A stretch of 64,000 nt of DNA from Candidatus Melainabacteria bacterium (GTDB lineage Bacteria > Cyanobacteriota > Vampirovibrionia > Obscuribacterales > Obscuribacteraceae): NCBI GenBank assembly GCA_003963305.1, contig RXJR01000004.1, positions 494,562 through 558,561 on the forward strand, read 5' to 3'. Under the pieces are notes generated by a model, which saw only the letters and a list, made by a program, of their open reading frames with translations, had not been told where the DNA came from and ran no database searches. Position numbers and translations under genes: made by a program. This document shows, in pieces, positions 1 to 64,000 of this stretch. Numbering within the stretch: the stretch's first letter is position 1; each line of letters opens with the position of its first letter.

Positions 1-75
1 GGCGACTGCACGAGTGAAGACCTAATGTCAGACTACGAGTTGCAGGAACGCGTTAAAGAAATGATTGCCAAATAA
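1..75 (+). CDS. C-terminal tail of an unidentified protein (partial)
   Basis: The first reading frame is open from the window edge to a TAA at 73-75 and encodes 24 residues that end in a charged helix-like stretch (ELQERVKEMIAK). The start lies outside the window. The tail has no recognisable motif and I do not assign a function. It could be a chance open frame, but the acidic and amphipathic composition looks coding. Confidence 0.4.
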   Translation, partial: GDCTSEDLMSDYELQERVKEMIAK

Positions 76-89
76 AGCTCCGACAACTC

Positions 90-222
90 GAACGACGCCG
101 ATCATTAGTTGCAAGTCGACACCGATATTAGTTGCATGTCAGCGCCAACATTAGTTACACGGCCACACCAATATTAGTTGCAACGCACGCCGACATTGGT
201 TACAAGGCGACACCAACGGCCG
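90..222. repeat. Degenerate 23-bp tandem repeat
   Basis: Five imperfect units are anchored by ATTAGTT or ATTGGTT at 104, 127, 150, 173 and 195, so the period is 23, 23, 23 and 22 bp. Each unit also carries a GnCACC/GACGCC block. It fills the gap between the end of the partial gene and the 3' end of the J-domain gene. No coding potential is apparent. Confidence 0.6.
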
Positions 223-291
223 TGGCGCGGCACGCCGATAGCGTAATCGCCGTGACAGCAAGGCACCAAATTCGATACTACCGGCTGGAAG

Positions 292-990
292 CTAACTCAA
301 AACAGCTGGCAGGTTAGCCACTTCATTGACCTTCTTCTCGCTGGCGCCTGGACCTTCAAGAATCTGAGTCTTGGACAACTGATCGGTCAAGTAGTCGAGC
401 CCGATTCCGGTGATCATAAACACACGCTCGCCGGTTTCGATGTAGCGCTTCTCACGCAAGTACCACAAAGCAAACTCGATTTCGATAATGCTATCCAACT
501 GCAAACAGTCCATTAGCATCTTTCCGGAAGCACCGCCTGACGCTGGTTTCTTTTTGCGGGCAGCCAGAAGAACCTGCAGAATAGCCAGACGCAACTCAAT
601 TTCGTTCCACGAGATTCCGGCTTTGACCATAGTAGGCAACGCGTCTCGCCCGAACTCGTTTACCTTAGGCTGCGCTTTGTGTTGCGTCCCACCCCGGGTC
701 TGTTCCTGAGCGCCGAGAGACATGTCGTAAGCGGCTCGCTTACCTTCATCAGAAAGGGTTTTCCATGCTTCGGTGATGATCCTGAATTTTTCAGCATCGC
801 CAGTCTCACCATTGTCTGGGTGATACTGAGCAGCCAAAAATCTATAGGCGTAACGAATAATGGTGACGTGCGCATCACGATCTACATGCAAAAGTTGATA
901 AAGGCTCAACTCTGCTGGTTCTGCTGGACCTCCGTTACCTGGCGGAGGCGCACCCTGTGGTTTGGGCTGAGGAGGCGGGTTCCACGACAT
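292..990 (-). CDS. J-domain (DnaJ-like) protein
   Basis: A 232-residue protein. After a Pro/Gly-rich N-terminus, residues of about 28-95 form a J-domain: LYQLLHVDRDA, then helix III with the HPD motif (QYHPDNGET) and the closing KTLSDEGKRAAYD. The J-domain stimulates the ATPase of DnaK/Hsp70. There is no G/F region, zinc finger or DnaJ C-terminal domain. The second half (about 110-232) is predicted helical and resembles a winged-helix fold, but I cannot name it. It starts 3 nt after the stop of the acyl-CoA dehydrogenase gene on the same strand, so the two are probably cotranscribed. This is probably a specialised co-chaperone rather than the general DnaJ. Confidence 0.85.
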   Translation of the reverse strand: MSWNPPPQPKPQGAPPPGNGGPAEPAELSLYQLLHVDRDAHVTIIRYAYRFLAAQYHPDNGETGDAEKFRIITEAWKTLSDEGKRAAYDMSLGAQEQTRGGTQHKAQPKVNEFGRDALPTMVKAGISWNEIELRLAILQVLLAARKKKPASGGASGKMLMDCLQLDSIIEIEFALWYLREKRYIETGERVFMITGIGLDYLTDQLSKTQILEGPGASEKKVNEVANLPAVLS

Positions 991-993
991 AAT

Positions 994-2172
994 TTACATT
1001 CCCTTTAATACTTGGTTAGCAATCACAATTCTTTGTACCTCGGAGGTTCCTTCATATATCTCCGTAATTTTTGCATCGCGCATATAGCGTTCAACAGGAT
1101 AATCAGTGACGTAGCCATATCCGCCGAAGATCTGAACACACTTGACGGTACTGCGCATCGCCACCTCAGAGGCATAAAGCTTGGCATGGGCAGCTTCTTT
1201 CGTAAATTTCAGACCGCGATCTTGTGCCAGACTGGCATGATAGGTCAAAAGTCGAGCGGCATCAATTTCGGTTTGCATCTCAGCAAGCATGAATTGAATG
1301 GCCTGAAATTGATTGATCGTCTTGCCGAAAGCAACGCGCTCTTTTGAATATTTGAAGGCATGATCCCACGCCCCCTGCGCAATTCCCACAGCCTGGGAGG
1401 CGATGCCGATTCTTCCGCCGTCTAAGGTTGACATAGCGACTTTGAACCCTTCACCGATTGAGCCAAGCATATTAGCTGCAGGCACACGGGCATCTTCAAA
1501 CATAATCTGGCATGTTGAAGAACCCTTGATTCCCAATTTATCCTCGAGCTTGCCGAAAGTAAAACCTGGAGTGCCCTTTTCGACAACTATTGCCACGAGC
1601 CCTTTGTGCTTCAGGCTCGCATCAGTTTGAGCAATAACCAGATAATAATCAGCTTCGACTCCGTTGGTGATCCAATTTTTTGAGCCATTTAAAATGAAGT
1701 GATCGCCGTCTAAAACAGCGGTACATCTTGCAGCTGCAGCGTCTGAACCCGACCCTGGTTCAGATAACGCAAAGGCACCTAATTTTTTGCCCTGGCACAT
1801 CGGCACAAGAAAACGCTCTCTCTGCTCTTCGTTGCCAAACATGTAAATTGGCTTTGCTGTTAAGGAGACATGTGCGGAATAAACAACAGAGGTGGTAGCG
1901 CACACTTTAGCCAGTTCCTCTACAACAATGCTGTAGCAAAGAGAATCGAGGCCGGAGCCGCCATATTTTTCGGGAAAAGGCAAACCACAAACATCTGATG
2001 CGCCAAGCAACTCCCAGTTTTCACGGGGAAAACGATGGTCTCTATCTATTTCCGCCGCTCTCGGTGCAAATTCTTTCTGAGCGATTTCTCGAATTGTGTC
2101 TCGAATTAACAGCTGTTCTTCCGTATATTCGAAAGTAAGCGGCTGGTCTTTGAGCGATGTCGCAGTTGCCAT
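994..2172 (-). CDS. Acyl-CoA dehydrogenase
   Basis: A 392-residue FAD enzyme of normal family length that oxidises acyl-CoA to trans-2-enoyl-CoA and passes electrons to ETF. The FAD/substrate signature AFALSEPGSGSDA lies near residues 133-145. The catalytic base is the Glu in the C-terminal EIYEGTSEVQR motif, which follows GGYGYVTDYPVERYMRD. The short-chain/butyryl-CoA type is the best guess from the motifs; exact chain length cannot be read. No ETF or thiolase gene lies nearby. The J-domain gene follows on the same strand. Confidence 0.93.
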   Translation of the reverse strand: MATATSLKDQPLTFEYTEEQLLIRDTIREIAQKEFAPRAAEIDRDHRFPRENWELLGASDVCGLPFPEKYGGSGLDSLCYSIVVEELAKVCATTSVVYSAHVSLTAKPIYMFGNEEQRERFLVPMCQGKKLGAFALSEPGSGSDAAAARCTAVLDGDHFILNGSKNWITNGVEADYYLVIAQTDASLKHKGLVAIVVEKGTPGFTFGKLEDKLGIKGSSTCQIMFEDARVPAANMLGSIGEGFKVAMSTLDGGRIGIASQAVGIAQGAWDHAFKYSKERVAFGKTINQFQAIQFMLAEMQTEIDAARLLTYHASLAQDRGLKFTKEAAHAKLYASEVAMRSTVKCVQIFGGYGYVTDYPVERYMRDAKITEIYEGTSEVQRIVIANQVLKGM

Positions 2173-2289
2173 AGTCAGTCACGAACCTCATTGAATCGGC
2201 GCCGATAAGTTCTCAATCGAAGCCGGCACAGAGCTTTTATCAAAGCATGATCATAACATTCGCGCTCCTCATGTTTGTCTTCTCTTAGA

Positions 2290-2311
2290 GTGATTTGGAT
2301 GTGATTTGGAT
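2290..2311. repeat. Adjacent 11-bp direct repeat upstream of the diguanylate cyclase gene
   Basis: GTGATTTGGAT occurs twice head to tail (2290-2300 and 2301-2311) and is followed by GGATGGATA, in the divergent promoter region between the acyl-CoA dehydrogenase and the GGDEF gene. A regulator site is possible. No convincing -10/-35 pair was seen beside it. Confidence 0.4.
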
Positions 2312-2381
2312 GGATGGATACTCCTCTCTCAACCCTGTAAAATTGACGAGCAAGGCATGAAACCAGCAGGATTTGGAAAGC

Positions 2382-3854
2382 ATGGCAGAGTATAAAATCG
2401 TATTTGTAGATGAAGATCCAGTCGCCCACAGCCATCTAAAAAGTGAGCTAAAAGCAGCTGGCCATGAGATTTCGGCCTGTCGTGGAGGCTTCGACGCTCT
2501 TGACGAGCTGGGCTCGCAAGGGGCAGACATCGTGATAGCCTCGACTTCTTTGCAAGATCTGAGCGGATACCAACTATCGTGCTTGATTAAGTCGAACGAT
2601 CGCACGAGCAGACTTCCGATTGTATTAATAAAGGGCACTCCCGCTGAGCAAGATGAATTCTGGCGTATAGCGTCTCTACCTGATGCGCTGCTTGAACCGG
2701 AAGAACTTACCGACGTCAAAGCAGTGATCGAAATGCTAGAAGAGTTGATCAAGTCAGCCAAAGAACAGGGCTGGAAGACCAGCATGGTAAAAAACTTGCT
2801 GGTTCCCTCCCGAACCTTTTCCAGCCACAATTTGATCAACAGTTATGCCGGTCTGCTGGACGACCTGCTCATTGAGCGACTGGTGACCAGATTGACTCGC
2901 AGCATGACTGGACTTGTAGAACCAAGGAAACGCTTTGTAGACGCTTATTTCTCATCGATAAACCAACTTTTCAGCCCGGATGTACTTGGCATCGTGATTG
3001 CCAATCCAGATAGCCCCTGGGCTGCGTTTCAGTTAGCGCCCGGACTCAGCAAGGAAGCTTTCGATCAACTTGTGGCCAAAATAACCAAGCAACTTTCCGT
3101 ACCACGCGACCTTTCCATGGACGTTCGGGGAGAGTTCGAAGAAAACGGAAAAGGTTTAGGAGAGTTTGAGTTATTGCCGGTAGCTGGTGAAAAAACAGGC
3201 ATCGGGGCACTCATCTTTGCCTCATATCAAAAGAAGACTTTCAATGCCACTTCCAAAGCATTTATGAGCCAACTACAGCTGCAAATGCAACCTGTAATTC
3301 AACTGTTGCTCGCCAAGCAAGAAATCGAAGTGCTCCACTCGCGCGAAGCGTACCGGGCATCAATCGATCCGCTCACCGGTCTCTACAATTTGGAATTTCT
3401 TGTCGGCTTTCTCCAGCAACAACTGCTCTTCTCTTTTAGACAGAGACTGGCAGTCGGCATGGCGATCATCGACATCGATAATTTTGCGCAACTCAATGAC
3501 GAATTTGGATACGAAGTTGGTGATGTCGTCATTTCGACGATTGCTAACAGACTAATGAACATCACAAGATCAAGTGATTTGATTGCACGCTATGGCGGGG
3601 ACGAATTCGCAGTTGTCCTTCCAAACACTGAGATTGCAGGTGTAAAAGTATTGGCGGAAAAGGTTCGGCTTGAAGTCGAACAACTAGGCTTTGGTAAAAA
3701 CAGCGGAAAAAAAGGTCCTCAAGTAACAGTTAGCGTTGGTTGTGCTCATTTCAACATGGAAGATCTCAATCCAGAAACCATCTTGCGGGACGCAAAAATT
3801 GCCTTACAGAAAGCCAAAGAAGCTGGACGCAACTGCGTTTCAGTGTACGATTAA
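2382..3854 (+). CDS. Diguanylate cyclase with N-terminal degenerate receiver domain
   Basis: A 490-residue protein that should make c-di-GMP from two GTP. Residues 1-120 have a receiver-like fold (KIVFVDEDP start), but the usual phospho-acceptor Asp is replaced by Ser (VIASTSLQDLSG), so it is probably not phosphorylated. The middle (about 130-320) looks like a GAF-type sensor but is not diagnostic. The last 165 residues are a GGDEF domain with DPLTGLYN, the active-site RYGGDEF, and an inhibitory I-site RSSD exactly five residues before GGDEF, so both catalysis and product inhibition look intact. ATG 2382 is chosen because AGGA (2368-2371) sits 10 nt before it; an in-frame TTG at 2373 is too close. 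The gene end overlaps the convergent CobT gene by 4 nt. Confidence 0.9.
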   Translation: MAEYKIVFVDEDPVAHSHLKSELKAAGHEISACRGGFDALDELGSQGADIVIASTSLQDLSGYQLSCLIKSNDRTSRLPIVLIKGTPAEQDEFWRIASLPDALLEPEELTDVKAVIEMLEELIKSAKEQGWKTSMVKNLLVPSRTFSSHNLINSYAGLLDDLLIERLVTRLTRSMTGLVEPRKRFVDAYFSSINQLFSPDVLGIVIANPDSPWAAFQLAPGLSKEAFDQLVAKITKQLSVPRDLSMDVRGEFEENGKGLGEFELLPVAGEKTGIGALIFASYQKKTFNATSKAFMSQLQLQMQPVIQLLLAKQEIEVLHSREAYRASIDPLTGLYNLEFLVGFLQQQLLFSFRQRLAVGMAIIDIDNFAQLNDEFGYEVGDVVISTIANRLMNITRSSDLIARYGGDEFAVVLPNTEIAGVKVLAEKVRLEVEQLGFGKNSGKKGPQVTVSVGCAHFNMEDLNPETILRDAKIALQKAKEAGRNCVSVYD

Positions 3855-4966
3855 CTGATCGCCTCTGAGCAAGGATAGCGAACCATCTCGTCGTAGGACT
3901 GGTCGATAGCATTCATCATTGCTGTAGTATCGCCCTGCAAAGCGTTGTATGCAAGAACCATAGCAGCTCCTGCTCCTACGCCTTCCTTGACGTTGCCGCG
4001 CTCGTACAACTGCAAGCCCGGGTGCCTAGACAAATTGAAATCCGGACAGGCAGCCGCCATCGGAGCATCAATTTCCTCGCACAAATGAGGAACGCGGGCG
4101 TGCTCATCGAACGCTACCCACTTAGTGGTAACTATACCGATTGCACTGTCCTTAATTTGAATGTCGTACATGGGCGCGAAAGCCTTGCACAAAGCATAGA
4201 CGGCCAGCATTTGAGATCCGCCAGCCAGTATCACAGCTATGTGTTTACTGGCAGACAATGCCATCCCGGCAACAAATGGTTGCATTGGATCGCCAAGAGC
4301 AGCAAGGATTGCAATCGGATCTCCTTCTCCGGGCTGAAGAGAAGCGTTGCGCAAGCCCTCTTCCACCAACTCCAAACGCATATCGTGATTACAATTAGGG
4401 ATACTACCAGAGAGTGCCCGGCGAGCGTCATATCCAAGTGCAATCAGCACTCCGAGGGCAGTCGTAGTTCCACCAGGAACACATTCAGCCATGACAATAG
4501 AATCTGTTTCCCGGGACCGTTGAAGTCCAAACTCATAGCCCCGACTGAACAATGCACACACCAAATCAGGTGGCATTGCGCGTCCAGTCGAGATTGCCGC
4601 AGCGGGAGCGGTTCCTACGCCAAGAAAAGGAACCCGCGGCACCACAAAAGCACCACAATTCACTATATGTGGTATCAATCCGGCAAGGTTAAGACAAGCC
4701 CTTGTAATAACTACAGGAGACACGACGCCCAACGGGGAGACTGGTAACTTGTCGACCGATAAAGTATGACCAAATACAAGGGCTTCAGCGTCTGCAGCAG
4801 GTGTCAGCCGTCTGAATTCGGGCGTTGCACCAGCGGCGGAAATGCCTGCAACGTCGCTTGTTTCAGTGCTTCCCATCGACAAACAAAACTGGGTGCGAGC
4901 ATTCAGACGAAACAAGAGTTTTCGCATCTGCTCTTCACTATTTAAATACTGAATAAACTCAGTCAT
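3851..4966 (-). CDS. cobT: Nicotinate-nucleotide-dimethylbenzimidazole phosphoribosyltransferase-like protein (cyanobacterial/archaeal CobT type)
   Basis: A 371-residue protein matching the TIGR00303-type CobT family, which activates the lower-ligand base of cobalamin as its ribotide. Characteristic stretches are GSTETSDVAGISAAGATPEF near the N-terminus, the Gly-rich VPGGTTTALGVLIALGYDA in the middle, and LAGGSQMLAVYAL further on. It follows and overlaps the membrane-protein gene (stop 4959, start 4966), so the two are translationally coupled. No other cobalamin genes are in the window, so salvage rather than full synthesis is possible. The family name is firm; activity on dimethylbenzimidazole is inferred from the family only. 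Confidence 0.85.
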   Translation of the reverse strand: MTEFIQYLNSEEQMRKLLFRLNARTQFCLSMGSTETSDVAGISAAGATPEFRRLTPAADAEALVFGHTLSVDKLPVSPLGVVSPVVITRACLNLAGLIPHIVNCGAFVVPRVPFLGVGTAPAAAISTGRAMPPDLVCALFSRGYEFGLQRSRETDSIVMAECVPGGTTTALGVLIALGYDARRALSGSIPNCNHDMRLELVEEGLRNASLQPGEGDPIAILAALGDPMQPFVAGMALSASKHIAVILAGGSQMLAVYALCKAFAPMYDIQIKDSAIGIVTTKWVAFDEHARVPHLCEEIDAPMAAACPDFNLSRHPGLQLYERGNVKEGVGAGAAMVLAYNALQGDTTAMMNAIDQSYDEMVRYPCSEAIS

Positions 4967-5936
4967 TCAATATCTGCCGTCCTCGCATAAACTCACAAAT
5001 CGGAGCCAGTGTCAGGGTCCATACCACAGTGCTGGAGACAGCTCGCCAGATTTCCTGCACGACCGACATCCAACCCGCATTGACAAAGCCGGCGCTGATA
5101 GCGTTGCCTTGCAATATCTCGTCAGGAGATGTAATCAAAACACTCACACAGACGGACAACACAGTGATCACGCTAAGCGGAATCAAGCATTTCGCTGAAA
5201 TAAAGACGGTCCTTCTGGCCTGTTTAACGGGTTCGATATCAGAGACTGCCGACACTGAGATACCGACAAAACTGACCGTAGTAGTCACCAAACCAGAAAT
5301 AAGGCAGATCGCCTGCGCCGCCAAAGTCACACCTGCAGACAAACGAAGAGCGGAGTTCCCCAGCACAGCTGGCGAGGTGCACGCTAGCACGAGCATAGAT
5401 AGGAAAAACAAGCCGCACGGTCCTAACAAGAATATGGTCAAAGTCGACCAGAATTTTGCAAGAAAAAGCTTCTGAGTTCTCACGTGCTCCAGAGCCTGCT
5501 GCTGAACTCGCACCACACGAGACTTATCAAGCCTCTCTAACAAGAGCTCACGACGAGAGAATGTTTCAAGAGCCGCTGAATAAGCAGTGAGACGAACAAG
5601 CCAGGCCCCAAAACACCAGAACAAAAGCGGCACAGCAATAAACAGGGTCACTATGTAGACAGCCATTGCTTGCAGCAGCTGAGAAATTTCAACGGTTTTA
5701 CCAAACGTCGTTGCTACAAAAAGCGACGGTAAGATAATTGTCGCAAGTGAAGCCAACCACAAACACGCTGGAGTAATACACTGCCTGGCAAACGTCAGCG
5801 ACATGAAAAGCACGTTTCGCCACCACTGCTTACTTGCAAAACACTTGTATGGTGAAATTTGCTCTTCGGTGGTGAATGGCTCCGAAGACAGAGGCGGAGA
5901 CGAATCGGTCTCTAATTGTTGTTTTGGTTGATCCAC
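4959..5936 (-). CDS. Multi-pass membrane protein of unknown function
   Basis: About 325 residues. A polar N-terminal tail (Pro/Glu/Ser-rich, about 45 residues) is followed by roughly six hydrophobic segments in two groups separated by a charged, helical loop (LETFSRRELLLERLDKSRVV). I do not recognise the family. The start is set at GTG 5936 because a GAGGGGG ribosome-binding sequence precedes it; an in-frame ATG at 6008 adds 24 residues but lacks one and would overlap the divergent gene region. It overlaps cobT by 8 nt, so a link to cobamide or nucleotide transport can be imagined but nothing in the sequence shows it. Confidence 0.7.
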   Translation of the reverse strand: MDQPKQQLETDSSPPLSSEPFTTEEQISPYKCFASKQWWRNVLFMSLTFARQCITPACLWLASLATIILPSLFVATTFGKTVEISQLLQAMAVYIVTLFIAVPLLFWCFGAWLVRLTAYSAALETFSRRELLLERLDKSRVVRVQQQALEHVRTQKLFLAKFWSTLTIFLLGPCGLFFLSMLVLACTSPAVLGNSALRLSAGVTLAAQAICLISGLVTTTVSFVGISVSAVSDIEPVKQARRTVFISAKCLIPLSVITVLSVCVSVLITSPDEILQGNAISAGFVNAGWMSVVQEIWRAVSSTVVWTLTLAPICEFMRGRQILND

Positions 5937-6058
5937 GCCCCACCCCCTCTTCCGACTTATCTTCTCAAAAAAAACACGGCTACGGAAGAAATAGTTAAGT
6001 GGCAACATATGAGCCGACGAGAGTTGCCGCTATAATCCAAAAAACGGGGAGGGACGAA

Positions 6059-6529
6059 ATGCAGAGCGCATTGTGTTTTCTTACTACGTATCTCTCTTTG
6101 TTGCCGATTTTCTGCTTACTTCGTCCAGCTCATACTGAGCTGATTTCTAACCAAGAGTTGGTTCGCTTCTTTTACCAACACGAGAGAGACATTGGACATG
6201 TAGTAACCAATGTCAACTATTTCTCTTATATGTATCCAAAGCTAAGTCCAACCCAAGTGTTGAAAGAAAACTGTCAAGAAGCCCTGACATTGTCGGAACA
6301 ACTCGGCGTCAAAAAAATCACCCAAAAGGGCTTCTTCGGACGTGTCGGACTGGAAATGGATCGAACACCAACCGCAATCAAAGAAATCGTATGGAATCCG
6401 GGTGCATTCCACAGAAGATTAATTTGCCGGTATGACAAAAAATACGACGTCGTCAGTATCAGCGAAAATTGGGCGATCGTCACGACCCCGCTAACATTAA
6501 CCTCAACATCTCCAAAACCCAACCGTTGA
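6059..6529 (+). CDS. Small exported protein of unknown function ending in a repeat array
   Basis: A 156-residue protein. The start is ATG 6059, preceded by GGGGAGGG; the longer frame from GTG 5999 lacks such a site. Residues 1-25 form a hydrophobic signal-like segment (FLTTYLSLLPIFCLL). The rest has a weakly conserved look with no known motif. The stop codon lies inside the first unit of the 42-bp repeat array, and the repeats are open in a different plus-strand frame, so the original C-terminus may have been altered by repeat insertion or a frameshift. Confidence 0.6.
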   Translation: MQSALCFLTTYLSLLPIFCLLRPAHTELISNQELVRFFYQHERDIGHVVTNVNYFSYMYPKLSPTQVLKENCQEALTLSEQLGVKKITQKGFFGRVGLEMDRTPTAIKEIVWNPGAFHRRLICRYDKKYDVVSISENWAIVTTPLTLTSTSPKPNR

Positions 6530-6885
6530 CGGTTGACCAAACGGAAACCATTTCCAAAACCCAACCGTTATCGGTTGACTTAAACGGAAATCATTTCCAA
6601 AACCCAACCGTTATCGGTTGACTTAACGGAAACCATTTCCAAAACCCAACCGTTATCGGTTGACTTAACGGAAACCATTTCCAAAACCCAACCGTTATCG
6701 GTTGACTTAACGGAAACCATTTCCAAAATCAAACCGTTATCGGTTGACTTAACGGAAACCATTTCCAAAACCCAACCGTTATCGGTTGACTTAACGGAAA
6801 CCATTTCCAAAACCCAACCGTTGTCGGTTGACTTAACGGAAACCATTTCCAAAATCAAACCGTTATCGGTTGACTAACAACGATT
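6512..6885. repeat. Nine-unit 42-bp tandem repeat carrying an AACCG-N4-CGGTT palindrome
   Basis: Units begin (CCAAAA) at 6512, 6554, 6597, 6639, 6681, 6723, 6765, 6807 and 6849. The period is 42 bp except for one 43-bp unit with an extra A. Each unit holds AACCGTTATCGGTTGAC, an inverted repeat with a 4-nt loop. Units are near identical, with two variants (AAAACCCAAC and AAAATCAAAC). The same palindrome recurs singly at other intergenic sites in this window. Because 42 is divisible by three, several frames stay open through the array, which explains the apparent repetitive ORFs. Confidence 0.92.
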
Positions 6886-6898
6886 CCAAATAAATGAA

Positions 6899-6920
6899 AG
6901 CAGGAAGATGGCTTCCTGCT
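6899..6920. terminator. Probable bidirectional intrinsic terminator
   Basis: A perfect 9-bp stem AGCAGGAAG/CTTCCTGCT with loop ATGG is followed by TTTG on the plus strand and by a T-rich stretch (TTTCATTTATTT) on the minus strand. It sits between the repeat array and the 3' end of the convergent gene at 7049. Confidence 0.65.
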
Positions 6921-7048
6921 TTTGAGGATTCTTACCCAGATCCGGCTCAGTACCTCTTTAATTTGAGGTTCCCCAAGTCTTGCCTGGGCTGTTTTTGGGG
7001 CCTAATTGCACCAAGCACAATTCTTTCGAATCGGGCACAACCAGGCGC

Positions 7049-8356
7049 CTACACAGCTTTGACTTCGGATGGTTTTCTGCTGTACTCCATGTTGCCGAAA
7101 CGCTTCGCCAGTTCCTTAAAGGCCATGCCTTCGATGACGTCTGCCGGCAATTCACCGATCAGACCAACAACCTCCTTCTCAACGAACACTCTCTTATTCG
7201 CTTGAATTGGTTTGGCGCCGGCCTTCGGTCGCACAATCACCGCGCCAGCGATATCATCTCCGGCAAATCGATCAATTCCTGCACCGTTAGGACCATTTCC
7301 AGCATTCTTCCAGCGCGGCACGTCGATTGCCTTATAAGTCATTTCAACCTTTACCGTCTCGCCATTGGGACTGAGAAAAGTTCCATCAGGTCGCAACTTA
7401 CTCTTCGGATACTCCTGTCTGTCTACTCCAACCAGAATATTTCCCGGCTTGCTCATCGGGGTTTTGATAATCAATCCCTCACGACTGAAGAAAAAGATTA
7501 CGCCATCACCAGGCAATTCAGGCAATCGATTCTGAAGCTGAGTCAATATCGAGTTTTGTTCGACGAGACGATCCAGCCGTTTATCCTGGTTGGAATTTAT
7601 ACGAGAAATTTTCTCTTCTAAATGATCTCGAACTTTCGCAATACGAGCGACATAGTCAAAAGGTTCCACTAAGTTGACCTGAGGCAGATCACCTGCGCCT
7701 CCTTTTTCGAGATTTTTGACTGCTCTAACCATCAACTCCAGATCAACAGCCAGGTGACGCGCAGCTCTTGCATGTTCTTGAGAATCAGCCAGATCAGATA
7801 AATGCTTTGATATCGCAACAGCGTAATCTCGAAGACAACGAACAGTTTGCGCATATTTTGTTGGTCCTGCCGCATCTGCAGCAATCTGCGCTTTCGCCAG
7901 CCGCGCCTCTGCTATCTCAATGGTGCGAAGTCGAGTTTCTTCGTCGAGATAGCGACCGCTTTCTGCGGCCCGTTTGCTGTTTTGTGCGAATTTCAATTCG
8001 CTTTCAGCTCGCCATGGTTCTATGTTTCGAAGGGCGGCACTGCGTGAATTCGCAAGCCGAAACTCGTACACAAATTCATCAAGCGTCTCATGAGAAGATG
8101 ATTTCTTCGCAGCTTCGCCTCTGACGTCGATCGCGCTATCGGCTGGCGGCGCGAAGTTCGTCTCGCCAAGCGCAATTCTATCTACAGCGGGTCTGACAAC
8201 TCGTCGGACGAGCGGACTGGACTTCTGAATCGGTTTTAGCGGATCAAAAGGCAATTCTTTTCGACGGTCCAGGCGATCGAGAAGGTCTACTGTTTGATTC
8301 GCAAGGGATAGATTCTGACTCTGATAATCGCTTACTTGGGCTTGTTTTGTATGCAT
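7049..8356 (-). CDS. Hypothetical protein with central coiled coil
   Basis: About 435 residues; no family recognised. The N-terminal 90 residues are polar. Residues of about 100-290 are rich in Ala, Glu, Arg and Leu with heptad-like spacing (predicted coiled coil). The C-terminal 140 residues look globular and beta-rich (VIFFFSREGLIIKTPMSKPG, then GNILVGVDRQEYP). No signal peptide or membrane segment is seen, so it is probably cytoplasmic. ATG 8356 is preferred over the TTG at 8368. It stands alone, with convergent and divergent neighbours. Confidence 0.65.
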   Translation of the reverse strand: MHTKQAQVSDYQSQNLSLANQTVDLLDRLDRRKELPFDPLKPIQKSSPLVRRVVRPAVDRIALGETNFAPPADSAIDVRGEAAKKSSSHETLDEFVYEFRLANSRSAALRNIEPWRAESELKFAQNSKRAAESGRYLDEETRLRTIEIAEARLAKAQIAADAAGPTKYAQTVRCLRDYAVAISKHLSDLADSQEHARAARHLAVDLELMVRAVKNLEKGGAGDLPQVNLVEPFDYVARIAKVRDHLEEKISRINSNQDKRLDRLVEQNSILTQLQNRLPELPGDGVIFFFSREGLIIKTPMSKPGNILVGVDRQEYPKSKLRPDGTFLSPNGETVKVEMTYKAIDVPRWKNAGNGPNGAGIDRFAGDDIAGAVIVRPKAGAKPIQANKRVFVEKEVVGLIGELPADVIEGMAFKELAKRFGNMEYSRKPSEVKAV

Positions 8357-8931
8357 TGTCTTATCCAATTAAAAACTGCTGGACTGCTGTAATGGGCTAT
8401 CGAACCAAATTTAATTTGCACATCGCCTTTAAACTGAATGGTTTTCGCAGAAACATGGACTTTATGAGCTTCAGTCAATCACTAAACTCCTAGGCACCGT
8501 CGCCGATACCAGAACAAGAGACTGCTTTACGCATGCGCTCACTTAAGGCGCGGAGAATTGCATTTAAAGCTAACTTCCCGCAACTATTTCCAAGATTTCA
8601 AACTTTGATTTTTTTCCTCAACTAATTTGCTTCATAGTCGAATGATAGATATCTCAGACAAACTAGTCGATTGGTGGAAATACCTAGTGATTAGTAGATT
8701 TCCCATGGTAGGTACCCCATAAATGTCCAGAACCGGTTAAACCAATCCTGTATTGGCTTTATGAGGCAGAACAAAATTGGCCAGCGCCTTTACCCGCCTA
8801 TTTTTACCCGGATATAATTTGACATTACCAATATTACCCGGGTAAAATCACAAGTGCGGTGTTCCAATCTTCGAAAAGCAGTTACACGCCTTCACTGGCA
8901 CACACATCCAAAAACCTGTACTGAGGATGCT
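8357..8931. other. Divergent intergenic region with no gene
   Basis: The stretch of about 570 bp between the coiled-coil gene and the DUF2239 gene holds no credible ORF. It contains a 6-bp-armed inverted repeat GGAAAT...ATTTCC near 8676-8705, three TTACCCG copies (8790, 8804 and 8834) and the promoter described separately. Confidence 0.5.
8819..8848 (+). promoter_or_regulatory. Sigma70-like promoter overlapped by a TTACCCGGGTAA palindrome
   Basis: TTGACA (8819-8824) and TAAAAT (8843-8848) are separated by 18 bp. The perfect 12-bp palindrome TTACCCGGGTAA (8834-8845) covers the spacer end and the first bases of the -10. Two further TTTACCCG half-sites lie upstream at 8789-8796 and 8803-8810. 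This arrangement is what a repressor-controlled promoter of the DUF2239 gene would look like; the regulator is unknown. Confidence 0.6.
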
Positions 8932-9597
8932 ATGACCAACCAGTCTAATTTAAGATGCACTTCTTTCGCTGGCTTTCAAATGATCGCGACAGGAGACATC
9001 AACGATGTGCTGAATAAGACAAAGAGACGCCTGGACGAAGGAGAGCAGCAGCCGATACTTGTATTCGATGATGAAACAAGCGAAATAATAGAGATAGACT
9101 TCCGAGGATCAATTAAAGCGTTCGAGGAACGTCTAAAACTGGAAGCGGCAGATTCAGACACAATCAAAAGCATCGAACACAGAGTAGCAGAACCTGAATT
9201 AGCAGACGCAGCCACTCCTGAAAATACCGCAAAACCCGGTGATACCGAAAGCGGTGCGCGCGGAAGAGGACGTCCGAAATTAGGAGTTGTCGCAAGGGAA
9301 GTGACGTTGCTACCCAGGCACTGGGACTGGCTCAACGAACAACCTGGTGGCGCATCTGTTGCACTGCGTAAATTGGTTGAAGAAGCGAAACGCAAAAGCG
9401 TATATAAGGATCAGCTTCGCGCCAAACAGAACGCCACCTACAAGTTCATGTCGGCGATGGCAGGCAATTTGACCGGCTTCGAAGAAGCGACCAGAGCATT
9501 ATTTGCACAAGATGGAATTCGCTTCGAAAAACAGATTGAATCCTGGCCCGCTGATATACAAAAACATCTTCGAAAACTGGCTAATCAGAGTTCTTGA
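8932..9597 (+). CDS. DUF2239 family protein
   Basis: A 221-residue protein that matches the DUF2239 family along its length: FAGFQMIATGDINDV at the N-terminus, the ILVFDDETSEIIEIDFRGS block, a variable linker, the family hallmark GRPKLGVVAREVTLLPRHW followed by WLNEQPGGASVALRKLVEEA, and FMSAMAGNLTGFEEATRALF. The function of the family is not established. The RGRGRPK stretch resembles an AT-hook and, with the helical second half, hints at nucleic-acid binding. The start is ATG 8932 with GAGG just upstream; the longer frame from 8854 overlaps the promoter. A strong promoter with an operator-like palindrome precedes it. Confidence 0.9.
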   Translation: MTNQSNLRCTSFAGFQMIATGDINDVLNKTKRRLDEGEQQPILVFDDETSEIIEIDFRGSIKAFEERLKLEAADSDTIKSIEHRVAEPELADAATPENTAKPGDTESGARGRGRPKLGVVAREVTLLPRHWDWLNEQPGGASVALRKLVEEAKRKSVYKDQLRAKQNATYKFMSAMAGNLTGFEEATRALFAQDGIRFEKQIESWPADIQKHLRKLANQSS

Positions 9598-9769
9598 AAC
9601 CGGCATCAAATCGTATATTTCCCATGGACGAAGATGTCAGGCGGAGTTAAAGTGCAACCAATATATTGACTTTGTGCCCGCAAAGTCCTTCACGGAAGCC
9701 GTAAGTTTGCTGCGCGATTACTTATTCGCCAGCAAGGAATCTCGCGTCCTTCCCCAAGAGGAGAAACGT

Positions 9770-10015
9770 ATGTTCCTTCCAGTAATTGTTTTCGCCGTGA
9801 TTTTGACAATCCCTCTCATCATATCCTTCGTCCTGATTAGAATCTGTCATACAGATGAGATCTTGCCACAGTCTCGTGTTTCTGCTGCTTACTGGGGCAG
9901 ATATGCCGGTGCCACCGAACCAGCCGGACCAGGCAGCATCGCACTACACAATCCCACCATGGACTCCACTGCACCGACACAGCTTACAAAACACGCTGTT
10001 TCATGGCATCCCTGA
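9770..10015 (+). CDS. Small single-pass membrane protein
   Basis: An 81-residue protein starting at ATG 9770 with a good AGGAG site (AAGAGGAGAAACGT). Residues 1-27 form one transmembrane helix (VIVFAVILTIPLIISFVLI); the tail is polar and includes YWGRYAG. It resembles the next gene in layout and in the aromatic-W-G-x-Y-x-G motif, suggesting a tandem duplication. Function unknown. Confidence 0.6.
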   Translation: MFLPVIVFAVILTIPLIISFVLIRICHTDEILPQSRVSAAYWGRYAGATEPAGPGSIALHNPTMDSTAPTQLTKHAVSWHP

Positions 10016-10071
10016 AGCCAGATGGCTGCGGTGTTTTCAAATACTCCAAACTTGCTCAAAAGGAACAGCCA

Positions 10072-10353
10072 ATGATCATTTTAGTCTATCTTCTCCTCGG
10101 TATAGGCATCGTAGGCGCCACCATCACCCTGGTGAGTATTTTGCACAACTTAGATGTATCCGAAATGATGCCCGTCTACAGACCACGCAAAAAGAAAGTT
10201 GGACCTACATTTTGGGGTAATTACGATGGCAGCGGCAATGATGTCGCCAATATGCAGACAATTCGTTTGCCCAAAATCACCTTCAATCAAGAAGCTGTAG
10301 TCGGCAGCGAGATGTATTCAAAAGGTCACGCCGTTAAAAGCGCCAAACGATAA
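10072..10353 (+). CDS. Small single-pass membrane protein, relative of the preceding gene
   Basis: A 93-residue protein starting at ATG 10072, 8 nt after AAGGA. An N-terminal transmembrane helix (VYLLLGIGIVGATITLVSI) is followed by a basic patch (RPRKKK) and FWGNYDG, matching YWGRYAG in the preceding protein. The basic residues after the helix point to a cytoplasmic C-terminus. Probably cotranscribed with the gene at 9770. Function unknown. Confidence 0.6.
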   Translation: MIILVYLLLGIGIVGATITLVSILHNLDVSEMMPVYRPRKKKVGPTFWGNYDGSGNDVANMQTIRLPKITFNQEAVVGSEMYSKGHAVKSAKR

Positions 10354-10392
10354 TGAGGAATTAGCCGGACCCAGCGGGAGTGAAATGAAGTC

Positions 10393-11037
10393 CTAAACAG
10401 GGTGACAATCGACTACTGTGTCAAAGCCGACCTGGCGACCTGCTCCCCTGAGATCCTTTTGGGATTCGACAATGCTGAGAAAGTATCTGTGAACGCGCAG
10501 ATCATCTGTGATTTCCGGGTGAAAAGCAGTGACGAGAAGGTTCTTTTGTCTTGCCATGACAATTCCTTCCTCAACTTTGGCCAATACTTCCACTTCAGGA
10601 CCAACTGATACCATTATTGGTGCCCGAATAAATACAGCTGGAAACGGCTCCAGTCCAAGCGAATCTATTTTTATTGATGTCTCGAAACTATTGCGTTGAG
10701 GTCCAAAAGCGTTGCGACGAACTTTTATATCCATACAAGCCAGGCGTCCTTGCTGCGACCCTTCAATCTCTTTTGCAAGAAAAATAGAGCCCATGCAAGT
10801 TCCATACACCGGCAAGCCCTGACCCACCAGCTTTTTGATGGTATCAAAAATCGGGTCAGGGTTATCTCCAGTCAGTTTGGCAATTGCAGTCGATTCACCG
10901 CCCGGAATGATTAGTCCATCAATATCGGCAAGCTGCCGGGAGTTTCGTATGTCAATTGCTTGAGCACCACATTTCTCAATCGCAGCCATATGCTCAGCGA
11001 AAGATCCCTGCAATCCAAGCACACCAATTTTTGTCAT
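10393..11037 (-). CDS. pdxT: Pyridoxal 5'-phosphate synthase glutaminase subunit
   Basis: The glutaminase half of the DXP-independent PLP synthase releases ammonia from glutamine and channels it to PdxS. Visible features are GVLGLQGSFAEH at the start, IPGGEST, the nucleophile Cys in YGTCMGS, the FIRAP loop and the His-Glu pair in TAFHPE. Length (about 214 residues) is slightly above usual because of a short C-terminal extension. ATG 11037 is chosen because homologues begin MxKIGVLxLQG and GGAGGG precedes it. It lies about 90 bp downstream of pdxS, across a 10-bp-period repeat. Confidence 0.95.
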   Translation of the reverse strand: MTKIGVLGLQGSFAEHMAAIEKCGAQAIDIRNSRQLADIDGLIIPGGESTAIAKLTGDNPDPIFDTIKKLVGQGLPVYGTCMGSIFLAKEIEGSQQGRLACMDIKVRRNAFGPQRNSFETSIKIDSLGLEPFPAVFIRAPIMVSVGPEVEVLAKVEEGIVMARQKNLLVTAFHPEITDDLRVHRYFLSIVESQKDLRGAGRQVGFDTVVDCHPV

Positions 11038-11060
11038 AGACCCTCCGGCAGCTGCTTTCA

Positions 11061-11137
11061 CTACTCCGAACTGCGTCGAACTGCGTCTAACTGCTTCGAA
11101 CTAGTTCAAATTAATTCGAACCACTTCAAACTACCAA
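11061..11137. repeat. 10-bp-period direct repeat between pdxS and pdxT
   Basis: About seven consecutive 10-bp units of the form NNNNNTCGAA or NNNNNTCAAA (CTGCGTCGAA, CTGCGTCTAA, CTGCTTCGAA, CTAGTTCAAA and so on) run from just upstream of pdxT to the pdxS stop. The period equals about one helical turn. Confidence 0.7.
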
Positions 11138-12045
11138 CCACGAACTGCAAGTTGCTCGCTTTCGCTCAAGTTGCGCGCCGTGCGACCAACCATCGGTTCG
11201 CCCAGGTTGCGGCTTACTTCAGCCAGAATAGCGGGATCCTGATAGAAGGTCGTTGCCTTCACAATGGCGCGGGCACGCTTTCCAGGGTCGCCAGATTTGA
11301 AGATTCCGGAGCCCACAAAAACGCCATCAACACCTATTTGCATCATCAATGCAGCATCGGCTGGAGTGGCGATGCCTCCGGCGGCGAAGTTAACAACCGG
11401 TAGCTTGCCTTCTTCTGCAACTTTCAAAATCAGCTCGTAAGGTGCGCCGATGTTCTTTGCATATGTCATCAGTTCTTCCCGAGGCATCGTCGACAACAAA
11501 CGAATTTCGCCAAGAATCTTGCGAGCATGACGAACCGCTTCAACGACGTCACCTGTACCCGCTTCTCCTTTCGTGCGGATCATCGCTGCGCCTTCACCGA
11601 TGCGCCTGAGAGCTTCACCGAGATTGCGAGCGCCGCAAACAAACGGAATAGTGAATGAATTCTTGTCGATATGATATTCCTCATCCGCCGGCGTCAAAAC
11701 TTCGCTTTCATCGACGCAATCAACTCCCAGTGATTCAAGGATCTGAGCCTCGACGAAGTGTCCGATTCTCGCTTTTGCCATGACGGGAATACTTACGGCT
11801 TCGATGATTTTGCTCACCAATTCCGGGTCACTCATGCGGGCAACGCCACCATCAGCGCGGATGTCCGCAGGAACTCGCTCAAGAGCCATCACGGCGACGG
11901 CACCGGCATCTTCCGCGATTTTGGCCTGCTCGGCGTTGACGACGTCCATGATTACGCCACCCTTGAGCATCTGAGGCAACGCCTTCTTGACCAGTTCAGT
12001 ACCAGTCGCGATTTTTTTCCCGGCGTCTTTAGTTTCAATGACCAT
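11131..12045 (-). CDS. pdxS: Pyridoxal 5'-phosphate synthase lyase subunit
   Basis: A 304-residue (beta/alpha)8 synthase that builds PLP from ribose 5-phosphate, glyceraldehyde 3-phosphate and ammonia. Highly conserved stretches include [38 protein letters not shown], the lysine-bearing [15 protein letters not shown], and the second active-site lysine in [19 protein letters not shown]. The start ATG 12045 follows GGAGGAAATT. It follows the MocR-type regulator gene by 28 bp on the same strand and precedes pdxT. Confidence 0.98.
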
Positions 12046-12073
12046 AATTTCCTCCAGTCAAGACATCAGTTTG

Positions 12074-13678
12074 TCAAATCAGTACGTTGTTGCGCACACG
12101 CGCTTTGCCGGAAATATCCGCCAAGTTCAAACGCGCAACCGATTCTAAATAGCTGCGCATAGCTCTTGCGAGCCGTTTTATACCCTCTACAATAATTGAC
12201 TCCTCTGTTTGAATAAAACAGAGTCGGAGATACTCCGAGTGACCGCCATTCAAAAAGAAGATGTCACCGGGAGAGAATGAAACACCCTCCATCTCAGCAA
12301 AATTCAGAAATTCACGCGCCGAAAGACCAGGCGCTAACTTTGCCCAAATAAACAAACCTCCAGCTGGACTGGACCAGGTCATTTTTGAACTCAATTCTGC
12401 GTCAGAAAAATATTCAGAGAAAGCCTTCAACATCGCATCTCTCCTGGCTCTGTACGACAAACGCACGTGTTCGAGATGCTTACTGTAAAGACCTTCTTCC
12501 AGATATTTGGCGAGAATGATTTGAGCGATTGAATTAGTCGAAAGATCTGATGTTCGCTTAGCGAGCAGCAATCTCGCTGTCACCTCAGGTGGTGCCACCA
12601 ACCACCCCAGTCGCAAGCCGGGGCACAGAGCCTTGGAAAAGGTGCCTTGATGGATCACGATATCCTTACCACCCGGAAGCGAACGCAACGGAGGTAGTAC
12701 CGCGTCGCCATAAACAAGGTCGCCCACGAAGTTGTCTTCGAGTATGGGCACTTGATACTTCCTTGCCAGATCAATCAATGCAATGCGCCGTGCCATTGAC
12801 ATTGTCGCACCGGTGGGATTCTGGTAGCTTGGCATCACATAAAGCAGCTTGGCTCTCTGCCTGGCAAGACTGGATTCGAGGAGATCCAAGCGAATGCCTT
12901 CATTATCTAAACTAATCGGCAGACAACGAGCCTGACGTGCACGGAAATTGCAAATTGCCCAAAAATAGCTCGGGTCCTCAAGAACGACCAGGTCGCCGGG
13001 ATCTACGAAAATGTTGGTGACTAAATCAATGCCCTGCTGAGAACCGCTGACAATCAAAAGCTCATCGTCACCACAGTCGATACCATGTTTGAGCAGATGT
13101 TTCTTCACTTCTGTTCGTAAATAATGACTGCCTTCGGCAGCGCTATATCCGAACATACGAGCTGCATCTGCGGACTGCAACAACTCATTGACGATGCGAT
13201 GAAACTGCTCGTTGGGGTAGAACTCCTCAGTTGGAATTCCACCGGCGAAAGAAATAATATCGGAGCGCTCTGGTGCTGCCGGCTGGCGCCCAATCAAATC
13301 GAGCGAAGCACGACTGGATTCAGAGAATTTTTCAGTCCAGTTCAAAACAGCAGGCCAGGCGCCATCGCTCACGGCAGGCATTTCTTCAGCACTCTTGAAA
13401 GCAAGACGACGTCGTTGCGCGAGCGGACGTACGAATGTGCCGCGCCCGACGTGGCTATCGATCAAGCCTGACTGGCTCAGTTCGAGATAGGCCCTCGAGA
13501 CCGTGGAGCGATCAATTTTCAAAAGAGCCGCCAGTTCTCTATTCGTCGGCAAGCGGCTATTGTCAGTTAATTCTCCGGACTGAATCGCTTTGCGAATACC
13601 GGAGGTTATTCTGGCGTACATGGGCTCGGTTCGATCCAGCCCATGCTCTTCCACATTCAGCAAATCCAGCCAATCCAT
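12074..13678 (-). CDS. MocR/GntR-family regulator with aminotransferase-like domain (PdxR-like)
   Basis: A protein of about 534 residues. Residues of about 15-85 form a GntR-type winged helix (RLPTNRELAALLKIDRSTVS). The rest is a fold-type I aminotransferase domain with the PLP lysine in HQGTFSKALCPGLRLGW and SYQNPTGATMS. In MocR-type regulators PLP serves as effector; PdxR members activate pdxST. Here the gene is not divergent but immediately upstream of pdxS on the same strand (28-bp gap), so it probably forms an operon with pdxST and could regulate itself. ATG 13678 is preferred; TTG 13696 would add six residues. The name PdxR rests on context. Confidence 0.88.
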   Translation of the reverse strand: MDWLDLLNVEEHGLDRTEPMYARITSGIRKAIQSGELTDNSRLPTNRELAALLKIDRSTVSRAYLELSQSGLIDSHVGRGTFVRPLAQRRRLAFKSAEEMPAVSDGAWPAVLNWTEKFSESSRASLDLIGRQPAAPERSDIISFAGGIPTEEFYPNEQFHRIVNELLQSADAARMFGYSAAEGSHYLRTEVKKHLLKHGIDCGDDELLIVSGSQQGIDLVTNIFVDPGDLVVLEDPSYFWAICNFRARQARCLPISLDNEGIRLDLLESSLARQRAKLLYVMPSYQNPTGATMSMARRIALIDLARKYQVPILEDNFVGDLVYGDAVLPPLRSLPGGKDIVIHQGTFSKALCPGLRLGWLVAPPEVTARLLLAKRTSDLSTNSIAQIILAKYLEEGLYSKHLEHVRLSYRARRDAMLKAFSEYFSDAELSSKMTWSSPAGGLFIWAKLAPGLSAREFLNFAEMEGVSFSPGDIFFLNGGHSEYLRLCFIQTEESIIVEGIKRLARAMRSYLESVARLNLADISGKARVRNNVLI

Positions 13679-13864
13679 AAATTCCGACTCATCCAATCTG
13701 GATTAAACCAGTCCCCGGCCGACCAACTAAAAGTCCAAGGAAACAAAGGACTCAGGTAAAGCCAACAAAAAACAGCATCAAGCAAAATTCAGCATATCCC
13801 AGATTGGCAGGGAAGACAATCCAGCCAATCATGATTGTATGGATACTGAAACGTGCCAGCGTAT

Positions 13865-13882
13865 TCAACCGTTATCGATTCA
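13865..13882. repeat. Dispersed palindrome, degenerate copy
   Basis: TCAACCGTTATCGATTCA matches the TCAACCG-N4-CGGTTGA element found elsewhere in the window, with mismatches in the right arm. It lies in the putative control region upstream of the MocR-type regulator gene. Confidence 0.4.
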
Positions 13883-13902
13883 GTATTTTTTGCTCAAATC
13901 GG

Positions 13903-13984
13903 TTGGATTGACGTCCAGTTGGATTGACGTCCAGTTGGGATCGAGGTCCAGCTTGGATCGAGGTCCGGCTGGATAGAGATCCCG
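13903..13984. promoter_or_regulatory. 16-17-bp direct repeats upstream of the pdxR-like/pdxS/pdxT operon
   Basis: Five head-to-tail units (TTGGATTGACGTCCAG at 13903 and 13919, then TTGGGATCGAGGTCCAG, CTTGGATCGAGGTCCGG and CTGGATAGAGATCCC) fill the gap after serS. Closer to the gene, CCAATCTGG (13693-13701) and its inverse CCAGATTGG (13799-13807) occur. MocR-type regulators are known to bind direct repeats, so an autoregulatory site is a reasonable inference. Confidence 0.5.
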
Positions 13985-13991
13985 TCCGAGC

Positions 13992-15287
13992 TTAGTGGCA
14001 AGCTCCAGCACACGGAGCGCCGTCAGTCCGTCTGAGCTCTTTCAGTCCACCCAGGTATGGGACAAGCACCTCAGGCACCCTGACGCTTCCGTCAGGCTGC
14101 TGGTAATTCTCTAATATCGCCGCCAGAGTTCTGCCGATCGCTAATCCAGAGCCGTTTATAGTGTGCAAGAAGCGAGCTTTTCCTTCATCAGCGGGTCTGT
14201 ACTTGAGATTCGCTCGCCGTGCCTGGAAATCGCCAAAGTTACTGCATGAGCTGATTTCACGATACTTGTTTTGACCGGGAAACCAGACTTCAAGATCGAA
14301 GCATTTTTTTGCAGAAAAACCAATGTCGCCGGCACACAAGATTACTCGCCGATATGGCAACTTGAGCGCCTCTAGAACGGCTTCCGCATCACGCGTCAAC
14401 TTTTCGTGCTCCGCTTCTGAGTCTTCAGGCAAGCAAAATTTGACCAGCTCGACCTTGTTGAACTGATGCTGCCGAATGTAGCCTCGCGTGTCCTTGCCCG
14501 CGCTACCAGCTTCTCGACGGAAATTAGGCGTGTAAGCACAGTGACTGATGGGCAGAGCAGAAGCATCTAAAACCTCATCACGATACAAATTAGTTACCGG
14601 CACCTCTGCAGTAGGCACCAGATATAGTTCGTCATCTGCACACTTATAGAAGTCCCCTTCGAACTTGGGCAACTGTCCGGTACCAATCATGCATTGACGA
14701 TTAACAAGTATCGGCGGAAAAACTTCGCTATAACCGCGGCTTGAGTGGAAGTCGAGCATGAAGTTCATCAAGGCACGCTCCATCTTCGCACCCATTTCCA
14801 TGAGCACAGTGAAACGTGACTCGGCAATTTTCACGCCGCGTTCAAAATCGAAAATGCGTAATGGAGGCCCTAATTCCCAATGCTCCTTGGGATCTTCGAT
14901 CTCCGGCTTTTCGCCCCACACATGCAGCTCGACATTGTGAGTTTCGTCAGGACCATCGGGAACGGAAGCATCTGGAACGTTCGGCAAAGCAAAGTGAAGC
15001 TCTTTCACCCGCGCATCCAACTCAGTGCGCAATGCGTTGGCTTCTTTGATGCGAACATTTACGTCCTTGGCCTCTACTTTCAGCTTTTCGCGCTCATCTG
15101 CCTGAGCCGCCTTAATCAGACCTTGCAGCTGGTTGCTACGTTGATTGAGCGCTTCCCACTCGCTCTGCGCCTTGCGCTGAGCGGCATCAACCTCAACTAA
15201 TTCTTTGATCGAGAAACCGCCATTGCGACGCCCCAGAGCCTTCTCAATTTCGTCTGCTTTTTCTCGAATTAGTCTTAGATCAATCAT
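13992..15287 (-). CDS. serS: Seryl-tRNA synthetase
   Basis: A 431-residue class II synthetase of normal length that charges tRNA-Ser. The N-terminal 110 residues form the tRNA-binding coiled-coil arm (MIDLRLIREKADEIEKALGRR start). Catalytic-core features are TGQLPKFEGDFYK, motif 2 (FRREAGSAGKDTRGYIRQHQF) and motif 3 (NGSGLAIGRTLAAILENYQ). The C-terminus carries a short Cys-containing tail (TDGAPCAGACH) beyond the usual end. It is upstream of the vitamin B6 block, separated by about 310 bp of repeats. Confidence 0.97.
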   Translation of the reverse strand: MIDLRLIREKADEIEKALGRRNGGFSIKELVEVDAAQRKAQSEWEALNQRSNQLQGLIKAAQADEREKLKVEAKDVNVRIKEANALRTELDARVKELHFALPNVPDASVPDGPDETHNVELHVWGEKPEIEDPKEHWELGPPLRIFDFERGVKIAESRFTVLMEMGAKMERALMNFMLDFHSSRGYSEVFPPILVNRQCMIGTGQLPKFEGDFYKCADDELYLVPTAEVPVTNLYRDEVLDASALPISHCAYTPNFRREAGSAGKDTRGYIRQHQFNKVELVKFCLPEDSEAEHEKLTRDAEAVLEALKLPYRRVILCAGDIGFSAKKCFDLEVWFPGQNKYREISSCSNFGDFQARRANLKYRPADEGKARFLHTINGSGLAIGRTLAAILENYQQPDGSVRVPEVLVPYLGGLKELRRTDGAPCAGACH

Positions 15288-15447
15288 GGCTTCACTTTGA
15301 ACTTTTTACAGGGATAACGCGTATTCACTTACAGGAAGGTCCATTCACCTACCTGCAAAGATGACAATTATATAGAAAGGACAGGTTTATGCAGCACAAA
15401 TCAGATCAAACATCCACACATTGTTGCATTCGGTGGAACCACTGAAG

Positions 15448-15969
15448 ATGCAAATGGAACTGCTCAACGACTCAATTGTCAAACGCCGTACGCTCTTGTG
15501 GCACATGGGCGAACGCTTCGCAGCGCAAACACTGCTTTCGCAGGGTTGGACCATCATCAACCAGAACTGGAAAGCAGGCAGATATGAAATCGACATCATT
15601 GCTCTTAGCCCCGAACAACTGCTTGTGTTTATAGAAGTCAAAACCAGAATCACATCTGTTCACCCCGGCGTGTCGATGTACGGCCTGGAATCAATTACAC
15701 ACGAGAAGAAACAAAGACTTGTAGCGGCAGCGAGTATTTACCTTCATCACAACGAACTTGTCGACAGGGGCGCTCGTCTAGATGTAATCGTTGTCAGCTA
15801 TCCACGAAAACAAAATCCCCAAAATCAAGACCCAAGAAATTCTCCTGAACGACCGCGCCGGAATCCGGTCGATAACCAGGCGGAAGTTCTAGAGGGACTC
15901 GACGAGGACGCACTCAGATCCAAATTGGACGCCCCGGTTGTGACTCATATCTACCAGGCTTTCTACTGA
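15448..15969 (+). CDS. YraN/UPF0102 family endonuclease-like protein
   Basis: About 173 residues. The UPF0102 pattern is clear: MGERFAAQTLLSQGWTIINQNW, then the PD-(D/E)xK-like core YEIDIIALSPEQLLVFIEVKTR, in which Asp and the Glu-x-Lys could bind metal. The following helix (ITHEKKQRLVAAASIYL) also fits. The C-terminal 45 residues are a polar, Pro/Asn-rich extension. Members are nuclease-like but the biological role is unsettled. The start could be TTG 15421, GTG 15433 or ATG 15448; I prefer ATG as homologues begin close to it. Confidence 0.8.
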   Translation: MQMELLNDSIVKRRTLLWHMGERFAAQTLLSQGWTIINQNWKAGRYEIDIIALSPEQLLVFIEVKTRITSVHPGVSMYGLESITHEKKQRLVAAASIYLHHNELVDRGARLDVIVVSYPRKQNPQNQDPRNSPERPRRNPVDNQAEVLEGLDEDALRSKLDAPVVTHIYQAFY

Positions 15970-16148
15970 CGAATGCACTCCTGCCTACCTAAACTAAAAC
16001 AACTCACATTCGTAATTTTCCCAGTGACAGTGCTATCTCTCTTTGCTACCTTCAATGTGAGCAGCCTTAGCCTTCACCTTAACCTAACGCCCAGAAAGCC
16101 GCTATAAACGGTCTAATTGCGCACCCACAATTTGCAGGACCCGTGCAC

Positions 16149-17033
16149 ATGTTTGCTTGGAAAGACAAAAGAGGAATTCAGGAAACCATATCCAAGTTAG
16201 TCTCGGCAGAAAACAACGGCCGGGGCTCTAACCGCCGGGCAATCAATCTTGTGCCACTACCTGCGGTGCGCGATGCTCACGAAATCGCCCAGTCACATCG
16301 CATCAAGTATCATCAACTGCTTGTTTCAATTGAGGCTAAACAGAGCACTTGCTGTATCCGCATCGTATCAGAAACCAGTAAATCGCGTGCCGCCATACTG
16401 GTTTTTCGAGGACGGGTACTGGGTTGCCTGTACGGAAGTAAAGTCGAAACCGAACAAGTCTTCGGGCAAGAAGCGCATCGGTTGTCGATGTCTGAACTCG
16501 CCAAACCGGGCAATATCATCGACACATATTTACTAAATGAGGAGCTTGTTCTAGCTGGTGGAGCTCTTTTTCACGGTCATCCGATCGAACACTCAGGCGG
16601 CACAGCAGAACAAATTTTCGAAACCGTGGTGCGTAATCTCATGCACAGCAATTCACCAGGTTGTGTAGTGATTAACTCCTCCACTAATGAAGCTCTGTGC
16701 ATGGTTTACATCTTTAAAGGACAAATAGCCGGCGTCTACTCATTTAGCGAAGGATGGGTGCAATCGACATATGAGACAGCGCTCGGATACGTGCTCAGCG
16801 ACAACGGAGTACAAGTCATGGCCAGCGCGTTAGCAGCTCGCAACATCAAAGAAGTGGAAGAGATGACCTTCAGCCTGACCGGGCTCGGTGATAGAGCCAG
16901 TCACGTCAGCTACACTACCTTCATACCTACTGACCACCTCGATGTCGAGGAGTTGCAGAAAGATTCGGGTCGACACAAGCCTTTGCGTAACAACTCAGGT
17001 TTGATTCGTAGCAAAACCACAATGCACTGCTAG
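16149..17033 (+). CDS. Hypothetical cytoplasmic protein
   Basis: About 294 residues, starting at ATG 16149 with AGGA 9 nt upstream. Two regions have alternating strands and a gly/phe pattern (AAILVFRGRVLGCLYGSK near residue 80 and CMVYIFKGQIAGVYSFSEGW near 185), suggesting an internal duplication of a small beta domain. This resembles the F-x-G-x-I-x-G pattern of DUF4388/PATAN-like modules seen with two-component systems, but I am not confident. No signal peptide or membrane segment. It stands alone between the YraN-like gene and lysA. Confidence 0.6.
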   Translation: MFAWKDKRGIQETISKLVSAENNGRGSNRRAINLVPLPAVRDAHEIAQSHRIKYHQLLVSIEAKQSTCCIRIVSETSKSRAAILVFRGRVLGCLYGSKVETEQVFGQEAHRLSMSELAKPGNIIDTYLLNEELVLAGGALFHGHPIEHSGGTAEQIFETVVRNLMHSNSPGCVVINSSTNEALCMVYIFKGQIAGVYSFSEGWVQSTYETALGYVLSDNGVQVMASALAARNIKEVEEMTFSLTGLGDRASHVSYTTFIPTDHLDVEELQKDSGRHKPLRNNSGLIRSKTTMHC

Positions 17034-17218
17034 CAGCAGCGCCAGTACCGCTTTGACAGTTTTTGCGATTTTCTGAGCTAGGCTCAGGGCGCGGTTTTTA
17101 GATGAATGTTGCGCCGTTTTGATCGTCGACTCGACTTACGTCCACGTCTGCGCGATAATAGAGACCTGCGCCGCCACAAATGCGCAGCTCAAGCTTGTCG
17201 ACGGAGGCACCTGCTCTC

Positions 17219-18562
17219 ATGAGCCAATCAACGCGCGTTGTTTCGCCAAACGTAGAAATTAAGCCTGTCACCGCCGCCACGAATGAAAAAGGACACCTGA
17301 CCATCGGCGGCTGCGACACAGTAGATTTAGCGAAAAAATTCGGCACACCGCTATACATAATCGACGAAGCAACGATACGCCAGGCTGCTAGTGCCTTTCA
17401 AGCAGGTTTATCATCGTACAGAAAGGCACGCCCACTCTACGCAGGCAAAGCATTTCTATGCACAGCTATTTGTCACTTGATTCGTAATTTGGGATTTGGA
17501 CTGGACGTCGTCTCTGAAGGAGAGTTGTACACAGCCATAAAAGCGGGATTTCCTGCCGATCTCATTTATTTGCACGGAAACAACAAAAGCGAACGCGAGC
17601 TCCAGGCAGCACTGGACTATACAGGCGTGAAAATCGTTGTCGACAGCGCCGACGAAATCAAAATCCTTGCGGCACTAGCCAGGACAGCCCAAAAGAAAGC
17701 TTCCATCTTGATTCGCGTGACACCAGGGGTGGAGCCAGATACGCACGAACACATCAAAACCGGGCAGCACAATAGCAAATTCGGAGTGCCACTCGACAGC
17801 CTGAACGAGCTGGCAGAACTGGTTTTGAAGCATACAGACTCAATCGAATTGATTGGGCTGCATGCGCACATCGGGTCGCAATCGCACGACCTCGGTCCAT
17901 TTCTGGAATTGATTGACATCATGGCAGATCGATTCGCTACGCTCAAAACAGACTATGGAATCAACCTGACACACCTGGACGTCGGCGGCGGACTGGGAAT
18001 CGCCTATACAAAAGATGATCAACCCACACCTATTTACGAATGGGCTCACGCAGTAGCAACAAAGGTAGCGGAGGCATTCACTCAAAGGAACATCGACTTA
18101 CCCGAACTCTTTGTAGAACCTGGCCGCTCTATGATCGGCACAGCCGGAGTCACACTCTACCGCGCTGGACATACAAAGCATATAGAAGGTGGATACTCCT
18201 GCCTGGCGGTCGATGGCGGTATGGCTGACAATCCGCGCCCCATAACCTATCAGGCGAAATATACAACATGCGTAGCAAACCGCATGAATGAGCCAATTCC
18301 CAAAAAACCTGTCAGCCTCGTCGGCAGGTATTGCGAATCGGGAGATATAATCGTAAAGGAAGCTTATTTAGCGGCCCAACGCGACGACATTATCGCCGTG
18401 TTCGGAACAGGTGCCTACAACTACAGTATGGCATCTAACTACAACCGCACTACACGCCCCGCATGCGTACTCGTGCACGAAGGGACCTCCGAAATAATTC
18501 TGGCGAGGGAAACGAACGAAGACCTGGTACGCAATGATAGGACGCCGGAGCGTCTGCTATAA
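17219..18562 (+). CDS. lysA: Diaminopimelate decarboxylase
   Basis: A 447-residue PLP enzyme catalysing the last step of lysine synthesis, meso-diaminopimelate to lysine. It has the alanine-racemase-like barrel with the PLP lysine in YAGKAFLC, HAHIGSQ, the GGGLGIAY phosphate-binding loop, EPGRS and the substrate Cys region RYCESGD near the C-terminus. ATG 17219 is chosen because GGAGG lies at 17203-17207; the upstream frame adds 13 non-conserved residues. It is followed after about 100 bp by the c-di-AMP cyclase gene. Confidence 0.95.
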   Translation: MSQSTRVVSPNVEIKPVTAATNEKGHLTIGGCDTVDLAKKFGTPLYIIDEATIRQAASAFQAGLSSYRKARPLYAGKAFLCTAICHLIRNLGFGLDVVSEGELYTAIKAGFPADLIYLHGNNKSERELQAALDYTGVKIVVDSADEIKILAALARTAQKKASILIRVTPGVEPDTHEHIKTGQHNSKFGVPLDSLNELAELVLKHTDSIELIGLHAHIGSQSHDLGPFLELIDIMADRFATLKTDYGINLTHLDVGGGLGIAYTKDDQPTPIYEWAHAVATKVAEAFTQRNIDLPELFVEPGRSMIGTAGVTLYRAGHTKHIEGGYSCLAVDGGMADNPRPITYQAKYTTCVANRMNEPIPKKPVSLVGRYCESGDIIVKEAYLAAQRDDIIAVFGTGAYNYSMASNYNRTTRPACVLVHEGTSEIILARETNEDLVRNDRTPERLL

Positions 18563-18606
18563 GGTCGTCTAGTGCAGACCAGTTTTGGCGGAACAAATCG
18601 CTCTAC

Positions 18607-18624
18607 TCAACCGATGACGGTTGA
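18607..18624. repeat. Dispersed palindrome TCAACCG-N4-CGGTTGA
   Basis: A perfect inverted repeat with 7-bp arms and loop ATGA lies between lysA and the diadenylate cyclase gene, 43 bp before the cyclase start. It is the same element that makes up the 42-bp array and the copies near 40.0 kb. Confidence 0.75.
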
Positions 18625-18666
18625 ATTCACGAATCAGTTACTGAACGAATAAGGGGTTAGTTTCAA

Positions 18667-19680
18667 ATGGGTGGCGATTTAAACCAAATCATCAGCCAGG
18701 CGAACTGGTTAGGCGCCCTGAAACAATTCGTTCAAATCATGATTATCTGCTACTGCGCCATCTGGATATGGCGCCGGATAGTCGGTACGCAAGCCGAGCG
18801 ATTGGTCAAGGGCGTGATGGTTCTGATCGGCGTCGCAGTAATCTCCTACTTTGCCGGATTCACTCTTGTCACTTCTATCCTACAGCACCTGATACCAGTA
18901 GCGGTGATGGCGCTCGTCATCATTTTTCAACCAGAGATTCGACGGGGACTGGGCTATCTAGGAAGAATGAACACCTTCAGAATCGATTTCTCCTTGCCGA
19001 ATCGCGACGTTGACAATACCAGACACGATATCGCTCAAATAATTTCAGCAGTTCGAGATCTCTCTAGAAGCAAAACCGGCGCACTTATAGTGGTTGAACC
19101 ACCAGAAGGAGAACGAGATTATCTCAGCCCCGGAACTCCGGTAAATGCAGACATTTCCTCCAATCTTCTGCTCTCAATCTTCTTTCCAAAATCACCACTA
19201 CACGACGGCGCAGTCGTCATCCGCCACAACAAAATTGTCGCAGCCGGCGTGATCTTGCCGATGACCGACGATCCAAAATTGAGTTCGCGATATGGAACGA
19301 GACACCGCGCCGCTATTGGACTATCCGAAATTTATGACGGCTTGTGCATCGTCGTCTCAGAGGAAACTGGCGCCATATCGGCAGCCAACCGCGGTATTCT
19401 CGCCCGTTACAGCACGGCTGACGATTTGATGGACCCACTATCATACATGTACCTGAAAGACGCAGACCGCAAATCTCCAACCCCGCTGGATTCCTTTCTG
19501 TCAATGCTCGGTCGCACCAAATCGAATACTGCCACCAGAGATAGTGGCGAACAGGAAAACCAATCAGACAGTGAACAAGTTAGCGACCCATCTCTCAAAC
19601 CGTCACTTGAAGTCGCCCCCGTCAAAGAGAGCAATGTTTCCCAGATCAAAAGTTCAGTGGAATCGGAAAAAGCGGTTTAA
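18667..19680 (+). CDS. cdaA: Membrane diadenylate cyclase (CdaA type)
   Basis: A 337-residue enzyme that forms c-di-AMP from two ATP at the membrane. Three N-terminal transmembrane helices (residues about 18-95) are followed by a DisA_N/DAC domain with the catalytic LHDGA motif and the GTRHRAA motif that binds ATP phosphates. The last 75 residues are a polar Ser/Glu-rich tail that is probably disordered. RBS AAGGGGTTAG precedes ATG 18667. The usual partner genes (ybbR, glmM) do not follow; the next gene is convergent. Confidence 0.94.
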   Translation: MGGDLNQIISQANWLGALKQFVQIMIICYCAIWIWRRIVGTQAERLVKGVMVLIGVAVISYFAGFTLVTSILQHLIPVAVMALVIIFQPEIRRGLGYLGRMNTFRIDFSLPNRDVDNTRHDIAQIISAVRDLSRSKTGALIVVEPPEGERDYLSPGTPVNADISSNLLLSIFFPKSPLHDGAVVIRHNKIVAAGVILPMTDDPKLSSRYGTRHRAAIGLSEIYDGLCIVVSEETGAISAANRGILARYSTADDLMDPLSYMYLKDADRKSPTPLDSFLSMLGRTKSNTATRDSGEQENQSDSEQVSDPSLKPSLEVAPVKESNVSQIKSSVESEKAV

Positions 19681-19717
19681 AACGCGGCATGATTGGCTAA
19701 CAAGCCTTGAAAAGCCA

Positions 19718-19729
19718 GTCAAATTTGAC
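19718..19729. other. 12-bp palindrome GTCAAATTTGAC between convergent genes
   Basis: A perfect palindrome touches the stop codon of the minus-strand gene at 19729. It lies in the 48-bp gap between two gene ends, with a nearby TGGCT...AGCCA stem, so it may help end transcription. There is no clear T run. Confidence 0.35.
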
Positions 19730-20451
19730 TAATAACCCTTTTGAAAAAAATATATCTCATCCCTTCCGGCCGGGTAAGACCGCAGATGAATGCTTAGTTG
19801 CGCGCCCTGAGCCACCCTCATTCCAGGGAAAAATCCATAACGACTCAAAGCACCAGCCATCTGATCAAACTTGTCTCTGGGCACAACAACGTATCCTGCC
19901 ACAATATCGTGAATCCACAAGTCCACGAGGATTCTCACGAGTGCATTGGCAATGGCATAGGTATGGTCGTTTTCTCCATCTCGGGGCTGGACGAAAATGA
20001 TTCCAAATTTATAGCTCTCGATCTGGAGTTGCTCATTACGCTTCAAACCAATAGGCATCTCTTCTCGATACCAGAACTCCTCATACACACGCGCCTTCTT
20101 GTAGTCGGCAGCGCGCAGACCACGTGCCAGAGGGCGATAAATCACACGCAGATTAGTAAGAGGATGCAATTTAGAAGTAGGATAGTTCAAAACATTTTTC
20201 ATGTCATGGACGTCCATGTACATGGCCCAGTCATACTGTTCTTCAAGTTTCGGATCCAACAAGTCTGCATTAATATCGGCAGAGCACGGGACGGTGCAAA
20301 GTCCAACAAGAGTGCTCAGTGCAAAAACCACCGCAGCAAGCCAAACAAGGCACAATCGTAAACCGTGCGCTACAGGCAGTTTCGCACCCGGAAACCGTCC
20401 GATCCAATTCAAAGCCAGGGAGATCATCGTTGACATCAACTCAACTAACAT
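19729..20451 (-). CDS. Exported or membrane-anchored protein of unknown function
   Basis: 240 residues. A hydrophobic segment at about 28-58 (LCLVWLAAVVFALSTLVGLC) is followed by VPCSADINADL, consistent with a signal peptide or anchor. The mature part is mixed alpha/beta with many Tyr, Arg and Asp residues (QYDWAMYMDVHDMKNVLNYP, YRPLARGLRAADYKKARVYE). I know no matching family. It is the last gene of the minus-strand set that begins with the GT-C transferase, 44 bp after the nucleotidyltransferase gene, so a role at the envelope is plausible. Confidence 0.6.
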   Translation of the reverse strand: MLVELMSTMISLALNWIGRFPGAKLPVAHGLRLCLVWLAAVVFALSTLVGLCTVPCSADINADLLDPKLEEQYDWAMYMDVHDMKNVLNYPTSKLHPLTNLRVIYRPLARGLRAADYKKARVYEEFWYREEMPIGLKRNEQLQIESYKFGIIFVQPRDGENDHTYAIANALVRILVDLWIHDIVAGYVVVPRDKFDQMAGALSRYGFFPGMRVAQGAQLSIHLRSYPAGRDEIYFFQKGY

Positions 20452-20495
20452 CGTTCTTTATCATAGCGCGGCACTCAGGTTAACCACAAAAACCC

Positions 20496-21707
20496 TCACT
20501 CAGCGCGAGTCCACGTCAAACGCCTGCGCGCCGCATCACAGAAAAGCCAGAGCGGATGCAGCGCAAAATAGAGAAAAAATAGAGGCTCAGGCAATTTTAG
20601 TCTCAAAAGGTCAGGAACTGTAGGCTGTAAAAATTCCCGCGCTAAAAAGCGAAACTTGGCCTGCGCTCCAGACAACAGAGTTGCACTGAACTTGCAGTAG
20701 CGAACCATGAGACCTTCACCCTCCAGCTTCATAGCAGGCAGGTTGTGCACCACATCTTCAACAAGTGACTCTAATGTTTTCGTCTTTCTCTCAAGTGCGA
20801 TGGACGGCAACTTAGAATCGAAGAAGCGATTCGACAGAAGCAGTCCTAATGTCACCATCTCGCTGACATTAAGTCGGTCGGCAAAGTCATAAACTCTGCG
20901 CCAATCAAAATCTTGACAGTTGTCCAACAACTGAGCGATGTCACAAATCCAGATCAGACGATCCCAGGCATGCTTTGAGGCATGAGCAGTGAGCACCACA
21001 AACAAAAGATTTGGCTCGATGGTTCGTACAGTACGCCCCTCCAGAGAAATTTCTACCGTATTGGCGAGAACTTCAGTTGAAGTCAACGGCAAAAGATGCG
21101 AAGGCTGCACCTCCCAGTGAACATCGATTACGCCCGTAGGAAATTGCCTGGCAAATGTATGCTCTGTCGTTACCGATAAAAAACGGTCAGACTGAAAAAA
21201 CGATTCGCTAAGAGGAGGATCACGTTCGGGCAAGGGCTTGTAGCCGAGAGTGAGCAATTGTTTCTGCGTCGTCTTCACGTCCTTTTTGTCGACAAAAACA
21301 TCCACATCACCAAACTCACGTAAAAACAAATCGTTGTAAGCAAGCAAGGCTAAAGCTGGTCCTTTGAAGATAGCCGACTTTACGCCCTGTTTTTCCAGTT
21401 CTCTGTAAAAACGGAGAAACGTACCAACCAACGCTAAATTCTGCGTCGATATCTGCTTCATGCGAACGTTTAATTGGGATATCACTTCGCCTGGCACATC
21501 AGTCTCGAAGTGCGCCTTCACATGTTTCATAAAAGCCGGCACTACGCCATGAAAGGCAGCAGCAGAAAGAAGATATGACCAGTCAAGCCCATCTTTAGCC
21601 AGCCCCTTCGCCCGCTTAAGACGCGATTCCGGCAAAGAGGGCAGCGCAAGACAAACGAGGAACTCGAGTTCCTTTGCATGTGTCAGGCTTACAGGGAAGT
21701 TCAACAT
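20496..21707 (-). CDS. NTP_transf_5-type nucleotidyltransferase family protein
   Basis: A 403-residue protein. The family signature is FKGPALALLAYNDLFLREFGDVDVFVDKKDV, where the GDVDVFV acidic pair is the metal site of the nucleotidyltransferase fold; VIDVHWEV later also fits. Members of this uncharacterised family occur beside lasso-peptide and exopolysaccharide genes, often with PqqD-like and HPr-kinase-like proteins; here such genes lie divergently 3 kb away. It starts 6 bp after the epimerase stop, so they are cotranscribed. Substrate unknown. Confidence 0.82.
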   Translation of the reverse strand: MLNFPVSLTHAKELEFLVCLALPSLPESRLKRAKGLAKDGLDWSYLLSAAAFHGVVPAFMKHVKAHFETDVPGEVISQLNVRMKQISTQNLALVGTFLRFYRELEKQGVKSAIFKGPALALLAYNDLFLREFGDVDVFVDKKDVKTTQKQLLTLGYKPLPERDPPLSESFFQSDRFLSVTTEHTFARQFPTGVIDVHWEVQPSHLLPLTSTEVLANTVEISLEGRTVRTIEPNLLFVVLTAHASKHAWDRLIWICDIAQLLDNCQDFDWRRVYDFADRLNVSEMVTLGLLLSNRFFDSKLPSIALERKTKTLESLVEDVVHNLPAMKLEGEGLMVRYCKFSATLLSGAQAKFRFLAREFLQPTVPDLLRLKLPEPLFFLYFALHPLWLFCDAARRRLTWTRAE

Positions 21708-21713
21708 TTCAAG

Positions 21714-22553
21714 TTACATTGCGGGAATCAATTTCCGAAACTCCCACCGCAGTTTCGCGAGATAACCAGGGCGCAGTCGGACTTTCGCAGGGTTCACAAC
21801 CAGTCCATCTTGCGCCTCGAACGCGAGGAGTTTTTCAGTCGACTCAACATCCCAGCAAGACCCGGCGTTACGAGAGATGCCGTGAGCTATAGCAAATTTA
21901 GGCTCAAACTCTTGCTGCAAACAGCGATCCATCAAGGCATAAAAATCACTATTGGACATCCACAATTGTTTCAGCCATTCATCCGTCCGCGCTGGGAAGT
22001 CCTCAGCAGCGTTCTTGCCTTGCATAATGAATCCAATCCGCACGACGATCACTTCCAATGCATGCTCCTCAGAGTATCGCCGAGCCAGCTTTTCACCAAA
22101 AACCTTTGTGGTAGCATATACGGTGCTGTCATAACTCCAGCCATCCTGAACAAAGTGACCACCGGCATAAGTCTCAAGGTCGGTTGTAATCGTTGCCGGC
22201 TCTGCGATGAACCGATACATTCCCATCACATGACTCGAACTGGCAAATATGACACGGCGTACTCCCGCGTCTACAGCAGCCTTGAACACATTCATTGTGC
22301 CGTAGATATTAGTGCGGATCAGTCTATGCCTATCCGCACAGCCAATGCCATCGGCAGCAAGATGGATGACCGCATCGGCACCAACGAACCGATCGACCCA
22401 GCTGCTGTTCCAGCAGCCGACATCCGCCGTCTCTATCTCATTATCCCCATTCGTGCTGCGATCCAGCAGCCGTAATTGGTAGCGATCTTTCCAATGCTGA
22501 CGTAACTTTCCGCCAAGATTGCCACTTGCTCCAGTTATTACAACAGTTTTCAT
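21714..22553 (-). CDS. NAD(P)-dependent sugar epimerase/dehydratase-like protein (extended SDR)
   Basis: 279 residues. The Rossmann dinucleotide motif GASGNLGG opens the protein. DAVIHLAADG, the Ser of FASSSHVMG and the YATTK catalytic Tyr/Lys pair follow in the expected order. Members act on nucleotide-linked sugars or related substrates; the substrate cannot be read. ATG 22553 is chosen for GGAGAG 7 nt upstream; a frame from 22574 adds seven residues. It lies between the GT-C transferase and the nucleotidyltransferase, in one operon. Confidence 0.88.
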   Translation of the reverse strand: MKTVVITGASGNLGGKLRQHWKDRYQLRLLDRSTNGDNEIETADVGCWNSSWVDRFVGADAVIHLAADGIGCADRHRLIRTNIYGTMNVFKAAVDAGVRRVIFASSSHVMGMYRFIAEPATITTDLETYAGGHFVQDGWSYDSTVYATTKVFGEKLARRYSEEHALEVIVVRIGFIMQGKNAAEDFPARTDEWLKQLWMSNSDFYALMDRCLQQEFEPKFAIAHGISRNAGSCWDVESTEKLLAFEAQDGLVVNPAKVRLRPGYLAKLRWEFRKLIPAM

Positions 22554-22566
22554 GGGCGCTCTCCGA

Positions 22567-24561
22567 TCAGCCATGCATGCGGATTGGTTTTGAGGGAACG
22601 GTTATCTGTCTCAGAAGCTCTTCCCAGCCATGCCCAACCTTGAATGCAGAAACTGTTTCGTCGTTATAAACCTCTGTGAAACAGCTCTGACCGCGAAGCC
22701 AATCAACGACGGCAGGTTTATGCGGTGAACCGGTATAGCTATGGGGGTCGACAGAGATCAAAATCAAGTCCGGATGAAACTGCCTAATTATAGCCAGCAC
22801 TCTAATCTCTCCATCGTGCTCCAGAATATGAGAATGTAAATCGTAAAACACATCATTCTGCAAATTAATGCCGTACAGACCCCACGGACGAAGCCCCGCC
22901 GAGTAAATGCGCTGCGGTTCAGTAAAGGCTTGCACCCACCGGTAAATTTTAGTTGTCGGCAGTCCTTTGACATTCTCATAGCCGGGCATGCCAGGCGTGG
23001 GCTCCCTGTGCAGAAACTGATTGTATGATGGAACGATTAGAAGAATCCCAGCCAGACTGCTTATCCAGACTAGTGAGTGAATCTTGATGCAGTTCAGGTA
23101 AGCGGCTCTGGCAGAAACGAAAATAGCAATGAGAATTGCAGCCACAATGTAAGCAGCTATTATTTTCCTATCCTGGAAATTCAGACTGCCCGCAGCAATA
23201 TCGACACTGGTCGGCATGAAGGCAAACGCGCCTAAGCCCAGGGCAGTAAATAAGAAAATGCATAACAGTGGCACTGCATTTGCATATTTCGAGCGATTCT
23301 TTATGCAATAAACGAAAAAACTGAGAGTTGTCAAACAGACGAACGCATAAAGTGCGCCGCGATCAAACGGATTGTAGAGTTCAGCATGACGCCACTGATG
23401 AACCAGCGCCATGCGATAAGTTTCCGCCACCACATCCGGTGCAACTAATTGATGAAACATAACCAGATTTCGAAACTGAAAGAACCCGCCCAATAGAAGG
23501 CTTGCGGACAGGGTCGCCAGCGCGGAGGGGAATGAAAAAAGAACGGTACTGCGAGCCGCGGAAGTTTTCGCAGAATCAGCCGGAATGTTCGCTGCATCAT
23601 GACCTGGCAATCGAACCCCAGCCATAAATCCGAATAAAGGCAAGTAGACGAGTGATGGAAGCTTAACGGCGATGCTCAAGCCATAGGCGATAGCGGCAAG
23701 ACCTAGCAAGGCCTTATGCCTGACCCGATCAGGCTTTTGACTGAGACTGTCAAGCAAGCATGCAAATGCTGCCAGAAGAGCGGCAGCTTCAAAGACGTCA
23801 TTTTTACCGACGGCAAAAATATCGGACTTGAACCAACACAACCAGAGAGCCAGTGAAATGACGTAGACGGCAAATTTATTGACCGGCAACTTGGACGGCG
23901 CGAGGACTATTTTGCTTACCATTTCTGCAGCGTAAATCGTCGCGAAGAAAAGCAGAATAACCGAGAGGGTATTTGCTGCAATCAACCCCCAGGAAGAATG
24001 AAAAAACAGCAGCGACAGCCCACCTATCAGCTCGTAGCCCTGGCTATAACTCTGGAAAGGTCCGTCACTAGACCAGAGCGTCTGGTTACGGATAAACTCG
24101 GCCAGACCGGGTAGATGATAACTGACCACATCCCAGCTCAGCTCCGGCTCCGGAGACAGAAACATCCCGGGCAAGCGCTTCAGGTAATCTGCAAGCGGAC
24201 TCAGTGCCACCAGTCCAACTATCGAGAGTGCAACAGTGCCGATGCTCCAGGAGTAAGATCGCAGTTCGGAACTGAGTTCGGAACTTAGCTCAAACTTAGA
24301 GACTGTCAAACCAGGACGAATTCCATACCCCGTCCAGATCAGAATCGAAGCCGATAATGAGACAAAAACTGTCGAGGCCGTAACAAAGACCGGAGTGTAG
24401 TGACCTGCGGCACCAGGGATTAATGAGCCCAGATAGAGCAATACGGAACCAATAATGCCACAGGTTAGAAAAGTCGGCAGTTTAAGAACTCGAGCAACTT
24501 CAGCAGTCTGCAGTAGAACCGGGATGAGCGATAAATAAATCACTGTAAAGAGAGCACACAT
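22567..24561 (-). CDS. Polytopic GT-C-type membrane glycosyltransferase-like protein
   Basis: 664 residues with roughly 12 hydrophobic segments. After the fourth segment comes WDVVSYHLPGLAEFIRNQTLW, matching the acidic first-loop motif of GT-C transferases that use polyprenyl-phosphate sugars (compare PMT/ArnT-like proteins). The last 150 residues form a soluble domain outside the membrane (PHSYTGSPHKP region). It heads the leftward operon and is divergent from the PqqD-like gene across 150 bp. Donor and acceptor are unknown; transfer of a sugar outside the membrane is inferred from the family. Confidence 0.75.
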   Translation of the reverse strand: MCALFTVIYLSLIPVLLQTAEVARVLKLPTFLTCGIIGSVLLYLGSLIPGAAGHYTPVFVTASTVFVSLSASILIWTGYGIRPGLTVSKFELSSELSSELRSYSWSIGTVALSIVGLVALSPLADYLKRLPGMFLSPEPELSWDVVSYHLPGLAEFIRNQTLWSSDGPFQSYSQGYELIGGLSLLFFHSSWGLIAANTLSVILLFFATIYAAEMVSKIVLAPSKLPVNKFAVYVISLALWLCWFKSDIFAVGKNDVFEAAALLAAFACLLDSLSQKPDRVRHKALLGLAAIAYGLSIAVKLPSLVYLPLFGFMAGVRLPGHDAANIPADSAKTSAARSTVLFSFPSALATLSASLLLGGFFQFRNLVMFHQLVAPDVVAETYRMALVHQWRHAELYNPFDRGALYAFVCLTTLSFFVYCIKNRSKYANAVPLLCIFLFTALGLGAFAFMPTSVDIAAGSLNFQDRKIIAAYIVAAILIAIFVSARAAYLNCIKIHSLVWISSLAGILLIVPSYNQFLHREPTPGMPGYENVKGLPTTKIYRWVQAFTEPQRIYSAGLRPWGLYGINLQNDVFYDLHSHILEHDGEIRVLAIIRQFHPDLILISVDPHSYTGSPHKPAVVDWLRGQSCFTEVYNDETVSAFKVGHGWEELLRQITVPSKPIRMHG

Positions 24562-24709
24562 GGTCTAAGTGTGCGGTGCAACCCTTCATCCGTCATTGAA
24601 TCTAATTAATAGAAAGCGGCATTTTAGCGGCTTTGGCGCCTGATTCAGTACGCCTTCTCTGGTGTTGAGGCAGTGCCAGTGCTCAAACTTAACAAGTAAG
24701 CGGTCGTTA

Positions 24710-25033
24710 ATGCAGCAAACACGGGCATCCTGGGAAAATGACATCTCGTTTTACCTGTCGGAATCCAAGCGCATGTTGAAGACAAAAGAAGAGATCATCT
24801 GGCGTGTCGTCGATGACGAGGCATTGCTCCTCGACACTGACAGCGGCTACTACTTCTCGATGAATGACACAGCTACCGAGATCTGGTGCCTCCTCAACGA
24901 AGGCAAAAGCATCGACGACGTCGCGACGACGATATCTGAACGCTACGAAATCGACAGCGAAAGCGTCAGACGCGATGTTCAGGAGCTGATTGCCAACTTG
25001 AACAAAGAACAGATCGCCAGCCTTGGAGAATAG
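24710..25033 (+). CDS. PqqD-like RiPP recognition element protein
   Basis: 107 residues matching the PqqD fold: IIWRVVDDEALLLDTDSGYY, FSMNDTATEIWCLLNEGKS, and a C-terminal helix VRRDVQELIANL. Such stand-alone recognition elements bind leader peptides of ribosomal peptide precursors and hand them to modifying enzymes. The next gene, 4 nt on, encodes a peptide with the cognate YxxPxL leader motif. ATG 24710 is preferred; GTG 24662 and ATG 24773 are alternatives. First gene of a seven-gene operon with a kinase-like protein and glycosyltransferases. Confidence 0.88.
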   Translation: MQQTRASWENDISFYLSESKRMLKTKEEIIWRVVDDEALLLDTDSGYYFSMNDTATEIWCLLNEGKSIDDVATTISERYEIDSESVRRDVQELIANLNKEQIASLGE

Positions 25034-25037
25034 TCAA

Positions 25038-25190
25038 ATGAGCGACACCACTTCCCAGCCGGTACAAACCGAAAAGCATGAAGATCTCAAGACTGCTGCG
25101 GAGAAACCAGCCGAAAAGAAACAATACAAGAAGCCGGAACTTCGCAAATACACACAGATCGATTATGTCACCGCATATGGTGTCGATTAG
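25038..25190 (+). CDS. Small peptide with lasso-type leader motif and almost no core
   Basis: A 50-residue peptide read directly from the sequence (ATG 25038, TAG 25188). The first 28 residues are polar and Lys/Glu-rich. Residues 30-45 follow the lasso-precursor leader consensus YxxPxLxxxGxxxxxT: Tyr30, Pro33, Leu35 and Thr45 match, while Thr39 replaces Gly. Only AYGVD follows Thr45, so there is no room for a lasso ring and tail. It sits 4 nt after the PqqD-like gene and 6 nt before the kinase-like gene. It may be a carrier or tag peptide, or a degenerate precursor. Confidence 0.78.
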   Translation: MSDTTSQPVQTEKHEDLKTAAEKPAEKKQYKKPELRKYTQIDYVTAYGVD

Positions 25191-25196
25191 GTTTTA

Positions 25197-26270
25197 ATGC
25201 ATCTGAAACCGGTTGAATCAAGCTGCGATAAAAGCGTCTACGAGTTCGAGATTCTGCTGCACTTCCTCTCCCTGGAAGTCAAAACGCACAGCCAGCGCAT
25301 CCACAAGTGGCTCACGAGTTACTACAGTCCTTACGATCAACGCGATATCTTCAGCGACCACTCAGCATCCTATAAACTCGAACTGGAAGAGATAGGTTCG
25401 GTCTTTGCCCACGACCTGGAAACTTCAGGCGAGGGAGTTTTCACTAAATTCTGCCTGGCCAATTCCCACTGCCATTACAGAGATGGAGTCTTCTACTCCA
25501 ATGGAGAAGGTCAATTTGCGCACCAGATCGAAATAGACGTTCGTCGACGCTCGATGCGTGCAAACATCGGTGGCGAATTTATCGAGTCAGAAGAGAGCTT
25601 TATCTACAACGTAATGCGTGATGTACTCGGTAAGCTCTTGCTGCCTCTCAATAATCTTATGAGCATGCACGGAGCAGTAGTAACAAATGGCTCCAGAACG
25701 ATATTTCTGGCCGGTGACAAGGGCATGGGTAAAAGCACCATCTCCCTCAAGCTGCTGGAAAACGGTTATCGCATTCTCTCAGACGACAGCCCGTTGTTTA
25801 CCTTCATTGACGGTAGGACCTTGGTTCTATCATCACTGGACGAATTGAGCGTAACTACCAACACGCTTAAACTATTTCCGAGTCTGAACGAATTCGTCTC
25901 ACGTCAACGCGAAATCTCTGGAAAACACTTTGTCTCTCGATCAGCCCTCGGGAAAGAGAAGGTTGCGTCTGGACCATTGCCAATTACTGATTTCATTGAG
26001 TTGAAGCGAGGTCCCTGCCAACAGCCGAGCCTGACGGAAGTCAGTAAAAATAAAGTTACCGGTGATCTGATCAGGGAGTTCATGTCGATTTTCGGTCCAC
26101 AAATCACACTCTCTTCAGATCCGAAGCTTTTCAAACGAGCTACAAAATTCATATTCGACACGACCAGCGCGATGCTCCTGGAAGCCCGAGCCTTCGAGCT
26201 TCGTTATGACGACCGGGATCTGGAAAAGATACCAGAGCTAATCGCATCCACCACTGGTGGTGCAAGATGA
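25197..26270 (+). CDS. HPr-kinase-like P-loop protein
   Basis: 357 residues. The C-terminal half has MHGA (157-160), a Walker A loop GDKGMGKS (173-180) and SDDSPLF (195-201), the order seen in HprK-related kinases of RiPP and polysaccharide loci. The N-terminal 130 residues are a variable domain. In paeninodin-type lasso clusters a related kinase phosphorylates the precursor's C-terminal Ser; here the neighbouring peptide ends in Asp, so another substrate is likely. It overlaps the first GT4 gene by 4 nt (ATGA). Confidence 0.82.
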   Translation: MHLKPVESSCDKSVYEFEILLHFLSLEVKTHSQRIHKWLTSYYSPYDQRDIFSDHSASYKLELEEIGSVFAHDLETSGEGVFTKFCLANSHCHYRDGVFYSNGEGQFAHQIEIDVRRRSMRANIGGEFIESEESFIYNVMRDVLGKLLLPLNNLMSMHGAVVTNGSRTIFLAGDKGMGKSTISLKLLENGYRILSDDSPLFTFIDGRTLVLSSLDELSVTTNTLKLFPSLNEFVSRQREISGKHFVSRSALGKEKVASGPLPITDFIELKRGPCQQPSLTEVSKNKVTGDLIREFMSIFGPQITLSSDPKLFKRATKFIFDTTSAMLLEARAFELRYDDRDLEKIPELIASTTGGAR

Positions 26271-27712
26271 GCGGCGCGCTATTTTGCCTGGCCAACGCCT
26301 CCATAAGCGGCGGTAATAAAGCAATTCTCGAATACGCCAGGGGACTAAAGCGCAGCGGTCAAACTGCTGAGATTTACATATGGCACGCAGATAAAAACCT
26401 GGACTGGTTCGACCATGAACTGACGGTAGTTCAAGCACCGGATATTGAAACTGCCGTAAGCGGCAACTACGCTGTCGTCTTTTTCGCAAAGGCATTTCTC
26501 ATCCCACTGGCATTTTCTTCTCTCAACTCTGCAAAACCGGTGTTCATCTGTCACGATTTTGAAAGCGCCTATGCAGCTACATCATTCGACTCAATCAACC
26601 TGGAGTGCCCTCCTTTTGATGACGTCTTACGCTTGCCCATCGACATCATTACGACCTCGAGACCTGTTCAACAAATCATCAGCGAGCGCCACCAAAAGCA
26701 TGCCTATTATGTGCCTCTGGCTATCGATAAAGAATTGTTTTCCAAGCAGTCAGGCCCTGCGAAAGAACGCGCCCGCAAAAGAATTCTCATGGTGGGAGAC
26801 CATCTACTACCGACTAAGGGGATTCGGGACGGACTGAGGGCATTGAAGCTCCTGAACGACGAGCTGCCGGTGGAACTCGTCTTGATTACTCGAGAACACC
26901 GCGGTCAGCAGATCTTCGAGAATCTCGGATACCCGTGCGAAATTCACATACGCCCTGACGCAGAAGAATTCCCCCACATCTACGCAAGTTGCGACGCCTA
27001 TTGTTGCACTTCCTGGTACGAAGGATTTGGATTACCCGCGCTTGAAGCATTCAGAATGGGGATTCCCGTCGTTTCAACCAGAAACTCCGGCGTCACCAAC
27101 TATGGTATCGACGAAGAGAACCTGCTGCTGTGCAACCCAAATGACCCGACCGACTTATGCCAGAAACTGAGAAGGGTTCTTAAAGAGGAAAAGCTCCGCA
27201 ACAAGCTTATTGAACAGGGGGAGATGACCGAAGACAAGTTCAATTGGGAACTCGCCGTGACTGAATTTCTTGCCTGTCAGCAGAAGATTCTTACCGACTC
27301 CGGCACAAAGACAAGAGTGACAGAATCACAGCTCGAAAAATTACTTGTTAATCTCGAAGAGGGCGGGCTCTATACACCACACGCAGTGCACGTACGATGC
27401 AGCCACATTTTTCACGAAATCGACAAAGTTCTCATGCAGCTGACCGAACAACGCATCGACTTGCTGCCGGGGTTGGAAAAGTTGCAAGGATTACGTGACG
27501 AGTTGAAACCGTTCCTTGCCATGCCGGGCGCCGAATACTACAAAAGCTGCAAAAAACGCTATGACCTCTGTCAACTAGTCATAGGTTTAGCAGATGATCA
27601 TCGCTTTCTCGAACACCTTTCCAAGCTAATCGCTCAAATCAACAGGCTTGAATCAGCAGTTCCCGCCGCAGACAGGAACAGCCCTGTAGTAGCAGGGAGT
27701 AGCCGCTCATGA
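26267..27712 (+). CDS. GT4-family glycosyltransferase with C-terminal extension (copy 1)
   Basis: 481 residues. The GT-B C-domain shows RILMVGDHLLPTKG, then YASCDAYCCTSWYEGFGLPALEAF with the E-x7-E pair that binds the nucleotide-sugar donor. The N-terminus (LFCLANASISGGNKAILEYA) matches copies 2 and 3. After about residue 350 comes an extension of some 125 residues containing LEEGGLYTP and YDLCQ, shared by all three copies and unknown to me elsewhere. It overlaps its neighbours by 4 nt at both ends, so translation is tightly coupled. Confidence 0.88.
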   Translation: MSGALFCLANASISGGNKAILEYARGLKRSGQTAEIYIWHADKNLDWFDHELTVVQAPDIETAVSGNYAVVFFAKAFLIPLAFSSLNSAKPVFICHDFESAYAATSFDSINLECPPFDDVLRLPIDIITTSRPVQQIISERHQKHAYYVPLAIDKELFSKQSGPAKERARKRILMVGDHLLPTKGIRDGLRALKLLNDELPVELVLITREHRGQQIFENLGYPCEIHIRPDAEEFPHIYASCDAYCCTSWYEGFGLPALEAFRMGIPVVSTRNSGVTNYGIDEENLLLCNPNDPTDLCQKLRRVLKEEKLRNKLIEQGEMTEDKFNWELAVTEFLACQQKILTDSGTKTRVTESQLEKLLVNLEEGGLYTPHAVHVRCSHIFHEIDKVLMQLTEQRIDLLPGLEKLQGLRDELKPFLAMPGAEYYKSCKKRYDLCQLVIGLADDHRFLEHLSKLIAQINRLESAVPAADRNSPVVAGSSRS

Positions 27713-28440
27713 CACCGAAAGTAACAGCAATCGTTTCAACCTACTGTGCTGCCAGGTATTTACCAACTCAGCTCAACAACTTACTGTCACAGACATTGTC
27801 AGACGCGCTGGAAATAATCGTCGTTGATAGTGGTTCCCTTCAAAACGAAGCCGAAATCGTCAGCGACTATCAAAAGAATCATCAAAATATAGCCTACATC
27901 AGGAGCGAAAGAGAAACTCTCTATGGCGCCTGGAATCGAGCCGTGGCAGCTGCTCATGGCCAATATTTGATCAACGCAAACACAGACGACAGACTCAGCG
28001 CAAATACTTACGAAGTGCTCGCCAGTACTCTTGATGCGAATCCCGAGGTTGGACTGGTCTACTCTGACGCATGGGAAACTGAAGACGACTATGACATTCT
28101 AAACTTTGAGACTCTGTCCCCGCTGGAAAACTGGACACGCATTGAAACACCTGAATACAGCCACAAAGAACTTTTACTGCGCTGCTTCATCGGAGCATTT
28201 CCAATGTGGCGGCGGTCCCTTCATGAAAGATTCGGTACCTTCGACCCCGGCTTCACAGTCGCCGGCGACTATGATTTCTGGCTGCGCATTGCAGAACACG
28301 TTCCATTCAAACGCGTGGCACAACCGCTCGGTCTAATTCTGGAATCGCCGGATAGCGTTCTCTGCCGAAACAAGGGCAAACTTTTCGAAGAAATGGGATT
28401 ACTCAGACGCAAGTATTTTGCCCCCGCCAGGCGAACCTAG
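27709..28440 (+). CDS. GT2-family glycosyltransferase
   Basis: 243 residues with a GT-A fold: AIVSTYCAARYLPTQLNNLLSQ at the start, IIVVDSGS, YGAWNRAVAAAHGQYLINANTDDR (the NTDDR takes the DxD role for metal and donor binding), and AGDYDFWLRIAEH toward the end. No membrane segment. It is placed between GT4 copies 1 and 2 with ATGA overlap upstream. Donor and acceptor cannot be read. Confidence 0.9.
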   Translation: MTPKVTAIVSTYCAARYLPTQLNNLLSQTLSDALEIIVVDSGSLQNEAEIVSDYQKNHQNIAYIRSERETLYGAWNRAVAAAHGQYLINANTDDRLSANTYEVLASTLDANPEVGLVYSDAWETEDDYDILNFETLSPLENWTRIETPEYSHKELLLRCFIGAFPMWRRSLHERFGTFDPGFTVAGDYDFWLRIAEHVPFKRVAQPLGLILESPDSVLCRNKGKLFEEMGLLRRKYFAPARRT

Positions 28441-28460
28441 AGCGAGACAGCGAGACCAAA

Positions 28461-29831
28461 ATGTACAGAACACTGTTTTGCCTGGACAGCGATTCGATTA
28501 GCGGCGGTATCAAACTGTGTCGAGAGATTATGCAGGCACTTCAGAACGATGGACAGGAAGTTGCATACCTCGTCTGGAATTCACGACGGAGATTCGAGGG
28601 ATGGAACAACCTGCCTGTTGAAAGAATCGAGAGAATCGAGGATATCGCCGCCAAAAACTTCGATTTTGTAGTTTTCTCCAACGCCTACTTAGCACCACTT
28701 ATATTGCCCTTTGTTGGGAACGCTCATCCTGTCTTGTACTACATGGCCCACGAAAGCTATCATTACGGCTCGACATACGCCGAGTGTATGACTGAGTCAG
28801 AAGCATTTCTGAATATTCTGCGCTTGCCGATTTCAATAGTCTCAATTTCGGAAGCACTCAGAACCATACTCATGAGCAAAACGGGACGTCATTCGTACTA
28901 CATCCCGGTTGGTCCAGACAAAAAATTCTTCACTCCACGCCCTCCGAAAGACCGTAGCGCATCTCGAAAGCGCATCTTGCTGGTCGGTGATTACAATCTG
29001 AACTGGAAAGGCATGCAAGACGCTCTCACCGCTGTCGAGATGCTCTCACACGACGTGAATGTCGAGCTTGTGCTCATAACTCAGGGAAGGCATGGTAGAA
29101 AAATATTCGACCACTACGAATTTCCCATTGAAATAAACTACCAACCACCGCTCGCAGCAATACCGGACATTTATGCCAGCTGCCACGTCTACTGCTGTTC
29201 GTCTTGGCATGAAGGACTTGGACTGGCAGCCCTGGAAGCCTTCAGCTGCGGGGTCCCTGCCGTGTGCACCCGAAACCACGGCGTCGATGATTACGGAGTG
29301 GACAACGAATCAGTACTCCTCGCTGAGCCGAACAATCCGCAGGACCTGTGCAATAAACTCAAAGTAATTTTGACAGACGAGGTTCTGTCTTCGAAATTAC
29401 GAAAAAATGCCTTTGATCAGGCCAAAAGATACGAACCTGGCAAAGTCTTGCAAGCATGGAAAGAAGCGCAACAACAGATTCTCTCCGAGCCTCTTGCAGT
29501 CGTCGAAGCTGCCGAAATGAATCAACTTTTGACTGCATTAGAAGAGGAAGGTATGTATACCCCACTGGTGACACTAGATGCATTGCAGAATTTGAATAGC
29601 GCTATCGATTCCATATGCGATGATTTATTGAATCAGCGCCTACAAGCAGATCAAGGTATTGAGCGGCTATCAGCTATAAGAAATGAGCTGAAACAATACA
29701 CGCAGAATACGAATACTCAATATTTCAAATCTTTCAAAGCCGGCTATGACTTATGCCAGCTGCTGATCGCGTTCAAAGATGCTCCTGATTTCTTAAAGTG
29801 TGTTTCGACTCTATCAGCGCGGAACAAGTGA
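28461..29831 (+). CDS. GT4-family glycosyltransferase with C-terminal extension (copy 2)
   Basis: 456 residues, paralogous to copies 1 and 3. Shared parts are the N-terminal LFCLDSDSISGG, the donor-binding SSWHEGLGLAALEAF E-x7-E region, VYCCSSW, and the C-terminal extension with LEEEGMYTP and YDLCQ. In copy 2 the usual YEGFGLP becomes HEGLGLA, a modest change that could alter donor choice. It starts 20 bp after the GT2 gene. Confidence 0.87.
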   Translation: MYRTLFCLDSDSISGGIKLCREIMQALQNDGQEVAYLVWNSRRRFEGWNNLPVERIERIEDIAAKNFDFVVFSNAYLAPLILPFVGNAHPVLYYMAHESYHYGSTYAECMTESEAFLNILRLPISIVSISEALRTILMSKTGRHSYYIPVGPDKKFFTPRPPKDRSASRKRILLVGDYNLNWKGMQDALTAVEMLSHDVNVELVLITQGRHGRKIFDHYEFPIEINYQPPLAAIPDIYASCHVYCCSSWHEGLGLAALEAFSCGVPAVCTRNHGVDDYGVDNESVLLAEPNNPQDLCNKLKVILTDEVLSSKLRKNAFDQAKRYEPGKVLQAWKEAQQQILSEPLAVVEAAEMNQLLTALEEEGMYTPLVTLDALQNLNSAIDSICDDLLNQRLQADQGIERLSAIRNELKQYTQNTNTQYFKSFKAGYDLCQLLIAFKDAPDFLKCVSTLSARNK

Positions 29832-29836
29832 TTCGG

Positions 29837-31243
29837 ATGAAAGGTCGCATCTTATTCTGCCTCACCAGCAACACCATCAGCGGTGCCAATCGCGTACTGC
29901 TCGAGCTGGCAGAACGAGCTTCAACAATGGGATATAAATGTGTGATTCATTTCTGGAACCCCGTTGCCAATCAGAACTGGTATCAAGAAAAAATCAGGTC
30001 ACCAGAGGCTACTTCGCATAATGCGCTGCCGGTGTTATCAGAAGAGGCAGAGATTCAAAAAGCAGTTGCAAGTGATTTTGATTTTGTCCTCTTTTCGAAT
30101 GCGTTTTTACTGCCTCTAGCTCTCCCAGCCATAAAAGACGCCCGACCTCTCTTAATTTGTCAGGGATACGAAGGCTATTGCCATGCGAATTCTTTTAAGG
30201 ATACTTTCAAAAGCAACGAAACAATGGCCAAACTCTATCAATTACCGATAGACAAAATTGCAATCTCCGAATCCGTGCAGCGCATTCTTTCGACGACTCT
30301 AGCTACAGATTCTTACCTGGTTCCACCCGCGGTAGACAAAACAGTTTTTGTTCCTATGCCTGAGCGCGAATTCACAGCCTCTCCAAAAAGAATTCTTGCG
30401 GTCGGCAACTATCTGTGGCCCCTGAAAGGAATGGCAGACCTGCGCGAAGCCTTGCAAAGCTTATCCAGTCAGCTACCAATAGAACTCGTTCTTGTAACAC
30501 AACAAAAGAAAGGACGGGAATTTTTCGACAATTGTTCTTTTCCTGTTCAGTACCATTACCAACCACCACAGCAAGAATTAGCAGCCATCTACGCCAGTTG
30601 CGATGCATACTGTTGTGCTTCATGGTACGAGGGTTTTGGACTGCCTTGCCTGGAAGCATTTTCTGTCGGACTACCGGTCGTTTGCACAGCCAATCAAGGT
30701 GTCTCCGACTTCGGGCTGGACGAAGTCAACCTTCTCATAGCGACGCCAAATGATTCTCGAAGCATCGAGAATCAACTAAAGAGAATATTGACTGACAAAA
30801 ACCTGATCCAAAAACTCCGCCTCAACGGACGAAAAACGCTTGAACAGTACAACTGGGATCTGACAATGAAAGCTTTCGAACAGTGCCTTGATCGATGCAA
30901 ACAAAAACAACCAGTGCCGATATCAGAAGACGTTCTGCAGACACTGAACATTGAACTGGAAGAGTCCGGACTGTACACGCCCCTGGCACGCCACAAACAG
31001 CTGACTCTATTATCAGAGCGACTGGAAGAGACATTGAAGAATCTGAAAACAACCGCTCAAGATTCGAACGCAATAAATTCGCTGCGTGACATTCGAGATT
31101 TGCTTGTCCCGGAATTGTCGAACAAAAACTCTGAGCTGTATCAGCAGTTTAAAGCTCGTTATGACCTCTGTCAGATGCTTCTGTCCTGCACCGACCATCC
31201 AAACTTCACTAATATTGTGCAATCACTGAGTCGGCAACAATGA
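29837..31243 (+). CDS. GT4-family glycosyltransferase with C-terminal extension (copy 3)
   Basis: About 468 residues, starting at ATG 29837 (MKGRILFCL), which aligns with the starts of copies 1 and 2 and lies 5 bp after the previous stop; the frame from 29798 adds 13 residues inside the preceding gene. Donor-site region ASWYEGFGLPCLEAF, shared extension with LEESGLYTP and YDLCQ. Last gene of the operon, followed by a long hairpin. Confidence 0.87.
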   Translation: MKGRILFCLTSNTISGANRVLLELAERASTMGYKCVIHFWNPVANQNWYQEKIRSPEATSHNALPVLSEEAEIQKAVASDFDFVLFSNAFLLPLALPAIKDARPLLICQGYEGYCHANSFKDTFKSNETMAKLYQLPIDKIAISESVQRILSTTLATDSYLVPPAVDKTVFVPMPEREFTASPKRILAVGNYLWPLKGMADLREALQSLSSQLPIELVLVTQQKKGREFFDNCSFPVQYHYQPPQQELAAIYASCDAYCCASWYEGFGLPCLEAFSVGLPVVCTANQGVSDFGLDEVNLLIATPNDSRSIENQLKRILTDKNLIQKLRLNGRKTLEQYNWDLTMKAFEQCLDRCKQKQPVPISEDVLQTLNIELEESGLYTPLARHKQLTLLSERLEETLKNLKTTAQDSNAINSLRDIRDLLVPELSNKNSELYQQFKARYDLCQMLLSCTDHPNFTNIVQSLSRQQ

Positions 31244-31280
31244 ATAAATCGGCACGTGAAAGGTCGGAAACAAAAGAAAT

Positions 31281-31328
31281 CTGGCGGATGCTAAGTTCAA
31301 CATTACGTTGAAGTTCGCCATCCGCCAG
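31281..31328. terminator. Long hairpin at the end of the glycosyltransferase operon
   Basis: Perfect 10-bp arms CTGGCGGATG/CATCCGCCAG enclose an inner 6-bp stem TTCAAC/GTTGAA with loop ATTAC. It lies between convergent genes. There is no strict T run on either strand, so it may be a terminator, an RNA-stabilising stem or both. Confidence 0.5.
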
Positions 31329-31367
31329 AGTTAGAGTTGCTGTTTATCGTTGTTTATCGCGCGTTTC

Positions 31368-32237
31368 CTAGTTAGGAGGAGCGATAGGTCCGAGGTAGGT
31401 GGCCTTGACCAACCCGCCGAAAGAACCGTTCTGTCGGGCGCGCTGGATGTTGCAGTGCTCGCTGGTCGCCAGACAGAACGGCGGCGAACCGGCATTCGGA
31501 CAGGCACCGGCACCGGCAGTGGCGCACAACGTAGCGTTGTACGGGAAGACTCCCGTCAGCGAGCAGTTGTTGTCACAAGCGGCACCCTGATTGCAATTGA
31601 CATTCACCCACGAGTTCTGAATGTGTGTGACGTTGTTGTTGCCAGCTCCGGCATTCCAGTTCGGACCACCCTGAAAATCAACTGAGATTGTTGTATTAGC
31701 TCCGTTTACACAGCTAATATCGACAGTTTCCTGGAACGATCCTGGCGCGTTCAAGGTCGCTTCGACAAAGTTTGTGCCATTTGGCAGATTCGGTCCGGGC
31801 ACGAATGGTTTGTCACCAGCGCAGGTGTTCGAACACGGACACTGCGGGTGATTCAAAAATGTGACGTTCAGACCATCCAGGCAACTAGCGCCATTTGCAG
31901 GCTTGATATAGGCTCCACGGCCTCTCTTGAGGGAGAAGTAACCAAGCTGCTGGTTGTCAGCGAACTGAGTGATGGCAATCGGGTTGTTGTTGTTGACGTC
32001 GATGATCTGCAATTGAGTCAATCTTGTCGCACCGCAACCGAGATTACTGCTCGTCGGCAGCACAACCCACACGTTCACGTCGGGATTGCTGGGGTTATAG
32101 ACTTGAAATGTGGTATCGATCCCCGCCGATTGCGAAGATCCACCAAGAGAACGAGCTTGAGCTGTAGTCACCGAACTACACAGAAAAAGTACTAGAAGTG
32201 CCGCAAAGGCAACGAATGACCTGAATTTCGTCATCAT
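31368..32237 (-). CDS. Exported Cys-rich protein, possibly thaumatin-like
   Basis: 289 residues with a clear signal peptide (FAALLVLFLCSSVTTAQA) and about 17 Cys residues in the mature part, many in pairs that suggest disulfides and export to an oxidising space. TFQVYNPSNPDVNVWVVL near the start and ETVDISCVNGANTTISVDF in the middle resemble thaumatin-family strands (usually DISLVDGFN). The C-terminal Cys block (CDNNCSLTG, CATAGAGACPNAG) also fits loosely. Asn-rich. Stands alone. The thaumatin link is tentative. Confidence 0.65.
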   Translation of the reverse strand: MMTKFRSFVAFAALLVLFLCSSVTTAQARSLGGSSQSAGIDTTFQVYNPSNPDVNVWVVLPTSSNLGCGATRLTQLQIIDVNNNNPIAITQFADNQQLGYFSLKRGRGAYIKPANGASCLDGLNVTFLNHPQCPCSNTCAGDKPFVPGPNLPNGTNFVEATLNAPGSFQETVDISCVNGANTTISVDFQGGPNWNAGAGNNNVTHIQNSWVNVNCNQGAACDNNCSLTGVFPYNATLCATAGAGACPNAGSPPFCLATSEHCNIQRARQNGSFGGLVKATYLGPIAPPN

Positions 32238-32513
32238 GAAATCTCCACATATGCTTTTGCGAGATTATCACGTTTGGCAGCATCGGTCGAGTGGCTCAAA
32301 TGGCAGCAATTTCATAAAACCCCGGCAAATTGACGACAGAGAAGTCCATAATTTTTCGATGCACGGCTCTGGATCAGTTCTAAATTTTGGATGTGTAAAT
32401 CTGCATCCTCATCCGGACTCTGCTGATGCATCCGCTCAGGCGACTGGATCAGCATCTGCACTACATCAGCATCGGCATCTGCGCGAGCTTTACAGTTAAG
32501 TATGGGCGAGTGT

Positions 32514-33140
32514 CTAAATGTACCGGCTCTTGCGCAGCTCGGCATCATGGGCGGTGGCAGCTTCGACAGTGGCGAAATTTGGTTCTTGTCCCAGAACAAT
32601 CTGGCAATACGCCTCGTACATCTGGAAGGCAGCCACTGCCGGTGCGGTTTTTCCAGCACCGGTTCCCATGCCGACTAAAGCTACTGAATCTATTTTCGAT
32701 TCACCGCCATGGTCCTCGCGCTCTTGCCGAATGTAAGCCGCAAGCGCACGAAATGCTGCTCTTGTCGCAAGGTAGCTATTCACATTTGCATTGGTCATGC
32801 GCAACGGAACACGCATGGTCGGAGCGATGATTGCTAACTTCGGTTTATCCAGATTGGTGCTGATTACTTCAGCGCATCCAACCGGTAACTCACCGGCGTG
32901 CTTATCCTGAATCAATTTGCGAACTCTGGACTCCAGTCTTCCATCAGTGAGTTTGTTCAACTGTGCTCCGAGCCCATCATCCATGATGCCAAAGCTGTTG
33001 GCCGGAGTGACCAGAACTGAAACATCAAGGTCGAAAACACTCCCTTCAGAAATGTCGACTTTAGCATTCCGCCCGAAGAAGGCAGACCATGACTTTACTA
33101 TCTCTGGGTTGGTATCTCGCAAATGCACGACAAGCGGCAT
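32514..33140 (-). CDS. Macrodomain protein (predicted ADP-ribose binding)
   Basis: 208 residues. The macrodomain core is VDISEGSVFDLDVSVLVTPANSFGIMDDGLGAQL, with the NSFG and following glycines forming the ADP-ribose pocket, and the C-terminal VALVGMGTGAGKTAPAVAAFQMYEAY. Members bind or hydrolyse ADP-ribose, ADP-ribose phosphate or modified proteins. Located 72 bp downstream of the tubulin-like gene on the same strand, so it may share its transcript. Cytoplasmic; substrate unknown. Confidence 0.88.
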   Translation of the reverse strand: MPLVVHLRDTNPEIVKSWSAFFGRNAKVDISEGSVFDLDVSVLVTPANSFGIMDDGLGAQLNKLTDGRLESRVRKLIQDKHAGELPVGCAEVISTNLDKPKLAIIAPTMRVPLRMTNANVNSYLATRAAFRALAAYIRQEREDHGGESKIDSVALVGMGTGAGKTAPAVAAFQMYEAYCQIVLGQEPNFATVEAATAHDAELRKSRYI

Positions 33141-33212
33141 GAATGACTCCTATACGTATAGAGACACGACCTAAACTGCACTAGATTTTACTCGAAAGAA
33201 CGAGGCAGGTTG

Positions 33213-36200
33213 TCACGAAGGTGCCTTCGCAGTCACCGGTTCTTCGGCAGTCGGTTCACTACTAGACTTTTCTGACCCGGAAGCGGCAGTGCCATCGACT
33301 TTAGTCCCAGGTTCCGCAGCAACTGTGGTTTCGACTTTCGCGACAGTCTCTGTAACCGCACTGACCGGCGCAGCTTTGACGTGTCGCTGTGGACACTCAG
33401 TGCCCTTGGGCAACATGCGCTTCTCCTTGCCTTCCTTGCGGCATATATCACACTCAATCAGGTCTTTAAAACAGCGCGGACACTTCGTCGTATCCGGCGT
33501 CACAGGGCAGCTGCAAGAGACACACAACACAATCGGTGGACCTTCGAAGATGCACCTGTCACTACCCTTAGTGCATATTGTTGGTTTCTCCAGAGGCGCG
33601 TTGCAGTAAGGACAAAGATTCGCCCAGACTGAACCACAACTTGGACAGTAGCTCTTGGCGCCACCAGCCTCACTTCCTGTCTTCAAGATCATCGTCTCAG
33701 GATTCTCACGACCTAATGTCACACATCCAGGACAGAGCTCTTTCTTCGCATCGCCACGCTGAAGCGGCCAGGTCTTTTCCTGCGCCTTCTTATCTTCAAT
33801 CACAATCGCAGAACACTCAGGACACTTGCGGCTGCCCTCGTCGATTATGTGTTGACATTTTGGACACAACATTTTGCCTGGCACAATGAGCGTTTTCATT
33901 CCAGCTTTCGAACAAGCAGGGCAGAACTTTGCATCATCTGCAAGAGCGGCAGTAATGTCATGCCCAACCGGGCAAGTCTTGACGGAAGTATCCTCAGGCA
34001 CCTCATACGAAAGCCACTGTAGATAAGGGTTCGGCTCGGTGACGAACTTCACGTCTGTATGCATCGGGTTCATCTTGCGATCAGTATTTCTGTAATAATT
34101 TTCGTAATCGGCAATGCCGTTCATTGATGCCAGCGAATAAAGTGGATCGTATTGCTTCACTACTACACGTGGCTCGACATCCGAAAGAACGATATCGGTA
34201 GTGCGAAAATTCGGAATCTGCTCCTGCAAATCCTCGACCACTGTCTCTGGAATTTTGATTCCATTCAAACCGACGAACGTCACAGGCGAACTGGCAGAGC
34301 CAATCTGATGGGTCTGCACTGACCACAACGGACTGCTGTGCGCAATCATGAGCGGCAGCAGATTATCATTGGCGAAATCAAGCAACAAACTCCGTCCATC
34401 AGAATTTGTATATAAAGGTTCTTTGATTGTGCCGCTCTGGGGATCACTGGGGAAAAGCTTGTCAAAGAGCTTCTCTTTGACGAATACGCGAATCATCTCC
34501 TCCACTTTTTGTTTCTTGGAATCTGCGTCGATGGATGGATCCAGATGCATGGCGAATAATTTGCCGGCCAGTTCAGATGTAATCAGACTCTTCGTCTCAG
34601 TCGAAAGCACAGGAGAAACCGCTTTCCAGTCATTTTTCTCCCACAGTTGTGCCAGTAAACCGTCAAGAAAACGCTCCACTTCTTTTCGACCGATCAAAGA
34701 CTTGTCGATCAGCACTCTCTCCTGTGATGTATCACCCATCGTCGCTATGCGCGCGGAAAGCTTCTGCTCACCTTCCTTATTGACGACAGTGATCGTGTCC
34801 GAAAGCGACTTGATACTTGCGTGCACAGATTGGAACAGCTTGATCAGGTCATTGTAGAAATTGACCAGCATGCTGCGACTGCGACCGTCACGCCCGAAAT
34901 TATCGTAATAGTTTGCCAGGCGCTCCAGGAGAACTTCCACAGTATCTCGCAAAACGGGCAGCTGCACATCATTTGAAACGCGCTGCAGCGAATCCATCGC
35001 TTCTTTTACAGGTCTTCTGGCATCACCTTCATGCACCTCCAATGGTGGCACCTGTGCCAATTTTTGCTGCGCCAAAGCAATCAATTCCTCAAGGTACTCT
35101 CGCAGGAACACATATCCACGCTCCGGATCCTTGACGTACGATTTAAGCCCTGTATCCAGAACAGACGAAATATTACTGATTGCCTGCTTACTGGCGGATG
35201 CGGCAATCTTCTCAATCTCGAGAGGACTTTCTGGATCAACCGTTTCAGAAACAATTGTGTCCGACCATTGCTTCAACTTGTTTATGCAAGCCGGTCGATT
35301 CTGTTTGAACTCTTCAAAGAAGGCACGCGAAAGGTAACGTCCGTATGAGGCATCAGTACCAAGACTTGCTTTCAGCGTCAGCGAATCTTCTATCTTGGAC
35401 AAGTTATCTGCAAAGAATTGCTTTGCTAGAGCCTTCTCGGTGATGTCCGGGTCCGGCCTGAGCAGAAAGTCAACCACCGCATCTGTAATCTTGATTTCAA
35501 GCAGATCCTGAAAGTACGCAATCGGTGGCACCTTAACCGACGATACACCAACAGCAGAATATGCTTTATAGAAGGTGCGATCGCCCATCGTTTCCGGTTC
35601 GCTAATCGACGTAAAAATGTTGCTTAAAATCGACTCGCTCCGCTCAGTCAGAGGCGACAACACATCAGTCATGATAGTCTCAGACATATACTGTGACACA
35701 CGATCATCGGCTGCAACTGGTTTATCGCCGGAAACCTGACGCTGCGAAATCACCGCACCGCGCTTGTTTTTATTGCTGAACATGAAAGTAAAATCAAATG
35801 GTGGCACATCCTTTGGGAAATCAACAAAAGTGTGATCCTTCCCTTTGATAATGTAGGAGCGCTTGGGACTGTTGAGGAGGTAGTCCAGCTCTCTCAAGGC
35901 CGCATAGCCATTCGAGTAAATGCGCCGGATATGCTGGTTTTCCACGACCGGCTCGTATACCTCAGGCATGACAAACATGCCTATAAATCGTCGCGTCGAT
36001 GGATCTACACCGACAATTTTTCTGAGCATATAGGCAACATCCAGAAACATACCACTGCCGGTGCCACCACATATGGAGCAAATGATATAAACGAACTGCA
36101 AGGTAGGGTCGACTTCAAAATTTGTGAAATCTTCCCAGGCAGCCGGATCGGATACTTCGTGAGCAGCTTGTTGCAACCATCTGTAAGTAGTGTGCAGATT

Positions 36201-36593
36201 CTCGCCCTTGTATAAACCAATCTTGCCAAACATCCGCACTTGTCCTGAGCCACGCGCGGCTTTCGGGAAATCCACTCGCATTTCGGGATCCGGATACCAA
36301 TCCTTAATGTGCCTGTTTTCAGGTGAGTCTAGATTGCTGATGATTTGAGGAGTATCGCTTTGATCGATGACTCGCAATTCGTTTGTACCGAGCGAAATAT
36401 ACTCACCAGTGCGTTGACTGATCACAGGCGGGTTATTGACTCCAGCACTATCCGTATCGATTGACAGCAGGCGGATCCATGGCAAGTCAGCACGCCCATA
36501 AGTATCATAGATGCGGCGTTTCAAGTGCGTCAGAGCACGTTTGCCAGTGCCACCCAACCCGATTACCAGAGAAGGAATTGTCCTTATTGCCAT
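33213..36593 (-). CDS. Large tubulin/FtsZ-like GTPase with C-terminal zinc ribbons
   Basis: 1126 residues, matching the bacterial Tubulin_2-type family. The N-terminus carries SLVIGLGGTGKRAL, and the tubulin signature loop GGTGSG is at residues 176-181 (IICSICGGTGSGMFLDV). A long helical middle section (about 300-800) follows. From about 870 to 1060 there are at least nine CxxC pairs (CPAC, CPKC, CPEC, CPGC, CPSC, CPYC, CVSC, CPRC, CDIC), forming a run of zinc ribbons, then a Thr/Ala/Glu-rich tail. Such FtsZ-like proteins have been proposed to remodel membranes. GGGAG lies 10 nt before ATG 36593. Upstream on the same strand are a two-helix membrane protein and a membrane-anchored vWA protein, which are probable partners. 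Confidence 0.88.
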   Translation of the reverse strand: MAIRTIPSLVIGLGGTGKRALTHLKRRIYDTYGRADLPWIRLLSIDTDSAGVNNPPVISQRTGEYISLGTNELRVIDQSDTPQIISNLDSPENRHIKDWYPDPEMRVDFPKAARGSGQVRMFGKIGLYKGENLHTTYRWLQQAAHEVSDPAAWEDFTNFEVDPTLQFVYIICSICGGTGSGMFLDVAYMLRKIVGVDPSTRRFIGMFVMPEVYEPVVENQHIRRIYSNGYAALRELDYLLNSPKRSYIIKGKDHTFVDFPKDVPPFDFTFMFSNKNKRGAVISQRQVSGDKPVAADDRVSQYMSETIMTDVLSPLTERSESILSNIFTSISEPETMGDRTFYKAYSAVGVSSVKVPPIAYFQDLLEIKITDAVVDFLLRPDPDITEKALAKQFFADNLSKIEDSLTLKASLGTDASYGRYLSRAFFEEFKQNRPACINKLKQWSDTIVSETVDPESPLEIEKIAASASKQAISNISSVLDTGLKSYVKDPERGYVFLREYLEELIALAQQKLAQVPPLEVHEGDARRPVKEAMDSLQRVSNDVQLPVLRDTVEVLLERLANYYDNFGRDGRSRSMLVNFYNDLIKLFQSVHASIKSLSDTITVVNKEGEQKLSARIATMGDTSQERVLIDKSLIGRKEVERFLDGLLAQLWEKNDWKAVSPVLSTETKSLITSELAGKLFAMHLDPSIDADSKKQKVEEMIRVFVKEKLFDKLFPSDPQSGTIKEPLYTNSDGRSLLLDFANDNLLPLMIAHSSPLWSVQTHQIGSASSPVTFVGLNGIKIPETVVEDLQEQIPNFRTTDIVLSDVEPRVVVKQYDPLYSLASMNGIADYENYYRNTDRKMNPMHTDVKFVTEPNPYLQWLSYEVPEDTSVKTCPVGHDITAALADDAKFCPACSKAGMKTLIVPGKMLCPKCQHIIDEGSRKCPECSAIVIEDKKAQEKTWPLQRGDAKKELCPGCVTLGRENPETMILKTGSEAGGAKSYCPSCGSVWANLCPYCNAPLEKPTICTKGSDRCIFEGPPIVLCVSCSCPVTPDTTKCPRCFKDLIECDICRKEGKEKRMLPKGTECPQRHVKAAPVSAVTETVAKVETTVAAEPGTKVDGTAASGSEKSSSEPTAEEPVTAKAPS

Positions 36594-36677
36594 GATGCAA
36601 ACTCCCGGTTGTTTCTGCTGCGAGCGATATTCTGAACGCCGTCAAGACCAGACAAACGAACAGAGCCAATGATCTAA

Positions 36678-36929
36678 TTAGTGAGTTAAAAGGGCCTTGC
36701 CGACGATAGCGAGAATGGCCAGACCTGCAATAGCACCGCTTGCTATATTGGCGACCTTGGTGGCTTTTTCGGGCAGCCACCGACTGTTTTTTACAAGCAT
36801 GGTGTAAACAACGAAACGCAGCGCAATCGCGATTGCAATTGCGGCGACAGCCAGAATTACATACCACCCAACCATTTCCATCGACTTCGCCGTCCTTCGT
36901 TTTACAACTTGCTGTGTCTGTACTATCAC
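36678..36929 (-). CDS. Small two-helix membrane protein
   Basis: 83 residues from GTG 36929 (ATG 36881 is an alternative). Two hydrophobic helices (VGWYVILAVAAIAIAIALRFVV and IASGAIAGLAILAIVGKALL) flank a basic loop (KNSRWLPEKATK). No family recognised. It lies between the vWA and tubulin-like genes on the same strand and could anchor the GTPase to the membrane; this is inference from position only. Confidence 0.6.
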   Translation of the reverse strand: MIVQTQQVVKRRTAKSMEMVGWYVILAVAAIAIAIALRFVVYTMLVKNSRWLPEKATKVANIASGAIAGLAILAIVGKALLTH

Positions 36930-37060
36930 GCTTTAGCCCAATCATAGGCTAATTCAAACGGGTCTCAGCGGACACGCCAACACTTGGAAAGCGTCACAGG
37001 GTCGGACCTGAGGAGGAAAGTATAGCAATCTTAGACTAAGCAAACCTTCAACATTGCCGA

Positions 37061-38782
37061 TCAGTCCCTCTTCAGGTTAGTGATCCACAAGAAAAGCCCA
37101 AAAACAGTACAGATAATGAGAATGAAAAAAATCGGAATTGCCAGCGGTGCGATTTCTTCCCAGGCACTTGGCTCTACAGTGATCTCAAATGGAATTTCCG
37201 TCGGCGCTACAGTTTCTGGAGGTCCAGATACATGCACACCCAGAACTCCAGCGTATTTGCCCGGCGCCTGATTCGATTTCACCAGAACATTGAGTTTGAA
37301 ATCATGACTGTCCGATTTTGAGGTATCAAGCGCGAACGAAAGCGGTTTGCCACCATTCATCTCCTCTCTGGGAATTGCCCGAGCATCGCTTGCATCGCCT
37401 TTCTTCGAACTCACCATTGTTGCCTGCTGTGGCGAAATCTCAATATCGTAATTCGCTTGCGCATGTGCACCCGGCAATTCTTTGATCTTGCCAATCAGGT
37501 CCACATCCGAATCCTCAGCCCATAAGAATCCAGGCTTGCGCATCTTCACTTTGATCGCTTCAGGCTCTGCAACTACGCGTCCCGGCACGCGCAAAGTCCA
37601 GCCTATGAAGTCAGGCACTTTAGCGCTGGAGTCGAGCTTGAAACAGCCGGCATAATGACCAGCCGGGCAATTCGTGTGCGCCTGCGCATCGATATTTATC
37701 TCCTGGCTCGTCAAGGTGCGATTTCCAGGCTCACCAGCCGGTGCTACCTGGGTGGGCGCAACGTGCAACGTAATTGCATTTGCGGGAATGGAAGTAACAG
37801 ACTGACAGGGAGCGCCAGTGACAGTCGCGGCAGAGGCAAGAACTGCCTTCAACTTGTCGGCGGCGACACTGCTTGTGACATCTTTGACACCGCTTATCTC
37901 TTCTGCATAACAGGACTTCAGCTGCAATGGAAAAGATGCTTTTGCCGAACCGTTGCCTACAACAGTGCCAAAATCAACAATGCCGTTTTTCAAGCTCAGG
38001 CCCTGCCCGAGCGTCAGCTGTCCTTTCAACTGCTCAACTTGTGACTTCAAAGAGAGGAAGATCCTCTCCGAAACCGTACCACCAGCCTGTTTTGTCACAT
38101 CAATAAAATCGCCGCCAAGCATTTCAGCAAGCTCTTTTGCAGTTGTCGTTCCCGCTTTCCTGTCAGGCAGTCGCTGCAAGCCGATCACAAGTACTTTCCA
38201 GGTTTTAATTCCGACCTTCTTGAAGATCTCGTTTTGCTTTTTGGTCAGTTGTGCTGAGATATCGCGAACCTTCACAGCAGCACCAGGCGGTGGTTCATCC
38301 CAACCATCCGTAAGCATGACTATGAAAGTTGTCGTGCAAGGGTCGGTCTCAGAGTAAAGCTGATTCGCCTTTTGCAAAGCCAGCGCCAGCGCGCCTCCCA
38401 TATATGTGTCGCCATGCTTGTCGGCGCTTAGAGCCTCTGGAGATTGAATCACTCTCAAGAGTGATTGCCTGTCTTCAGCCGTTTCTAGTTTCGAAGGCCA
38501 ATCTGTCTTCTCAGTAATTTTCGTACCGAAAGTGATAAATGAAATTCTGCTCTTTGGATTGATCAGACGTTCATCTGCAGCAACCTGCTTCAGTGCCTGC
38601 CTGAGCGATTCGAACAATGTCACCTGACTGCCATCACTGGCGGTGACCATAGTGGACTTCAAGACCATACTGCCTGACACGTCAATCAAGAAGATGAAGT
38701 TGACCGGGCGCTCCTCAGCGGCAAAAACCGGTGTGATGAAAGCAGCTAAAAAACAGGCGAGCAGTAGGGCTAAATTTCTCAA
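37061..38782 (-). CDS. Membrane-anchored von Willebrand factor A domain protein
   Basis: 573 residues. Signal peptide (LALLLACFLAAFITPVFA), then a vWA domain with the MIDAS motif DVSGS (34-38), a Thr in GDTYMGGAL and the Asp of MLTDGWDE, so metal binding looks intact. The rest (about 270-535) is beta-rich and resembles an invasin/Ig-like export module. A C-terminal helix (IAPLAIPIFFILIICTVFGLFL) ends in NLKRD, which fixes the big domain outside the cytoplasm. It starts with TTG overlapping the pyrF stop (TTGA), so it is translated by coupling. Likely works with the tubulin-like GTPase. Confidence 0.85.
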   Translation of the reverse strand: MRNLALLLACFLAAFITPVFAAEERPVNFIFLIDVSGSMVLKSTMVTASDGSQVTLFESLRQALKQVAADERLINPKSRISFITFGTKITEKTDWPSKLETAEDRQSLLRVIQSPEALSADKHGDTYMGGALALALQKANQLYSETDPCTTTFIVMLTDGWDEPPPGAAVKVRDISAQLTKKQNEIFKKVGIKTWKVLVIGLQRLPDRKAGTTTAKELAEMLGGDFIDVTKQAGGTVSERIFLSLKSQVEQLKGQLTLGQGLSLKNGIVDFGTVVGNGSAKASFPLQLKSCYAEEISGVKDVTSSVAADKLKAVLASAATVTGAPCQSVTSIPANAITLHVAPTQVAPAGEPGNRTLTSQEINIDAQAHTNCPAGHYAGCFKLDSSAKVPDFIGWTLRVPGRVVAEPEAIKVKMRKPGFLWAEDSDVDLIGKIKELPGAHAQANYDIEISPQQATMVSSKKGDASDARAIPREEMNGGKPLSFALDTSKSDSHDFKLNVLVKSNQAPGKYAGVLGVHVSGPPETVAPTEIPFEITVEPSAWEEIAPLAIPIFFILIICTVFGLFLWITNLKRD

Positions 38783-39507
38783 CTGACCGATTCCATCTCT
38801 TCTACGACTCGTCGTGCAGCATCACGGCGGTTGGAAGACTGAGTAATCGGCCTGCCCACGACAAGATAGTCAGAGCCATCTTTAATTGCCTGAGCCGGCG
38901 TGACTATACGCTTTTGATCGTCGCTAGACGACCAGGCTGGACGTATTCCCGGAGTAACGATGAGAAAATCCGGACCGCAGACCTCCCTGATTGCAGTAAC
39001 CTCTTGCGCCGAGGCCACGACACCGTCGAGGCCGGCCCTTTTTGTCAGGGCAGCCAGGCGGGGCACCATTTGAGACACCGTCTGTCCAAAGCCTATGTCG
39101 CCGGCTTCCTGATCATTAATGCTGGTCAGCATAGTCACGGCAATTACTTTAGGCGCAGCAACACCAGCTTGCTGTGCCGCTTTATGCGTAGATTCGATCG
39201 TGGCTCGCATCATCTCGTAGCCGCCCGTGGCATGCACATTGAACATGGCAATGCCCTGTCCAACCAGAGCCTGACTGGCTCTGGCTACGGTGTTTGGTAT
39301 ATCGTGAAACTTGCAGTCGAAGAAAAAGGAAACGCCCTCACTTCTCATCGCCTCGAACAAACGCGTTCCGCTGTGTGCGTACAGTTCAAGACCAATCTTG
39401 AAAAGACCGACCTCATCCTTCAACTCTTTGACTATGTTCAAAGCCTCTGCTTCTGACGGAACATCAAGCGCGAGAATCAATTTCTCACGTGCAGTTTTGG
39501 TTTTCAT
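38779..39507 (-). CDS. pyrF: Orotidine 5'-phosphate decarboxylase
   Basis: About 242 residues, normal length, making UMP from OMP. LILALDVPS opens the barrel, the catalytic Asp-Lys-Asp array is in FFDCKFHDIPNTV, and GIRPAW plus VVGRPITQS close the phosphate site. ATG 39507 (MKTKTAREK) fits family starts; ATG 39519 is also possible. Its stop overlaps the TTG start of the vWA gene. No other pyrimidine gene is nearby. Confidence 0.96.
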   Translation of the reverse strand: MKTKTAREKLILALDVPSEAEALNIVKELKDEVGLFKIGLELYAHSGTRLFEAMRSEGVSFFFDCKFHDIPNTVARASQALVGQGIAMFNVHATGGYEMMRATIESTHKAAQQAGVAAPKVIAVTMLTSINDQEAGDIGFGQTVSQMVPRLAALTKRAGLDGVVASAQEVTAIREVCGPDFLIVTPGIRPAWSSSDDQKRIVTPAQAIKDGSDYLVVGRPITQSSNRRDAARRVVEEMESVS

Positions 39508-39620
39508 GGTTGGCGGCATCCTGACACCTGCTGTATTGAGCGAACTGGAGAGACCATGGCTAAACAAAAAGCCTGGCAATTAAATATTGCCAAGCTTTCC
39601 AAAATCAAAGAGGACACTAG

Positions 39621-39842
39621 TTATTTGGAACCAACTTTGTGTTTGTCCAGCTTGTAGCGCTTCTGGAAGCGATCAACACGACCTTCCGTGTCTACAATTT
39701 TTTGCTGACCGGTATAGAACGGGTGGCAGTTACTGCAGATTTCAACTCTTATTTGTGGTTTGGTTGAACCGAGTTCTACTGAATTACCGCACACACAGGT
39801 GGCGATAACTTCTTGATACTGAGGGTGAATTCCTTCCTTCAT
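39621..39842 (-). CDS. rpmE: Ribosomal protein bL31
   Basis: 73 residues, full length. [12 protein letters not shown] start, then the zinc-binding Cys set in CVCG and [12 protein letters not shown], and the usual basic C-terminal helix ([10 protein letters not shown]). This is the zinc-containing (C+) form. AAGG precedes ATG 39842. Confidence 0.97.
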
Positions 39843-40343
39843 GGCAGACCTTGCTTGATATAGATTGTGTGAAGCGAATAGATATCATAACAAACATCGG
39901 GACTTCAGCCCCAATCTAAACAGAATGATTAAGTTCCTGACGTAATAAGCCGGTCTGATCTCCTGAAAACCCATCCAAATTTAGTCAACCGCTATCGGTT
40001 GAGTATCGAGAAATTTGTCCAACCGCTATCGGTTGAGTTTTCTCAGTAGAAAGGTAATGCCACCCAGAACCTACCCATCTTATTTTGCATAGAATCCTTG
40101 CGACGCCAATATCCATAAGCAATCCAGGGACTGGTACTTCCCGATTTAGCGCTCTCACAGGTCTCTAAAATGGTCGAACCGAAACTTGGTTCCCATAGCT
40201 GCCTTTACGTTGTCGTTTGAGTCGACACCTTCTTGACTCCCCCCCCCCGGCTGCCTATCTGCCGTCCGACTCAGGTCAACCGCAGACACTTGATATCCAG
40301 ACAGCGGATTCGACTTTCGCTGACTCAAGCACTTCTGAATAAG
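39843..40343. other. Intergenic region of 500 bp with palindromes and a C10 tract
   Basis: No credible gene is visible. It holds two copies of the dispersed palindrome (39985-40036) and a run of ten C at 40239-40248. The rpmE promoter must lie at its left side; no clear -10/-35 pair was picked out. Confidence 0.5.
39985..40036. repeat. Two copies of the dispersed palindrome
   Basis: TCAACCGCTATCGGTTGA (39985-40002, perfect 7-bp arms) and CAACCGCTATCGGTTG (40020-40035), 34 bp apart and in the same orientation, lie upstream of rpmE. They share arms with the 42-bp array at 6.5 kb. Confidence 0.8.
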
Positions 40344-40952
40344 TCAGTTATTTATAGGTTGCTTGATTTCCAGCCCATCAAATTCAGCAGCGCTGACGCG
40401 CTCACCTTCAATAGCCAGATATACCTTCTGCGATCCAGCCAGATCAGAGACAGTTCGGCTCAATTGCTCGATTCTTGTTTCCAGCGATGTGCCACCACCA
40501 CTAGAGGCGAAGTCTTTAGACAGGTTAAGTTCAACTTCCCCGTCAGTACGTTTCACACCCAACAACGTAGTTCCTTTCGGGATTTCACTGGACAGTCCAG
40601 AATCCTTTTCCGTTGCAGTAGGACCAGATAACAGTTGCTCGACCGCCTCGGCTAGTTGATCGCTATGGGTAAGAGTTCGGATCACCGGTACGAGACTGAC
40701 TTCGTCATGCGCTGGCTTGACAAACCAGATCTTCATCTCGCGGGTGTCGGAATCGGTATGTCCTTTGATAACACCGGTGACATGCCGCTCTGACTTGGGC
40801 AACTGCGTATGGTGAGAGCACGACGTCAAAAGCGAGGCTGCAAAAAAAGTTGTGATTATGGCCGGCAGAAGGGCAAAAAACTGAGAGCCAATCGACTTCA
40901 CCAGAGACTTCGAAAAATCTGAAAAAGATTCGTTGCTTTTATCGTGCCGCAA
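40344..40952 (-). CDS. GerMN-domain lipoprotein
   Basis: 202 residues. A hydrophobic N-terminus ends in a lipobox (ASLLTSC), so the protein is probably a lipoprotein. The C-terminal 130 residues form a GerMN domain: VPVIRTL, QLAEAVEQLLSGPTATEKDSG, SEIPKGTTLLGVKRTDGEVELNLSKDF, and SRTVSDLAG. GerMN domains are widespread in envelope proteins, not only sporulation ones; no sporulation genes are seen here. It precedes no operon partner closely; the DUF2993 gene lies 31 bp upstream on the same strand. Confidence 0.88.
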   Translation of the reverse strand: MRHDKSNESFSDFSKSLVKSIGSQFFALLPAIITTFFAASLLTSCSHHTQLPKSERHVTGVIKGHTDSDTREMKIWFVKPAHDEVSLVPVIRTLTHSDQLAEAVEQLLSGPTATEKDSGLSSEIPKGTTLLGVKRTDGEVELNLSKDFASSGGGTSLETRIEQLSRTVSDLAGSQKVYLAIEGERVSAAEFDGLEIKQPINN

Positions 40953-40983
40953 TGCTGCGCTCCAGACCCAAGTCTAGAATAGC

Positions 40984-41931
40984 CTATTCGCCCGCTCTCG
41001 TCGACTGCGCCACTGCCGCTGTGGGCTTCGGCGCAATCAAAAGTTGGCCGCCACCATGCACTACATCCTTACTGACTGCCAGTTCCTTGAGCCTGAAAGC
41101 ATGATCTTTTCTGTCCATCCGACTGAAGTCAACAATCGGATTAAGCAGCTCCTCTGCAAAGGCTGAAAACTTTTCCGGTTCGACTATGTCAGGCGACTCG
41201 ACCTTCATGCCTCTCAAAAATATCTTGTCTCCTTCGAGCACCGGTCGTCCAGCAATTTTGATTGGAACGCCTGTTTCTTCGGCGGCACCGGCAGTAACCA
41301 AAACTGCATCGACTGTCAGTTCATCCTCACCAATATCGACGCGGGGACGCACCACCTGCAGTTGCTGATCTCCTAAACCGGGCAGGTCTAACTTGAGACC
41401 ACGCATAGATCTGGCAATCCGCTCTGAGCCAAGGGCAACAACAACATCATGAGAGCTTAGATTTCCCTTCACGTTCAATAAAATAGGAGTCTGCAATCCT
41501 AGACTCTTTCCCTCTTTTCGCCTGTACTGATACCAGATAGGCGTGGCTGAAGCCATTTCAATCTCTCCGAGCGGAACGTTCTTAATGGAGCCACCATCAG
41601 AGGAAACAGAGACGGACTTCACTTTTCCGGCGACCAGATCTGTCAAACCGAAGGTCTTTACTTTTACTTTTACCTTGCCACCAAGCTTCTTCTGCAATAC
41701 TTTTTTGGCGGCTTGTCCAGCAATTACATCACTTATAAACGTAATACCGGTAACCTTTTGAACAGTTCGACTGAATTTGCTCCCAATCGGAAAAGGCGGA
41801 TCGGTCGTAGAAGGCGAACTTGACGCTGGCTCAGCCCCATACGATGACACCTGAGCAGTCAGAGCGAGAGTCAGATACAGTGCTGATAAATGTAACTTTC
41901 TAACCAGACGAATATTCATTTGCAGAATCAT
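40984..41931 (-). CDS. DUF2993 (LmeA-like) exported protein
   Basis: About 315 residues with a signal-like segment (LSALYLTLALTAQVSSYG). The body fits DUF2993: FGLTDLVAGKVKSVSVSSDGGSIKNVPLGEIEM and VDAVLVTAGAAEETGVPIKIAGRP. DUF2993 proteins are periplasmic lipid-binding-like proteins common in cyanobacteria and actinobacteria. ATG 41931 is chosen; ATG 41919 and 41967 are alternatives. Probably cotranscribed with the GerMN lipoprotein. Confidence 0.8.
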   Translation of the reverse strand: MILQMNIRLVRKLHLSALYLTLALTAQVSSYGAEPASSSPSTTDPPFPIGSKFSRTVQKVTGITFISDVIAGQAAKKVLQKKLGGKVKVKVKTFGLTDLVAGKVKSVSVSSDGGSIKNVPLGEIEMASATPIWYQYRRKEGKSLGLQTPILLNVKGNLSSHDVVVALGSERIARSMRGLKLDLPGLGDQQLQVVRPRVDIGEDELTVDAVLVTAGAAEETGVPIKIAGRPVLEGDKIFLRGMKVESPDIVEPEKFSAFAEELLNPIVDFSRMDRKDHAFRLKELAVSKDVVHGGGQLLIAPKPTAAVAQSTRAGE

Positions 41932-42090
41932 AATTTCAACCCGGACAGGCACGATGCCAGGCTGCAAAGGATAGCAAATCCCACTGCCGGCGAAAAGGAA
42001 TGTCTCTTAACATCTTCACCTTACTAAGGCGCTTCCTTGCTGCATAGACTATTCTCAAATAACTTCTATCAGTCAGCGGTTCCCTCTCAA

Positions 42091-42714
42091 ATGTCGAACA
42101 CACAACTTCAGCAAACACTAGAAGACCATCTTGCCCAGGTAAGGAAGTGCACTGCCTGTCCAAAAATGATTGGTCCGGTAATCACACCTACACCGGTGGT
42201 GAGCAAAGTCTACCTTTGCGGTCAGGCCCCGGGTCCACGAGAAGGCTCATTCGGCCGCCCCTTCGCCTGGACGGCCGGTAAAACAATGTTTAAGTGGTTC
42301 GAAACGATCGGCTTGAACGAAGAACAATTTCGATCTTCAGCGTTTATCGGCGCCGTCTGCCGGTGCTTTCCAGGAAAAACCAAACAGGGCGGCGATCGAG
42401 TGCCATCCGCTCAAGAGGTGAGCACTTGCTCGAGTTGGATGAACAGAGAATTTCAATTAATGAAACCTGAACTGATTGTGCCAGTCGGTCGTTTAGCGAT
42501 TGAACAGTTCTTGCCAATAGCTCCGCTCAACGAAATCATCGGAAAGAAATTCCAGGTCGAAGCATTCGAACAGACATGTGACGTGATACCACTGCCCCAC
42601 CCGTCCGGCGCATCGACATGGTTTAAAAAAGAGCCCGGCATCACATTACTGGCTCAGGCTCTTAAGCTGCTCGGAGAGCATCCAGCCTGGCTTGATATGG
42701 TCAACTCGCAGTAG
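42091..42714 (+). CDS. Uracil-DNA glycosylase superfamily protein (Fe-S type)
   Basis: 207 residues. CTACPK near the start and later Cys residues (VCRCFPGK and STCSSW) are the likely [4Fe-4S] ligands. GQAPGPREGSFGRPFAWTAGKTMF is the motif I region, and LPHPSGASTW is the conserved His-containing motif II of families 4/5. It would remove uracil or related lesions from DNA in base-excision repair. Length is normal. ATG 42091 is preferred over 42037. Confidence 0.88.
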   Translation: MSNTQLQQTLEDHLAQVRKCTACPKMIGPVITPTPVVSKVYLCGQAPGPREGSFGRPFAWTAGKTMFKWFETIGLNEEQFRSSAFIGAVCRCFPGKTKQGGDRVPSAQEVSTCSSWMNREFQLMKPELIVPVGRLAIEQFLPIAPLNEIIGKKFQVEAFEQTCDVIPLPHPSGASTWFKKEPGITLLAQALKLLGEHPAWLDMVNSQ

Positions 42715-42947
42715 AGCTACCAATCCTTATCGACGATAGTCGATGCTGGTCACTATTGATCTCGTCGCCCTGACGCCGCGAAACATAATGTTCCAAACAG
42801 GTTTCAAATCAAATCCAAACATCCTCAAATGGAATAGGATCTACCTGCACAATCGATCAGTGGTTCAACAGAATACGAACCGCGCAAGTCGACTGCTCGA
42901 CAAATCACTCGCATATGCTTACACGTTGATGCGGCTGGAGTAGCTTC

Positions 42948-43787
42948 ATGGAGCCCTGGGAAAAATTAGCCTCGCGATTTTTCGACCTTTGGAGAAACAA
43001 AGGTGACGACTGGCTTGAGAAGTACCACAAAGAGATGATGCGCACGGTCAAAAATTTCACCGCCAAGCAAGGTGGAACACTTTCAGAAGGGCGCATGTAC
43101 AAAAACGAAGAAGACATTCCCAAGCTCAACTCGGGAAACGCCCTTCTCGACATGGAATTACGCCAGCGACTGGTGGACAAACTGAAGTTTCCCGTCATCA
43201 CCGTCCGTTATAAGCACTGGAAATTAGTGACCCGAGTTCTTGGCCCAGCCGAGTTCCCGCTCATATTTCCAGGCAAAGTGATGCTGATTGTTCAAGGCAC
43301 GAGATTCGTTCCAAAACAAGATTTTCAGCTCAGTATAATCACCCGAGGCACCTCCGTGGAATGGCTGTCAAAGCCACTCGAAAACGTGATCAGGTTGTGG
43401 CCTGAGCTGAAAGAAGTAGGCGACAGAAAGCCCAGAAGTGATGCTGGAACCGAGGTGAAGAGCGGGCATTATGACGTTGATAGCCGCTTTGTCATCAAAA
43501 CCACTCATCCACAACTGGTTGAAAAACTGTTTGAAAAACACCGCATCCGAGAAAAGATACTGGCCTCGCGAATGACCGGCTTTGCAGTGTCGAGCAACTT
43601 CAACCCAGATCAAACCTGGGGTAACGTGCTCAGTTTTTTCGATATAGTCCGCATCAATAGCGCAGAGGAGATGGCTACTTCCAACGCCTTCTTCCGCGAC
43701 ATGCTCGATGCCCTGTTCGAATTCGAATTGATCTCAAGCGAACCGCCTGAGCCTCTCGCTCTGGGCTCGAGAGTCTTCGACTTCTAA
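42948..43787 (+). CDS. Hypothetical cytoplasmic protein
   Basis: 279 residues, ATG 42948. A helical N-terminus with aromatic and charged residues (WEKLASRFFDLWRNKGDDWLEKYHKEM) leads into a mixed alpha/beta body (FPVITVRYKHWKLVTRVLGPAEFPLIFPGK) and an acidic C-terminus. No signal peptide, membrane segment or known motif. It stands alone after a 230-bp gap without a gene. Confidence 0.65.
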   Translation: MEPWEKLASRFFDLWRNKGDDWLEKYHKEMMRTVKNFTAKQGGTLSEGRMYKNEEDIPKLNSGNALLDMELRQRLVDKLKFPVITVRYKHWKLVTRVLGPAEFPLIFPGKVMLIVQGTRFVPKQDFQLSIITRGTSVEWLSKPLENVIRLWPELKEVGDRKPRSDAGTEVKSGHYDVDSRFVIKTTHPQLVEKLFEKHRIREKILASRMTGFAVSSNFNPDQTWGNVLSFFDIVRINSAEEMATSNAFFRDMLDALFEFELISSEPPEPLALGSRVFDF

Positions 43788-43810
43788 CCGACTGTTCGCC
43801 GGTTTGTTTT

Positions 43811-44371
43811 CTATGCTTCCTGGAGTGCTCTCAAAGAAACTTCAGCACTGGACAAAAGCTTAGAAGCTCTGTCACTGTCGCGAGTCAACTGAGAAGAGAA
43901 CCCGTAGTGCGGTTTCAGCACGACTTTCTCGGCGCCAACTCTCACGCCTTCACCGAGAAACGCTGTCAATCTCTGACTGGCTAAACGAGCACCGATTTCA
44001 TCGCATTCATGCAGAATCAATGCCAGAGTCTTATTCCTGAATCGCACAACAATATCAGTTGGGCGCAAGTTCAGGTTAAACTGCTGTGCCACCGCATACA
44101 GTACTGCTTCCGTTTCTTGCAACGAACCATCTGGGCTTGTAAATTCAGCCAGCACAACGCTAAGAGGATACTTGTTCTCAAGGGCAAGTTCGATTTGACC
44201 TTCCAGCAACTGCACCAGGTACTCACGTGTGCATGTGCGCTTGAGCGGATCGCTTAGCTTTCCCGATGTCGACTGTTGCGGGTTGACCGCAGGGATGCTG
44301 TTCAAGGTTGCATTGGTAGTGCGATAAGCGCGACGTTCGATGCCGTTCGGCGCTCCGTATAGGTTGGACAT
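43811..44371 (-). CDS. Degenerate GGDEF-domain protein
   Basis: 186 residues. A polar N-terminus of about 50 residues is followed by a GGDEF fold (YLVQLLEGQIELALENKYPLSVVLAEF), but the active-site loop RYGGDEF is replaced by RFRNKTLAL. RPTD occupies the I-site position, five residues before the loop. It therefore should not make c-di-GMP but could still bind it as a receptor. The start ATG 44371 follows GAGGTGAA. A 6-2-6 palindrome lies about 125 bp upstream. Confidence 0.78.
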   Translation of the reverse strand: MSNLYGAPNGIERRAYRTTNATLNSIPAVNPQQSTSGKLSDPLKRTCTREYLVQLLEGQIELALENKYPLSVVLAEFTSPDGSLQETEAVLYAVAQQFNLNLRPTDIVVRFRNKTLALILHECDEIGARLASQRLTAFLGEGVRVGAEKVVLKPHYGFSSQLTRDSDRASKLLSSAEVSLRALQEA

Positions 44372-44708
44372 TCATTTCACCTCTGGGTGCATAATCATCT
44401 GGGATTCCAACGGATACCTGAAAGCAGCTCGTGGTGATTGTAAGATCTTTTATCCACTCAGGATCGCGCCCGTCGCTTATTTGTTAAACATGTTTTGTAA
44501 ACCCGTTTACTGAAAGCAATTCCAGACTTTACGCGCCTTAAAAGGAGCAGTTGAAAAGCTTCTGCAAGCAAAATGAAACGGCTCAACCATCACCTTTTCT
44601 TTATACTTTCAAAAACGATGACCGGAGACAGAAGTCCGTACACAAATTAGTCACAACCATGCCGCACTACAGACGGTGCCAGCAAAAATTCTGTGGAGTC
44701 AGCTCTAT
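44372..44708. other. Intergenic region without a gene
   Basis: 337 bp between the degenerate GGDEF gene (start) and the response-regulator gene (end), both on the minus strand. A frame beginning near 44551 with AGGAG is open but runs antisense into the response-regulator gene and is not credible. The palindrome at 44497 is the one notable site. Confidence 0.45.
44497..44510. promoter_or_regulatory. Palindrome GTAAACCCGTTTAC, possible operator
   Basis: Perfect 6-bp arms around CC, with a related GTTAAACATG just upstream, about 125 bp before the start of the degenerate GGDEF gene. Its size and symmetry suit a dimeric regulator. The regulator is unknown. Confidence 0.4.
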
Positions 44709-45638
44709 TTATTCCGGACGGAACGGATCTGGCGGTGGCGAACCTGACGACCGCCCTTCCATCTCGTCTTCGCGACGCGGTTGTGGTCGGGGTGGCGGGT
44801 TCTGCGGAGCATTCGGATTGCCTCCACTCGGACGCAACTTCTCGTTCAAAGCCTCTTTCAACAACTCGTTTTGTTTGAGCAAAGCTTTCAAGTGTTCGTT
44901 GGCAATGGCCAACTCAGCTTGCAACTCGGCCACTGTCTGTTCGTGCGTGACGCCTGTGACAGGGTCGCGTCCCGGCATCTTGGGCAACAACACATAACCA
45001 AGCTGCACGGCTTTCAAAGCTGCGGCGGTTCTTGTCGGCACTTTCAACTTGGCAAGAATACATTCGATATGTTTTTCAACTGTACGCAATTTCATATCGA
45101 GTTCTTCTGAAATTTCTTTATTGCGCAAGTCAAGTCGAATTAAAACTTCAATTTCGCGATCGGTGAGGTTCGAATTCGGCATCGAAGTTGCCGGGCTCTG
45201 CTTCACCAGCTGGGTGATTTTCGGGTCACAAAACGGCAAGCCACGCGTTACTTGCTCGATTGCCTCGAACAAAGTACGTGGACCGGAACTCTTCAAGCAA
45301 AATCCACGCGCCGACGCGCGCACAAGCTGATTGTGATACTTGGTGGCGTGATAGGAGTCAGTCAACACCAGCACGTTAGCCGTTGGCATCTCATCATGGA
45401 CACGCCGGCAGATTTCTACGCCGTTCAAAATATCGAGGTCAACATCTGTTATTACGAAATCAGGCTTCATGCGACGAATCAAATCCATCGCCGCCATACC
45501 GTCGGATGCCTCTCCAACAATTTCGACTACTTCTGAAACAACCCGTTTGAGACCGAAGCGGATCAGTTCGTGACGCTCACACAACACTGTACGTGGTCGG
45601 AACACTGAGTGCCTCTGCGGTTGTGAATAAGAATCCAA
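44709..45638 (-). CDS. NarL/LuxR-type response regulator with C-terminal coiled coil
   Basis: 309 residues. The receiver domain (about 15-130) keeps the phospho-Asp in FVITDVDLDILNG and the Lys in GFCLKSS. The LuxR helix-turn-helix (about 155-215) reads LTDREIEVLIRLDLRNKEIS and MKLRTVEKHIECILAKL. A heptad-like region (ELQAELAIANEHLKALLKQN) and a Pro/Arg-rich acidic tail follow, which is unusual in this family. The start is TTG 45638 because GGAG sits 6 nt upstream. No histidine kinase gene is adjacent. Confidence 0.93.
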   Translation of the reverse strand: MDSYSQPQRHSVFRPRTVLCERHELIRFGLKRVVSEVVEIVGEASDGMAAMDLIRRMKPDFVITDVDLDILNGVEICRRVHDEMPTANVLVLTDSYHATKYHNQLVRASARGFCLKSSGPRTLFEAIEQVTRGLPFCDPKITQLVKQSPATSMPNSNLTDREIEVLIRLDLRNKEISEELDMKLRTVEKHIECILAKLKVPTRTAAALKAVQLGYVLLPKMPGRDPVTGVTHEQTVAELQAELAIANEHLKALLKQNELLKEALNEKLRPSGGNPNAPQNPPPRPQPRREDEMEGRSSGSPPPDPFRPE

Positions 45639-45941
45639 GGAAATCTCCGAACCTAGTTTTTAAAATCTGGCACTTGGGCCACTGGTTAATTGTAACAACG
45701 CCTCAGAGAACTGACGGAGTATTCCAAAACTCCATATGTGGAAAGGTAAGGGATGACGCCCCCTTCGTCAAGTCAATCCCTTTCCAGCACGCAGATTTGA
45801 GACGCCAAGGGTATATCAAGTATGGGAAATATACGAAGCCTGTGGGATATCCCCCAATAGACTTGGCAGCCGCGGAATCGTTAAGCTGTGCTCACATTCG
45901 GAAATTATATGTATTGCACCTCACCAGATTTTCAAGCAAAA
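45639..45941. other. Divergent promoter region of the response regulator and the TPR-RpoB-like operon
   Basis: 303 bp without a gene. It contains a bulged stem-loop (45740-45785, GGAAAG/CTTTCC with inner GGGAT/ATCCC) and a perfect palindrome GGGATATCCC at 45844-45853. These could be control sites for either gene. No confident -10/-35 pair was picked. Confidence 0.45.
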
Positions 45942-47948
45942 ATGACTAACGTCCATAAATTCATCTACACCCTCGCAGTAGCCATGAGCATTCAGCTCGG
46001 TCTGGCCACCGAGCAGGCATTCGCAACCAAGCTCAATGCAGCGCCTCTGCCTCATGAGCGCGATTCAAAAGACTTCTCCAACGGCGAAGAGACCGTGATA
46101 CCGCCAAGCGCAACTCGCTTCAAGCGCCGTCCAGATGCGCGCGAAGTCGAGAAACAACAGAAAGCAGACGAACTGGAAGCCCAGAAAAACGCCGCTCTCG
46201 CCAAAAAGCAACAGCTCGACGCAGAAGCAAAAGCACAGCAGCAGCAAATCGAAGCCTATAACAAGCAGGCTCAGATCGCCATAGAAGCCAACAACAGCGC
46301 CGTCGCCCTGGGTAAACAGGGTCGCTGGATGGAAGCGATAGCAGCCCATGAAAAAGCTGTTCAATACGACCCCAAGAACAAACAGTTCAGAGTCAATCTG
46401 TCAGCGGCACGCACAGCTTTCGGCCAACAACGGATGGCCCAGAAAGATTACGCGGGCGCTGCCAGCATGTTCCGCAAAGCTCTCAGCGCAGCACCTGATA
46501 ACGGTCTGGCCGGCAAAATGCTGGTCGAGTGCATGAAGAAGAGCGGGCTCGATGCAACCAATGCAGACGTGAGAATTCAAGTTGGCGATCAACTGGCCGG
46601 TGCAAATGATTTCGAAGGCGCGGCGATTGAATACCAGGCAGCCATGCAGATTGAGCCGTCCGGGAAGACATACGTAAAAATGGGCGATATGGCCTATCGC
46701 TACGGACAGATCACCACAGCAACGAACTGGTATCGTCAAGCGATCATCAAAGATCCAAACTGTGGCGCAGCCCACAGGCAACTGGGATTCCTGGCGCTGG
46801 CTCAGCGTGACAATACATCGGCGGCGGCATCATTGCGCAAGGCAGTCATTCTCGACCCGAAAGACGTGGCAGCCGGGCAGCAACTTGTCGAGATCTGGCG
46901 CAAACAAGTAGCAACAAATCCTTTACTGGCAGAGAATCATCTAGGTCTGGCGGGCGCTCTGCAACTGACTGGAGATTTCGTCGGCGCAGAGAGTTCATAT
47001 AGAAAGTTAGAAGCTCTCGATCCCAAAAATCCAGGACTGGAAGCCGGCCGTGCCAGCCTCAGTCGCGCCTACCAGCACGCGAAAGCGGAGAAACATAAAC
47101 TCGCCTCCACCACCCTCTACAACCAGGGGCTGCGCCGCGAAGCACTGGCAGAAATCAATCAAGCAGTCATGCTCGAGCCAAGAAATGCCGAATATCAGTT
47201 TCTTCTAGGTGAATGCCTGGAAGCAAATGGCGACTATCAAAATGCGCACCAGGCCTACCTGACATGCGTGCTTATCGACCCGGAAAACAACAAAGAAGCC
47301 GCCGCTCGCATGAAAGCGATGCAAAATCAGAGCGGCATGACAGCTCAGCAATCGCAAAACGCAATCAGCCAGGTGACCAACAGATTGACGGGTGCAAACT
47401 CACAACATTCACCATTGGCAACACCACAAGCACAAGCGATGCCCGTGCAAACACAGCAGACCGCGCCTGCAGCTTTGGCTCAAGGCATGCCGACTGATAA
47501 CAGTGGCGTGAGAAAGAATATGTTTGAAGGCGGAAGCGGCTCACCAACCCTTCCCCAGACCATGAACTTCAGAACTCATGACGAGTCGGAAGCAGCCCAA
47601 TCAGGCACGGCAGTCGCCGCCGCCCCCGGTATCACAGCACCTCAAACTACAGCGCCTGCAGCCAATGACAATCTCGCGAAAGTGAGCGCCTGCGAGGCAC
47701 AAAAGGACTACGCGGGAGCGGTGACAATTCTCCGCCAACTGCTGTCTGATAATCTCCAGAACCCGGACATACACCACCGACTGGCAGTCAATCTGATGTC
47801 AGCCGGAGAAATTAGCGAAGCAATCTCGGAATTTAGGATTGCAAGCGCACTAAATCCGAAGCAGAAGGCTTATGCTGAAGATCTAGCGAGAGCTATGTCC
47901 ATTCATAAACGCTCTATGACGAGCGACGGAGCCGGAGCACCTCAATGA
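45942..47948 (+). CDS. Exported TPR-repeat protein
   Basis: 668 residues from ATG 45942, which begins a signal peptide (FIYTLAVAMSIQLGLATEQAFA); an upstream frame from 45888 adds 18 residues. A Gln/Ala/Lys-rich coiled coil (about 70-130) leads into many TPR units (about 120-460, for example AIAAHEKAVQYDPKNKQFRV, AASMFRKALSAAPDNGLA, AASLRKAVILDPKDVAAG), then a low-complexity Gln/Ala/Thr linker and a final TPR pair (590-668). TPRs mediate protein contacts. It overlaps the RpoB-like gene by 4 nt (ATGA), so the two are coupled, which is odd for an exported protein and an RNA polymerase homologue. Confidence 0.85.
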   Translation: MTNVHKFIYTLAVAMSIQLGLATEQAFATKLNAAPLPHERDSKDFSNGEETVIPPSATRFKRRPDAREVEKQQKADELEAQKNAALAKKQQLDAEAKAQQQQIEAYNKQAQIAIEANNSAVALGKQGRWMEAIAAHEKAVQYDPKNKQFRVNLSAARTAFGQQRMAQKDYAGAASMFRKALSAAPDNGLAGKMLVECMKKSGLDATNADVRIQVGDQLAGANDFEGAAIEYQAAMQIEPSGKTYVKMGDMAYRYGQITTATNWYRQAIIKDPNCGAAHRQLGFLALAQRDNTSAAASLRKAVILDPKDVAAGQQLVEIWRKQVATNPLLAENHLGLAGALQLTGDFVGAESSYRKLEALDPKNPGLEAGRASLSRAYQHAKAEKHKLASTTLYNQGLRREALAEINQAVMLEPRNAEYQFLLGECLEANGDYQNAHQAYLTCVLIDPENNKEAAARMKAMQNQSGMTAQQSQNAISQVTNRLTGANSQHSPLATPQAQAMPVQTQQTAPAALAQGMPTDNSGVRKNMFEGGSGSPTLPQTMNFRTHDESEAAQSGTAVAAAPGITAPQTTAPAANDNLAKVSACEAQKDYAGAVTILRQLLSDNLQNPDIHHRLAVNLMSAGEISEAISEFRIASALNPKQKAYAEDLARAMSIHKRSMTSDGAGAPQ

Positions 47949-50900
47949 GCTTTTACTTTCAGGCACCTGATCTAGCCGAATTTCCGAGGCGATCTTACCG
48001 AAAGTTCCTTGAAGAAACACTGGGTAATCTGTTTGCTGAAATTTCACCAATAGCTAGCGAGTTCAGCACCCGCTACGAAGTCTCATTTGTCGGCCAGGAC
48101 GGCAAAGTCCACTGGCGATTCGAAGATTACGCACCCGACTCAGGCTATCCGACGTCAGCCGAGGCGGCGCGCAAAACCAACATGACTCATGCAAAGCGCA
48201 TGATGATGGAAGTCTGGTTACGCGACACCCAGACCCACGAACTGCGTAAATCAACCGCCTACGTTGCCGACGTGCCTGTAATCACCGACCGCGGAACATT
48301 TGTTATCAACGGCTCTGAACGTGTCGTACTCGGTCAGCTTGTCCGCGCTCCAGGCATCTACTTTTCACAGGGAGGGCCTAGCAGCTACAAAGCTCTCTGG
48401 CTGGCAGAACAGGGCGCACCAGTCAGCATCGAATTGGAACTCGATCCCGGTTCGGGCAAAACCAGTCGCGCCAAATGCAGAATCAAACTGCCTAAACGCA
48501 GCTGGATTGCAGCAACGACCGTATTGACGGCGATGGGTGTCGACGAGAACACCATGACCAAAAGAATCGCACCCCTGCTCGAGCGCAACCGCATCGAGTG
48601 GAAGAAAGTGTCACAGACTGAAGCTCTGGCAGTCGTGGGCAGGGGCTGGAAACCGGACGGCGGTGGTGGCGCCAGTGGTGGCGTCACGGCGTTGAAAGAA
48701 TTGACCGAGAAACGCCGCTACAACATGGGCCACCTCGGTCGAAAACGTGTCAACAAGAAGCTTGGCGTTGACCACGAGTCGTTGCAACTCAGTGCCGAAG
48801 ACATCATGGCAGCCGTCGAATATATTCTCAACCTGCCACTGGGTAACGGCACCACAGACAACATAGACAGCCTGGAGAACCGCCATTTGCGCGGTGTCGG
48901 CGACGTTTTGACGCGCGCCGTACGACCGGCTCTGGCTCAGATGGTCAAGTCGCTGAGAACGAGGCTGGAGCTCAATGAAGACGAAGAGATAGGCAGCCCC
49001 AACGACCTGGTCGACTGCCGTCCGGTCGCCAACGCCATGGTCAAATTCTTCTCGGGCAATCCTCTCGTTCAGTATCTGGACCAGCAAAACCCGCTCTCAG
49101 AGCTGTCTCACAGACGCAGAATCACCTCCTTCGGACCAGGCGGTATCGATCCAAACGCCGCTCCCAACGAAATGCGCGACGTGCATCCCTCTCAAATCGG
49201 CAGAGTCTGTCTGGTTGAATCACCAGAAGGAAAAAACTGCGGTCTTGTAGCGTACATGGCGACCTACTGTCGCATCGACGAAGACGGCTTCCTGACCGTG
49301 CCCTACCGCCGCGTTGTAGAAGGCAAAGTCACCGACGAAGTATGCTATCTCACCCCCGCCGACGACAAAGTCTACTCGCTGGCACCACCTGATACGAGAG
49401 TAATTGAAAACGAGATTCAAGGACCCTTCGTCAGCGGCAGACGCGGCGAAAGGTTTTTTGAGATGGAGCCCAAAGACGTCGATATGATCGGTATCGCGCC
49501 ACAGGGTTTCATCTCTGTCGGATCGGGTCTGATTCCATTTCTAGAACACGACGATGCCAACCGCGCCCTCATGGGTGGTGGCATGATGCGCCAGACCCTG
49601 CCGCTTATCAAGCCTGAGCGCCCGCGTGTCGGCACAGGCATGGAGAAAATCGTCGCCCGTTCATCAGGACACTCTATCGTCGCCAGGCGAGCCGGCACTG
49701 TCACACGAGTCACAGGCAACGAAATCGTCGTTACCCAGGCAAGCGGCGAATCACGAACTTACAATCTAATACGCTTCGACCGCACTAACCAGAACACAAT
49801 TTTGGACCAGCGGCCCGCCGTCAAAGAAGGCCAGAAAGTCGAAGCCGGTCAAATCATCGCCGATGGTCCTGCCATCGACAACGGCGAACTGGCTCTCGGT
49901 CGCAATCTTCTTATCGCCTTCCTGTCATGGCGCGGTCAGAACTTCGAAGACGCTATTGTCCTCAGAGAAGGACTGATTCGAGACGCCAAGCTCAGTCATA
50001 TAGAAATAGAAAAGCACTCGGTCGGTGTTCACCAGACTTTGCGTGGTCCTGAGGTTCTCACGCCTGAACTTCCCAACGTGGCCAACAAAGATCTGGAACA
50101 CCTGGACATGCGCGGCATCGCGAAGATAGGCAGTTATGTCAACCCGGGCGACATCCTCGTCTCCAAGCTGGCACCGAAAGAACAGCGCGCCATGAGTGCG
50201 GAAGAAGAACTCCTCCAGGCAATCTTCGGCAAGGTGGCAGAAGAAATGCAAGACACGAGTCTGCGCGTGCCGCACGGCTCAGGCGGTCGAGTCATCGACG
50301 TGCGCATCTTCACGCCGGAAACAACGCCTGAGTTGAAATCAGGTCTGATCTGCGAAATCGAAGTACTGATTGCCCGAATGTGCCCCGTTGAAGTAGGCGA
50401 CAAACTGGCGGGACGCCACGGAAACAAAGGGATCGTCTCGATTGTCGTGCCAGACCAGGACATGCCTTACCTGCCCGACGGCACACCAGTCGACATCTGC
50501 CTCAACCCGCTTGGCGTACCAAGCCGTATGAATGTGGGACAGGTGTTCGATACGCAGCTCGGGCTCTACTCGCAGATTCTCAATCGCTACTACCGCATTC
50601 ACCAGTTCGACGAATCTATCTCACCTGACGCCTCGTTCAACCTGGTCAGAGACGCACTTGCCGAGGTTCGAAAAACACCCGGCTACGAGTGGATGGGCAA
50701 GGACGGCAAAGTAATTCTGACCGACGGCAGAACGGGAGAGCCATTTGACCGCCCGGTGCTTGTGGGCAGACAGTACATGCTCAAGTTGAATCAGCTTGTT
50801 CTCCACAAAATCAACGCAAGATCCGGATTGGGTGGACCTTACGCCGCTGTCACACAACAGCCCGTGGGCGGAAAAGCAAACCACGGCGGACAGCGTATGG

Positions 50901-51895
50901 GCGAAATGGAGGTCTGGGCTATTCAAGCCTACGGCGCTGCCAATATTCTCAACGAAATGATGACCATCAAAGCCGACGACTTACACGGACGGCACCAGTC
51001 TTACGCCGACATCGTCCAGGGCAACCCGATGTGCGCACCAGGACGTACAGCTGCATTCGACGGTCTGTGCTGCGAAATTCGCGGACTTGGCTTCGAGATG
51101 ACACTTGGTCGCATCGTAGACAGCTTCGACGTTGTCGAAGATAAGAGTTGCTCGACCCCATCGAAAGAACCACCTCCAAAGACACTCGAAGAAGAGTACA
51201 TGGTCTCCGCCGTCGATACGAGAGAAGAAGAAGGAGTCAAGATTCTCGAAATCCCAGCCGGCGACTATGTTCCTATCAGTCGACCGCTGCAAGCACCGGT
51301 CATCACCTCAGTCACAACCGGCAAGAACGGCTTCAAGCCGCGCATCGAAGTTTCGCAAGAACCAATCATCGACGACATCGACGACAGCGATGAAGCGTAT
51401 CTCGCTTCCTTCATCGACGACGCCACAAGCGACATTCTCGGACCTGATGGAACGCTTGCCAGTGGAACAGTCAACCAGGAAGACAATCAAAGAATGCAGG
51501 AATTCGATGAACCTGAAGAATTCGCTGCTCCTATCGACTTCGGCAGACCGGTCGAGTTCGGAAAACCGAACGAATTCAAGAAACCAGCCGAATTCGCCCC
51601 ACCGACTGCGCAACCTGCCGGCGAGCAGCGTTTTGCGCTTTCCAGCGCTGATTTATCAGATTTGTCAGCAGCGATTGCGCCTGAACTTTCCAGCCAACAA
51701 GAAAAGCTGTCGCTTGACTTTCCGTCGCTCAGCGATCTCCAGTCGCTCGCTTCAGAGCTGCTCAACCTCGGAAATACTACTGAAACGGTAAAGCCCCCCA
51801 CAGAGCCGGTCAAATCCTCAAACCCTCGTGAGGGCGGCGAAGGGGAAAAATCCCATGGTGAGGGTAATTACATCATGGACGACGAAGAATCTTAA
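47945..51895 (+). CDS. rpoB: Divergent, stand-alone RNA polymerase beta-subunit homologue with C-terminal extension
   Basis: 1316 residues. The RpoB fold is present end to end: cyanobacterial-like start (FLEETLGNLFAEISPI), ITDRGTFVINGSERVV, the rifampicin region QYLDQQNPLSELSHRRRIT, GQNFEDAIVLREG with the Glu-Asp pair, the two conserved lysines in VGDKLAGRHGNKG, and NPLGVPSRMNVGQ. But near-invariant sites differ: KIHARS is KINARS (Asn957 for the His that contacts the initiating nucleotide), two residues are added after it, ETPEGPN is ESPEGKN, and GGQRFGEM is GGQRMGEM. After about residue 1065 come about 250 extra residues: acidic, low complexity, with five [E/D]F-x-x-P-x hexapeptides (51518-51607). 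No rpoC or ribosomal genes flank it. A paralogue rather than the housekeeping subunit is my reading. Confidence 0.93.
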   Translation: MSFYFQAPDLAEFPRRSYRKFLEETLGNLFAEISPIASEFSTRYEVSFVGQDGKVHWRFEDYAPDSGYPTSAEAARKTNMTHAKRMMMEVWLRDTQTHELRKSTAYVADVPVITDRGTFVINGSERVVLGQLVRAPGIYFSQGGPSSYKALWLAEQGAPVSIELELDPGSGKTSRAKCRIKLPKRSWIAATTVLTAMGVDENTMTKRIAPLLERNRIEWKKVSQTEALAVVGRGWKPDGGGGASGGVTALKELTEKRRYNMGHLGRKRVNKKLGVDHESLQLSAEDIMAAVEYILNLPLGNGTTDNIDSLENRHLRGVGDVLTRAVRPALAQMVKSLRTRLELNEDEEIGSPNDLVDCRPVANAMVKFFSGNPLVQYLDQQNPLSELSHRRRITSFGPGGIDPNAAPNEMRDVHPSQIGRVCLVESPEGKNCGLVAYMATYCRIDEDGFLTVPYRRVVEGKVTDEVCYLTPADDKVYSLAPPDTRVIENEIQGPFVSGRRGERFFEMEPKDVDMIGIAPQGFISVGSGLIPFLEHDDANRALMGGGMMRQTLPLIKPERPRVGTGMEKIVARSSGHSIVARRAGTVTRVTGNEIVVTQASGESRTYNLIRFDRTNQNTILDQRPAVKEGQKVEAGQIIADGPAIDNGELALGRNLLIAFLSWRGQNFEDAIVLREGLIRDAKLSHIEIEKHSVGVHQTLRGPEVLTPELPNVANKDLEHLDMRGIAKIGSYVNPGDILVSKLAPKEQRAMSAEEELLQAIFGKVAEEMQDTSLRVPHGSGGRVIDVRIFTPETTPELKSGLICEIEVLIARMCPVEVGDKLAGRHGNKGIVSIVVPDQDMPYLPDGTPVDICLNPLGVPSRMNVGQVFDTQLGLYSQILNRYYRIHQFDESISPDASFNLVRDALAEVRKTPGYEWMGKDGKVILTDGRTGEPFDRPVLVGRQYMLKLNQLVLHKINARSGLGGPYAAVTQQPVGGKANHGGQRMGEMEVWAIQAYGAANILNEMMTIKADDLHGRHQSYADIVQGNPMCAPGRTAAFDGLCCEIRGLGFEMTLGRIVDSFDVVEDKSCSTPSKEPPPKTLEEEYMVSAVDTREEEGVKILEIPAGDYVPISRPLQAPVITSVTTGKNGFKPRIEVSQEPIIDDIDDSDEAYLASFIDDATSDILGPDGTLASGTVNQEDNQRMQEFDEPEEFAAPIDFGRPVEFGKPNEFKKPAEFAPPTAQPAGEQRFALSSADLSDLSAAIAPELSSQQEKLSLDFPSLSDLQSLASELLNLGNTTETVKPPTEPVKSSNPREGGEGEKSHGEGNYIMDDEES

Positions 51896-51936
51896 AAGCA
51901 TACTAGTGGTGCAGTCGGATCACTAGGAAATCGTAC

Positions 51937-52911
51937 ATGTCAGGCAGAGCACATAAGCAGTTCATCAAGACCACGGCGTTGTCTTTGTTTATGCTCGGCG
52001 CACTGAGCGTCTTCTCTCCGTTGGCAGCGCTTGCCCAGTTTGCACAACCGCTCGGATACCCCAGCCAGAACACGACACCACAAGCAGAAGTGCCTGGCAG
52101 CGGCGATACTCCTGCGCCGGTCAATCCCGGCGACACAATCGGTGCTCCTCCTGTTCCCACTGGAACAGCTGATCCAACCACAGGCAACAGTTTCCCAAAT
52201 GGCGTCGGTCGCGACAGAACAGTCGTCAACGTCTACCGCAACAGCAATGGCGGTGCACTCGGTCAGCCACGCGGCAACCGCATGGTCATGACGATTCGTC
52301 CAGACCAGCTCTCAGCTGATCAACTCGGTCAAGTGCAAGGTATTCTCGGCGTCAACCTGCTCTCGGGCGAACAAATCATTCAGGTCAACGCTTCTGATGG
52401 TCAGATCGAACAGTTGCAGCAAGCAATGGCAGCCTGGCCGCAATATCAAATGAACGGCAATCGCAAGAAAATCAACAACGATTCACCAGCCACCGGATAC
52501 CCAAAAGCCAACGAAAACAATAGCTACGACTTCCAGGGTCCGCTGCCGACAGTAAGAACATTCTCCCGCTATCTCGTCATTCTCGGCGTCGTCTGCGCCA
52601 CAGTGTTCATGGCACTGGCAGCCTACTCCATGGTGCTCGGTCACCCTTACGGTGGCGCCAGAGTAATAGGCACCGCAGCTGGTTTCATGCTCCTGCTCAT
52701 GGGCTACACAATCTGGAAAGTCGTCCAGATGAACACATTCAAAGCAATGAGCAACACGCCGGCAATCAATCAGAACAGACCGCAAACAGCTCAAGTGAAC
52801 GATGCAAACATAGGCCCGCCAGGAGTACCGGTCACCCCGGGTGGTGGCGTCGGCGGAGCCGGAAGAAGCGGCATACCAGTCGTTCCATTCGGCAATGCTA
52901 ACAACCCATAA
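51937..52911 (+). CDS. Membrane protein with signal peptide and two C-terminal helices
   Basis: 324 residues. Signal peptide (ALSLFMLGALSVFSPLAALAQ), a Pro/Gly/Thr-rich external region (about 32-190) containing a short folded part (MTIRPDQLSADQLGQVQGIL), two transmembrane helices (YLVILGVVCATVFMALAAYSM and VIGTAAGFMLLLMGYTIWKVV), and a Gly/Pro-rich tail. The paired helices recall a VirB2/TrbC-type pilin layout but size and motifs do not support that name. It starts 41 bp after the RpoB-like gene on the same strand. Confidence 0.72.
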   Translation: MSGRAHKQFIKTTALSLFMLGALSVFSPLAALAQFAQPLGYPSQNTTPQAEVPGSGDTPAPVNPGDTIGAPPVPTGTADPTTGNSFPNGVGRDRTVVNVYRNSNGGALGQPRGNRMVMTIRPDQLSADQLGQVQGILGVNLLSGEQIIQVNASDGQIEQLQQAMAAWPQYQMNGNRKKINNDSPATGYPKANENNSYDFQGPLPTVRTFSRYLVILGVVCATVFMALAAYSMVLGHPYGGARVIGTAAGFMLLLMGYTIWKVVQMNTFKAMSNTPAINQNRPQTAQVNDANIGPPGVPVTPGGGVGGAGRSGIPVVPFGNANNP

Positions 52912-52966
52912 TCGACGAAGCAGACAAAACAAAGATTCTCAGGTAGTCAAAAGGACGCGGTAAACA

Positions 52967-53695
52967 ATGAAGACAAAAACACTACTGATAGCAACAACGG
53001 CACTGAGCCTTGTAGCAGGTTGCGTGACATTGTTTCCAGCCTACGCCGCTCCGAACGGAATGGATGTTTTCTCCAACGTCACACCCGGAAACAGAAATCA
53101 AAACCCGCCTAGAAAATCCGCTGCCGATCAAATCGCCAGCATGATTCCTGCTGCCAATCCGATTGGACAGGGCTCAATGGCGATGATGTCAACGACGTCT
53201 CCGGCGCTCACCTGGTTTGAGAATTTCGACAATGTGTCATTCAGCTTAATGCCGACCGACACAGACAGAATCATCCTCAAAACCAACTTCAACCAGGAAG
53301 CAGAGCGCGTTATAGCATGGTCTAAAACTGCATCTAAAGTAGCTCACAACTACAGAGTTCTCGCCAAGAAATTAAAAACTGCACCGGTTCCTCCAAATCA
53401 TGCACCTTTGAAGGAATATCAAAATCTGATGTCTGCCTGGTACGACGACAAAGCGGCTGTCTACGAAGATTTGATCCGCCCTCGCCCACCAGCCAGAACG
53501 ATCGAAGAACTGCAGGACCAGCTCAAAGAAATCAATGACCGCGCAGACAGCATTGCCAGCCAACAAAAAGAATTGCACGCAATGGATATGCACCTGAGAG
53601 ATGTGTATCACGTCCACCAGCCCAGACAAACCGACAAGCTCTGGCAGTACGTCTCCAATCAAACGCCAAATCACATTCAGGCGCTACCGAAGTAA
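52967..53695 (+). CDS. Exported helical protein, possible lipoprotein
   Basis: 242 residues. The N-terminus (LLIATTALSLVAGC) could be a lipobox (VAGC), while VTLFPAYAA nearby would suit signal peptidase I. The mature half is helical with a coiled-coil stretch (RTIEELQDQLKEINDRADSIASQQKEL). No known family. It lies 55 bp after the preceding membrane-protein gene and 49 bp before the winged-helix gene, in the same operon. Confidence 0.68.
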   Translation: MKTKTLLIATTALSLVAGCVTLFPAYAAPNGMDVFSNVTPGNRNQNPPRKSAADQIASMIPAANPIGQGSMAMMSTTSPALTWFENFDNVSFSLMPTDTDRIILKTNFNQEAERVIAWSKTASKVAHNYRVLAKKLKTAPVPPNHAPLKEYQNLMSAWYDDKAAVYEDLIRPRPPARTIEELQDQLKEINDRADSIASQQKELHAMDMHLRDVYHVHQPRQTDKLWQYVSNQTPNHIQALPK

Positions 53696-53744
53696 AAGTC
53701 TTTCTCCGAACAAACACCCCAAACAAATCCGAGGACCGCAGGCA

Positions 53745-54509
53745 ATGGCAATCCAACTCAATGAAAGAGACCATCTCATCTTCAAGCTGATAGATGAGCA
53801 TCAGGTTCTTCTCGAAAAACATATTTCCTGGTTCATCTCAGGCGATGACAAACCTGTCTTGATCCGCGATCGACTACGCAAACTCTTTTATCTCGACTAC
53901 TTGCTCTGCCACCGCCACGCGACAAAATTGCCCTGGTGGACGACTCCAACAAAGCCACTGGTCTACATGTTGGCGCCCCTGGCTCGCACTGTCTCAAATC
54001 TCAAAGAAGAAGAAGTTGATCTGTTCGACGCCGACATTCAAAGACATCTGCTTGAAGTTGCAAACTTGCGCATGATGCACTTGATTGGTGTCAAAGAAAA
54101 TGAAATTTCCGATTTCACATGGACGACCTGCAAAGCCGTCGAAGGACAGAAGAAGCATGTTGATGCCATAGTGAAACTGACTGTCGGAGGCAACGTTCGC
54201 AACTTCGGCATCATCAATCACCCGGCCACAACTGCCGAACTGATAAGCAACATCGAAAGCGCCATCAAAGGCGGAGTCGAATCAGTTTTGATCGTCTCAC
54301 GCGATGAAGCACATCAAGCTGCAGTTCAGACTCTTCTTTCAAACTCGAGCGTGAGCAAGAATGTTTTCTTCTCGACTCACCACGAGCTCTACAAAACCGG
54401 TATCGTGAAATCAGCCTGGCAAGGAGCGGATCAACGCGCCGCTGACTTGTTCGGTACGAATGTAGTTGCTGCTTTCGCAACACCGACATTCACAGCGGTG
54501 GCCATCTAA
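53745..54509 (+). CDS. Winged-helix protein resembling the replication-relaxation family
   Basis: 254 residues from ATG 53745 with GAGG 10 nt upstream; the in-frame extension to 53601 overlaps the preceding gene. Residues 1-90 (MAIQLNERDHLIFKLIDEHQ, KHISWFISGDDKPVLIRDRLRKL, LVYMLAPLAR) look like the N-terminal winged helix of Replic_Relax-type proteins, which occur on plasmids and integrative elements. The C-terminal part resembles a nuclease-like or Rossmann-like fold but lacks clear catalytic residues. Last gene of the operon, followed by a strong terminator. A DNA-binding role is inferred. Confidence 0.6.
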   Translation: MAIQLNERDHLIFKLIDEHQVLLEKHISWFISGDDKPVLIRDRLRKLFYLDYLLCHRHATKLPWWTTPTKPLVYMLAPLARTVSNLKEEEVDLFDADIQRHLLEVANLRMMHLIGVKENEISDFTWTTCKAVEGQKKHVDAIVKLTVGGNVRNFGIINHPATTAELISNIESAIKGGVESVLIVSRDEAHQAAVQTLLSNSSVSKNVFFSTHHELYKTGIVKSAWQGADQRAADLFGTNVVAAFATPTFTAVAI

Positions 54510-54538
54510 GATTTGTTTGTCCTCGATTGATTGGGTTT

Positions 54539-54563
54539 AAGGCGGCTTTTATGCCGCCTTTTT
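54539..54563 (+). terminator. Intrinsic terminator of the RpoB-like operon
   Basis: An 8-bp stem AAGGCGGC/GCCGCCTT with loop TTTTAT is followed by TTTTTATTT. It is a textbook terminator 30 bp after the winged-helix gene. It is also T-flanked upstream on the opposite strand only weakly, so it acts mainly rightward. Confidence 0.88.
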
Positions 54564-54575
54564 ATTTGCCGGAAA

Positions 54576-56288
54576 TCAGCTCTCGGATGCCTGAGAACTG
54601 TTTTTCAAACCGAGGCGAATAGTCTTGCTCAAATCGTGACTGATGGAAATCTGTTTTACAGTTTTAGACTCGAAGGCACTGTCTGACGGCGGCGCAAAAC
54701 GGAGCGAATAAACTCCAGCCGGTATGGTCAGATTACAGACACCGTCAGGATCGGTTAAGACTGAACCTTTAGGCAGAGACTTACTGCTGCCATCGCCTGT
54801 GATAGCATTGCCGTATGGGCTGTAGGCCACTCGGCAGCGCGCCACTTTCTGGTTGGATTCGCCCACCACCTCGAACTTGACCTGACACCATCCATGCCAA
54901 TCAATATCCAGGTTTTTAGGCTCCGATCCAATTTCAATCTTCTGGGCGTTCGACAGATCAGTATGCACCGCCAGCCAGTAAGAGCCGGGCGCTATGAAAA
55001 AGCTGTATCGACCTTCAGCGTCAGTCATACAGGTTGACAGTGGAACATCGTTTTCAGATTCACACAAATCTCGGTCATCGTCTGCATAAACCGAGACTTT
55101 AATACCGTTGCGAGTGTGCCCTGATTCGTCGGCAATGCGTCCATAAAGACGTGTACCCTGGACAAGCCTCACCGGAAGCTGCGTGTCAGCGCCAACGACA
55201 ACCATGCGAGTCCACGGCGCTAAGCCGCTAAACTGCGCACCGTCAAGAGTGACTGACGGAGCATGCTTGGGATGGGCTGAGACGACCAATTTATAGGTAC
55301 CACCCGGCACACCGACAGAAAACTGCCCGGCTTCATCGGTCTTGGTCAACAGATCGATCTTCCTATCTAATCCCTGAATACGCACAAGGCATTGCGCCAG
55401 TGGTGTCAGCTCGTACTGCACCTGCCCGCGCAGTCGAAAACCCTCGGCCAGTTGAAAGTCCTTTTTCAAGTCGGCGAAAACTTCTACATTGCTTTCGGTG
55501 GCAGCGAACAACAATCCGGCTTGATCGGGCTCAATGGAGATATCGTAAACACCTGACTCAACAAGAGCACGAAACTCGCCGTTACCATCGGTGGTGCAAG
55601 TGACGTCGATATTGAGCTGTTCGAGCAACTCGTTTTCCTGATTAGCAGGCGTCAATTTCACTTTCACGTTGGCGGCCGGCACACCAAACACATCTGTGAC
55701 GCGCCCCTCGAAGTTACACATATCCGGCAAAACAAATTCGAGACTGTCGTCGCGCTGTAAATCAACTTGATAGATAGTACTTGTCAAAAAAGGCAGATTG
55801 CCGGCTTTTGCACCCTCGCTTCCCGATTGAGGGGAATGACGGAAGGCCACGTTGAACCGGCCTCGGGGCAGCGTCACCGCGTATTTGCCATCACGCCCCG
55901 CCACAGCAGAGGCGCTATAGGTCAGCGGTTCTCTCGCCGACACAAGAATTTCACCGGCTGTGACTGGAGCACCAGATCTGGTGACAGCCTTGACCTTTAA
56001 AATATTTCCCGTGACAAGACCAACGTTCAACATAGTGTTGCCGTTTACATTCAACTCGTTTGAAGTGCGCAGAAACCTCGTGTTTGGGTCGGGTTCGATT
56101 TCAATGCGATAGCCACCGGGACAAACACCGAAGTTGAATTCTCCCCTGGTGCCAGTGCGCTGCCTGCCAACCAGCCCCTCTGGACCGGTGACGCCCTGGT
56201 CATACAAAGAGACAGTCACACCTGAAATGCTCAAACCTTGATGGCGGACTGTACCGGATAAGTTGAAGGTGAAGACTGTCGAAGTCAA
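54576..56288 (-). CDS. Protein with tandem carboxypeptidase-regulatory-like (CnaB-type) domains
   Basis: 570 residues consisting of about six beta-sandwich repeats of 80-90 residues with the same pattern: G-x-V-x-x-x-x-G-x-P-[VL]-x-x-A-x-V-x-[LV] followed by T-D-x-x-G-x-[FY] (for example GRVTDVFGVPAANVKVKLTP, CTTDGNGEFRALVESGVY, TDEAGQFSVGVPGGTYKLVV). Such domains are extracellular adhesion or stalk modules, yet no signal peptide is visible. It starts at TTG 56288 overlapping the folC stop (TTGA), so its translation depends on folC. Confidence 0.85.
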   Translation of the reverse strand: MTSTVFTFNLSGTVRHQGLSISGVTVSLYDQGVTGPEGLVGRQRTGTRGEFNFGVCPGGYRIEIEPDPNTRFLRTSNELNVNGNTMLNVGLVTGNILKVKAVTRSGAPVTAGEILVSAREPLTYSASAVAGRDGKYAVTLPRGRFNVAFRHSPQSGSEGAKAGNLPFLTSTIYQVDLQRDDSLEFVLPDMCNFEGRVTDVFGVPAANVKVKLTPANQENELLEQLNIDVTCTTDGNGEFRALVESGVYDISIEPDQAGLLFAATESNVEVFADLKKDFQLAEGFRLRGQVQYELTPLAQCLVRIQGLDRKIDLLTKTDEAGQFSVGVPGGTYKLVVSAHPKHAPSVTLDGAQFSGLAPWTRMVVVGADTQLPVRLVQGTRLYGRIADESGHTRNGIKVSVYADDDRDLCESENDVPLSTCMTDAEGRYSFFIAPGSYWLAVHTDLSNAQKIEIGSEPKNLDIDWHGWCQVKFEVVGESNQKVARCRVAYSPYGNAITGDGSSKSLPKGSVLTDPDGVCNLTIPAGVYSLRFAPPSDSAFESKTVKQISISHDLSKTIRLGLKNSSQASES

Positions 56289-57634
56289 AATAAATCCTCG
56301 GTCCGCTTTCGTTCGTCTGAGATTTTAACGCATTCTGGACTCCCATCTTCTACAGATTTCCAACCAAGTGCGATCATGACTTCGCGAACTGTGGCAAAAG
56401 ACCCGGTCACCACTACCAGTTCAGATTTGTCCAGCGCAGCCCGAAAAGCGTCTGCGATCGTCTCGTAGGTTGATGCGCGAGCCCCACGCTCGTTACAAAA
56501 GATTGCCAGCTGCTCCTTGTCAAAGGTAGCTCTGCGTGTCGCAGCCTGACTGGCGTAAACGCAGTCACCGGCACGCACAAGCGCATCCACGATTCGTCTG
56601 GCATTCTTGTTCTCGAAACAACCTATAACAAATTGAATCTTTCTCCTGGGATGAATACGTTCCAGTGCCGCTCGCAACGCCTCAGCACCGGCCACATTAT
56701 GCGCACCATCGAGAACAATTTTTCTATCGGATCCAGGCACCCGCACGACTTGTAAGCGACCCGGCCAGTATGCGTGCTCAAATCCGGAGCGAATGATTTG
56801 CTGCGATCGTCCGGGGTTTCGCGCCGCTAAACCACTGATATGAAAGGCTGCCACAGCCAACAATCCGTTCTCTTGCTGATATGAACCAAGCAACGCCAGT
56901 GACTCTCGGCAAGCATTAAAGTCGCTCTGGATCTTGCTTGCAAGCTCTCCTTTCGGATTATCGTTTATGGCAAAGAGGTCGCATCCCAATTGCTTGCTTC
57001 GATTAGAAATCACACCCAGAGCCGCTCCGCTTGCACCTGATACCACTGGAACGGCTGATTTTATGATGCCGGACTTTTCAAACGCTATCTCCTCAACGGT
57101 ATTACCGAGTATATGAGTATGATCCAGATCGATATTCGTTATTACACTGACAAGGACGTTGCCGACAACATTGGTGGCATCAAACCGCCCGCCCAGACCG
57201 ACTTCGATTACCCCTAAATCGACCCGGTTCTCGGCGAACCAATAAAAGGCGATTACAGTGAGAAATTCGAACCAGGTTAATGGACCAATTTCCGGATTCG
57301 CACAGGCGAACTCTTGAGAAAGATCGCGAACGTAACTGCCGATACGAGCGAATTCGAGATCTGAAATTGGCTCGCCGTCTATATGGAACCGCTCATTCCA
57401 GCGCAAGAGATGAGGTCCGGTAAATCGACCCGTTTTCAAGCCAGCCGCTCTGGCAATGCTGTCAATCAAAGCAACGGTGGAACCCTTGCCGTTCGTTCCA
57501 GCCACGTGAATGACAGGGTATTGATTCTGCCAATTGCCATGCGCAGCCATAAACGCCGCAATTCTGGTTAAACTCGGCTTCTCTAAAGTTGGGGACAAAC
57601 TCTCGATGTACGAGAGACACTCTGAATAATCCAT
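56285..57634 (-). CDS. folC: Bifunctional folylpolyglutamate/dihydrofolate synthase
   Basis: About 449 residues, Mur-ligase fold. The ATP loop is in HVAGTNGKGSTVALIDSIA; the folate region GRFTGPHLLRWNERFHIDGE follows, then LGGRFDATNVV, the Mg site TNIDLDHTHILGNTVEEIAFEK with its catalytic lysine, and LDGAHNVAGAEAL. It adds glutamate to dihydropteroate and tetrahydrofolates. ATG 57634 is chosen; GTG 57640 is possible. Coupled to the CnaB-type gene downstream. Confidence 0.94.
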   Translation of the reverse strand: MDYSECLSYIESLSPTLEKPSLTRIAAFMAAHGNWQNQYPVIHVAGTNGKGSTVALIDSIARAAGLKTGRFTGPHLLRWNERFHIDGEPISDLEFARIGSYVRDLSQEFACANPEIGPLTWFEFLTVIAFYWFAENRVDLGVIEVGLGGRFDATNVVGNVLVSVITNIDLDHTHILGNTVEEIAFEKSGIIKSAVPVVSGASGAALGVISNRSKQLGCDLFAINDNPKGELASKIQSDFNACRESLALLGSYQQENGLLAVAAFHISGLAARNPGRSQQIIRSGFEHAYWPGRLQVVRVPGSDRKIVLDGAHNVAGAEALRAALERIHPRRKIQFVIGCFENKNARRIVDALVRAGDCVYASQAATRRATFDKEQLAIFCNERGARASTYETIADAFRAALDKSELVVVTGSFATVREVMIALGWKSVEDGSPECVKISDERKRTEDLF

Positions 57635-57723
57635 CAACACATGTCTTGAAACTGCGACACCAAATAGGTTGCCTCAGATCATACCTGTTACGATTTGACT
57701 TGACCTAACAAATGGAGTTCCCC

Positions 57724-58275
57724 GTGCCAGTCTTCAAAGCCGCTCACAAAGTCGAAAGTAAACGCATCTACGAAGGCGATATTGTCAACTTCCGTGTCGA
57801 CAAAGTTCGCCTGGAAGACGGCCAGGAGACTATCCGAGAGCTGGTCGAGCACAACGGGGGAGTTGTCATCGCCTGTCAACCCGCTGAAGACAAAGTGGTT
57901 TTGATCAGTCAATATCGATACTCGGTCGATGAAGACTTGCTCGAACTGCCGGCCGGTCGCATCGAAATTGGAGAGGATCCGTTGCACGCCGCCACACGTG
58001 AACTGACTGAAGAAACCGGCTACCGTGCAAAAATTTGGCGCGAGCTTGTCAGAATGTACTCGGCACCGGGCTTCTGCAATGAAATGCTCTACATGTTCCA
58101 CGCCTCAGAAGTCGAACTCGTCAGCAAAAATCTTGACTACGACGAAGAGACAGAAGTCATCGTTCTGGACACAGAGGACGCTTGGCAACTCGTTCTCGAC
58201 GGAAAAATTCGCGATGCGAAAACAGTATCTGGAATAGGCATGCTGCTCGCGGAAAAGTACAAGCGTATTTTTTAA
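57724..58275 (+). CDS. Nudix hydrolase (ADP-ribose pyrophosphatase-like)
   Basis: About 183 residues. A complete Nudix box GRIEIGEDPLHAATRELTEETGY (G-x5-E-x7-RE-x2-EE-x-G) and a nearby LELPAG are diagnostic. QYRYSVDEDLLELPAG and the PGFCNEMLYMFHA segment match ADP-ribose/NDP-sugar pyrophosphatases of the NudF type. It would clear ADP-ribose or related compounds. GTG 57724 has TGGAG 6 nt upstream, while ATG 57712 lacks a site; both are in frame. Confidence 0.9.
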   Translation: MPVFKAAHKVESKRIYEGDIVNFRVDKVRLEDGQETIRELVEHNGGVVIACQPAEDKVVLISQYRYSVDEDLLELPAGRIEIGEDPLHAATRELTEETGYRAKIWRELVRMYSAPGFCNEMLYMFHASEVELVSKNLDYDEETEVIVLDTEDAWQLVLDGKIRDAKTVSGIGMLLAEKYKRIF

Positions 58276-58421
58276 CTGCCACTCAGGCTCCAGAGACTTA
58301 TCAGAGCAAAACTTGGCGCCTGCAGATGGTATACTTCCGCTCAGCAAAGTGCAGAATCTTCCTGTGTTTTGCTTAATAAATTCCGGTGACAAAACGGCAT
58401 TCAAAGAGGTTCAGGCTTTCT

Positions 58422-58676
58422 ATGGCTACGAAGGAAAAAGTCAATAAAGGTGTCGGACTGCCCAGCGCAGCCATGGTAGTAATGGGATTTGCCGGCGCAA
58501 TCGTCAGTGGACTGAGCTTCATAATCATCAGATACTGGCCTTTACCTGTCAGTATCGTTCCAGTGTACGGCTTCAAAATAGGAGCACTCTGGGGTCTCGT
58601 AGTCGGAGCAGCTTTCGGTCTCGTGCTCGGCTTCCTCACTGATGATTCCCACTTCCAGGATTCAGACGCAGCTTAA
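58422..58676 (+). CDS. Small two-helix membrane protein
   Basis: 84 residues from ATG 58422, with AGG 7 nt upstream (GTG 58386 is an alternative). Two hydrophobic helices (AAMVVMGFAGAIVSGLSFIIIRYW and FKIGALWGLVVGAAFGLVLGFLT), Gly-rich in the second. No family recognised. It is followed by a strong terminator and may share the Nudix transcript. Confidence 0.65.
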   Translation: MATKEKVNKGVGLPSAAMVVMGFAGAIVSGLSFIIIRYWPLPVSIVPVYGFKIGALWGLVVGAAFGLVLGFLTDDSHFQDSDAA

Positions 58677-58737
58677 TTGCACAAGCAGAGTTCTGTCGTC
58701 ATGCCGTCTGAACGGGCACCCTGCACCAAAACTTCTC

Positions 58738-58760
58738 AAGGCGCCACGGGCGCCTTTTTT
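58738..58760 (+). terminator. Intrinsic terminator
   Basis: An 8-bp stem AAGGCGCC/GGCGCCTT with loop ACG, followed by TTTTTT. It is the end of the Nudix/small-membrane-protein transcript. Confidence 0.88.
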
Positions 58761-58863
58761 GTTCTCAGCAAACGCAACCGCGAAAAAACCTGCTAACCTT
58801 CTATGCACTTAACGCCGGTCAGCTCGACTGCACAGGCTATCCCAGGATCACATACAGGTGCGG

Positions 58864-59859
58864 ATGATGGACGACTATATCGCGAGCTTGCCGAAGGCCG
58901 AATTGCACCTTCATATAGAAGGTACGTTCGAACCCGAGTTGATATTCAAAATGGCAGAGCGAAACAAAATCACTCTTCCTTACGATTCAGTCGAGACCTT
59001 GAAAAAGGCTTATCAGTTCACTGATTTGCAGTCGTTCCTGGATCTGTACTACGCCTGCATGAACGTGCTTCAAACCGAAGAAGATTTCGCCGAACTGGCC
59101 AACGCTTACTTCGCACGAGCAAGCAAGCAAAATGTCGTACACGCAGAAATATTTTTCGATCCACAAGCACACACCGGACGCGGTGTGCCTTTCAGAACCG
59201 TGATAGATGGTCTCTGGTCAGCCGTAAAAGACAGCAAGAAAAACTTTGGTATCACAACCAAAATGATCATGTGTTTCCTTCGCGACCTCAGTGCTGAATC
59301 AGCGATGGAAACTCTCGATCAGGCCATTCCATATGGCGAGCGGATCGTAGCTGTCGGGCTCGACTCTGCAGAAGTGGGCAATCCGCCGTCCAAATTCACT
59401 GATGTATTTGCCAAAGCCCGCGCCGCCGGATTCGAAGCCACAGCACACGCCGGTGAAGAAGGTCCTGCCGAATACGTTTGGGAAGCTCTGAATCTTTTGA
59501 AGGTGAAACGCATCGACCACGGCGTCAGGAGCATGGAAGACCCGAAACTAGTTCAACACCTGGTCGAGACAGCGACACCACTGACGGTGTGCCCGCTGTC
59601 AAACATCAAGCTCCGCGTTTTTGACAAAATGAAAGACCATAACATCAAAAAAATGCTTGGCGCGGGACTGAAAGCGACCATCAATTCTGACGATCCAGCC
59701 TACTTCGGCGGTTATATAGGCGAGAATTTCCAATCGATTACAGACGCTCTCGACCTGTCGCACGATCAGTTGAAAACGCTGGCTGTTAATTCGATTAACG
59801 CGTCGTTCCTGAGCGCAGCGGAAAGACAGGAATACCTGAATCTGTTTTCGAGAAATTAG
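58864..59859 (+). CDS. Adenine/adenosine deaminase family protein (adenine-deaminase type likely)
   Basis: 331 residues. Zinc ligands HLHIEG near the start; AHAGEEGPAEYVWEAL carries the catalytic His-Glu pair, then KRIDHG, VCPLSNIKLRVF, and NSDDPAYFGG with the metal Asp. The pattern LPKAELHLHIEGTFEPEL with FFDPQAHTGRG and CPLSN matches the AAH1-type adenine deaminases more closely than classic adenosine deaminases, so adenine to hypoxanthine in purine salvage is the likely reaction. ATG 58864 follows ACAGGTGCGG. Confidence 0.9.
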   Translation: MMDDYIASLPKAELHLHIEGTFEPELIFKMAERNKITLPYDSVETLKKAYQFTDLQSFLDLYYACMNVLQTEEDFAELANAYFARASKQNVVHAEIFFDPQAHTGRGVPFRTVIDGLWSAVKDSKKNFGITTKMIMCFLRDLSAESAMETLDQAIPYGERIVAVGLDSAEVGNPPSKFTDVFAKARAAGFEATAHAGEEGPAEYVWEALNLLKVKRIDHGVRSMEDPKLVQHLVETATPLTVCPLSNIKLRVFDKMKDHNIKKMLGAGLKATINSDDPAYFGGYIGENFQSITDALDLSHDQLKTLAVNSINASFLSAAERQEYLNLFSRN

Positions 59860-59881
59860 CCTGACTACGTCAGAACTTTTG

Positions 59882-60226
59882 CTACTTCAGAATTTTTGAA
59901 TAACTCTCTTCGTTGAAACCTACCAGCAAGACCTTGCCGACTTGCAACGTGGGTGCTCGCAGGTTTCCGGATGGACCAATGATCAATTTCTTCAATTCAT
60001 CATCATCAACATTTTCCTTTTTCAAATTCAGATGCACCAGCTTAGTGCCCTTACTGGCATAAATCTCGTCAAATTTGCGCGCCATAGCCACAGCTTCATC
60101 CGGTCCAATACGTGTCTTCTTAGCATCTACGACCGTTGCAGCTTTTACTTTTTTGCGAGTCAAGAAGTCCTGAGCTCTTGCACAAGTCACACAACCGTTG
60201 CGGTGATAAATCCAATCAAGCGTCAT
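59882..60226 (-). CDS. ArsC-like thioredoxin-fold protein, Cys form of the '(seleno)protein' family
   Basis: 114 residues. YHRNGCVTCARAQDFL holds a CxxC active site, then DAKKTRIGPDEAVAMARKF, KLVHLNLKKE, PSGNLRAPTLQVGKVLLVGF. This matches the short ArsC family in which some members have selenocysteine at the first active-site position; here it is Cys. Function is unproven; a thiol redox or reductase role is likely. It converges on the deaminase gene with about 20 bp between. Confidence 0.82.
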   Translation of the reverse strand: MTLDWIYHRNGCVTCARAQDFLTRKKVKAATVVDAKKTRIGPDEAVAMARKFDEIYASKGTKLVHLNLKKENVDDDELKKLIIGPSGNLRAPTLQVGKVLLVGFNEESYSKILK

Positions 60227-60305
60227 AACAAAGTGCTCCCTTCAAGTGTCTCCGAACAGATTCGTCAATCGTACCGAATTGCCAAAATTGATTCCAGAAA
60301 ACAAG

Positions 60306-61109
60306 CTAATCAGTTCCGCACTCGAAATCGCCGGATTTATGCACTGCCGAAGCCGTATTCTGATTCAGGCTCTCAGCATCATGCGGCAGAAATTTCGAGG
60401 AGAGCAAATACGCAGCAACTCCAAAAGCGACTGCCACATTCAACGATTCTTTGAATCCTTTCATCGGCAGATGACAGACTACATCACACAAATCAAGCGC
60501 TTCTACCGATAGTCCCGTCACCTCATTACCGACAATCAAGCACAGCGGCGTCTGCAATTCGTCAGCGCTCAGAGTCTGTTCGAGGTCGATACTTTGCTGG
60601 TTTCGTTCAAGCCCAACGATAAGCACACCGGACTTTTTCAATTGCGGAATCACATCGACAGCGCTGAGATGATAACTCCAGACGAGATGGTCTTCGGCGC
60701 CCAAACTTGTTTTAGCTATCTCCTTACGCGGCGGGCAGCCGGTAATGCCGCTCAAAAATAACTGACCAAACCCGGCGCCGTCAGCAGATCGAAAAATAGA
60801 ACCGACGTTCCACAAGCTGCGCACATCCTCAACCAGAGCAGAGAGCGCGAAGGGATAACGAGAGACAGACGGGTCAGAGCCGTGAACAGCCTCCAGACCC
60901 GGCTGCAAGACGGAATGCTGCCCAACCTGCCGCTCCAGCTTGAGCAAAATAGAGAGAGGTTTGAAACTGGCTCTGCGATTGCAAGTCGGGCAGACGCCTG
61001 CGATAGGACGCGAGGCCTTCGGGTCCTGACTCGATAGCGGCAGTGAAAAAACAGCCAGACAGTCAGAAAAAGGACATCTCGTCTCGATCGTCAAAGCCTG
61101 CGGGGACAC
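60306..61109 (-). CDS. SpoU/TrmH-family RNA 2'-O-methyltransferase with N-terminal zinc-ribbon
   Basis: 267 residues. The SPOUT core shows NVGSIFRSADGAGFG (motif 1), LCLIVGNEVTGLSVEAL (motif 2) and HLPMKGFKESLNVAVAFGVAAYLL (motif 3), which form the knotted SAM site. The N-terminal 50 residues have CPFSDC and CPTCNRR, a likely zinc ribbon that could help bind RNA and is not usual in the family. The start is GTG 61109 with GAGG 8 nt upstream. The target (rRNA or tRNA) is not known. Confidence 0.9.
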   Translation of the reverse strand: MSPQALTIETRCPFSDCLAVFSLPLSSQDPKASRPIAGVCPTCNRRASFKPLSILLKLERQVGQHSVLQPGLEAVHGSDPSVSRYPFALSALVEDVRSLWNVGSIFRSADGAGFGQLFLSGITGCPPRKEIAKTSLGAEDHLVWSYHLSAVDVIPQLKKSGVLIVGLERNQQSIDLEQTLSADELQTPLCLIVGNEVTGLSVEALDLCDVVCHLPMKGFKESLNVAVAFGVAAYLLSSKFLPHDAESLNQNTASAVHKSGDFECGTD

Positions 61110-61285
61110 CGGACAAACCTCAGATTAGGCTGAATTACACTAGCAAACGCACGGATTGTACAAAAAAGGTTACACTATTGGGCTCATGCATACACCTCTG
61201 CCCCTGCGGTCATCGCATGGTTTTAGAGGTCCGGAGATCTCTGGTTTGTGACTCTCAGGCCCGCAGGGCTTAGATGGAGGTACTG

Positions 61286-63106
61286 ATGAAACTGGTTGAC
61301 AAGCCTGCCAAATCCCAAAAGCGGGACAATTCAGCATCAACGGCTGGTGAAAACACAGGAGCGAAGAGCACTCCGGCTCGCGCTGAGCTGATCAAGAAGC
61401 CTGCACCTCGCGCCAATATCGAGAATTACGAGCAGGACTATCAGTCATTCAACTGGGACGATGCCAAAAAAGAGATTTCTTACTTTACCGGCGGAAAAAT
61501 GAATGCGGCATACAACGCAGTCGACCGCCACATGCATGACGGCAGAAGGAATAAAGTCGCCCTCTACTCCGTTAATGCCGCCAACAAAATCGAAAAGCTG
61601 ACATTCCAAGATATCTACGAACAGTCGAACAAAATGGGCAATGCCCTGAAAAAACTGGGCGTCAAAAAAGGCGATCGTGTCTTCGTTTTCCTCTCCCGTG
61701 TTCCTGAGCTGTACACCTCAACAATCGCTATCGCCAAAGTAGGCGCGATCGCAGGACCACTTTTCTCGGCCTTTGGTCCAGACGCTCTGCGCGACAGGCT
61801 TGTAGACAGCGAAGCAAAAATAATCATCACCAGCCCGGCACTCAAACCGAAGCTGGACGCCATCAGAAATCAACTGCCTGATCTGGAATATGTGATCGTT
61901 GTCGGCGGCGATAAATCTCAGCTCGGAGAGCGTGAATACACTTACGAAGAACTGGTCGAAAACGAGTCGACCAAACTGCAATGCGAACAGATGGACCCTG
62001 AAGATCCGCTCTATCTGCTCTACACATCAGGGACGACAGGCAGACCCAAAGGTGTTGTTCACGTTCACAACGACATCATCGGTCATCACATGACCTCCAA
62101 GTGGGTGCTTGACCTTCGCGATGATGACATCTACTGGTGTACAGCCGATCCCGGCTGGGTTACAGGCACCGTATATGGTATCTTCGGACCATGGTCACTG
62201 GGAGCCTCCGTCGTCAGCTACGAAGGCAGATTCGATGCCGCCAGCTGGTATGCATTGATCGACCGCCTGAAAGTGACCGTCTGGTACACCGCCCCAACTG
62301 CCTTGCGCATGCTGATGAAGGGTGGCGACGAGATCGTCTATCAACACAGCCTCGAAAGCCTGCGCCACATTCTCAGCGTCGGTGAACCTCTGAATGCAGA
62401 AGTTCTACGCTGGGGTCACAAAGTCTACGGACTGCCCATCCACGATACCTGGTGGCAGACTGAGACAGGCATGCAATTAATCGTTAATCTGCCCTGCAAC
62501 CCCATCAAACCGGGCTCAATGGGCAAACCGCTGCCAGGCGTCTATGCCGCTATCGTCGACGACGACGGCGAAGAAGTGCCGCCCGGCAAAGAAGGAAAAC
62601 TGGTCGTTCGCCCGGGCTGGCCTGCCATGCTGCGCGAAGTCTGGCGCAACGAAGAGAAGTACAAAGAATATTTCAAGATCCCGGGCTGGTACTTCAGCGG
62701 AGACAATGCGCTCAAAGACACAGACGGCTTCTTCTGGTTCATCGGACGCGCCGATGATGTCATCAACACAGCCGGTCACAGAGTTGGCCCGTTTGAAGTG
62801 GAATCAGCCCTGATCGAACACCCCTCGGTGATTGAAGCAGGCGTGATCGGTAAGCCGGATGCCGAACGCGGCGAAATCATCAAAGCTTTCGTTGTGTTGG
62901 CAAATGGCGTCCAGCAAACCAACGAACTGCTGGAAGAGATAAAAGAATTCACCAAGCGTCAACTGGCTGCACATGCCTATCCTAGAGAAATAGAGGTAAA
63001 AGAAAGTTTGCCCAAGACCCGCTCAGGCAAAATCATGAGACGGCTCCTCAAAGCGTGGGAATTGGGACTGCCTACTGGTGACACTTCGTCGCTGGAAGAC
63101 GACTGA
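61286..63106 (+). CDS. acsA: Acetyl-CoA synthetase
   Basis: About 606 residues. The ATP loop YLLYTSGTTGRPKGVVHVH, WCTADPGWVTGTVYGIFGPW, the acyl-site region DTWWQTETGMQ, the hinge FIGRADDVINTAGHRVG, and the catalytic lysine in TRSGKIMRR are all present. The WWQTE stretch is typical of acetate enzymes; AcsA of Bacillus type is the closest style. The first 45 residues are polar and probably disordered. ATG 61286 is set by GGAGG five bases upstream, which overlaps an in-frame ATG at 61274. Confidence 0.95.
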   Translation: MKLVDKPAKSQKRDNSASTAGENTGAKSTPARAELIKKPAPRANIENYEQDYQSFNWDDAKKEISYFTGGKMNAAYNAVDRHMHDGRRNKVALYSVNAANKIEKLTFQDIYEQSNKMGNALKKLGVKKGDRVFVFLSRVPELYTSTIAIAKVGAIAGPLFSAFGPDALRDRLVDSEAKIIITSPALKPKLDAIRNQLPDLEYVIVVGGDKSQLGEREYTYEELVENESTKLQCEQMDPEDPLYLLYTSGTTGRPKGVVHVHNDIIGHHMTSKWVLDLRDDDIYWCTADPGWVTGTVYGIFGPWSLGASVVSYEGRFDAASWYALIDRLKVTVWYTAPTALRMLMKGGDEIVYQHSLESLRHILSVGEPLNAEVLRWGHKVYGLPIHDTWWQTETGMQLIVNLPCNPIKPGSMGKPLPGVYAAIVDDDGEEVPPGKEGKLVVRPGWPAMLREVWRNEEKYKEYFKIPGWYFSGDNALKDTDGFFWFIGRADDVINTAGHRVGPFEVESALIEHPSVIEAGVIGKPDAERGEIIKAFVVLANGVQQTNELLEEIKEFTKRQLAAHAYPREIEVKESLPKTRSGKIMRRLLKAWELGLPTGDTSSLEDD

Positions 63107-63109
63107 TCG

Positions 63110-63127
63110 ATCGTTAAATTTAGCGAT
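63110..63127 (+). terminator. Possible weak terminator after acetyl-CoA synthetase
   Basis: A near-palindrome (ATCGTTAAATTTAGCGAT, one mismatch pair) starts 3 bp after the stop and is followed by TATTTTCTTTTTAG about 10 bp later. The stem is AT-rich and the T tract is spaced, so I am unsure. The following gap (63128-63325) holds no gene. Confidence 0.3.
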
Positions 63128-63328
63128 TCAGCCTATTTTCTTTTTAGAGCAAGAGCAGGCTCGATCAACTATCCTATAAACACCAGAACAACTGCATATC
63201 CAGTCGTCATGCGCCCTTGCAGCCAGGGGAACATGCGGTTCGATATCCAATTAGACCGCTGTCGTATATACAAACGACCGCCGGTCAATTTGAACTAATT
63301 TCGCGAAAATTACGTTTATAGGAATATG

Positions 63329-64000
63329 ATGAACCCAGAGATAACTTCAGAAGCAGGCGCAGAGAGGCTACCACCACAGTCTCTTGACGCTGAACAAGCC
63401 GTTCTTGGCGCCCTCCTGGTGAGCGCGGAAGGAATGACGCGCATCGTCGACTTGCTAGAGGCTGAGTCTTTCTATCGAAAATCCCATCAAGTCATCTACT
63501 CGGCCATGTTGGACCTGTACGAGAAGAGTGAACCGATAGACATCATCACCCTCTCCCAGTATTTAAAGGACGAAGGCAAGCTCGATAGCGTGGGCGGTCG
63601 GCAATACATCACAGATCTGTCTCTTGCCGTAGCTACAACAGCCAACCTTGAATACTACGCAAAAACGGTTCAGCAGAAAGCGCTTCTCCGTCATCTAATC
63701 AAAGCCGGAACTGAAATCGTCGGTTATTGCTATGAAGAGACGGATGCAGAAGTTGCATTAGACAAAGCCGAACACCTCGTTTTCAGCCTGGCACAGAAGC
63801 GGGATATGAACCAGCTCGTGCACATCAAGCATATCGTCGAAGATTCATTCGCCGCTATCGAAAAACGATATGAAAATCGCGAGCAGCTATCAGGCGTTCC
63901 AACAGGTTTTTACGATCTTGATGCAATGACTTCAGGATTTCAAAAGTCGGATCTTGTCATTCTCGCTGCTCGCCCTTCTATGGGTAAAACAGCGTTCGTG
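63329..64000 (+). CDS. dnaB: Replicative DNA helicase DnaB (5' part; cut by the window end)
   Basis: 224 residues are visible. The N-terminal DnaB domain reads PPQSLDAEQAVLGALLVS, then AESFYRKSHQVIYSAMLDLYE and YYAKTVQQKALLRHLI; after the linker, SGVPTGFYDLDAMTSGFQKSDLVILAARPSMGKTAFV is the start of the RecA-like domain, ending just past its Walker A loop at the window edge. It unwinds DNA at the fork. Two ATGs are adjacent (63326, 63329); AGGA at 63320-63323 favours the second. Confidence 0.95.
   Translation, partial: MNPEITSEAGAERLPPQSLDAEQAVLGALLVSAEGMTRIVDLLEAESFYRKSHQVIYSAMLDLYEKSEPIDIITLSQYLKDEGKLDSVGGRQYITDLSLAVATTANLEYYAKTVQQKALLRHLIKAGTEIVGYCYEETDAEVALDKAEHLVFSLAQKRDMNQLVHIKHIVEDSFAAIEKRYENREQLSGVPTGFYDLDAMTSGFQKSDLVILAARPSMGKTAFV

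Follow-up and report, generated by a model that had tools for sequence, protein, structure and literature searches.

Introduction

The closest published system to the locus described here is that of the linear polyphosphorylated peptides (LPP) of Bacillota, published in 2026 in Nat Commun and encoded in cyclase-less, glycosyltransferase-rich loci (PMC13381572). According to the available text of that paper, the RRE family of LPP is derived from lasso RREs, the LPP clusters include a SpI-type (SipW-type) leader peptidase and an MsbA-like exporter, and the cores are long and variable (45 aa in LppA) and carry phosphorylated Ser. The lasso and LPP kinases described in the part available act on Ser, and LppK rejected S3T and S3Y substrates (PMC13381572). 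This publication makes the idea of a cyclase-less system of RRE, kinase, and NTP transferase less isolated.

The phosphorylated lasso peptides paeninodin and pseudomycoidin offer a second comparison. As portrayed in the available text, their clusters contain an RRE, a leader with Thr at −2, a kinase with His-Lys-Asp-Asp residues, and an NTP transferase; PsmK and PsmN of pseudomycoidin represent the precedent for a kinase/nucleotidyltransferase pair, and the nucleotidyltransferase modifies the phosphate in lasso clusters (PMC9266682). Furthermore, a PqqD-like protein and an HprK-like kinase are also combined in the HPr-rel-A system. We found no description of the cassette analyzed here in the open-access literature searched, in which LPP was the only close system found (PMC13381572).

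Results

Organization of the cassette

The window, that is, the whole stretch of 64,000 nt that was analyzed, stems from Candidatus Melainabacteria bacterium (Obscuribacteraceae; GCA_003963305.1, contig RXJR01000004.1, 494,562-558,561; genome G000). A tightly packed operon on the plus strand comprises, in this order, the genes for a lasso-type RRE (PqqD-like; 24773..25033; Pfam PqqD, E 9.5e-18), a 50-aa precursor-like peptide (25038..25190), an HprK-like kinase (25197..26270; Hpr_kinase_C), the GT4 glycosyltransferase a (26267..27712; Glycos_transf_1, E 1.8e-23), a GT2 glycosyltransferase (27709..28440; Glycos_transf_2, E 2.5e-20), and the GT4 glycosyltransferases b (28461..29831; Glycos_transf_1, E 1.7e-20) and c (29837..31243; Glycos_transf_1, E 2.9e-20). 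The intergenic distances are 4 nt between the RRE and the peptide and 6 nt between the peptide and the kinase, and ATGA overlaps connect the kinase with GT4 a as well as GT4 a with the GT2. The first-pass annotation had named this RRE, peptide, kinase, three GT4 enzymes, and one GT2, including the two short gaps and ATGA, and all of these features are present in the sequence. The best start of the RRE gene is the ATG at 24773, with 24710 being an in-frame ATG further upstream; GT4 c starts at the ATG at 29837, and the listed GTG at 29798 would overlap the preceding gene.

Three further genes are located on the minus strand. They encode an NTP_transf_5 nucleotidyltransferase (20496..21707; PF14907, E 2.6e-49), a relative of the lasso-cluster nucleotidyltransferases, an NAD-dependent epimerase/dehydrogenase (SDR; 21714..22574; PF01370, E 7.8e-21), and a 664-aa polytopic membrane protein (22567..24561), the gene of which is divergent from the operon. 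Thus, the nucleotidyltransferase, previously annotated as divergent, indeed lies on the opposite strand, but not directly so, because the SDR and membrane protein genes intervene on the same strand. A Pfam scan of ten cassette proteins detected no cyclase, Transglut_core3, or radical SAM domain, in agreement with the earlier claim that cyclase, leader peptidase, and radical SAM enzyme are lacking, and no peptidase or ABC-exporter domain either. Neither the leader peptidase nor the MsbA-like exporter of LPP is therefore among these ten proteins.

Insertion site and second locus

The approximate limits of the cassette (20452..31367, about 10.9 kb) follow from the flanking genes (19729-20451 and 31368-32237), whose homologues are only 2 bp apart in G055 (L037), the MAG "Cyanobacteria bacterium SZAS-4", and are also neighbors in G142 (L036). 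The cassette is missing from the corresponding site in these two other genomes of the genus that were compared. A recent compositional island was rejected, with a GC content of 48.5% for the cassette vs. 49.9% for the window. There were no direct or inverted repeats of at least 10 bases between the two end stretches compared, and no tRNA genes in the window.

G055 has the same gene set at a different chromosomal site, and this recurrence shows that the gene arrangement is not due to chance. The identities between the two cassettes are 46% for the kinase, 46.8% for NTP_transf_5, 43.7% between GT4 b and the G055 GT4 at L012:5801-7180, and 36-39% between the 664-aa membrane protein and a 671-aa protein at the equivalent position of the G055 cassette. 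Also in G055, a GT2-like gene follows the kinase (by reading of the sequence). The SDR gene has no counterpart in the G055 cassette, which additionally contains MBOAT and PhyH genes and, by reading of the sequence but with no Pfam match, an SGNH-like gene; we take these three to be of a surface-glycan type. The cassette genes are co-mobile, and the lasso maturation genes are absent. The known loci are two, both within one genus, which leaves a residual chance that the association reflects simple co-inheritance. Both genomes are drafts (95% and 87% complete). A search of the genome contigs with an RRE profile from a two-row alignment, which comprised two short patterns and is blind to distant relatives, returned one locus, that of G055 itself. 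No RRE relatives were found among viral contigs, and the kinase had one weak match (25.5%) among plasmids.

The peptide resembles a lasso leader with almost no core

The 50-aa peptide, which has its counterpart in G055, aligns to lasso precursors without gaps, sharing the Y..P.L motif and the Thr at the lasso −2 position, followed by Ala at −1. The putative RRE-binding motif reads YKKPEL in the window (25125..25142), YVKPTL in G055, YSSPKL in G045, YATPKI in G012, and YHTPKL in G404, and Thr is found at position 16 from the motif Tyr in the window peptide as well as in the precursors of G045, G012, G404, and G479. The core that follows Thr and Ala consists of four residues, YGVD, and is too short for a tail and a lasso ring, which comprises 7-9 residues.

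The C-terminal block QIDYVTAYGVD (25155..25187) is identical to that of G055 in all 11 residues, with seven synonymous and no nonsynonymous codon differences, and the stop codon differs too. Hence, the C-terminal tail is under selection. That the peptide is a chance open reading frame was rejected, given the same gene at the same place in G055 and the exclusively synonymous changes in the tail. A third match to the tail, in G129 (3 mismatches), was discarded: it forms part of a 163-aa reading frame in which the tail is not followed by a stop codon. The window peptide has no Ser in its C-terminal 44 residues, and Thr39 is replaced by Ser in G055 and by Gly in the other lasso leaders examined.

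These properties set the peptide apart from the LPP precursors, despite a common YxxP-type motif. The LPP leader motif, given as YxxPxVLxHQxIxFETxxS in the available text (PMC13381572), is clearly matched by the window sequence YKKPELRKYTQIDYVTAYGVD at Y..P alone. In contrast to the long, variable, Ser-phosphorylated LPP cores, the tail in the window is invariant and Ser-free and ends with the fifth residue beyond the lasso −2 Thr.

Recognition element, kinase, and minus-strand proteins

The best NCBIfam match of the RRE is lasso_PqqD_Strm (64.2 bits, slightly under the cut-off of 70), and its best relative in the PDB is the lasso RRE TbiB1 (E 1.3e-11); it is thus a lasso-type RRE (B1). Both cassette genomes encode an RRE-GT2 fusion, and in G146 a GT2-like gene comes after an RRE gene (by reading of the sequence). 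The Hpr_kinase_C match of the kinase (E 1e-6, 28.9 bits) is below the Pfam cut-off of 33.3, but the catalytic residues His158, Lys179, Asp196, and Asp197 are invariant in comparison to two lasso-cluster kinases. Membership in the HPr-rel-A system was rejected (TIGR04352, 37 vs. 200 bits; TIGR04353, 23.3 vs. 35 bits). NTP_transf_5 has FKGP and DxD segments in common with the lasso-cluster copies. For the RRE, the kinase, and NTP_transf_5 alike, pS greatly exceeds pN. The combination of a discrete RRE, an HprK-like kinase, and an NTP transferase that characterizes LPP is thus present in the cassette.

The closest NCBIfam model for the SDR is the NAD-dependent glucose-6-phosphate dehydrogenase Azf (NF041293), at 125 bits vs. 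a cut-off of 400. The 664-aa membrane protein had no significant Pfam or PDB match, and its predicted structure was unusable (pLDDT 34); on the basis of a motif, it may be GT-C-like.

A private extension of the GT4 enzymes

All GT4s of both cassettes share a helical C-terminal extension (30842..31240, plus strand, in GT4 c). Among 289 genomes of the class, all five matches to a profile of this extension (E <= 1e-4) were at the two trio loci, that is, those with RRE, peptide, and kinase, and within the class the extension is therefore linked exclusively to them. Phylum-wide, five weak matches occurred outside (E 1.3e-5 to 8.8e-4), and the inspected reading frames of two of these (L043, L047) contained no GT4. 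The predicted structure of GT4 c has a GT-B fold (pLDDT 81) with GT4 matches in the PDB, and Foldseek of the whole model retrieved ordinary GT-B sugar transferases. The presence of such privately extended GT4s within the operon sets the cassette apart from LPP.

Lasso enzymes and distant relatives

Transglut_core3, the family of the B2 leader peptidase, was absent from the window's own genome and from all five relatives searched, including G055; in the class members G045 and G012, the B2 proteins do give a match to this family. In the window's genome, the single asparagine synthetase begins with MCGI (Cys2), presumably the start of a glutamine-dependent AsnB, and looks like a housekeeping enzyme. 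Altogether, cyclase (C) and B2 were found neither in the cassette nor in the genome, the peptide has no ring-length core, and the presence of lasso maturation enzymes elsewhere in it was rejected; the complete lasso cluster that, by the first-pass annotation, would have spoken against a separate system did not turn up.

Distant homologues of the kinase occur in four other genomes, two of the same class (G045, G012) and two of the same phylum (G404, G479), and all four adjoin a lasso-type precursor and an Asn_synthase cyclase. NTP_transf_5 was confirmed in three of these clusters (G045, G012, G404), the RRE gene in G045 and, by reading, in G012 and G479, and B2 in G045 and G012 and, by reading, in G479; exporter-like proteins of about 600 aa were also recognized by reading. 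The precursors of the four clusters have at least 15 core residues, compared to four in the window peptide, and the kinases of G045 and G012 are 18-27% identical to the window kinase. This location of the homologues in cyclase-containing lasso clusters indicates that the trio is lasso-derived. The expectation that the trio always travels with glycosyltransferases and never with a cyclase thus holds for both close loci (G000 and G055), which also have NTP_transf_5, but not for the four distant homologues.

Discussion

Taken together, the results suggest that phosphate and sugars are attached to the short peptide itself, which would be neither cut nor knotted. We would place about half of our confidence in a lasso-derived RiPP cassette devoid of peptidase, cyclase, and exporter, in which the RRE guides the phosphorylation and glycosylation of a linear peptide that stays uncleaved. 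By homology, the RRE would bind the Y..P.L motif and hand the peptide to the kinase, which may phosphorylate a hydroxyl in, or just before, the invariant C-terminal block; Thr39 is the first candidate site, followed by Tyr43, Thr45, and Tyr47. By analogy to PsmN, NTP_transf_5 might then use the phosphate to attach a sugar or a nucleotide, the extension-bearing GT4s and the GT2 would elongate a glycan, and the membrane protein, at a guess, exports or extends the product. As the cassette lacks B2, cyclase, and ABC exporter and the peptide ends four residues past the cleavage position, the product would be linear, probably an uncleaved phosphoglycopeptide or a peptide-anchored glycan. A more specific version is tentative: the coreless lasso leader itself might be the product, an uncleaved phosphate-linked anchor at which the private GT4 clade docks via its C-terminal domain and assembles the glycan.

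Such a system would share with LPP the discrete RRE, the YxxP-type precursor, the HprK-like kinase, the NTP transferase, a cyclase-independent route, and the GT-rich surroundings (PMC13381572, available text). With the phosphorylated lasso clusters, the cassette has in common the RRE, the leader motif with Thr at −2, the kinase with its His-Lys-Asp-Asp residues, and the NTP transferase; B2, C, the ABC exporter, a ring-sized core, and the C-terminal Ser are missing, and GT4 and GT2 enzymes are added (PMC9266682, available text). Several points argue against the preferred reading: the invariant block contains no Ser, the residue on which the lasso and LPP kinases described act; export is left unexplained by a cassette with neither transporter nor peptidase; and the distant kinase homologues belong to lasso clusters that have a cyclase, while the extension profile has its five weak matches elsewhere in the phylum. 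Moreover, the glycosyltransferases might simply be co-located in the cassette and produce a surface glycan of the ordinary kind. Of the original proposal of a leader-guided glycosylation or phosphorylation system, or a recognition pair recruited to glycan assembly, the linkage of trio and glycosyltransferases is upheld, and its absolute form is not.

The missing peptidase and exporter would also fit a regulatory module, since the peptide would then remain cytosolic. The founding member of the HprK family phosphorylates a small regulatory protein, HPr, and the window kinase has the HprK fold; the peptide might be an HPr-like phospho-carrier or switch that is itself unglycosylated, its RRE-bound states toggling surface-glycan GT4 and GT2 enzymes, with the private GT4 extension as a possible docking site for RRE or peptide. 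We regard this as rather unlikely, because both cassettes have kept NTP_transf_5, which modifies phosphate in lasso clusters and would be superfluous for regulation. Unlikely, too, is that glycosyltransferases, NTP_transf_5, SDR, and membrane protein produce a surface polysaccharide while the trio, a fellow traveller, is a linear phosphopeptide system in its own right. Trio and glycosyltransferases form one operon with ATGA overlaps, and among 289 class genomes the GT4 extension occurs solely beside the trio, although the MBOAT, PhyH, and SGNH-like genes of G055 are in line with an ordinary glycan locus, as is the frequent location of LPP and paeninodin clusters inside capsule loci (PMC13381572, available text).

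It is highly doubtful that the peptide, a lasso leader plus four residues, activates RRE, kinase, and glycosyltransferases toward another protein encoded elsewhere: RiPP leaders can work in trans, but the invariance extends to the last four residues, for which a pure leader would have no need, and on inspection of the two loci no second substrate was noticed. A decayed lasso cluster that lost its precursor core, as the absence of B2, C, and exporter might imply, is very improbable in view of the synonymous-only changes in the invariant tail, the pS values far above pN, the intact catalytic residues of the kinase, and the presence of the gene set at another site in G055.

If the preferred reading of an RRE-guided, uncleaved phosphoglycopeptide is true, a cyclase-less, lasso-derived RiPP branch would reach beyond Bacillota, and the lasso recognition pair would be reusable to guide glycan assembly. 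It poses a concrete, testable question, namely whether a nearly coreless RiPP leader can be the substrate of kinase, nucleotidyltransferase, and glycosyltransferases. Such systems can be searched for with the GT4 extension as a marker, and the RRE-GT2 fusion in the same genomes would be a second handle on RRE-guided glycosylation.

Operon structure and missing lasso enzymes

The operon described in the first-pass annotation is present in the sequence, with the 4 nt and 6 nt gaps and the ATGA overlap as reported. On the + strand it comprises genes for the PqqD-like RRE (24773–25033, best start ATG 24773), the leader-type peptide (25038–25190), the HprK-like kinase (25197–26270), GT4a (26267–27712), GT2 (27709–28440), GT4b (28461–29831), and GT4c (29837–31243); the GT4a/GT2 junction is a second ATGA overlap. 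NTP_transf_5 (20496–21707), an SDR (21714–22574), and a 664-aa membrane protein (22567–24561) are encoded on the opposite strand.

Transglut_core3, the family of the leader peptidase B2, was not found in the window's genome (95% complete) or in any of the five relatives searched, including G055 (taken to be MAG "Cyanobacteria bacterium SZAS-4", same genus); the same Pfam family did pick up B2 in both G045 and G012, from the same class. The single Asn_synthase of the window's genome has the N terminus MCGIVGY, like housekeeping AsnB. Beside the trio of RRE, peptide, and kinase, neither a cyclase nor B2 was found. The claimed absence of radical SAM enzymes holds for the ten cassette proteins scanned, in which no radical SAM, peptidase, or ABC-exporter domains were found.

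A peptide in the register of lasso precursors

All four distant kinase homologues, in G045, G012, and two genomes of the same phylum, G404 and G479, lie within lasso clusters that also encode an Asn_synthase cyclase and a lasso-type precursor. NTP_transf_5 was confirmed in the clusters of G045, G012, and G404, and Transglut_core3 in those of G045 and G012. The pattern that the first-pass annotation set as a check, a trio that travels with glycosyltransferases and never with cyclases, is seen at the window and G055 loci, but not among these homologues. In G012, the stretch between NTP_transf_5 and the kinase (L014:11110–13036) encodes two proteins in tandem (313 and 327 aa); by reading, their C termini resemble the end of an RRE, and they are possibly enzyme-RRE fusions. 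The G479 cluster has five lasso-type precursors in tandem with near-identical leaders (L051:2834–4844).

The C-terminal part of the window peptide, ...QYKKPELRKYTQIDYVTAYGVD, aligns without gaps with the precursors adjoining the kinases of G045 (...YSSPKLTSYGTVVELTKGDVGSVDDGGGQLAG), G012 (...YATPKIVSYGNIKKLTLSVDRKLSGKSDGPSFLA), and G404 (...YHTPKLKKFGSVSDLTLTSPFAGNSSFDGGAFPNSYVAAGS), and the five of G479 share the same register. Numbered from the motif Tyr (position 1), the features common to all are Pro at 4 and Thr at 16, with a hydrophobic side chain at 6; Thr/Ser at position 10, where the others have Gly, and Tyr at 14 and 18 are system-specific. Thr is described as the penultimate leader residue of lasso precursors (PMC10368454). 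In the window peptide, Thr 16 is followed by Ala and then by Tyr-Gly-Val-Asp as the sole remainder. Lasso ring sizes exceed what four core residues allow, and a lasso ring is therefore impossible in this peptide.

The NCBIfam models that best match the RRE are those of lasso RREs (lasso_PqqD_Strm, 64.2 bits, cut-off 70). In the PDB, the lasso RRE TbiB1 ranks above 9x8z and 9x90, given as LppB and PbaB1 (PMC13381572).

Distribution and linkage to the glycosyltransferases

Among 289 class genomes, the kinase query (E ≤ 1e-5) matched four, namely the window's own, G055, G012, and G045, with identities of 26–27% in the latter two and 46% in G055. The RRE query (E ≤ 1e-6) also matched four (own, G055, G146, and G012), and the scan of genome contigs with two short RRE patterns returned JAFEAT010000001.1 of SZAS-4 as the sole contig. 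The window's organism is presumably a non-photosynthetic cyanobacterium. Across the phylum, the kinase profile (E ≤ 1e-8) matched 4 of 386 genomes (own, G045, G404, and G479). The peptide tail pattern occurs in three of the 289 class genomes and is exact in the own genome and G055; a match in G129 is taken as chance. The evidence for the system consists of two loci, the window and G055.

All five GT4s of these loci, three from the window and two from G055, share a C-terminal extension (roughly 110–130 residues) that is helical in the predicted structure of GT4c. With a window copy as query, the class genomes yielded five matches (E ≤ 1e-4), none of them outside the two trio loci; in the 386 phylum genomes, the extension profile matched the three window copies (E ≤ 2.4e-50) and gave five weak matches, each of them single (E 1.3e-5 to 8.8e-4). 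Because matches in the class are confined to trio loci, the glycosyltransferases and the trio appear to form one system, for which this distribution is the strongest evidence.

Outside the window cassette, both genomes encode a GT2 with a scored C-terminal PqqD/RRE domain (L012:4620–5801 in G055; L017:9087–10244 on own contig C6), a possible second RRE-guided glycosylation system. The G055 fusion lies directly upstream of an extension-bearing GT4, with a 1 nt overlap; RRE-GT2 fusions are already in print (PMC12710340). The fusion gene adjoins one for a 566–574 aa protein, which had no Pfam match when scanned in G055. In G146, of the same organism family, reading of the sequence shows an RRE/PqqD gene and, only a few bases downstream, a GT2-like gene (L020:386–1737), an unfused counterpart of this pairing. 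Own contig C1 (L004, L006) has two more PqqD-like genes, each beside a gene for a 429–448 aa protein, apparently of one kind; no kinase was found in the short stretch seen.

Probable insertion, and selection

The genes flanking 20452–31367 have homologues 2 bp apart in G055 (L037:462–1412, 1415–2041) and neighbouring in G142 (L036), another genome of the genus. Therefore, about 10.9 kb were most likely inserted into the window's genome, separating two genes that are co-directional and adjacent in G055. The G055 cassette lies on a different contig from these homologues, and at the syntenic site on own contig C6 (L017) its neighbours are present and the cassette is absent. Both cassettes contain the divergent membrane protein, RRE, peptide, kinase, GT2, extension-bearing GT4s, and NTP_transf_5 (46.8% identity); G055 additionally has PhyH and MBOAT proteins, another membrane protein, and what reads as an SGNH-like protein.

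Elsewhere in the window, a gene for a full-length RpoB-like protein (47945–51892, +; 1316 aa, above the NCBIfam cut-off) directly follows a TPR protein gene (45888–47948), with no rpoC among the neighbours scanned. A gene for a 1126 aa Tubulin_2-like protein with a zinc ribbon (33213–36593, −) adjoins that of a Macro-domain protein (32514–33140), with a VWA protein nearby (37061–38782).

The G055 peptide (58 aa) has a divergent head, and its last 11 residues are identical to those of the window peptide. Seven of the 11 tail codons differ synonymously and none nonsynonymously, and the stop codon also differs. By the Nei-Gojobori method, the tail has 0 nonsynonymous differences per 24.3 sites, and the 28 aligned codons upstream have 34.6 per 68.6 sites. 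The pN values are 0.25 for the RRE, 0.36 for the kinase, and 0.38 for NTP_transf_5, with pS at 0.74–0.81, near saturation. Judged from these substitutions, purifying selection acts on the cassette and, of the parts tested, constrains the tail most. A decayed remnant is unlikely, because such selection and the invariant tail speak against it; the cassette is real, conserved, and unusual.

Proposed origin and relation to known systems

The simplest history starts from a paeninodin-like lasso cluster in which B2, the cyclase, and the exporter were lost, the core shrank to four residues, and glycosyltransferases were added. In known lasso systems, the kinase is described as phosphorylating the precursor and PsmN as placing one or two hexoses on the phosphate (PMC9266682). 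By analogy, the kinase would phosphorylate the peptide, the phosphopeptide would be glycosylated via the phosphate, as with PsmN, and the GT4s and GT2 would lengthen the glycan. The weak points of this proposal are that the window tail has no Ser and that LppK is described as refusing Thr or Tyr at its site (PMC13381572). The product that is modified could, with fair probability, be the leader itself.

The closest published system is the linear polyphosphorylated peptides (LPPs), restricted to Bacillota as described (PMC13381572). LPPs share with the window cassette the RRE, a YxxP precursor, an HprK-like kinase, an NTP transferase, and the lack of a cyclase, but differ in their SpI-type peptidase, exporter, own leader motif, and long core. 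The window cassette has these shared enzymes; because the peptidase, exporter, and leader motif are absent, we do not count it among the LPPs. By this comparison, it would function as their cyclase-less, glycosylated cousin. The system is a variant within the lasso-derived linear RiPPs.

Follow-up and report, generated by a model that had tools for sequence, protein, structure and literature searches.

A conserved, coreless leader peptide beside PqqD-family and HprK-like genes in a melainabacterial glycan locus

The peptide gene and its neighborhood

The stretch of DNA analyzed here (the window, 64,000 nucleotides) is part of a 7.48 Mb assembly (G000) and encodes a small peptide, flanked by PqqD-family and HprK-like genes, that translates as MSDTTSQPVQTEKHEDLKTAAEKPAEKKQYKKPELRKYTQIDYVTAYGVD followed by a stop (Table 1). 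A GGAG sequence lies a few bases 5' of the peptide ATG as a plausible ribosome site, and the HprK-like gene starts 7 bases past the peptide stop. Upstream of the peptide, neither a sigma-70 promoter nor an Rfam element was found, and the peptide itself had no match in Pfam, NCBIfam or PDB. Its translation agrees with an earlier note on this DNA, which had assigned Tyr30, Pro33, Leu35 and Thr45 to a lasso-type leader with just five residues, AYGVD, downstream of Thr45. The leader motif, written as [YW]xxPx[LVIFA], occurs in 81 of the 2605 ORFs of 30-100 aa scanned from the window locus and related loci, and the motif together with Thr at +15 in 12 of the 2605; four of these 12 are the window peptide, its sister copy in genome G001 and two real lasso precursors. 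Judged by these counts, the motif match of the 50-aa peptide exceeds chance.

Table 1. Positions of the cluster genes in the window and of related genes at other loci.
Feature	Position	Strand	Remarks
Nucleotidyltransferase PF14907 (NTP_transf_5)	20496..21707	-	PF14907 2.6e-49; 47% identical protein in G001 cluster
Large hydrophobic protein, 664 aa	22567..24561	-	no Pfam match; divergent neighbor, conserved in G001
Discrete PqqD-family RRE, B1-like	24710..25033	+	PF05402 E 1.7e-17; 65% identical in G001
Leader-only peptide, 50 aa	25038..25190	+	RRE motif Y30-x-x-P33-x-L35, T39, T45, terminal AYGVD
HprK-like P-loop kinase, 357 aa	25197..26270	+	HG, GxxGxGKS, DD motifs kept; 45% identical in G001
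GT4 glycosyltransferase, first of three related copies	26267..27712	+	PF00534 1.8e-23
GT2 glycosyltransferase, 243 aa	27709..28440	+	PF00535 2.5e-20; 49% identical in G001
GT4 glycosyltransferase, second copy	28461..29831	+	PF00534; 44% identical to G001 cluster protein
GT4 glycosyltransferase, third copy	29798..31243	+	PF00534; 39% identical to G001 cluster protein
PqqD, G001	L025:9515-9916
Peptide, G001	L025:9913-10089
HprK-like, G001	L025:10076-11146
574-aa protein, G001	L025:14562-16286		58% identical to the 566-aa protein
GT2 with C-terminal PqqD-type RRE, 393 aa, G001	L025:16321-17502
566-aa protein, G000	L034:4214-5914
GT2-RRE counterpart, G000	C6:194087-195244 (L034:6087-7244)		57% identical to G001's
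Peptide ORF, 53 aa, G016	L056:5897-6058		motif YEKPSL, terminal AFGSM
PqqD proteins with leader-like tail	L030:4644-5117; L037:4976-5428; L039:4877-5326		common DMQDL[FL]LLDP[IV]H

The true start of the PqqD-family protein is probably the ATG at 24773 (giving 86 aa) rather than 24710, since homology to the G001 sister begins there. Its best PDB relative is the lasso B1 protein TbiB1 (1.8e-11), with TfuB1 at 1.6e-7 and designed repeat proteins ranking between the two, and its profile also matches PbaB1 and LppB, the latter from the linear polyphosphorylated peptides (LPPs) compared below. Two LppB residues secure the leader: N33 fixes the bend at its Pro, and D70 forms a bond with its Tyr (PMC13381572). 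Equivalents of both residues are kept in the window and G001 PqqD proteins, and the Trp-specific PbaB1 has Gly and Gln at these positions. Such a Tyr-type RRE pocket would fit the YKKPEL leader, and we infer binding from this agreement; the suggestion of the earlier note that the peptide is read by the neighboring PqqD protein thus gains good support from the lasso B1 relatives and the kept Asn and Asp.

The HprK-like protein retains His158, the P-loop Lys179 and Asp196. Its profile matches fall under the Pfam cut-off for PF07475 (1e-6) and below the cut-off of TIGR04352 (2e-9), and the core of its AF2 model, which is good in the core only and of moderate confidence, matches PEPCK and HprK/P structures. 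On the opposite strand of the window, the PF14907 protein is a paeninodin-type NTP transferase that we take to be of the same type as LppN, and this enzyme type presumably pairs with HprK in paeninodin-type and LPP clusters. The large hydrophobic protein shares 36% identity over 688 columns with its G001 counterpart, and no family was found for it in Pfam or NCBIfam. A CdaA-type diadenylate cyclase (18667-19680, PF02457 2.8e-39) is encoded a few genes from the cluster, and a tubulin-like protein of 1126 aa (33213-36593, PF13809 2.4e-55), with a weak zinc-ribbon match, lies on its other side.

The three GT4 genes of the window are arranged near-tandem, with the GT2 gene between the first two, and their products have in common a C-terminal stretch of ~110 residues (..GLYTP...YDLCQ..) beyond the GT4 domain. 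In G001, the counterpart of the window GT2 comes directly after HprK, and the cluster also encodes a second kind of GT2, in which PF00535 and a C-terminal PqqD-type RRE are found in one chain. The G000 gene for this fusion lies not in the window locus but on contig C6, beside counterparts of two further G001 cluster proteins, so the locus appears to be split in G000. In both genomes, a gene upstream of the GT2-RRE codes for a protein (574 aa in G001, 566 aa in G000) that has no Pfam or NCBIfam match. PF05402 scores above its cut-off in both fusions (27.5 and 32.9 vs 23.4 bits), and the best NCBIfam match of the fusion is MftF at 2.4e-35, with a score of 122 against a cut-off of 280; the AF2 model of the fusion is poor (pLDDT 37). 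A hidden RRE in the MftF N-terminus was not supported: this N-terminus showed no profile similarity to these RREs. By a search with the RRE part, the fusion is present in G000 and G001 and in no other of the 99 relatives, and because these two genomes are sisters its co-occurrence with the AYGVD form of the peptide is statistically weak. A GT2 of the same subfamily in genome G016 (32% identity over 223 residues) adjoins PqqD and is not fused to an RRE. Fusions of an RRE and a glycosyltransferase in one chain were predicted earlier via RRE-Finder (PMC7470986, PMC12710340), with PF00535 among them in the 2025 study (PMC12710340); those are prediction only, whereas here a candidate small RRE-motif peptide accompanies the fusion.

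Homologues and conservation of the C-terminal end

The peptide has a counterpart in G001, a genome of the same genus, with the gene order PqqD-peptide-HprK as in the window and with the HprK-like gene overlapping the end of the peptide gene; GT2, GT4 and NTase genes complete the set common to the two genomes. The G001 peptide is 58 aa long, has an N-terminal half unlike that of the window peptide and ends in RKFSQIDYVTAYGVD, so that the two share their last 11 residues (QIDYVTAYGVD) and stop at the same point; most of the codons for these 11 residues differ synonymously. Over the last 23 codons there are 12 synonymous differences, one of them in the stop codon, and five residue-changing differences, none of which falls within the last 11. 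This synonymous divergence over an identical C-terminus indicates that conservation acts at the protein level. Both the peptide and the kinase are missing from G002, the third member genome of this genus.

In another genus of the same family, G016 encodes a 53-aa peptide ending in QPYEKPSLEKHSDPNLWAFGSM; genes for a FemAB/GNAT protein and an HprK-like kinase come next, and GT2 and PqqD lie on the opposite strand. The alignment of homologues that the earlier note had called for shows AYGVD and the stop to be kept in G001 and AFGSM to stand at a near-equal distance from the motif in G016. The 50-residue length, whose conservation it had also named as a check, did not hold up: overall lengths are 50, 58 and 53 aa, and it is the span from the motif Tyr to the stop that is near-constant, at 21, 21 and 20 residues in the window, G001 and G016. 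Thr at position 39 in place of the usual lasso Gly, as the note had it, was borne out, with Thr or Ser at this position in the window peptide and its relatives. No homologue with a core of normal length, which would have marked the window copy as a truncation, was found.

An A[YFW]Gxx ending occurs in three of 4439 distinct small ORFs, namely these three peptides, in each of which the RRE motif precedes the stop by 18-23 residues, although the count is descriptive because the pattern was chosen after inspection of the three. Likewise, a profile search of 53 genomes of the order returned the three at E <1e-17 and the next match at 0.01, as expected by construction, given that the same three had built the profile. 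Two further profile matches were rejected: that in G022 overlaps a long ORF and lacks PqqD/HprK relatives as neighbors, and that in G036 is without PqqD/HprK context. Queried alone among the 99 relatives, the peptide found G001 only, plus weak matches in G085 and G086. A wider search, covering a phylum sample of 386 genomes, IMG/VR and plasmids with HprK, returned nothing useful, and a single contig match (L024) lies inside a methylamine dehydrogenase gene and is due to chance. The known members number three, two of them from one genus. On the codon comparison and the kept ends, the coreless leader form is maintained by selection.

The related ARRANGEMENTS is seen in G013, G025 and G034, where a PqqD protein with a C-terminal leader-like segment is followed by HprK-like and GT2 genes. 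The G013 and G034 kinases score below the Pfam cut-off, and that of G025, which has no Pfam match, owes the label HprK-like to its position and sequence pattern. These proteins hold an RRE and a possible substrate segment in one chain.

Comparison with described peptide systems

The closest described system is that of the LPPs of Bacillota, whose loci combine an RRE, an HprK kinase, an NTP transferase, a signal-peptidase-like protease and an exporter, within capsule loci and with no cyclase (PMC13381572). With the lpp cluster of Paenibacillus alginolyticus (PMC13381572), the window shares a discrete PqqD-family RRE beside the precursor, an HprK-like kinase, an NTP transferase, the lack of a macrolactam cyclase and the setting of a polysaccharide locus. 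The LPP leader motif is YxxPxVLxHQxIxFETxxS, with cleavage after the Thr and phosphorylation by LppK of the Ser three residues on (PMC13381572); the window peptide fits it at Tyr, Pro, the aliphatic residue at +5, Ile at +11 (Ile41), the aromatic residue at +13 (Tyr43) and Thr at +15, but not at His, Gln, Glu or the acceptor Ser. The leader residues behind the lasso-type reading in the earlier note stand, but the lasso label is too narrow, with positions +11, +13 and +15 behind YxxPxL agreeing with the LPP motif at least as well as with the lasso one. The LPP core that has been studied has 45 residues (PMC13381572) against five here, its phosphoserine at core position 3 corresponds to Gly48 in the window and to the equivalent Gly in G001, and neither Thr nor Tyr was accepted by LppK at its site (PMC13381572). 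The scan of cluster ORFs in the window and G001 revealed no SpI/LppS-type peptidase or MsbA-like exporter, and the several glycosyltransferases and the GT2-RRE fusion are unlike LPP loci (PMC13381572). As these defining features fail despite the LPP-like outline, we do not file the peptide as an LPP. LPPs were described as restricted to Bacillota (PMC13381572), and the present locus places an LPP-like kinase system outside that group.

Mycofactocin (MftA/MftB/MftF) offers a different likeness, with a short peptide, a tiny C-terminal core of two residues, an RRE-type chaperone and a GT2, MftF, that oligoglycosylates the peptide (PMC7491314). MftA ends in Val-Tyr and the window peptide in AYGVD, and the scanned cluster ORFs of the window and G001 include no radical SAM protein such as MftC.

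As for lasso peptides, the window peptide has the YxxPx[L/V] leader and the Thr at the penultimate leader position, but in both the window and G001 the five residues after this Thr leave no core for a ring of 7-9 residues closed by Asp/Glu plus a tail. The B2 leader peptidase (PF13471) was not found in G000, G001 or G002 and is present in G062 and G089. G000 and G001 have one Asn synthase each (E about 1e-103), on contigs other than that of the peptide, and by their scores, which are like those of asparagine synthetase itself, both are of the housekeeping type; the lasso-type Asn-synthase-like cyclases of G062 and G089 score 1e-36 to 1e-44. Ring, protease and cyclase are therefore all missing. 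Paeninodin/pseudomycoidin-type lasso peptides (PMC9266682) resemble the window system, with a B1-type RRE, an HprK-like kinase, an NTase, a YxxP/WxxP leader and Thr near the leader end, but the window differs from them in having no ring-capable core, no C-terminal Ser, and neither B2 nor a lasso cyclase in the genome.

A probable guided substrate and its alternatives

Taken together, these data describe a real, selected coreless leader peptide that is a variant of RRE-guided, HprK-associated peptide systems. Because the selected form stands beside a kinase and glycosyltransferases, the peptide probably acts as a small guided substrate or carrier, and its gene is unlikely to be a broken antibiotic gene. 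The reading we favor, with moderate confidence, is a cyclase-free, RRE-guided system in the glycan locus for which the peptide serves as dedicated substrate or carrier, becoming phosphorylated and/or glycosylated. Like the RREs of lasso and LPP systems, the PqqD protein would bind the leader, here at residues 30-35 (YKKPEL), and would hold out residues 39-50 for the HprK-like kinase and the glycosyltransferases to act on. Where the AYGVD form occurs, in G000 and G001, the GT2 with its own PqqD-type RRE could dock on the same motif. The product would be the whole peptide, or its short tail, bearing phosphate and/or sugar, and for this reason no long core would be needed.

Position 39 is our best guess for the acceptor and the first candidate, because its hydroxyl (Thr in the window, Ser in G001 and G016) is the only one conserved after the motif in the three sequences, although these are a small sample and LppK did not take Thr at its own site (PMC13381572). 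Thr45 and Tyr47 are replaced by Trp and Phe in G016, so neither can be a universal acceptor, and the terminal A-[YF]-G-x-x may serve as a recognition or active end. HprK-type RiPP kinases characterized so far act on Ser (PMC13381572), and the lack of any Ser beyond residue 30 of the window peptide counts against a kinase substrate. In characterized relatives, Ser on the peptide is phosphorylated and one NTase then adds a hexose (PMC9266682). By definition, a RiPP precursor consists of a leader and a core; here the leader is selected with the core cut to five residues, suggesting that RRE-leader docking can guide enzymes without a classical peptide product. The peptide is also a concrete candidate substrate for the RRE-glycosyltransferase fusions that have been prediction only (PMC7470986, PMC12710340).

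A role as a primer or carrier, in which the leader-only peptide starts a surface glycan, is a tentative possibility; the RRE protein and the GT2-RRE would dock on YxxPxL, and kinase, NTase and glycosyltransferases would build a phospho-glycan on the tail.

It is unlikely that the peptide instead works unmodified, as a non-covalent scaffold or allosteric adaptor that bridges PqqD, the HprK-like kinase and the GT2-RRE and switches their activity on another substrate, e.g. a glycan. No acceptor besides T/S39 is obviously conserved, the tail tolerates the Thr45 and Tyr47 replacements while keeping A-aromatic-G-x-x, two RRE proteins could compete for one motif, and the RRE proteins of G013, G025 and G034 carry a leader-like segment in their own chain, all of which would suit such an adaptor; however, the characterized paeninodin and LPP RREs deliver a peptide that gets modified (PMC13381572, PMC5067487), and such peptides receive their phospho/glyco tailoring from HprK paired with an NTase (PMC9266682).

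Cleavage of the leader near Thr45, releasing the tail (AYGVD or AFGSM), possibly modified, as a signal or a cofactor-like compound in the manner of PQQ or mycofactocin, we consider quite unlikely. The conserved tail and stop agree with a very short product, as do the cutting of LPP leaders after a Thr that aligns with Thr45 (PMC13381572) and the mycofactocin precedent (PMC7491314), with MftF the best NCBIfam match of the GT2-RRE, if far below cut-off; but Thr45 is not conserved in G016, and the cluster ORFs scanned include no signal peptidase I, B2 protease, radical SAM protein or exporter.

Very unlikely is a regulatory leader ORF, whose nascent peptide would stall ribosomes or couple translation and so set HprK expression. 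A conserved C-terminus with a variable N-terminus also suits arrest peptides, as does the closeness of the HprK start to the peptide stop in the window and its overlap in G001, yet such an ORF would leave YxxPxL beside an RRE with a Tyr-type pocket unexplained, the next gene in G016 encodes the FemAB/GNAT protein rather than HprK, and the Rfam search found no element.

That the peptide is a decaying lasso precursor whose core was lost is hardly credible and already largely refuted: its leader is lasso-like and intact lasso clusters with HprK and NTase exist in the class relatives G062 and G089, but its end is identical in the sister genome despite synonymous divergence and similar in another genus (G016), and no lasso B2 or cyclase remains to serve it, so that the 50-aa peptide is not a truncated lasso precursor. 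The clusters of these two class relatives (L028, L029) are real lasso clusters with PqqD, B2, a lasso-type cyclase, HprK and NTase, and their precursors have at least 16 residues after the Thr. G062 also encodes two PqqD-similar proteins, of 313 and 327 aa, adjoining its kinase.
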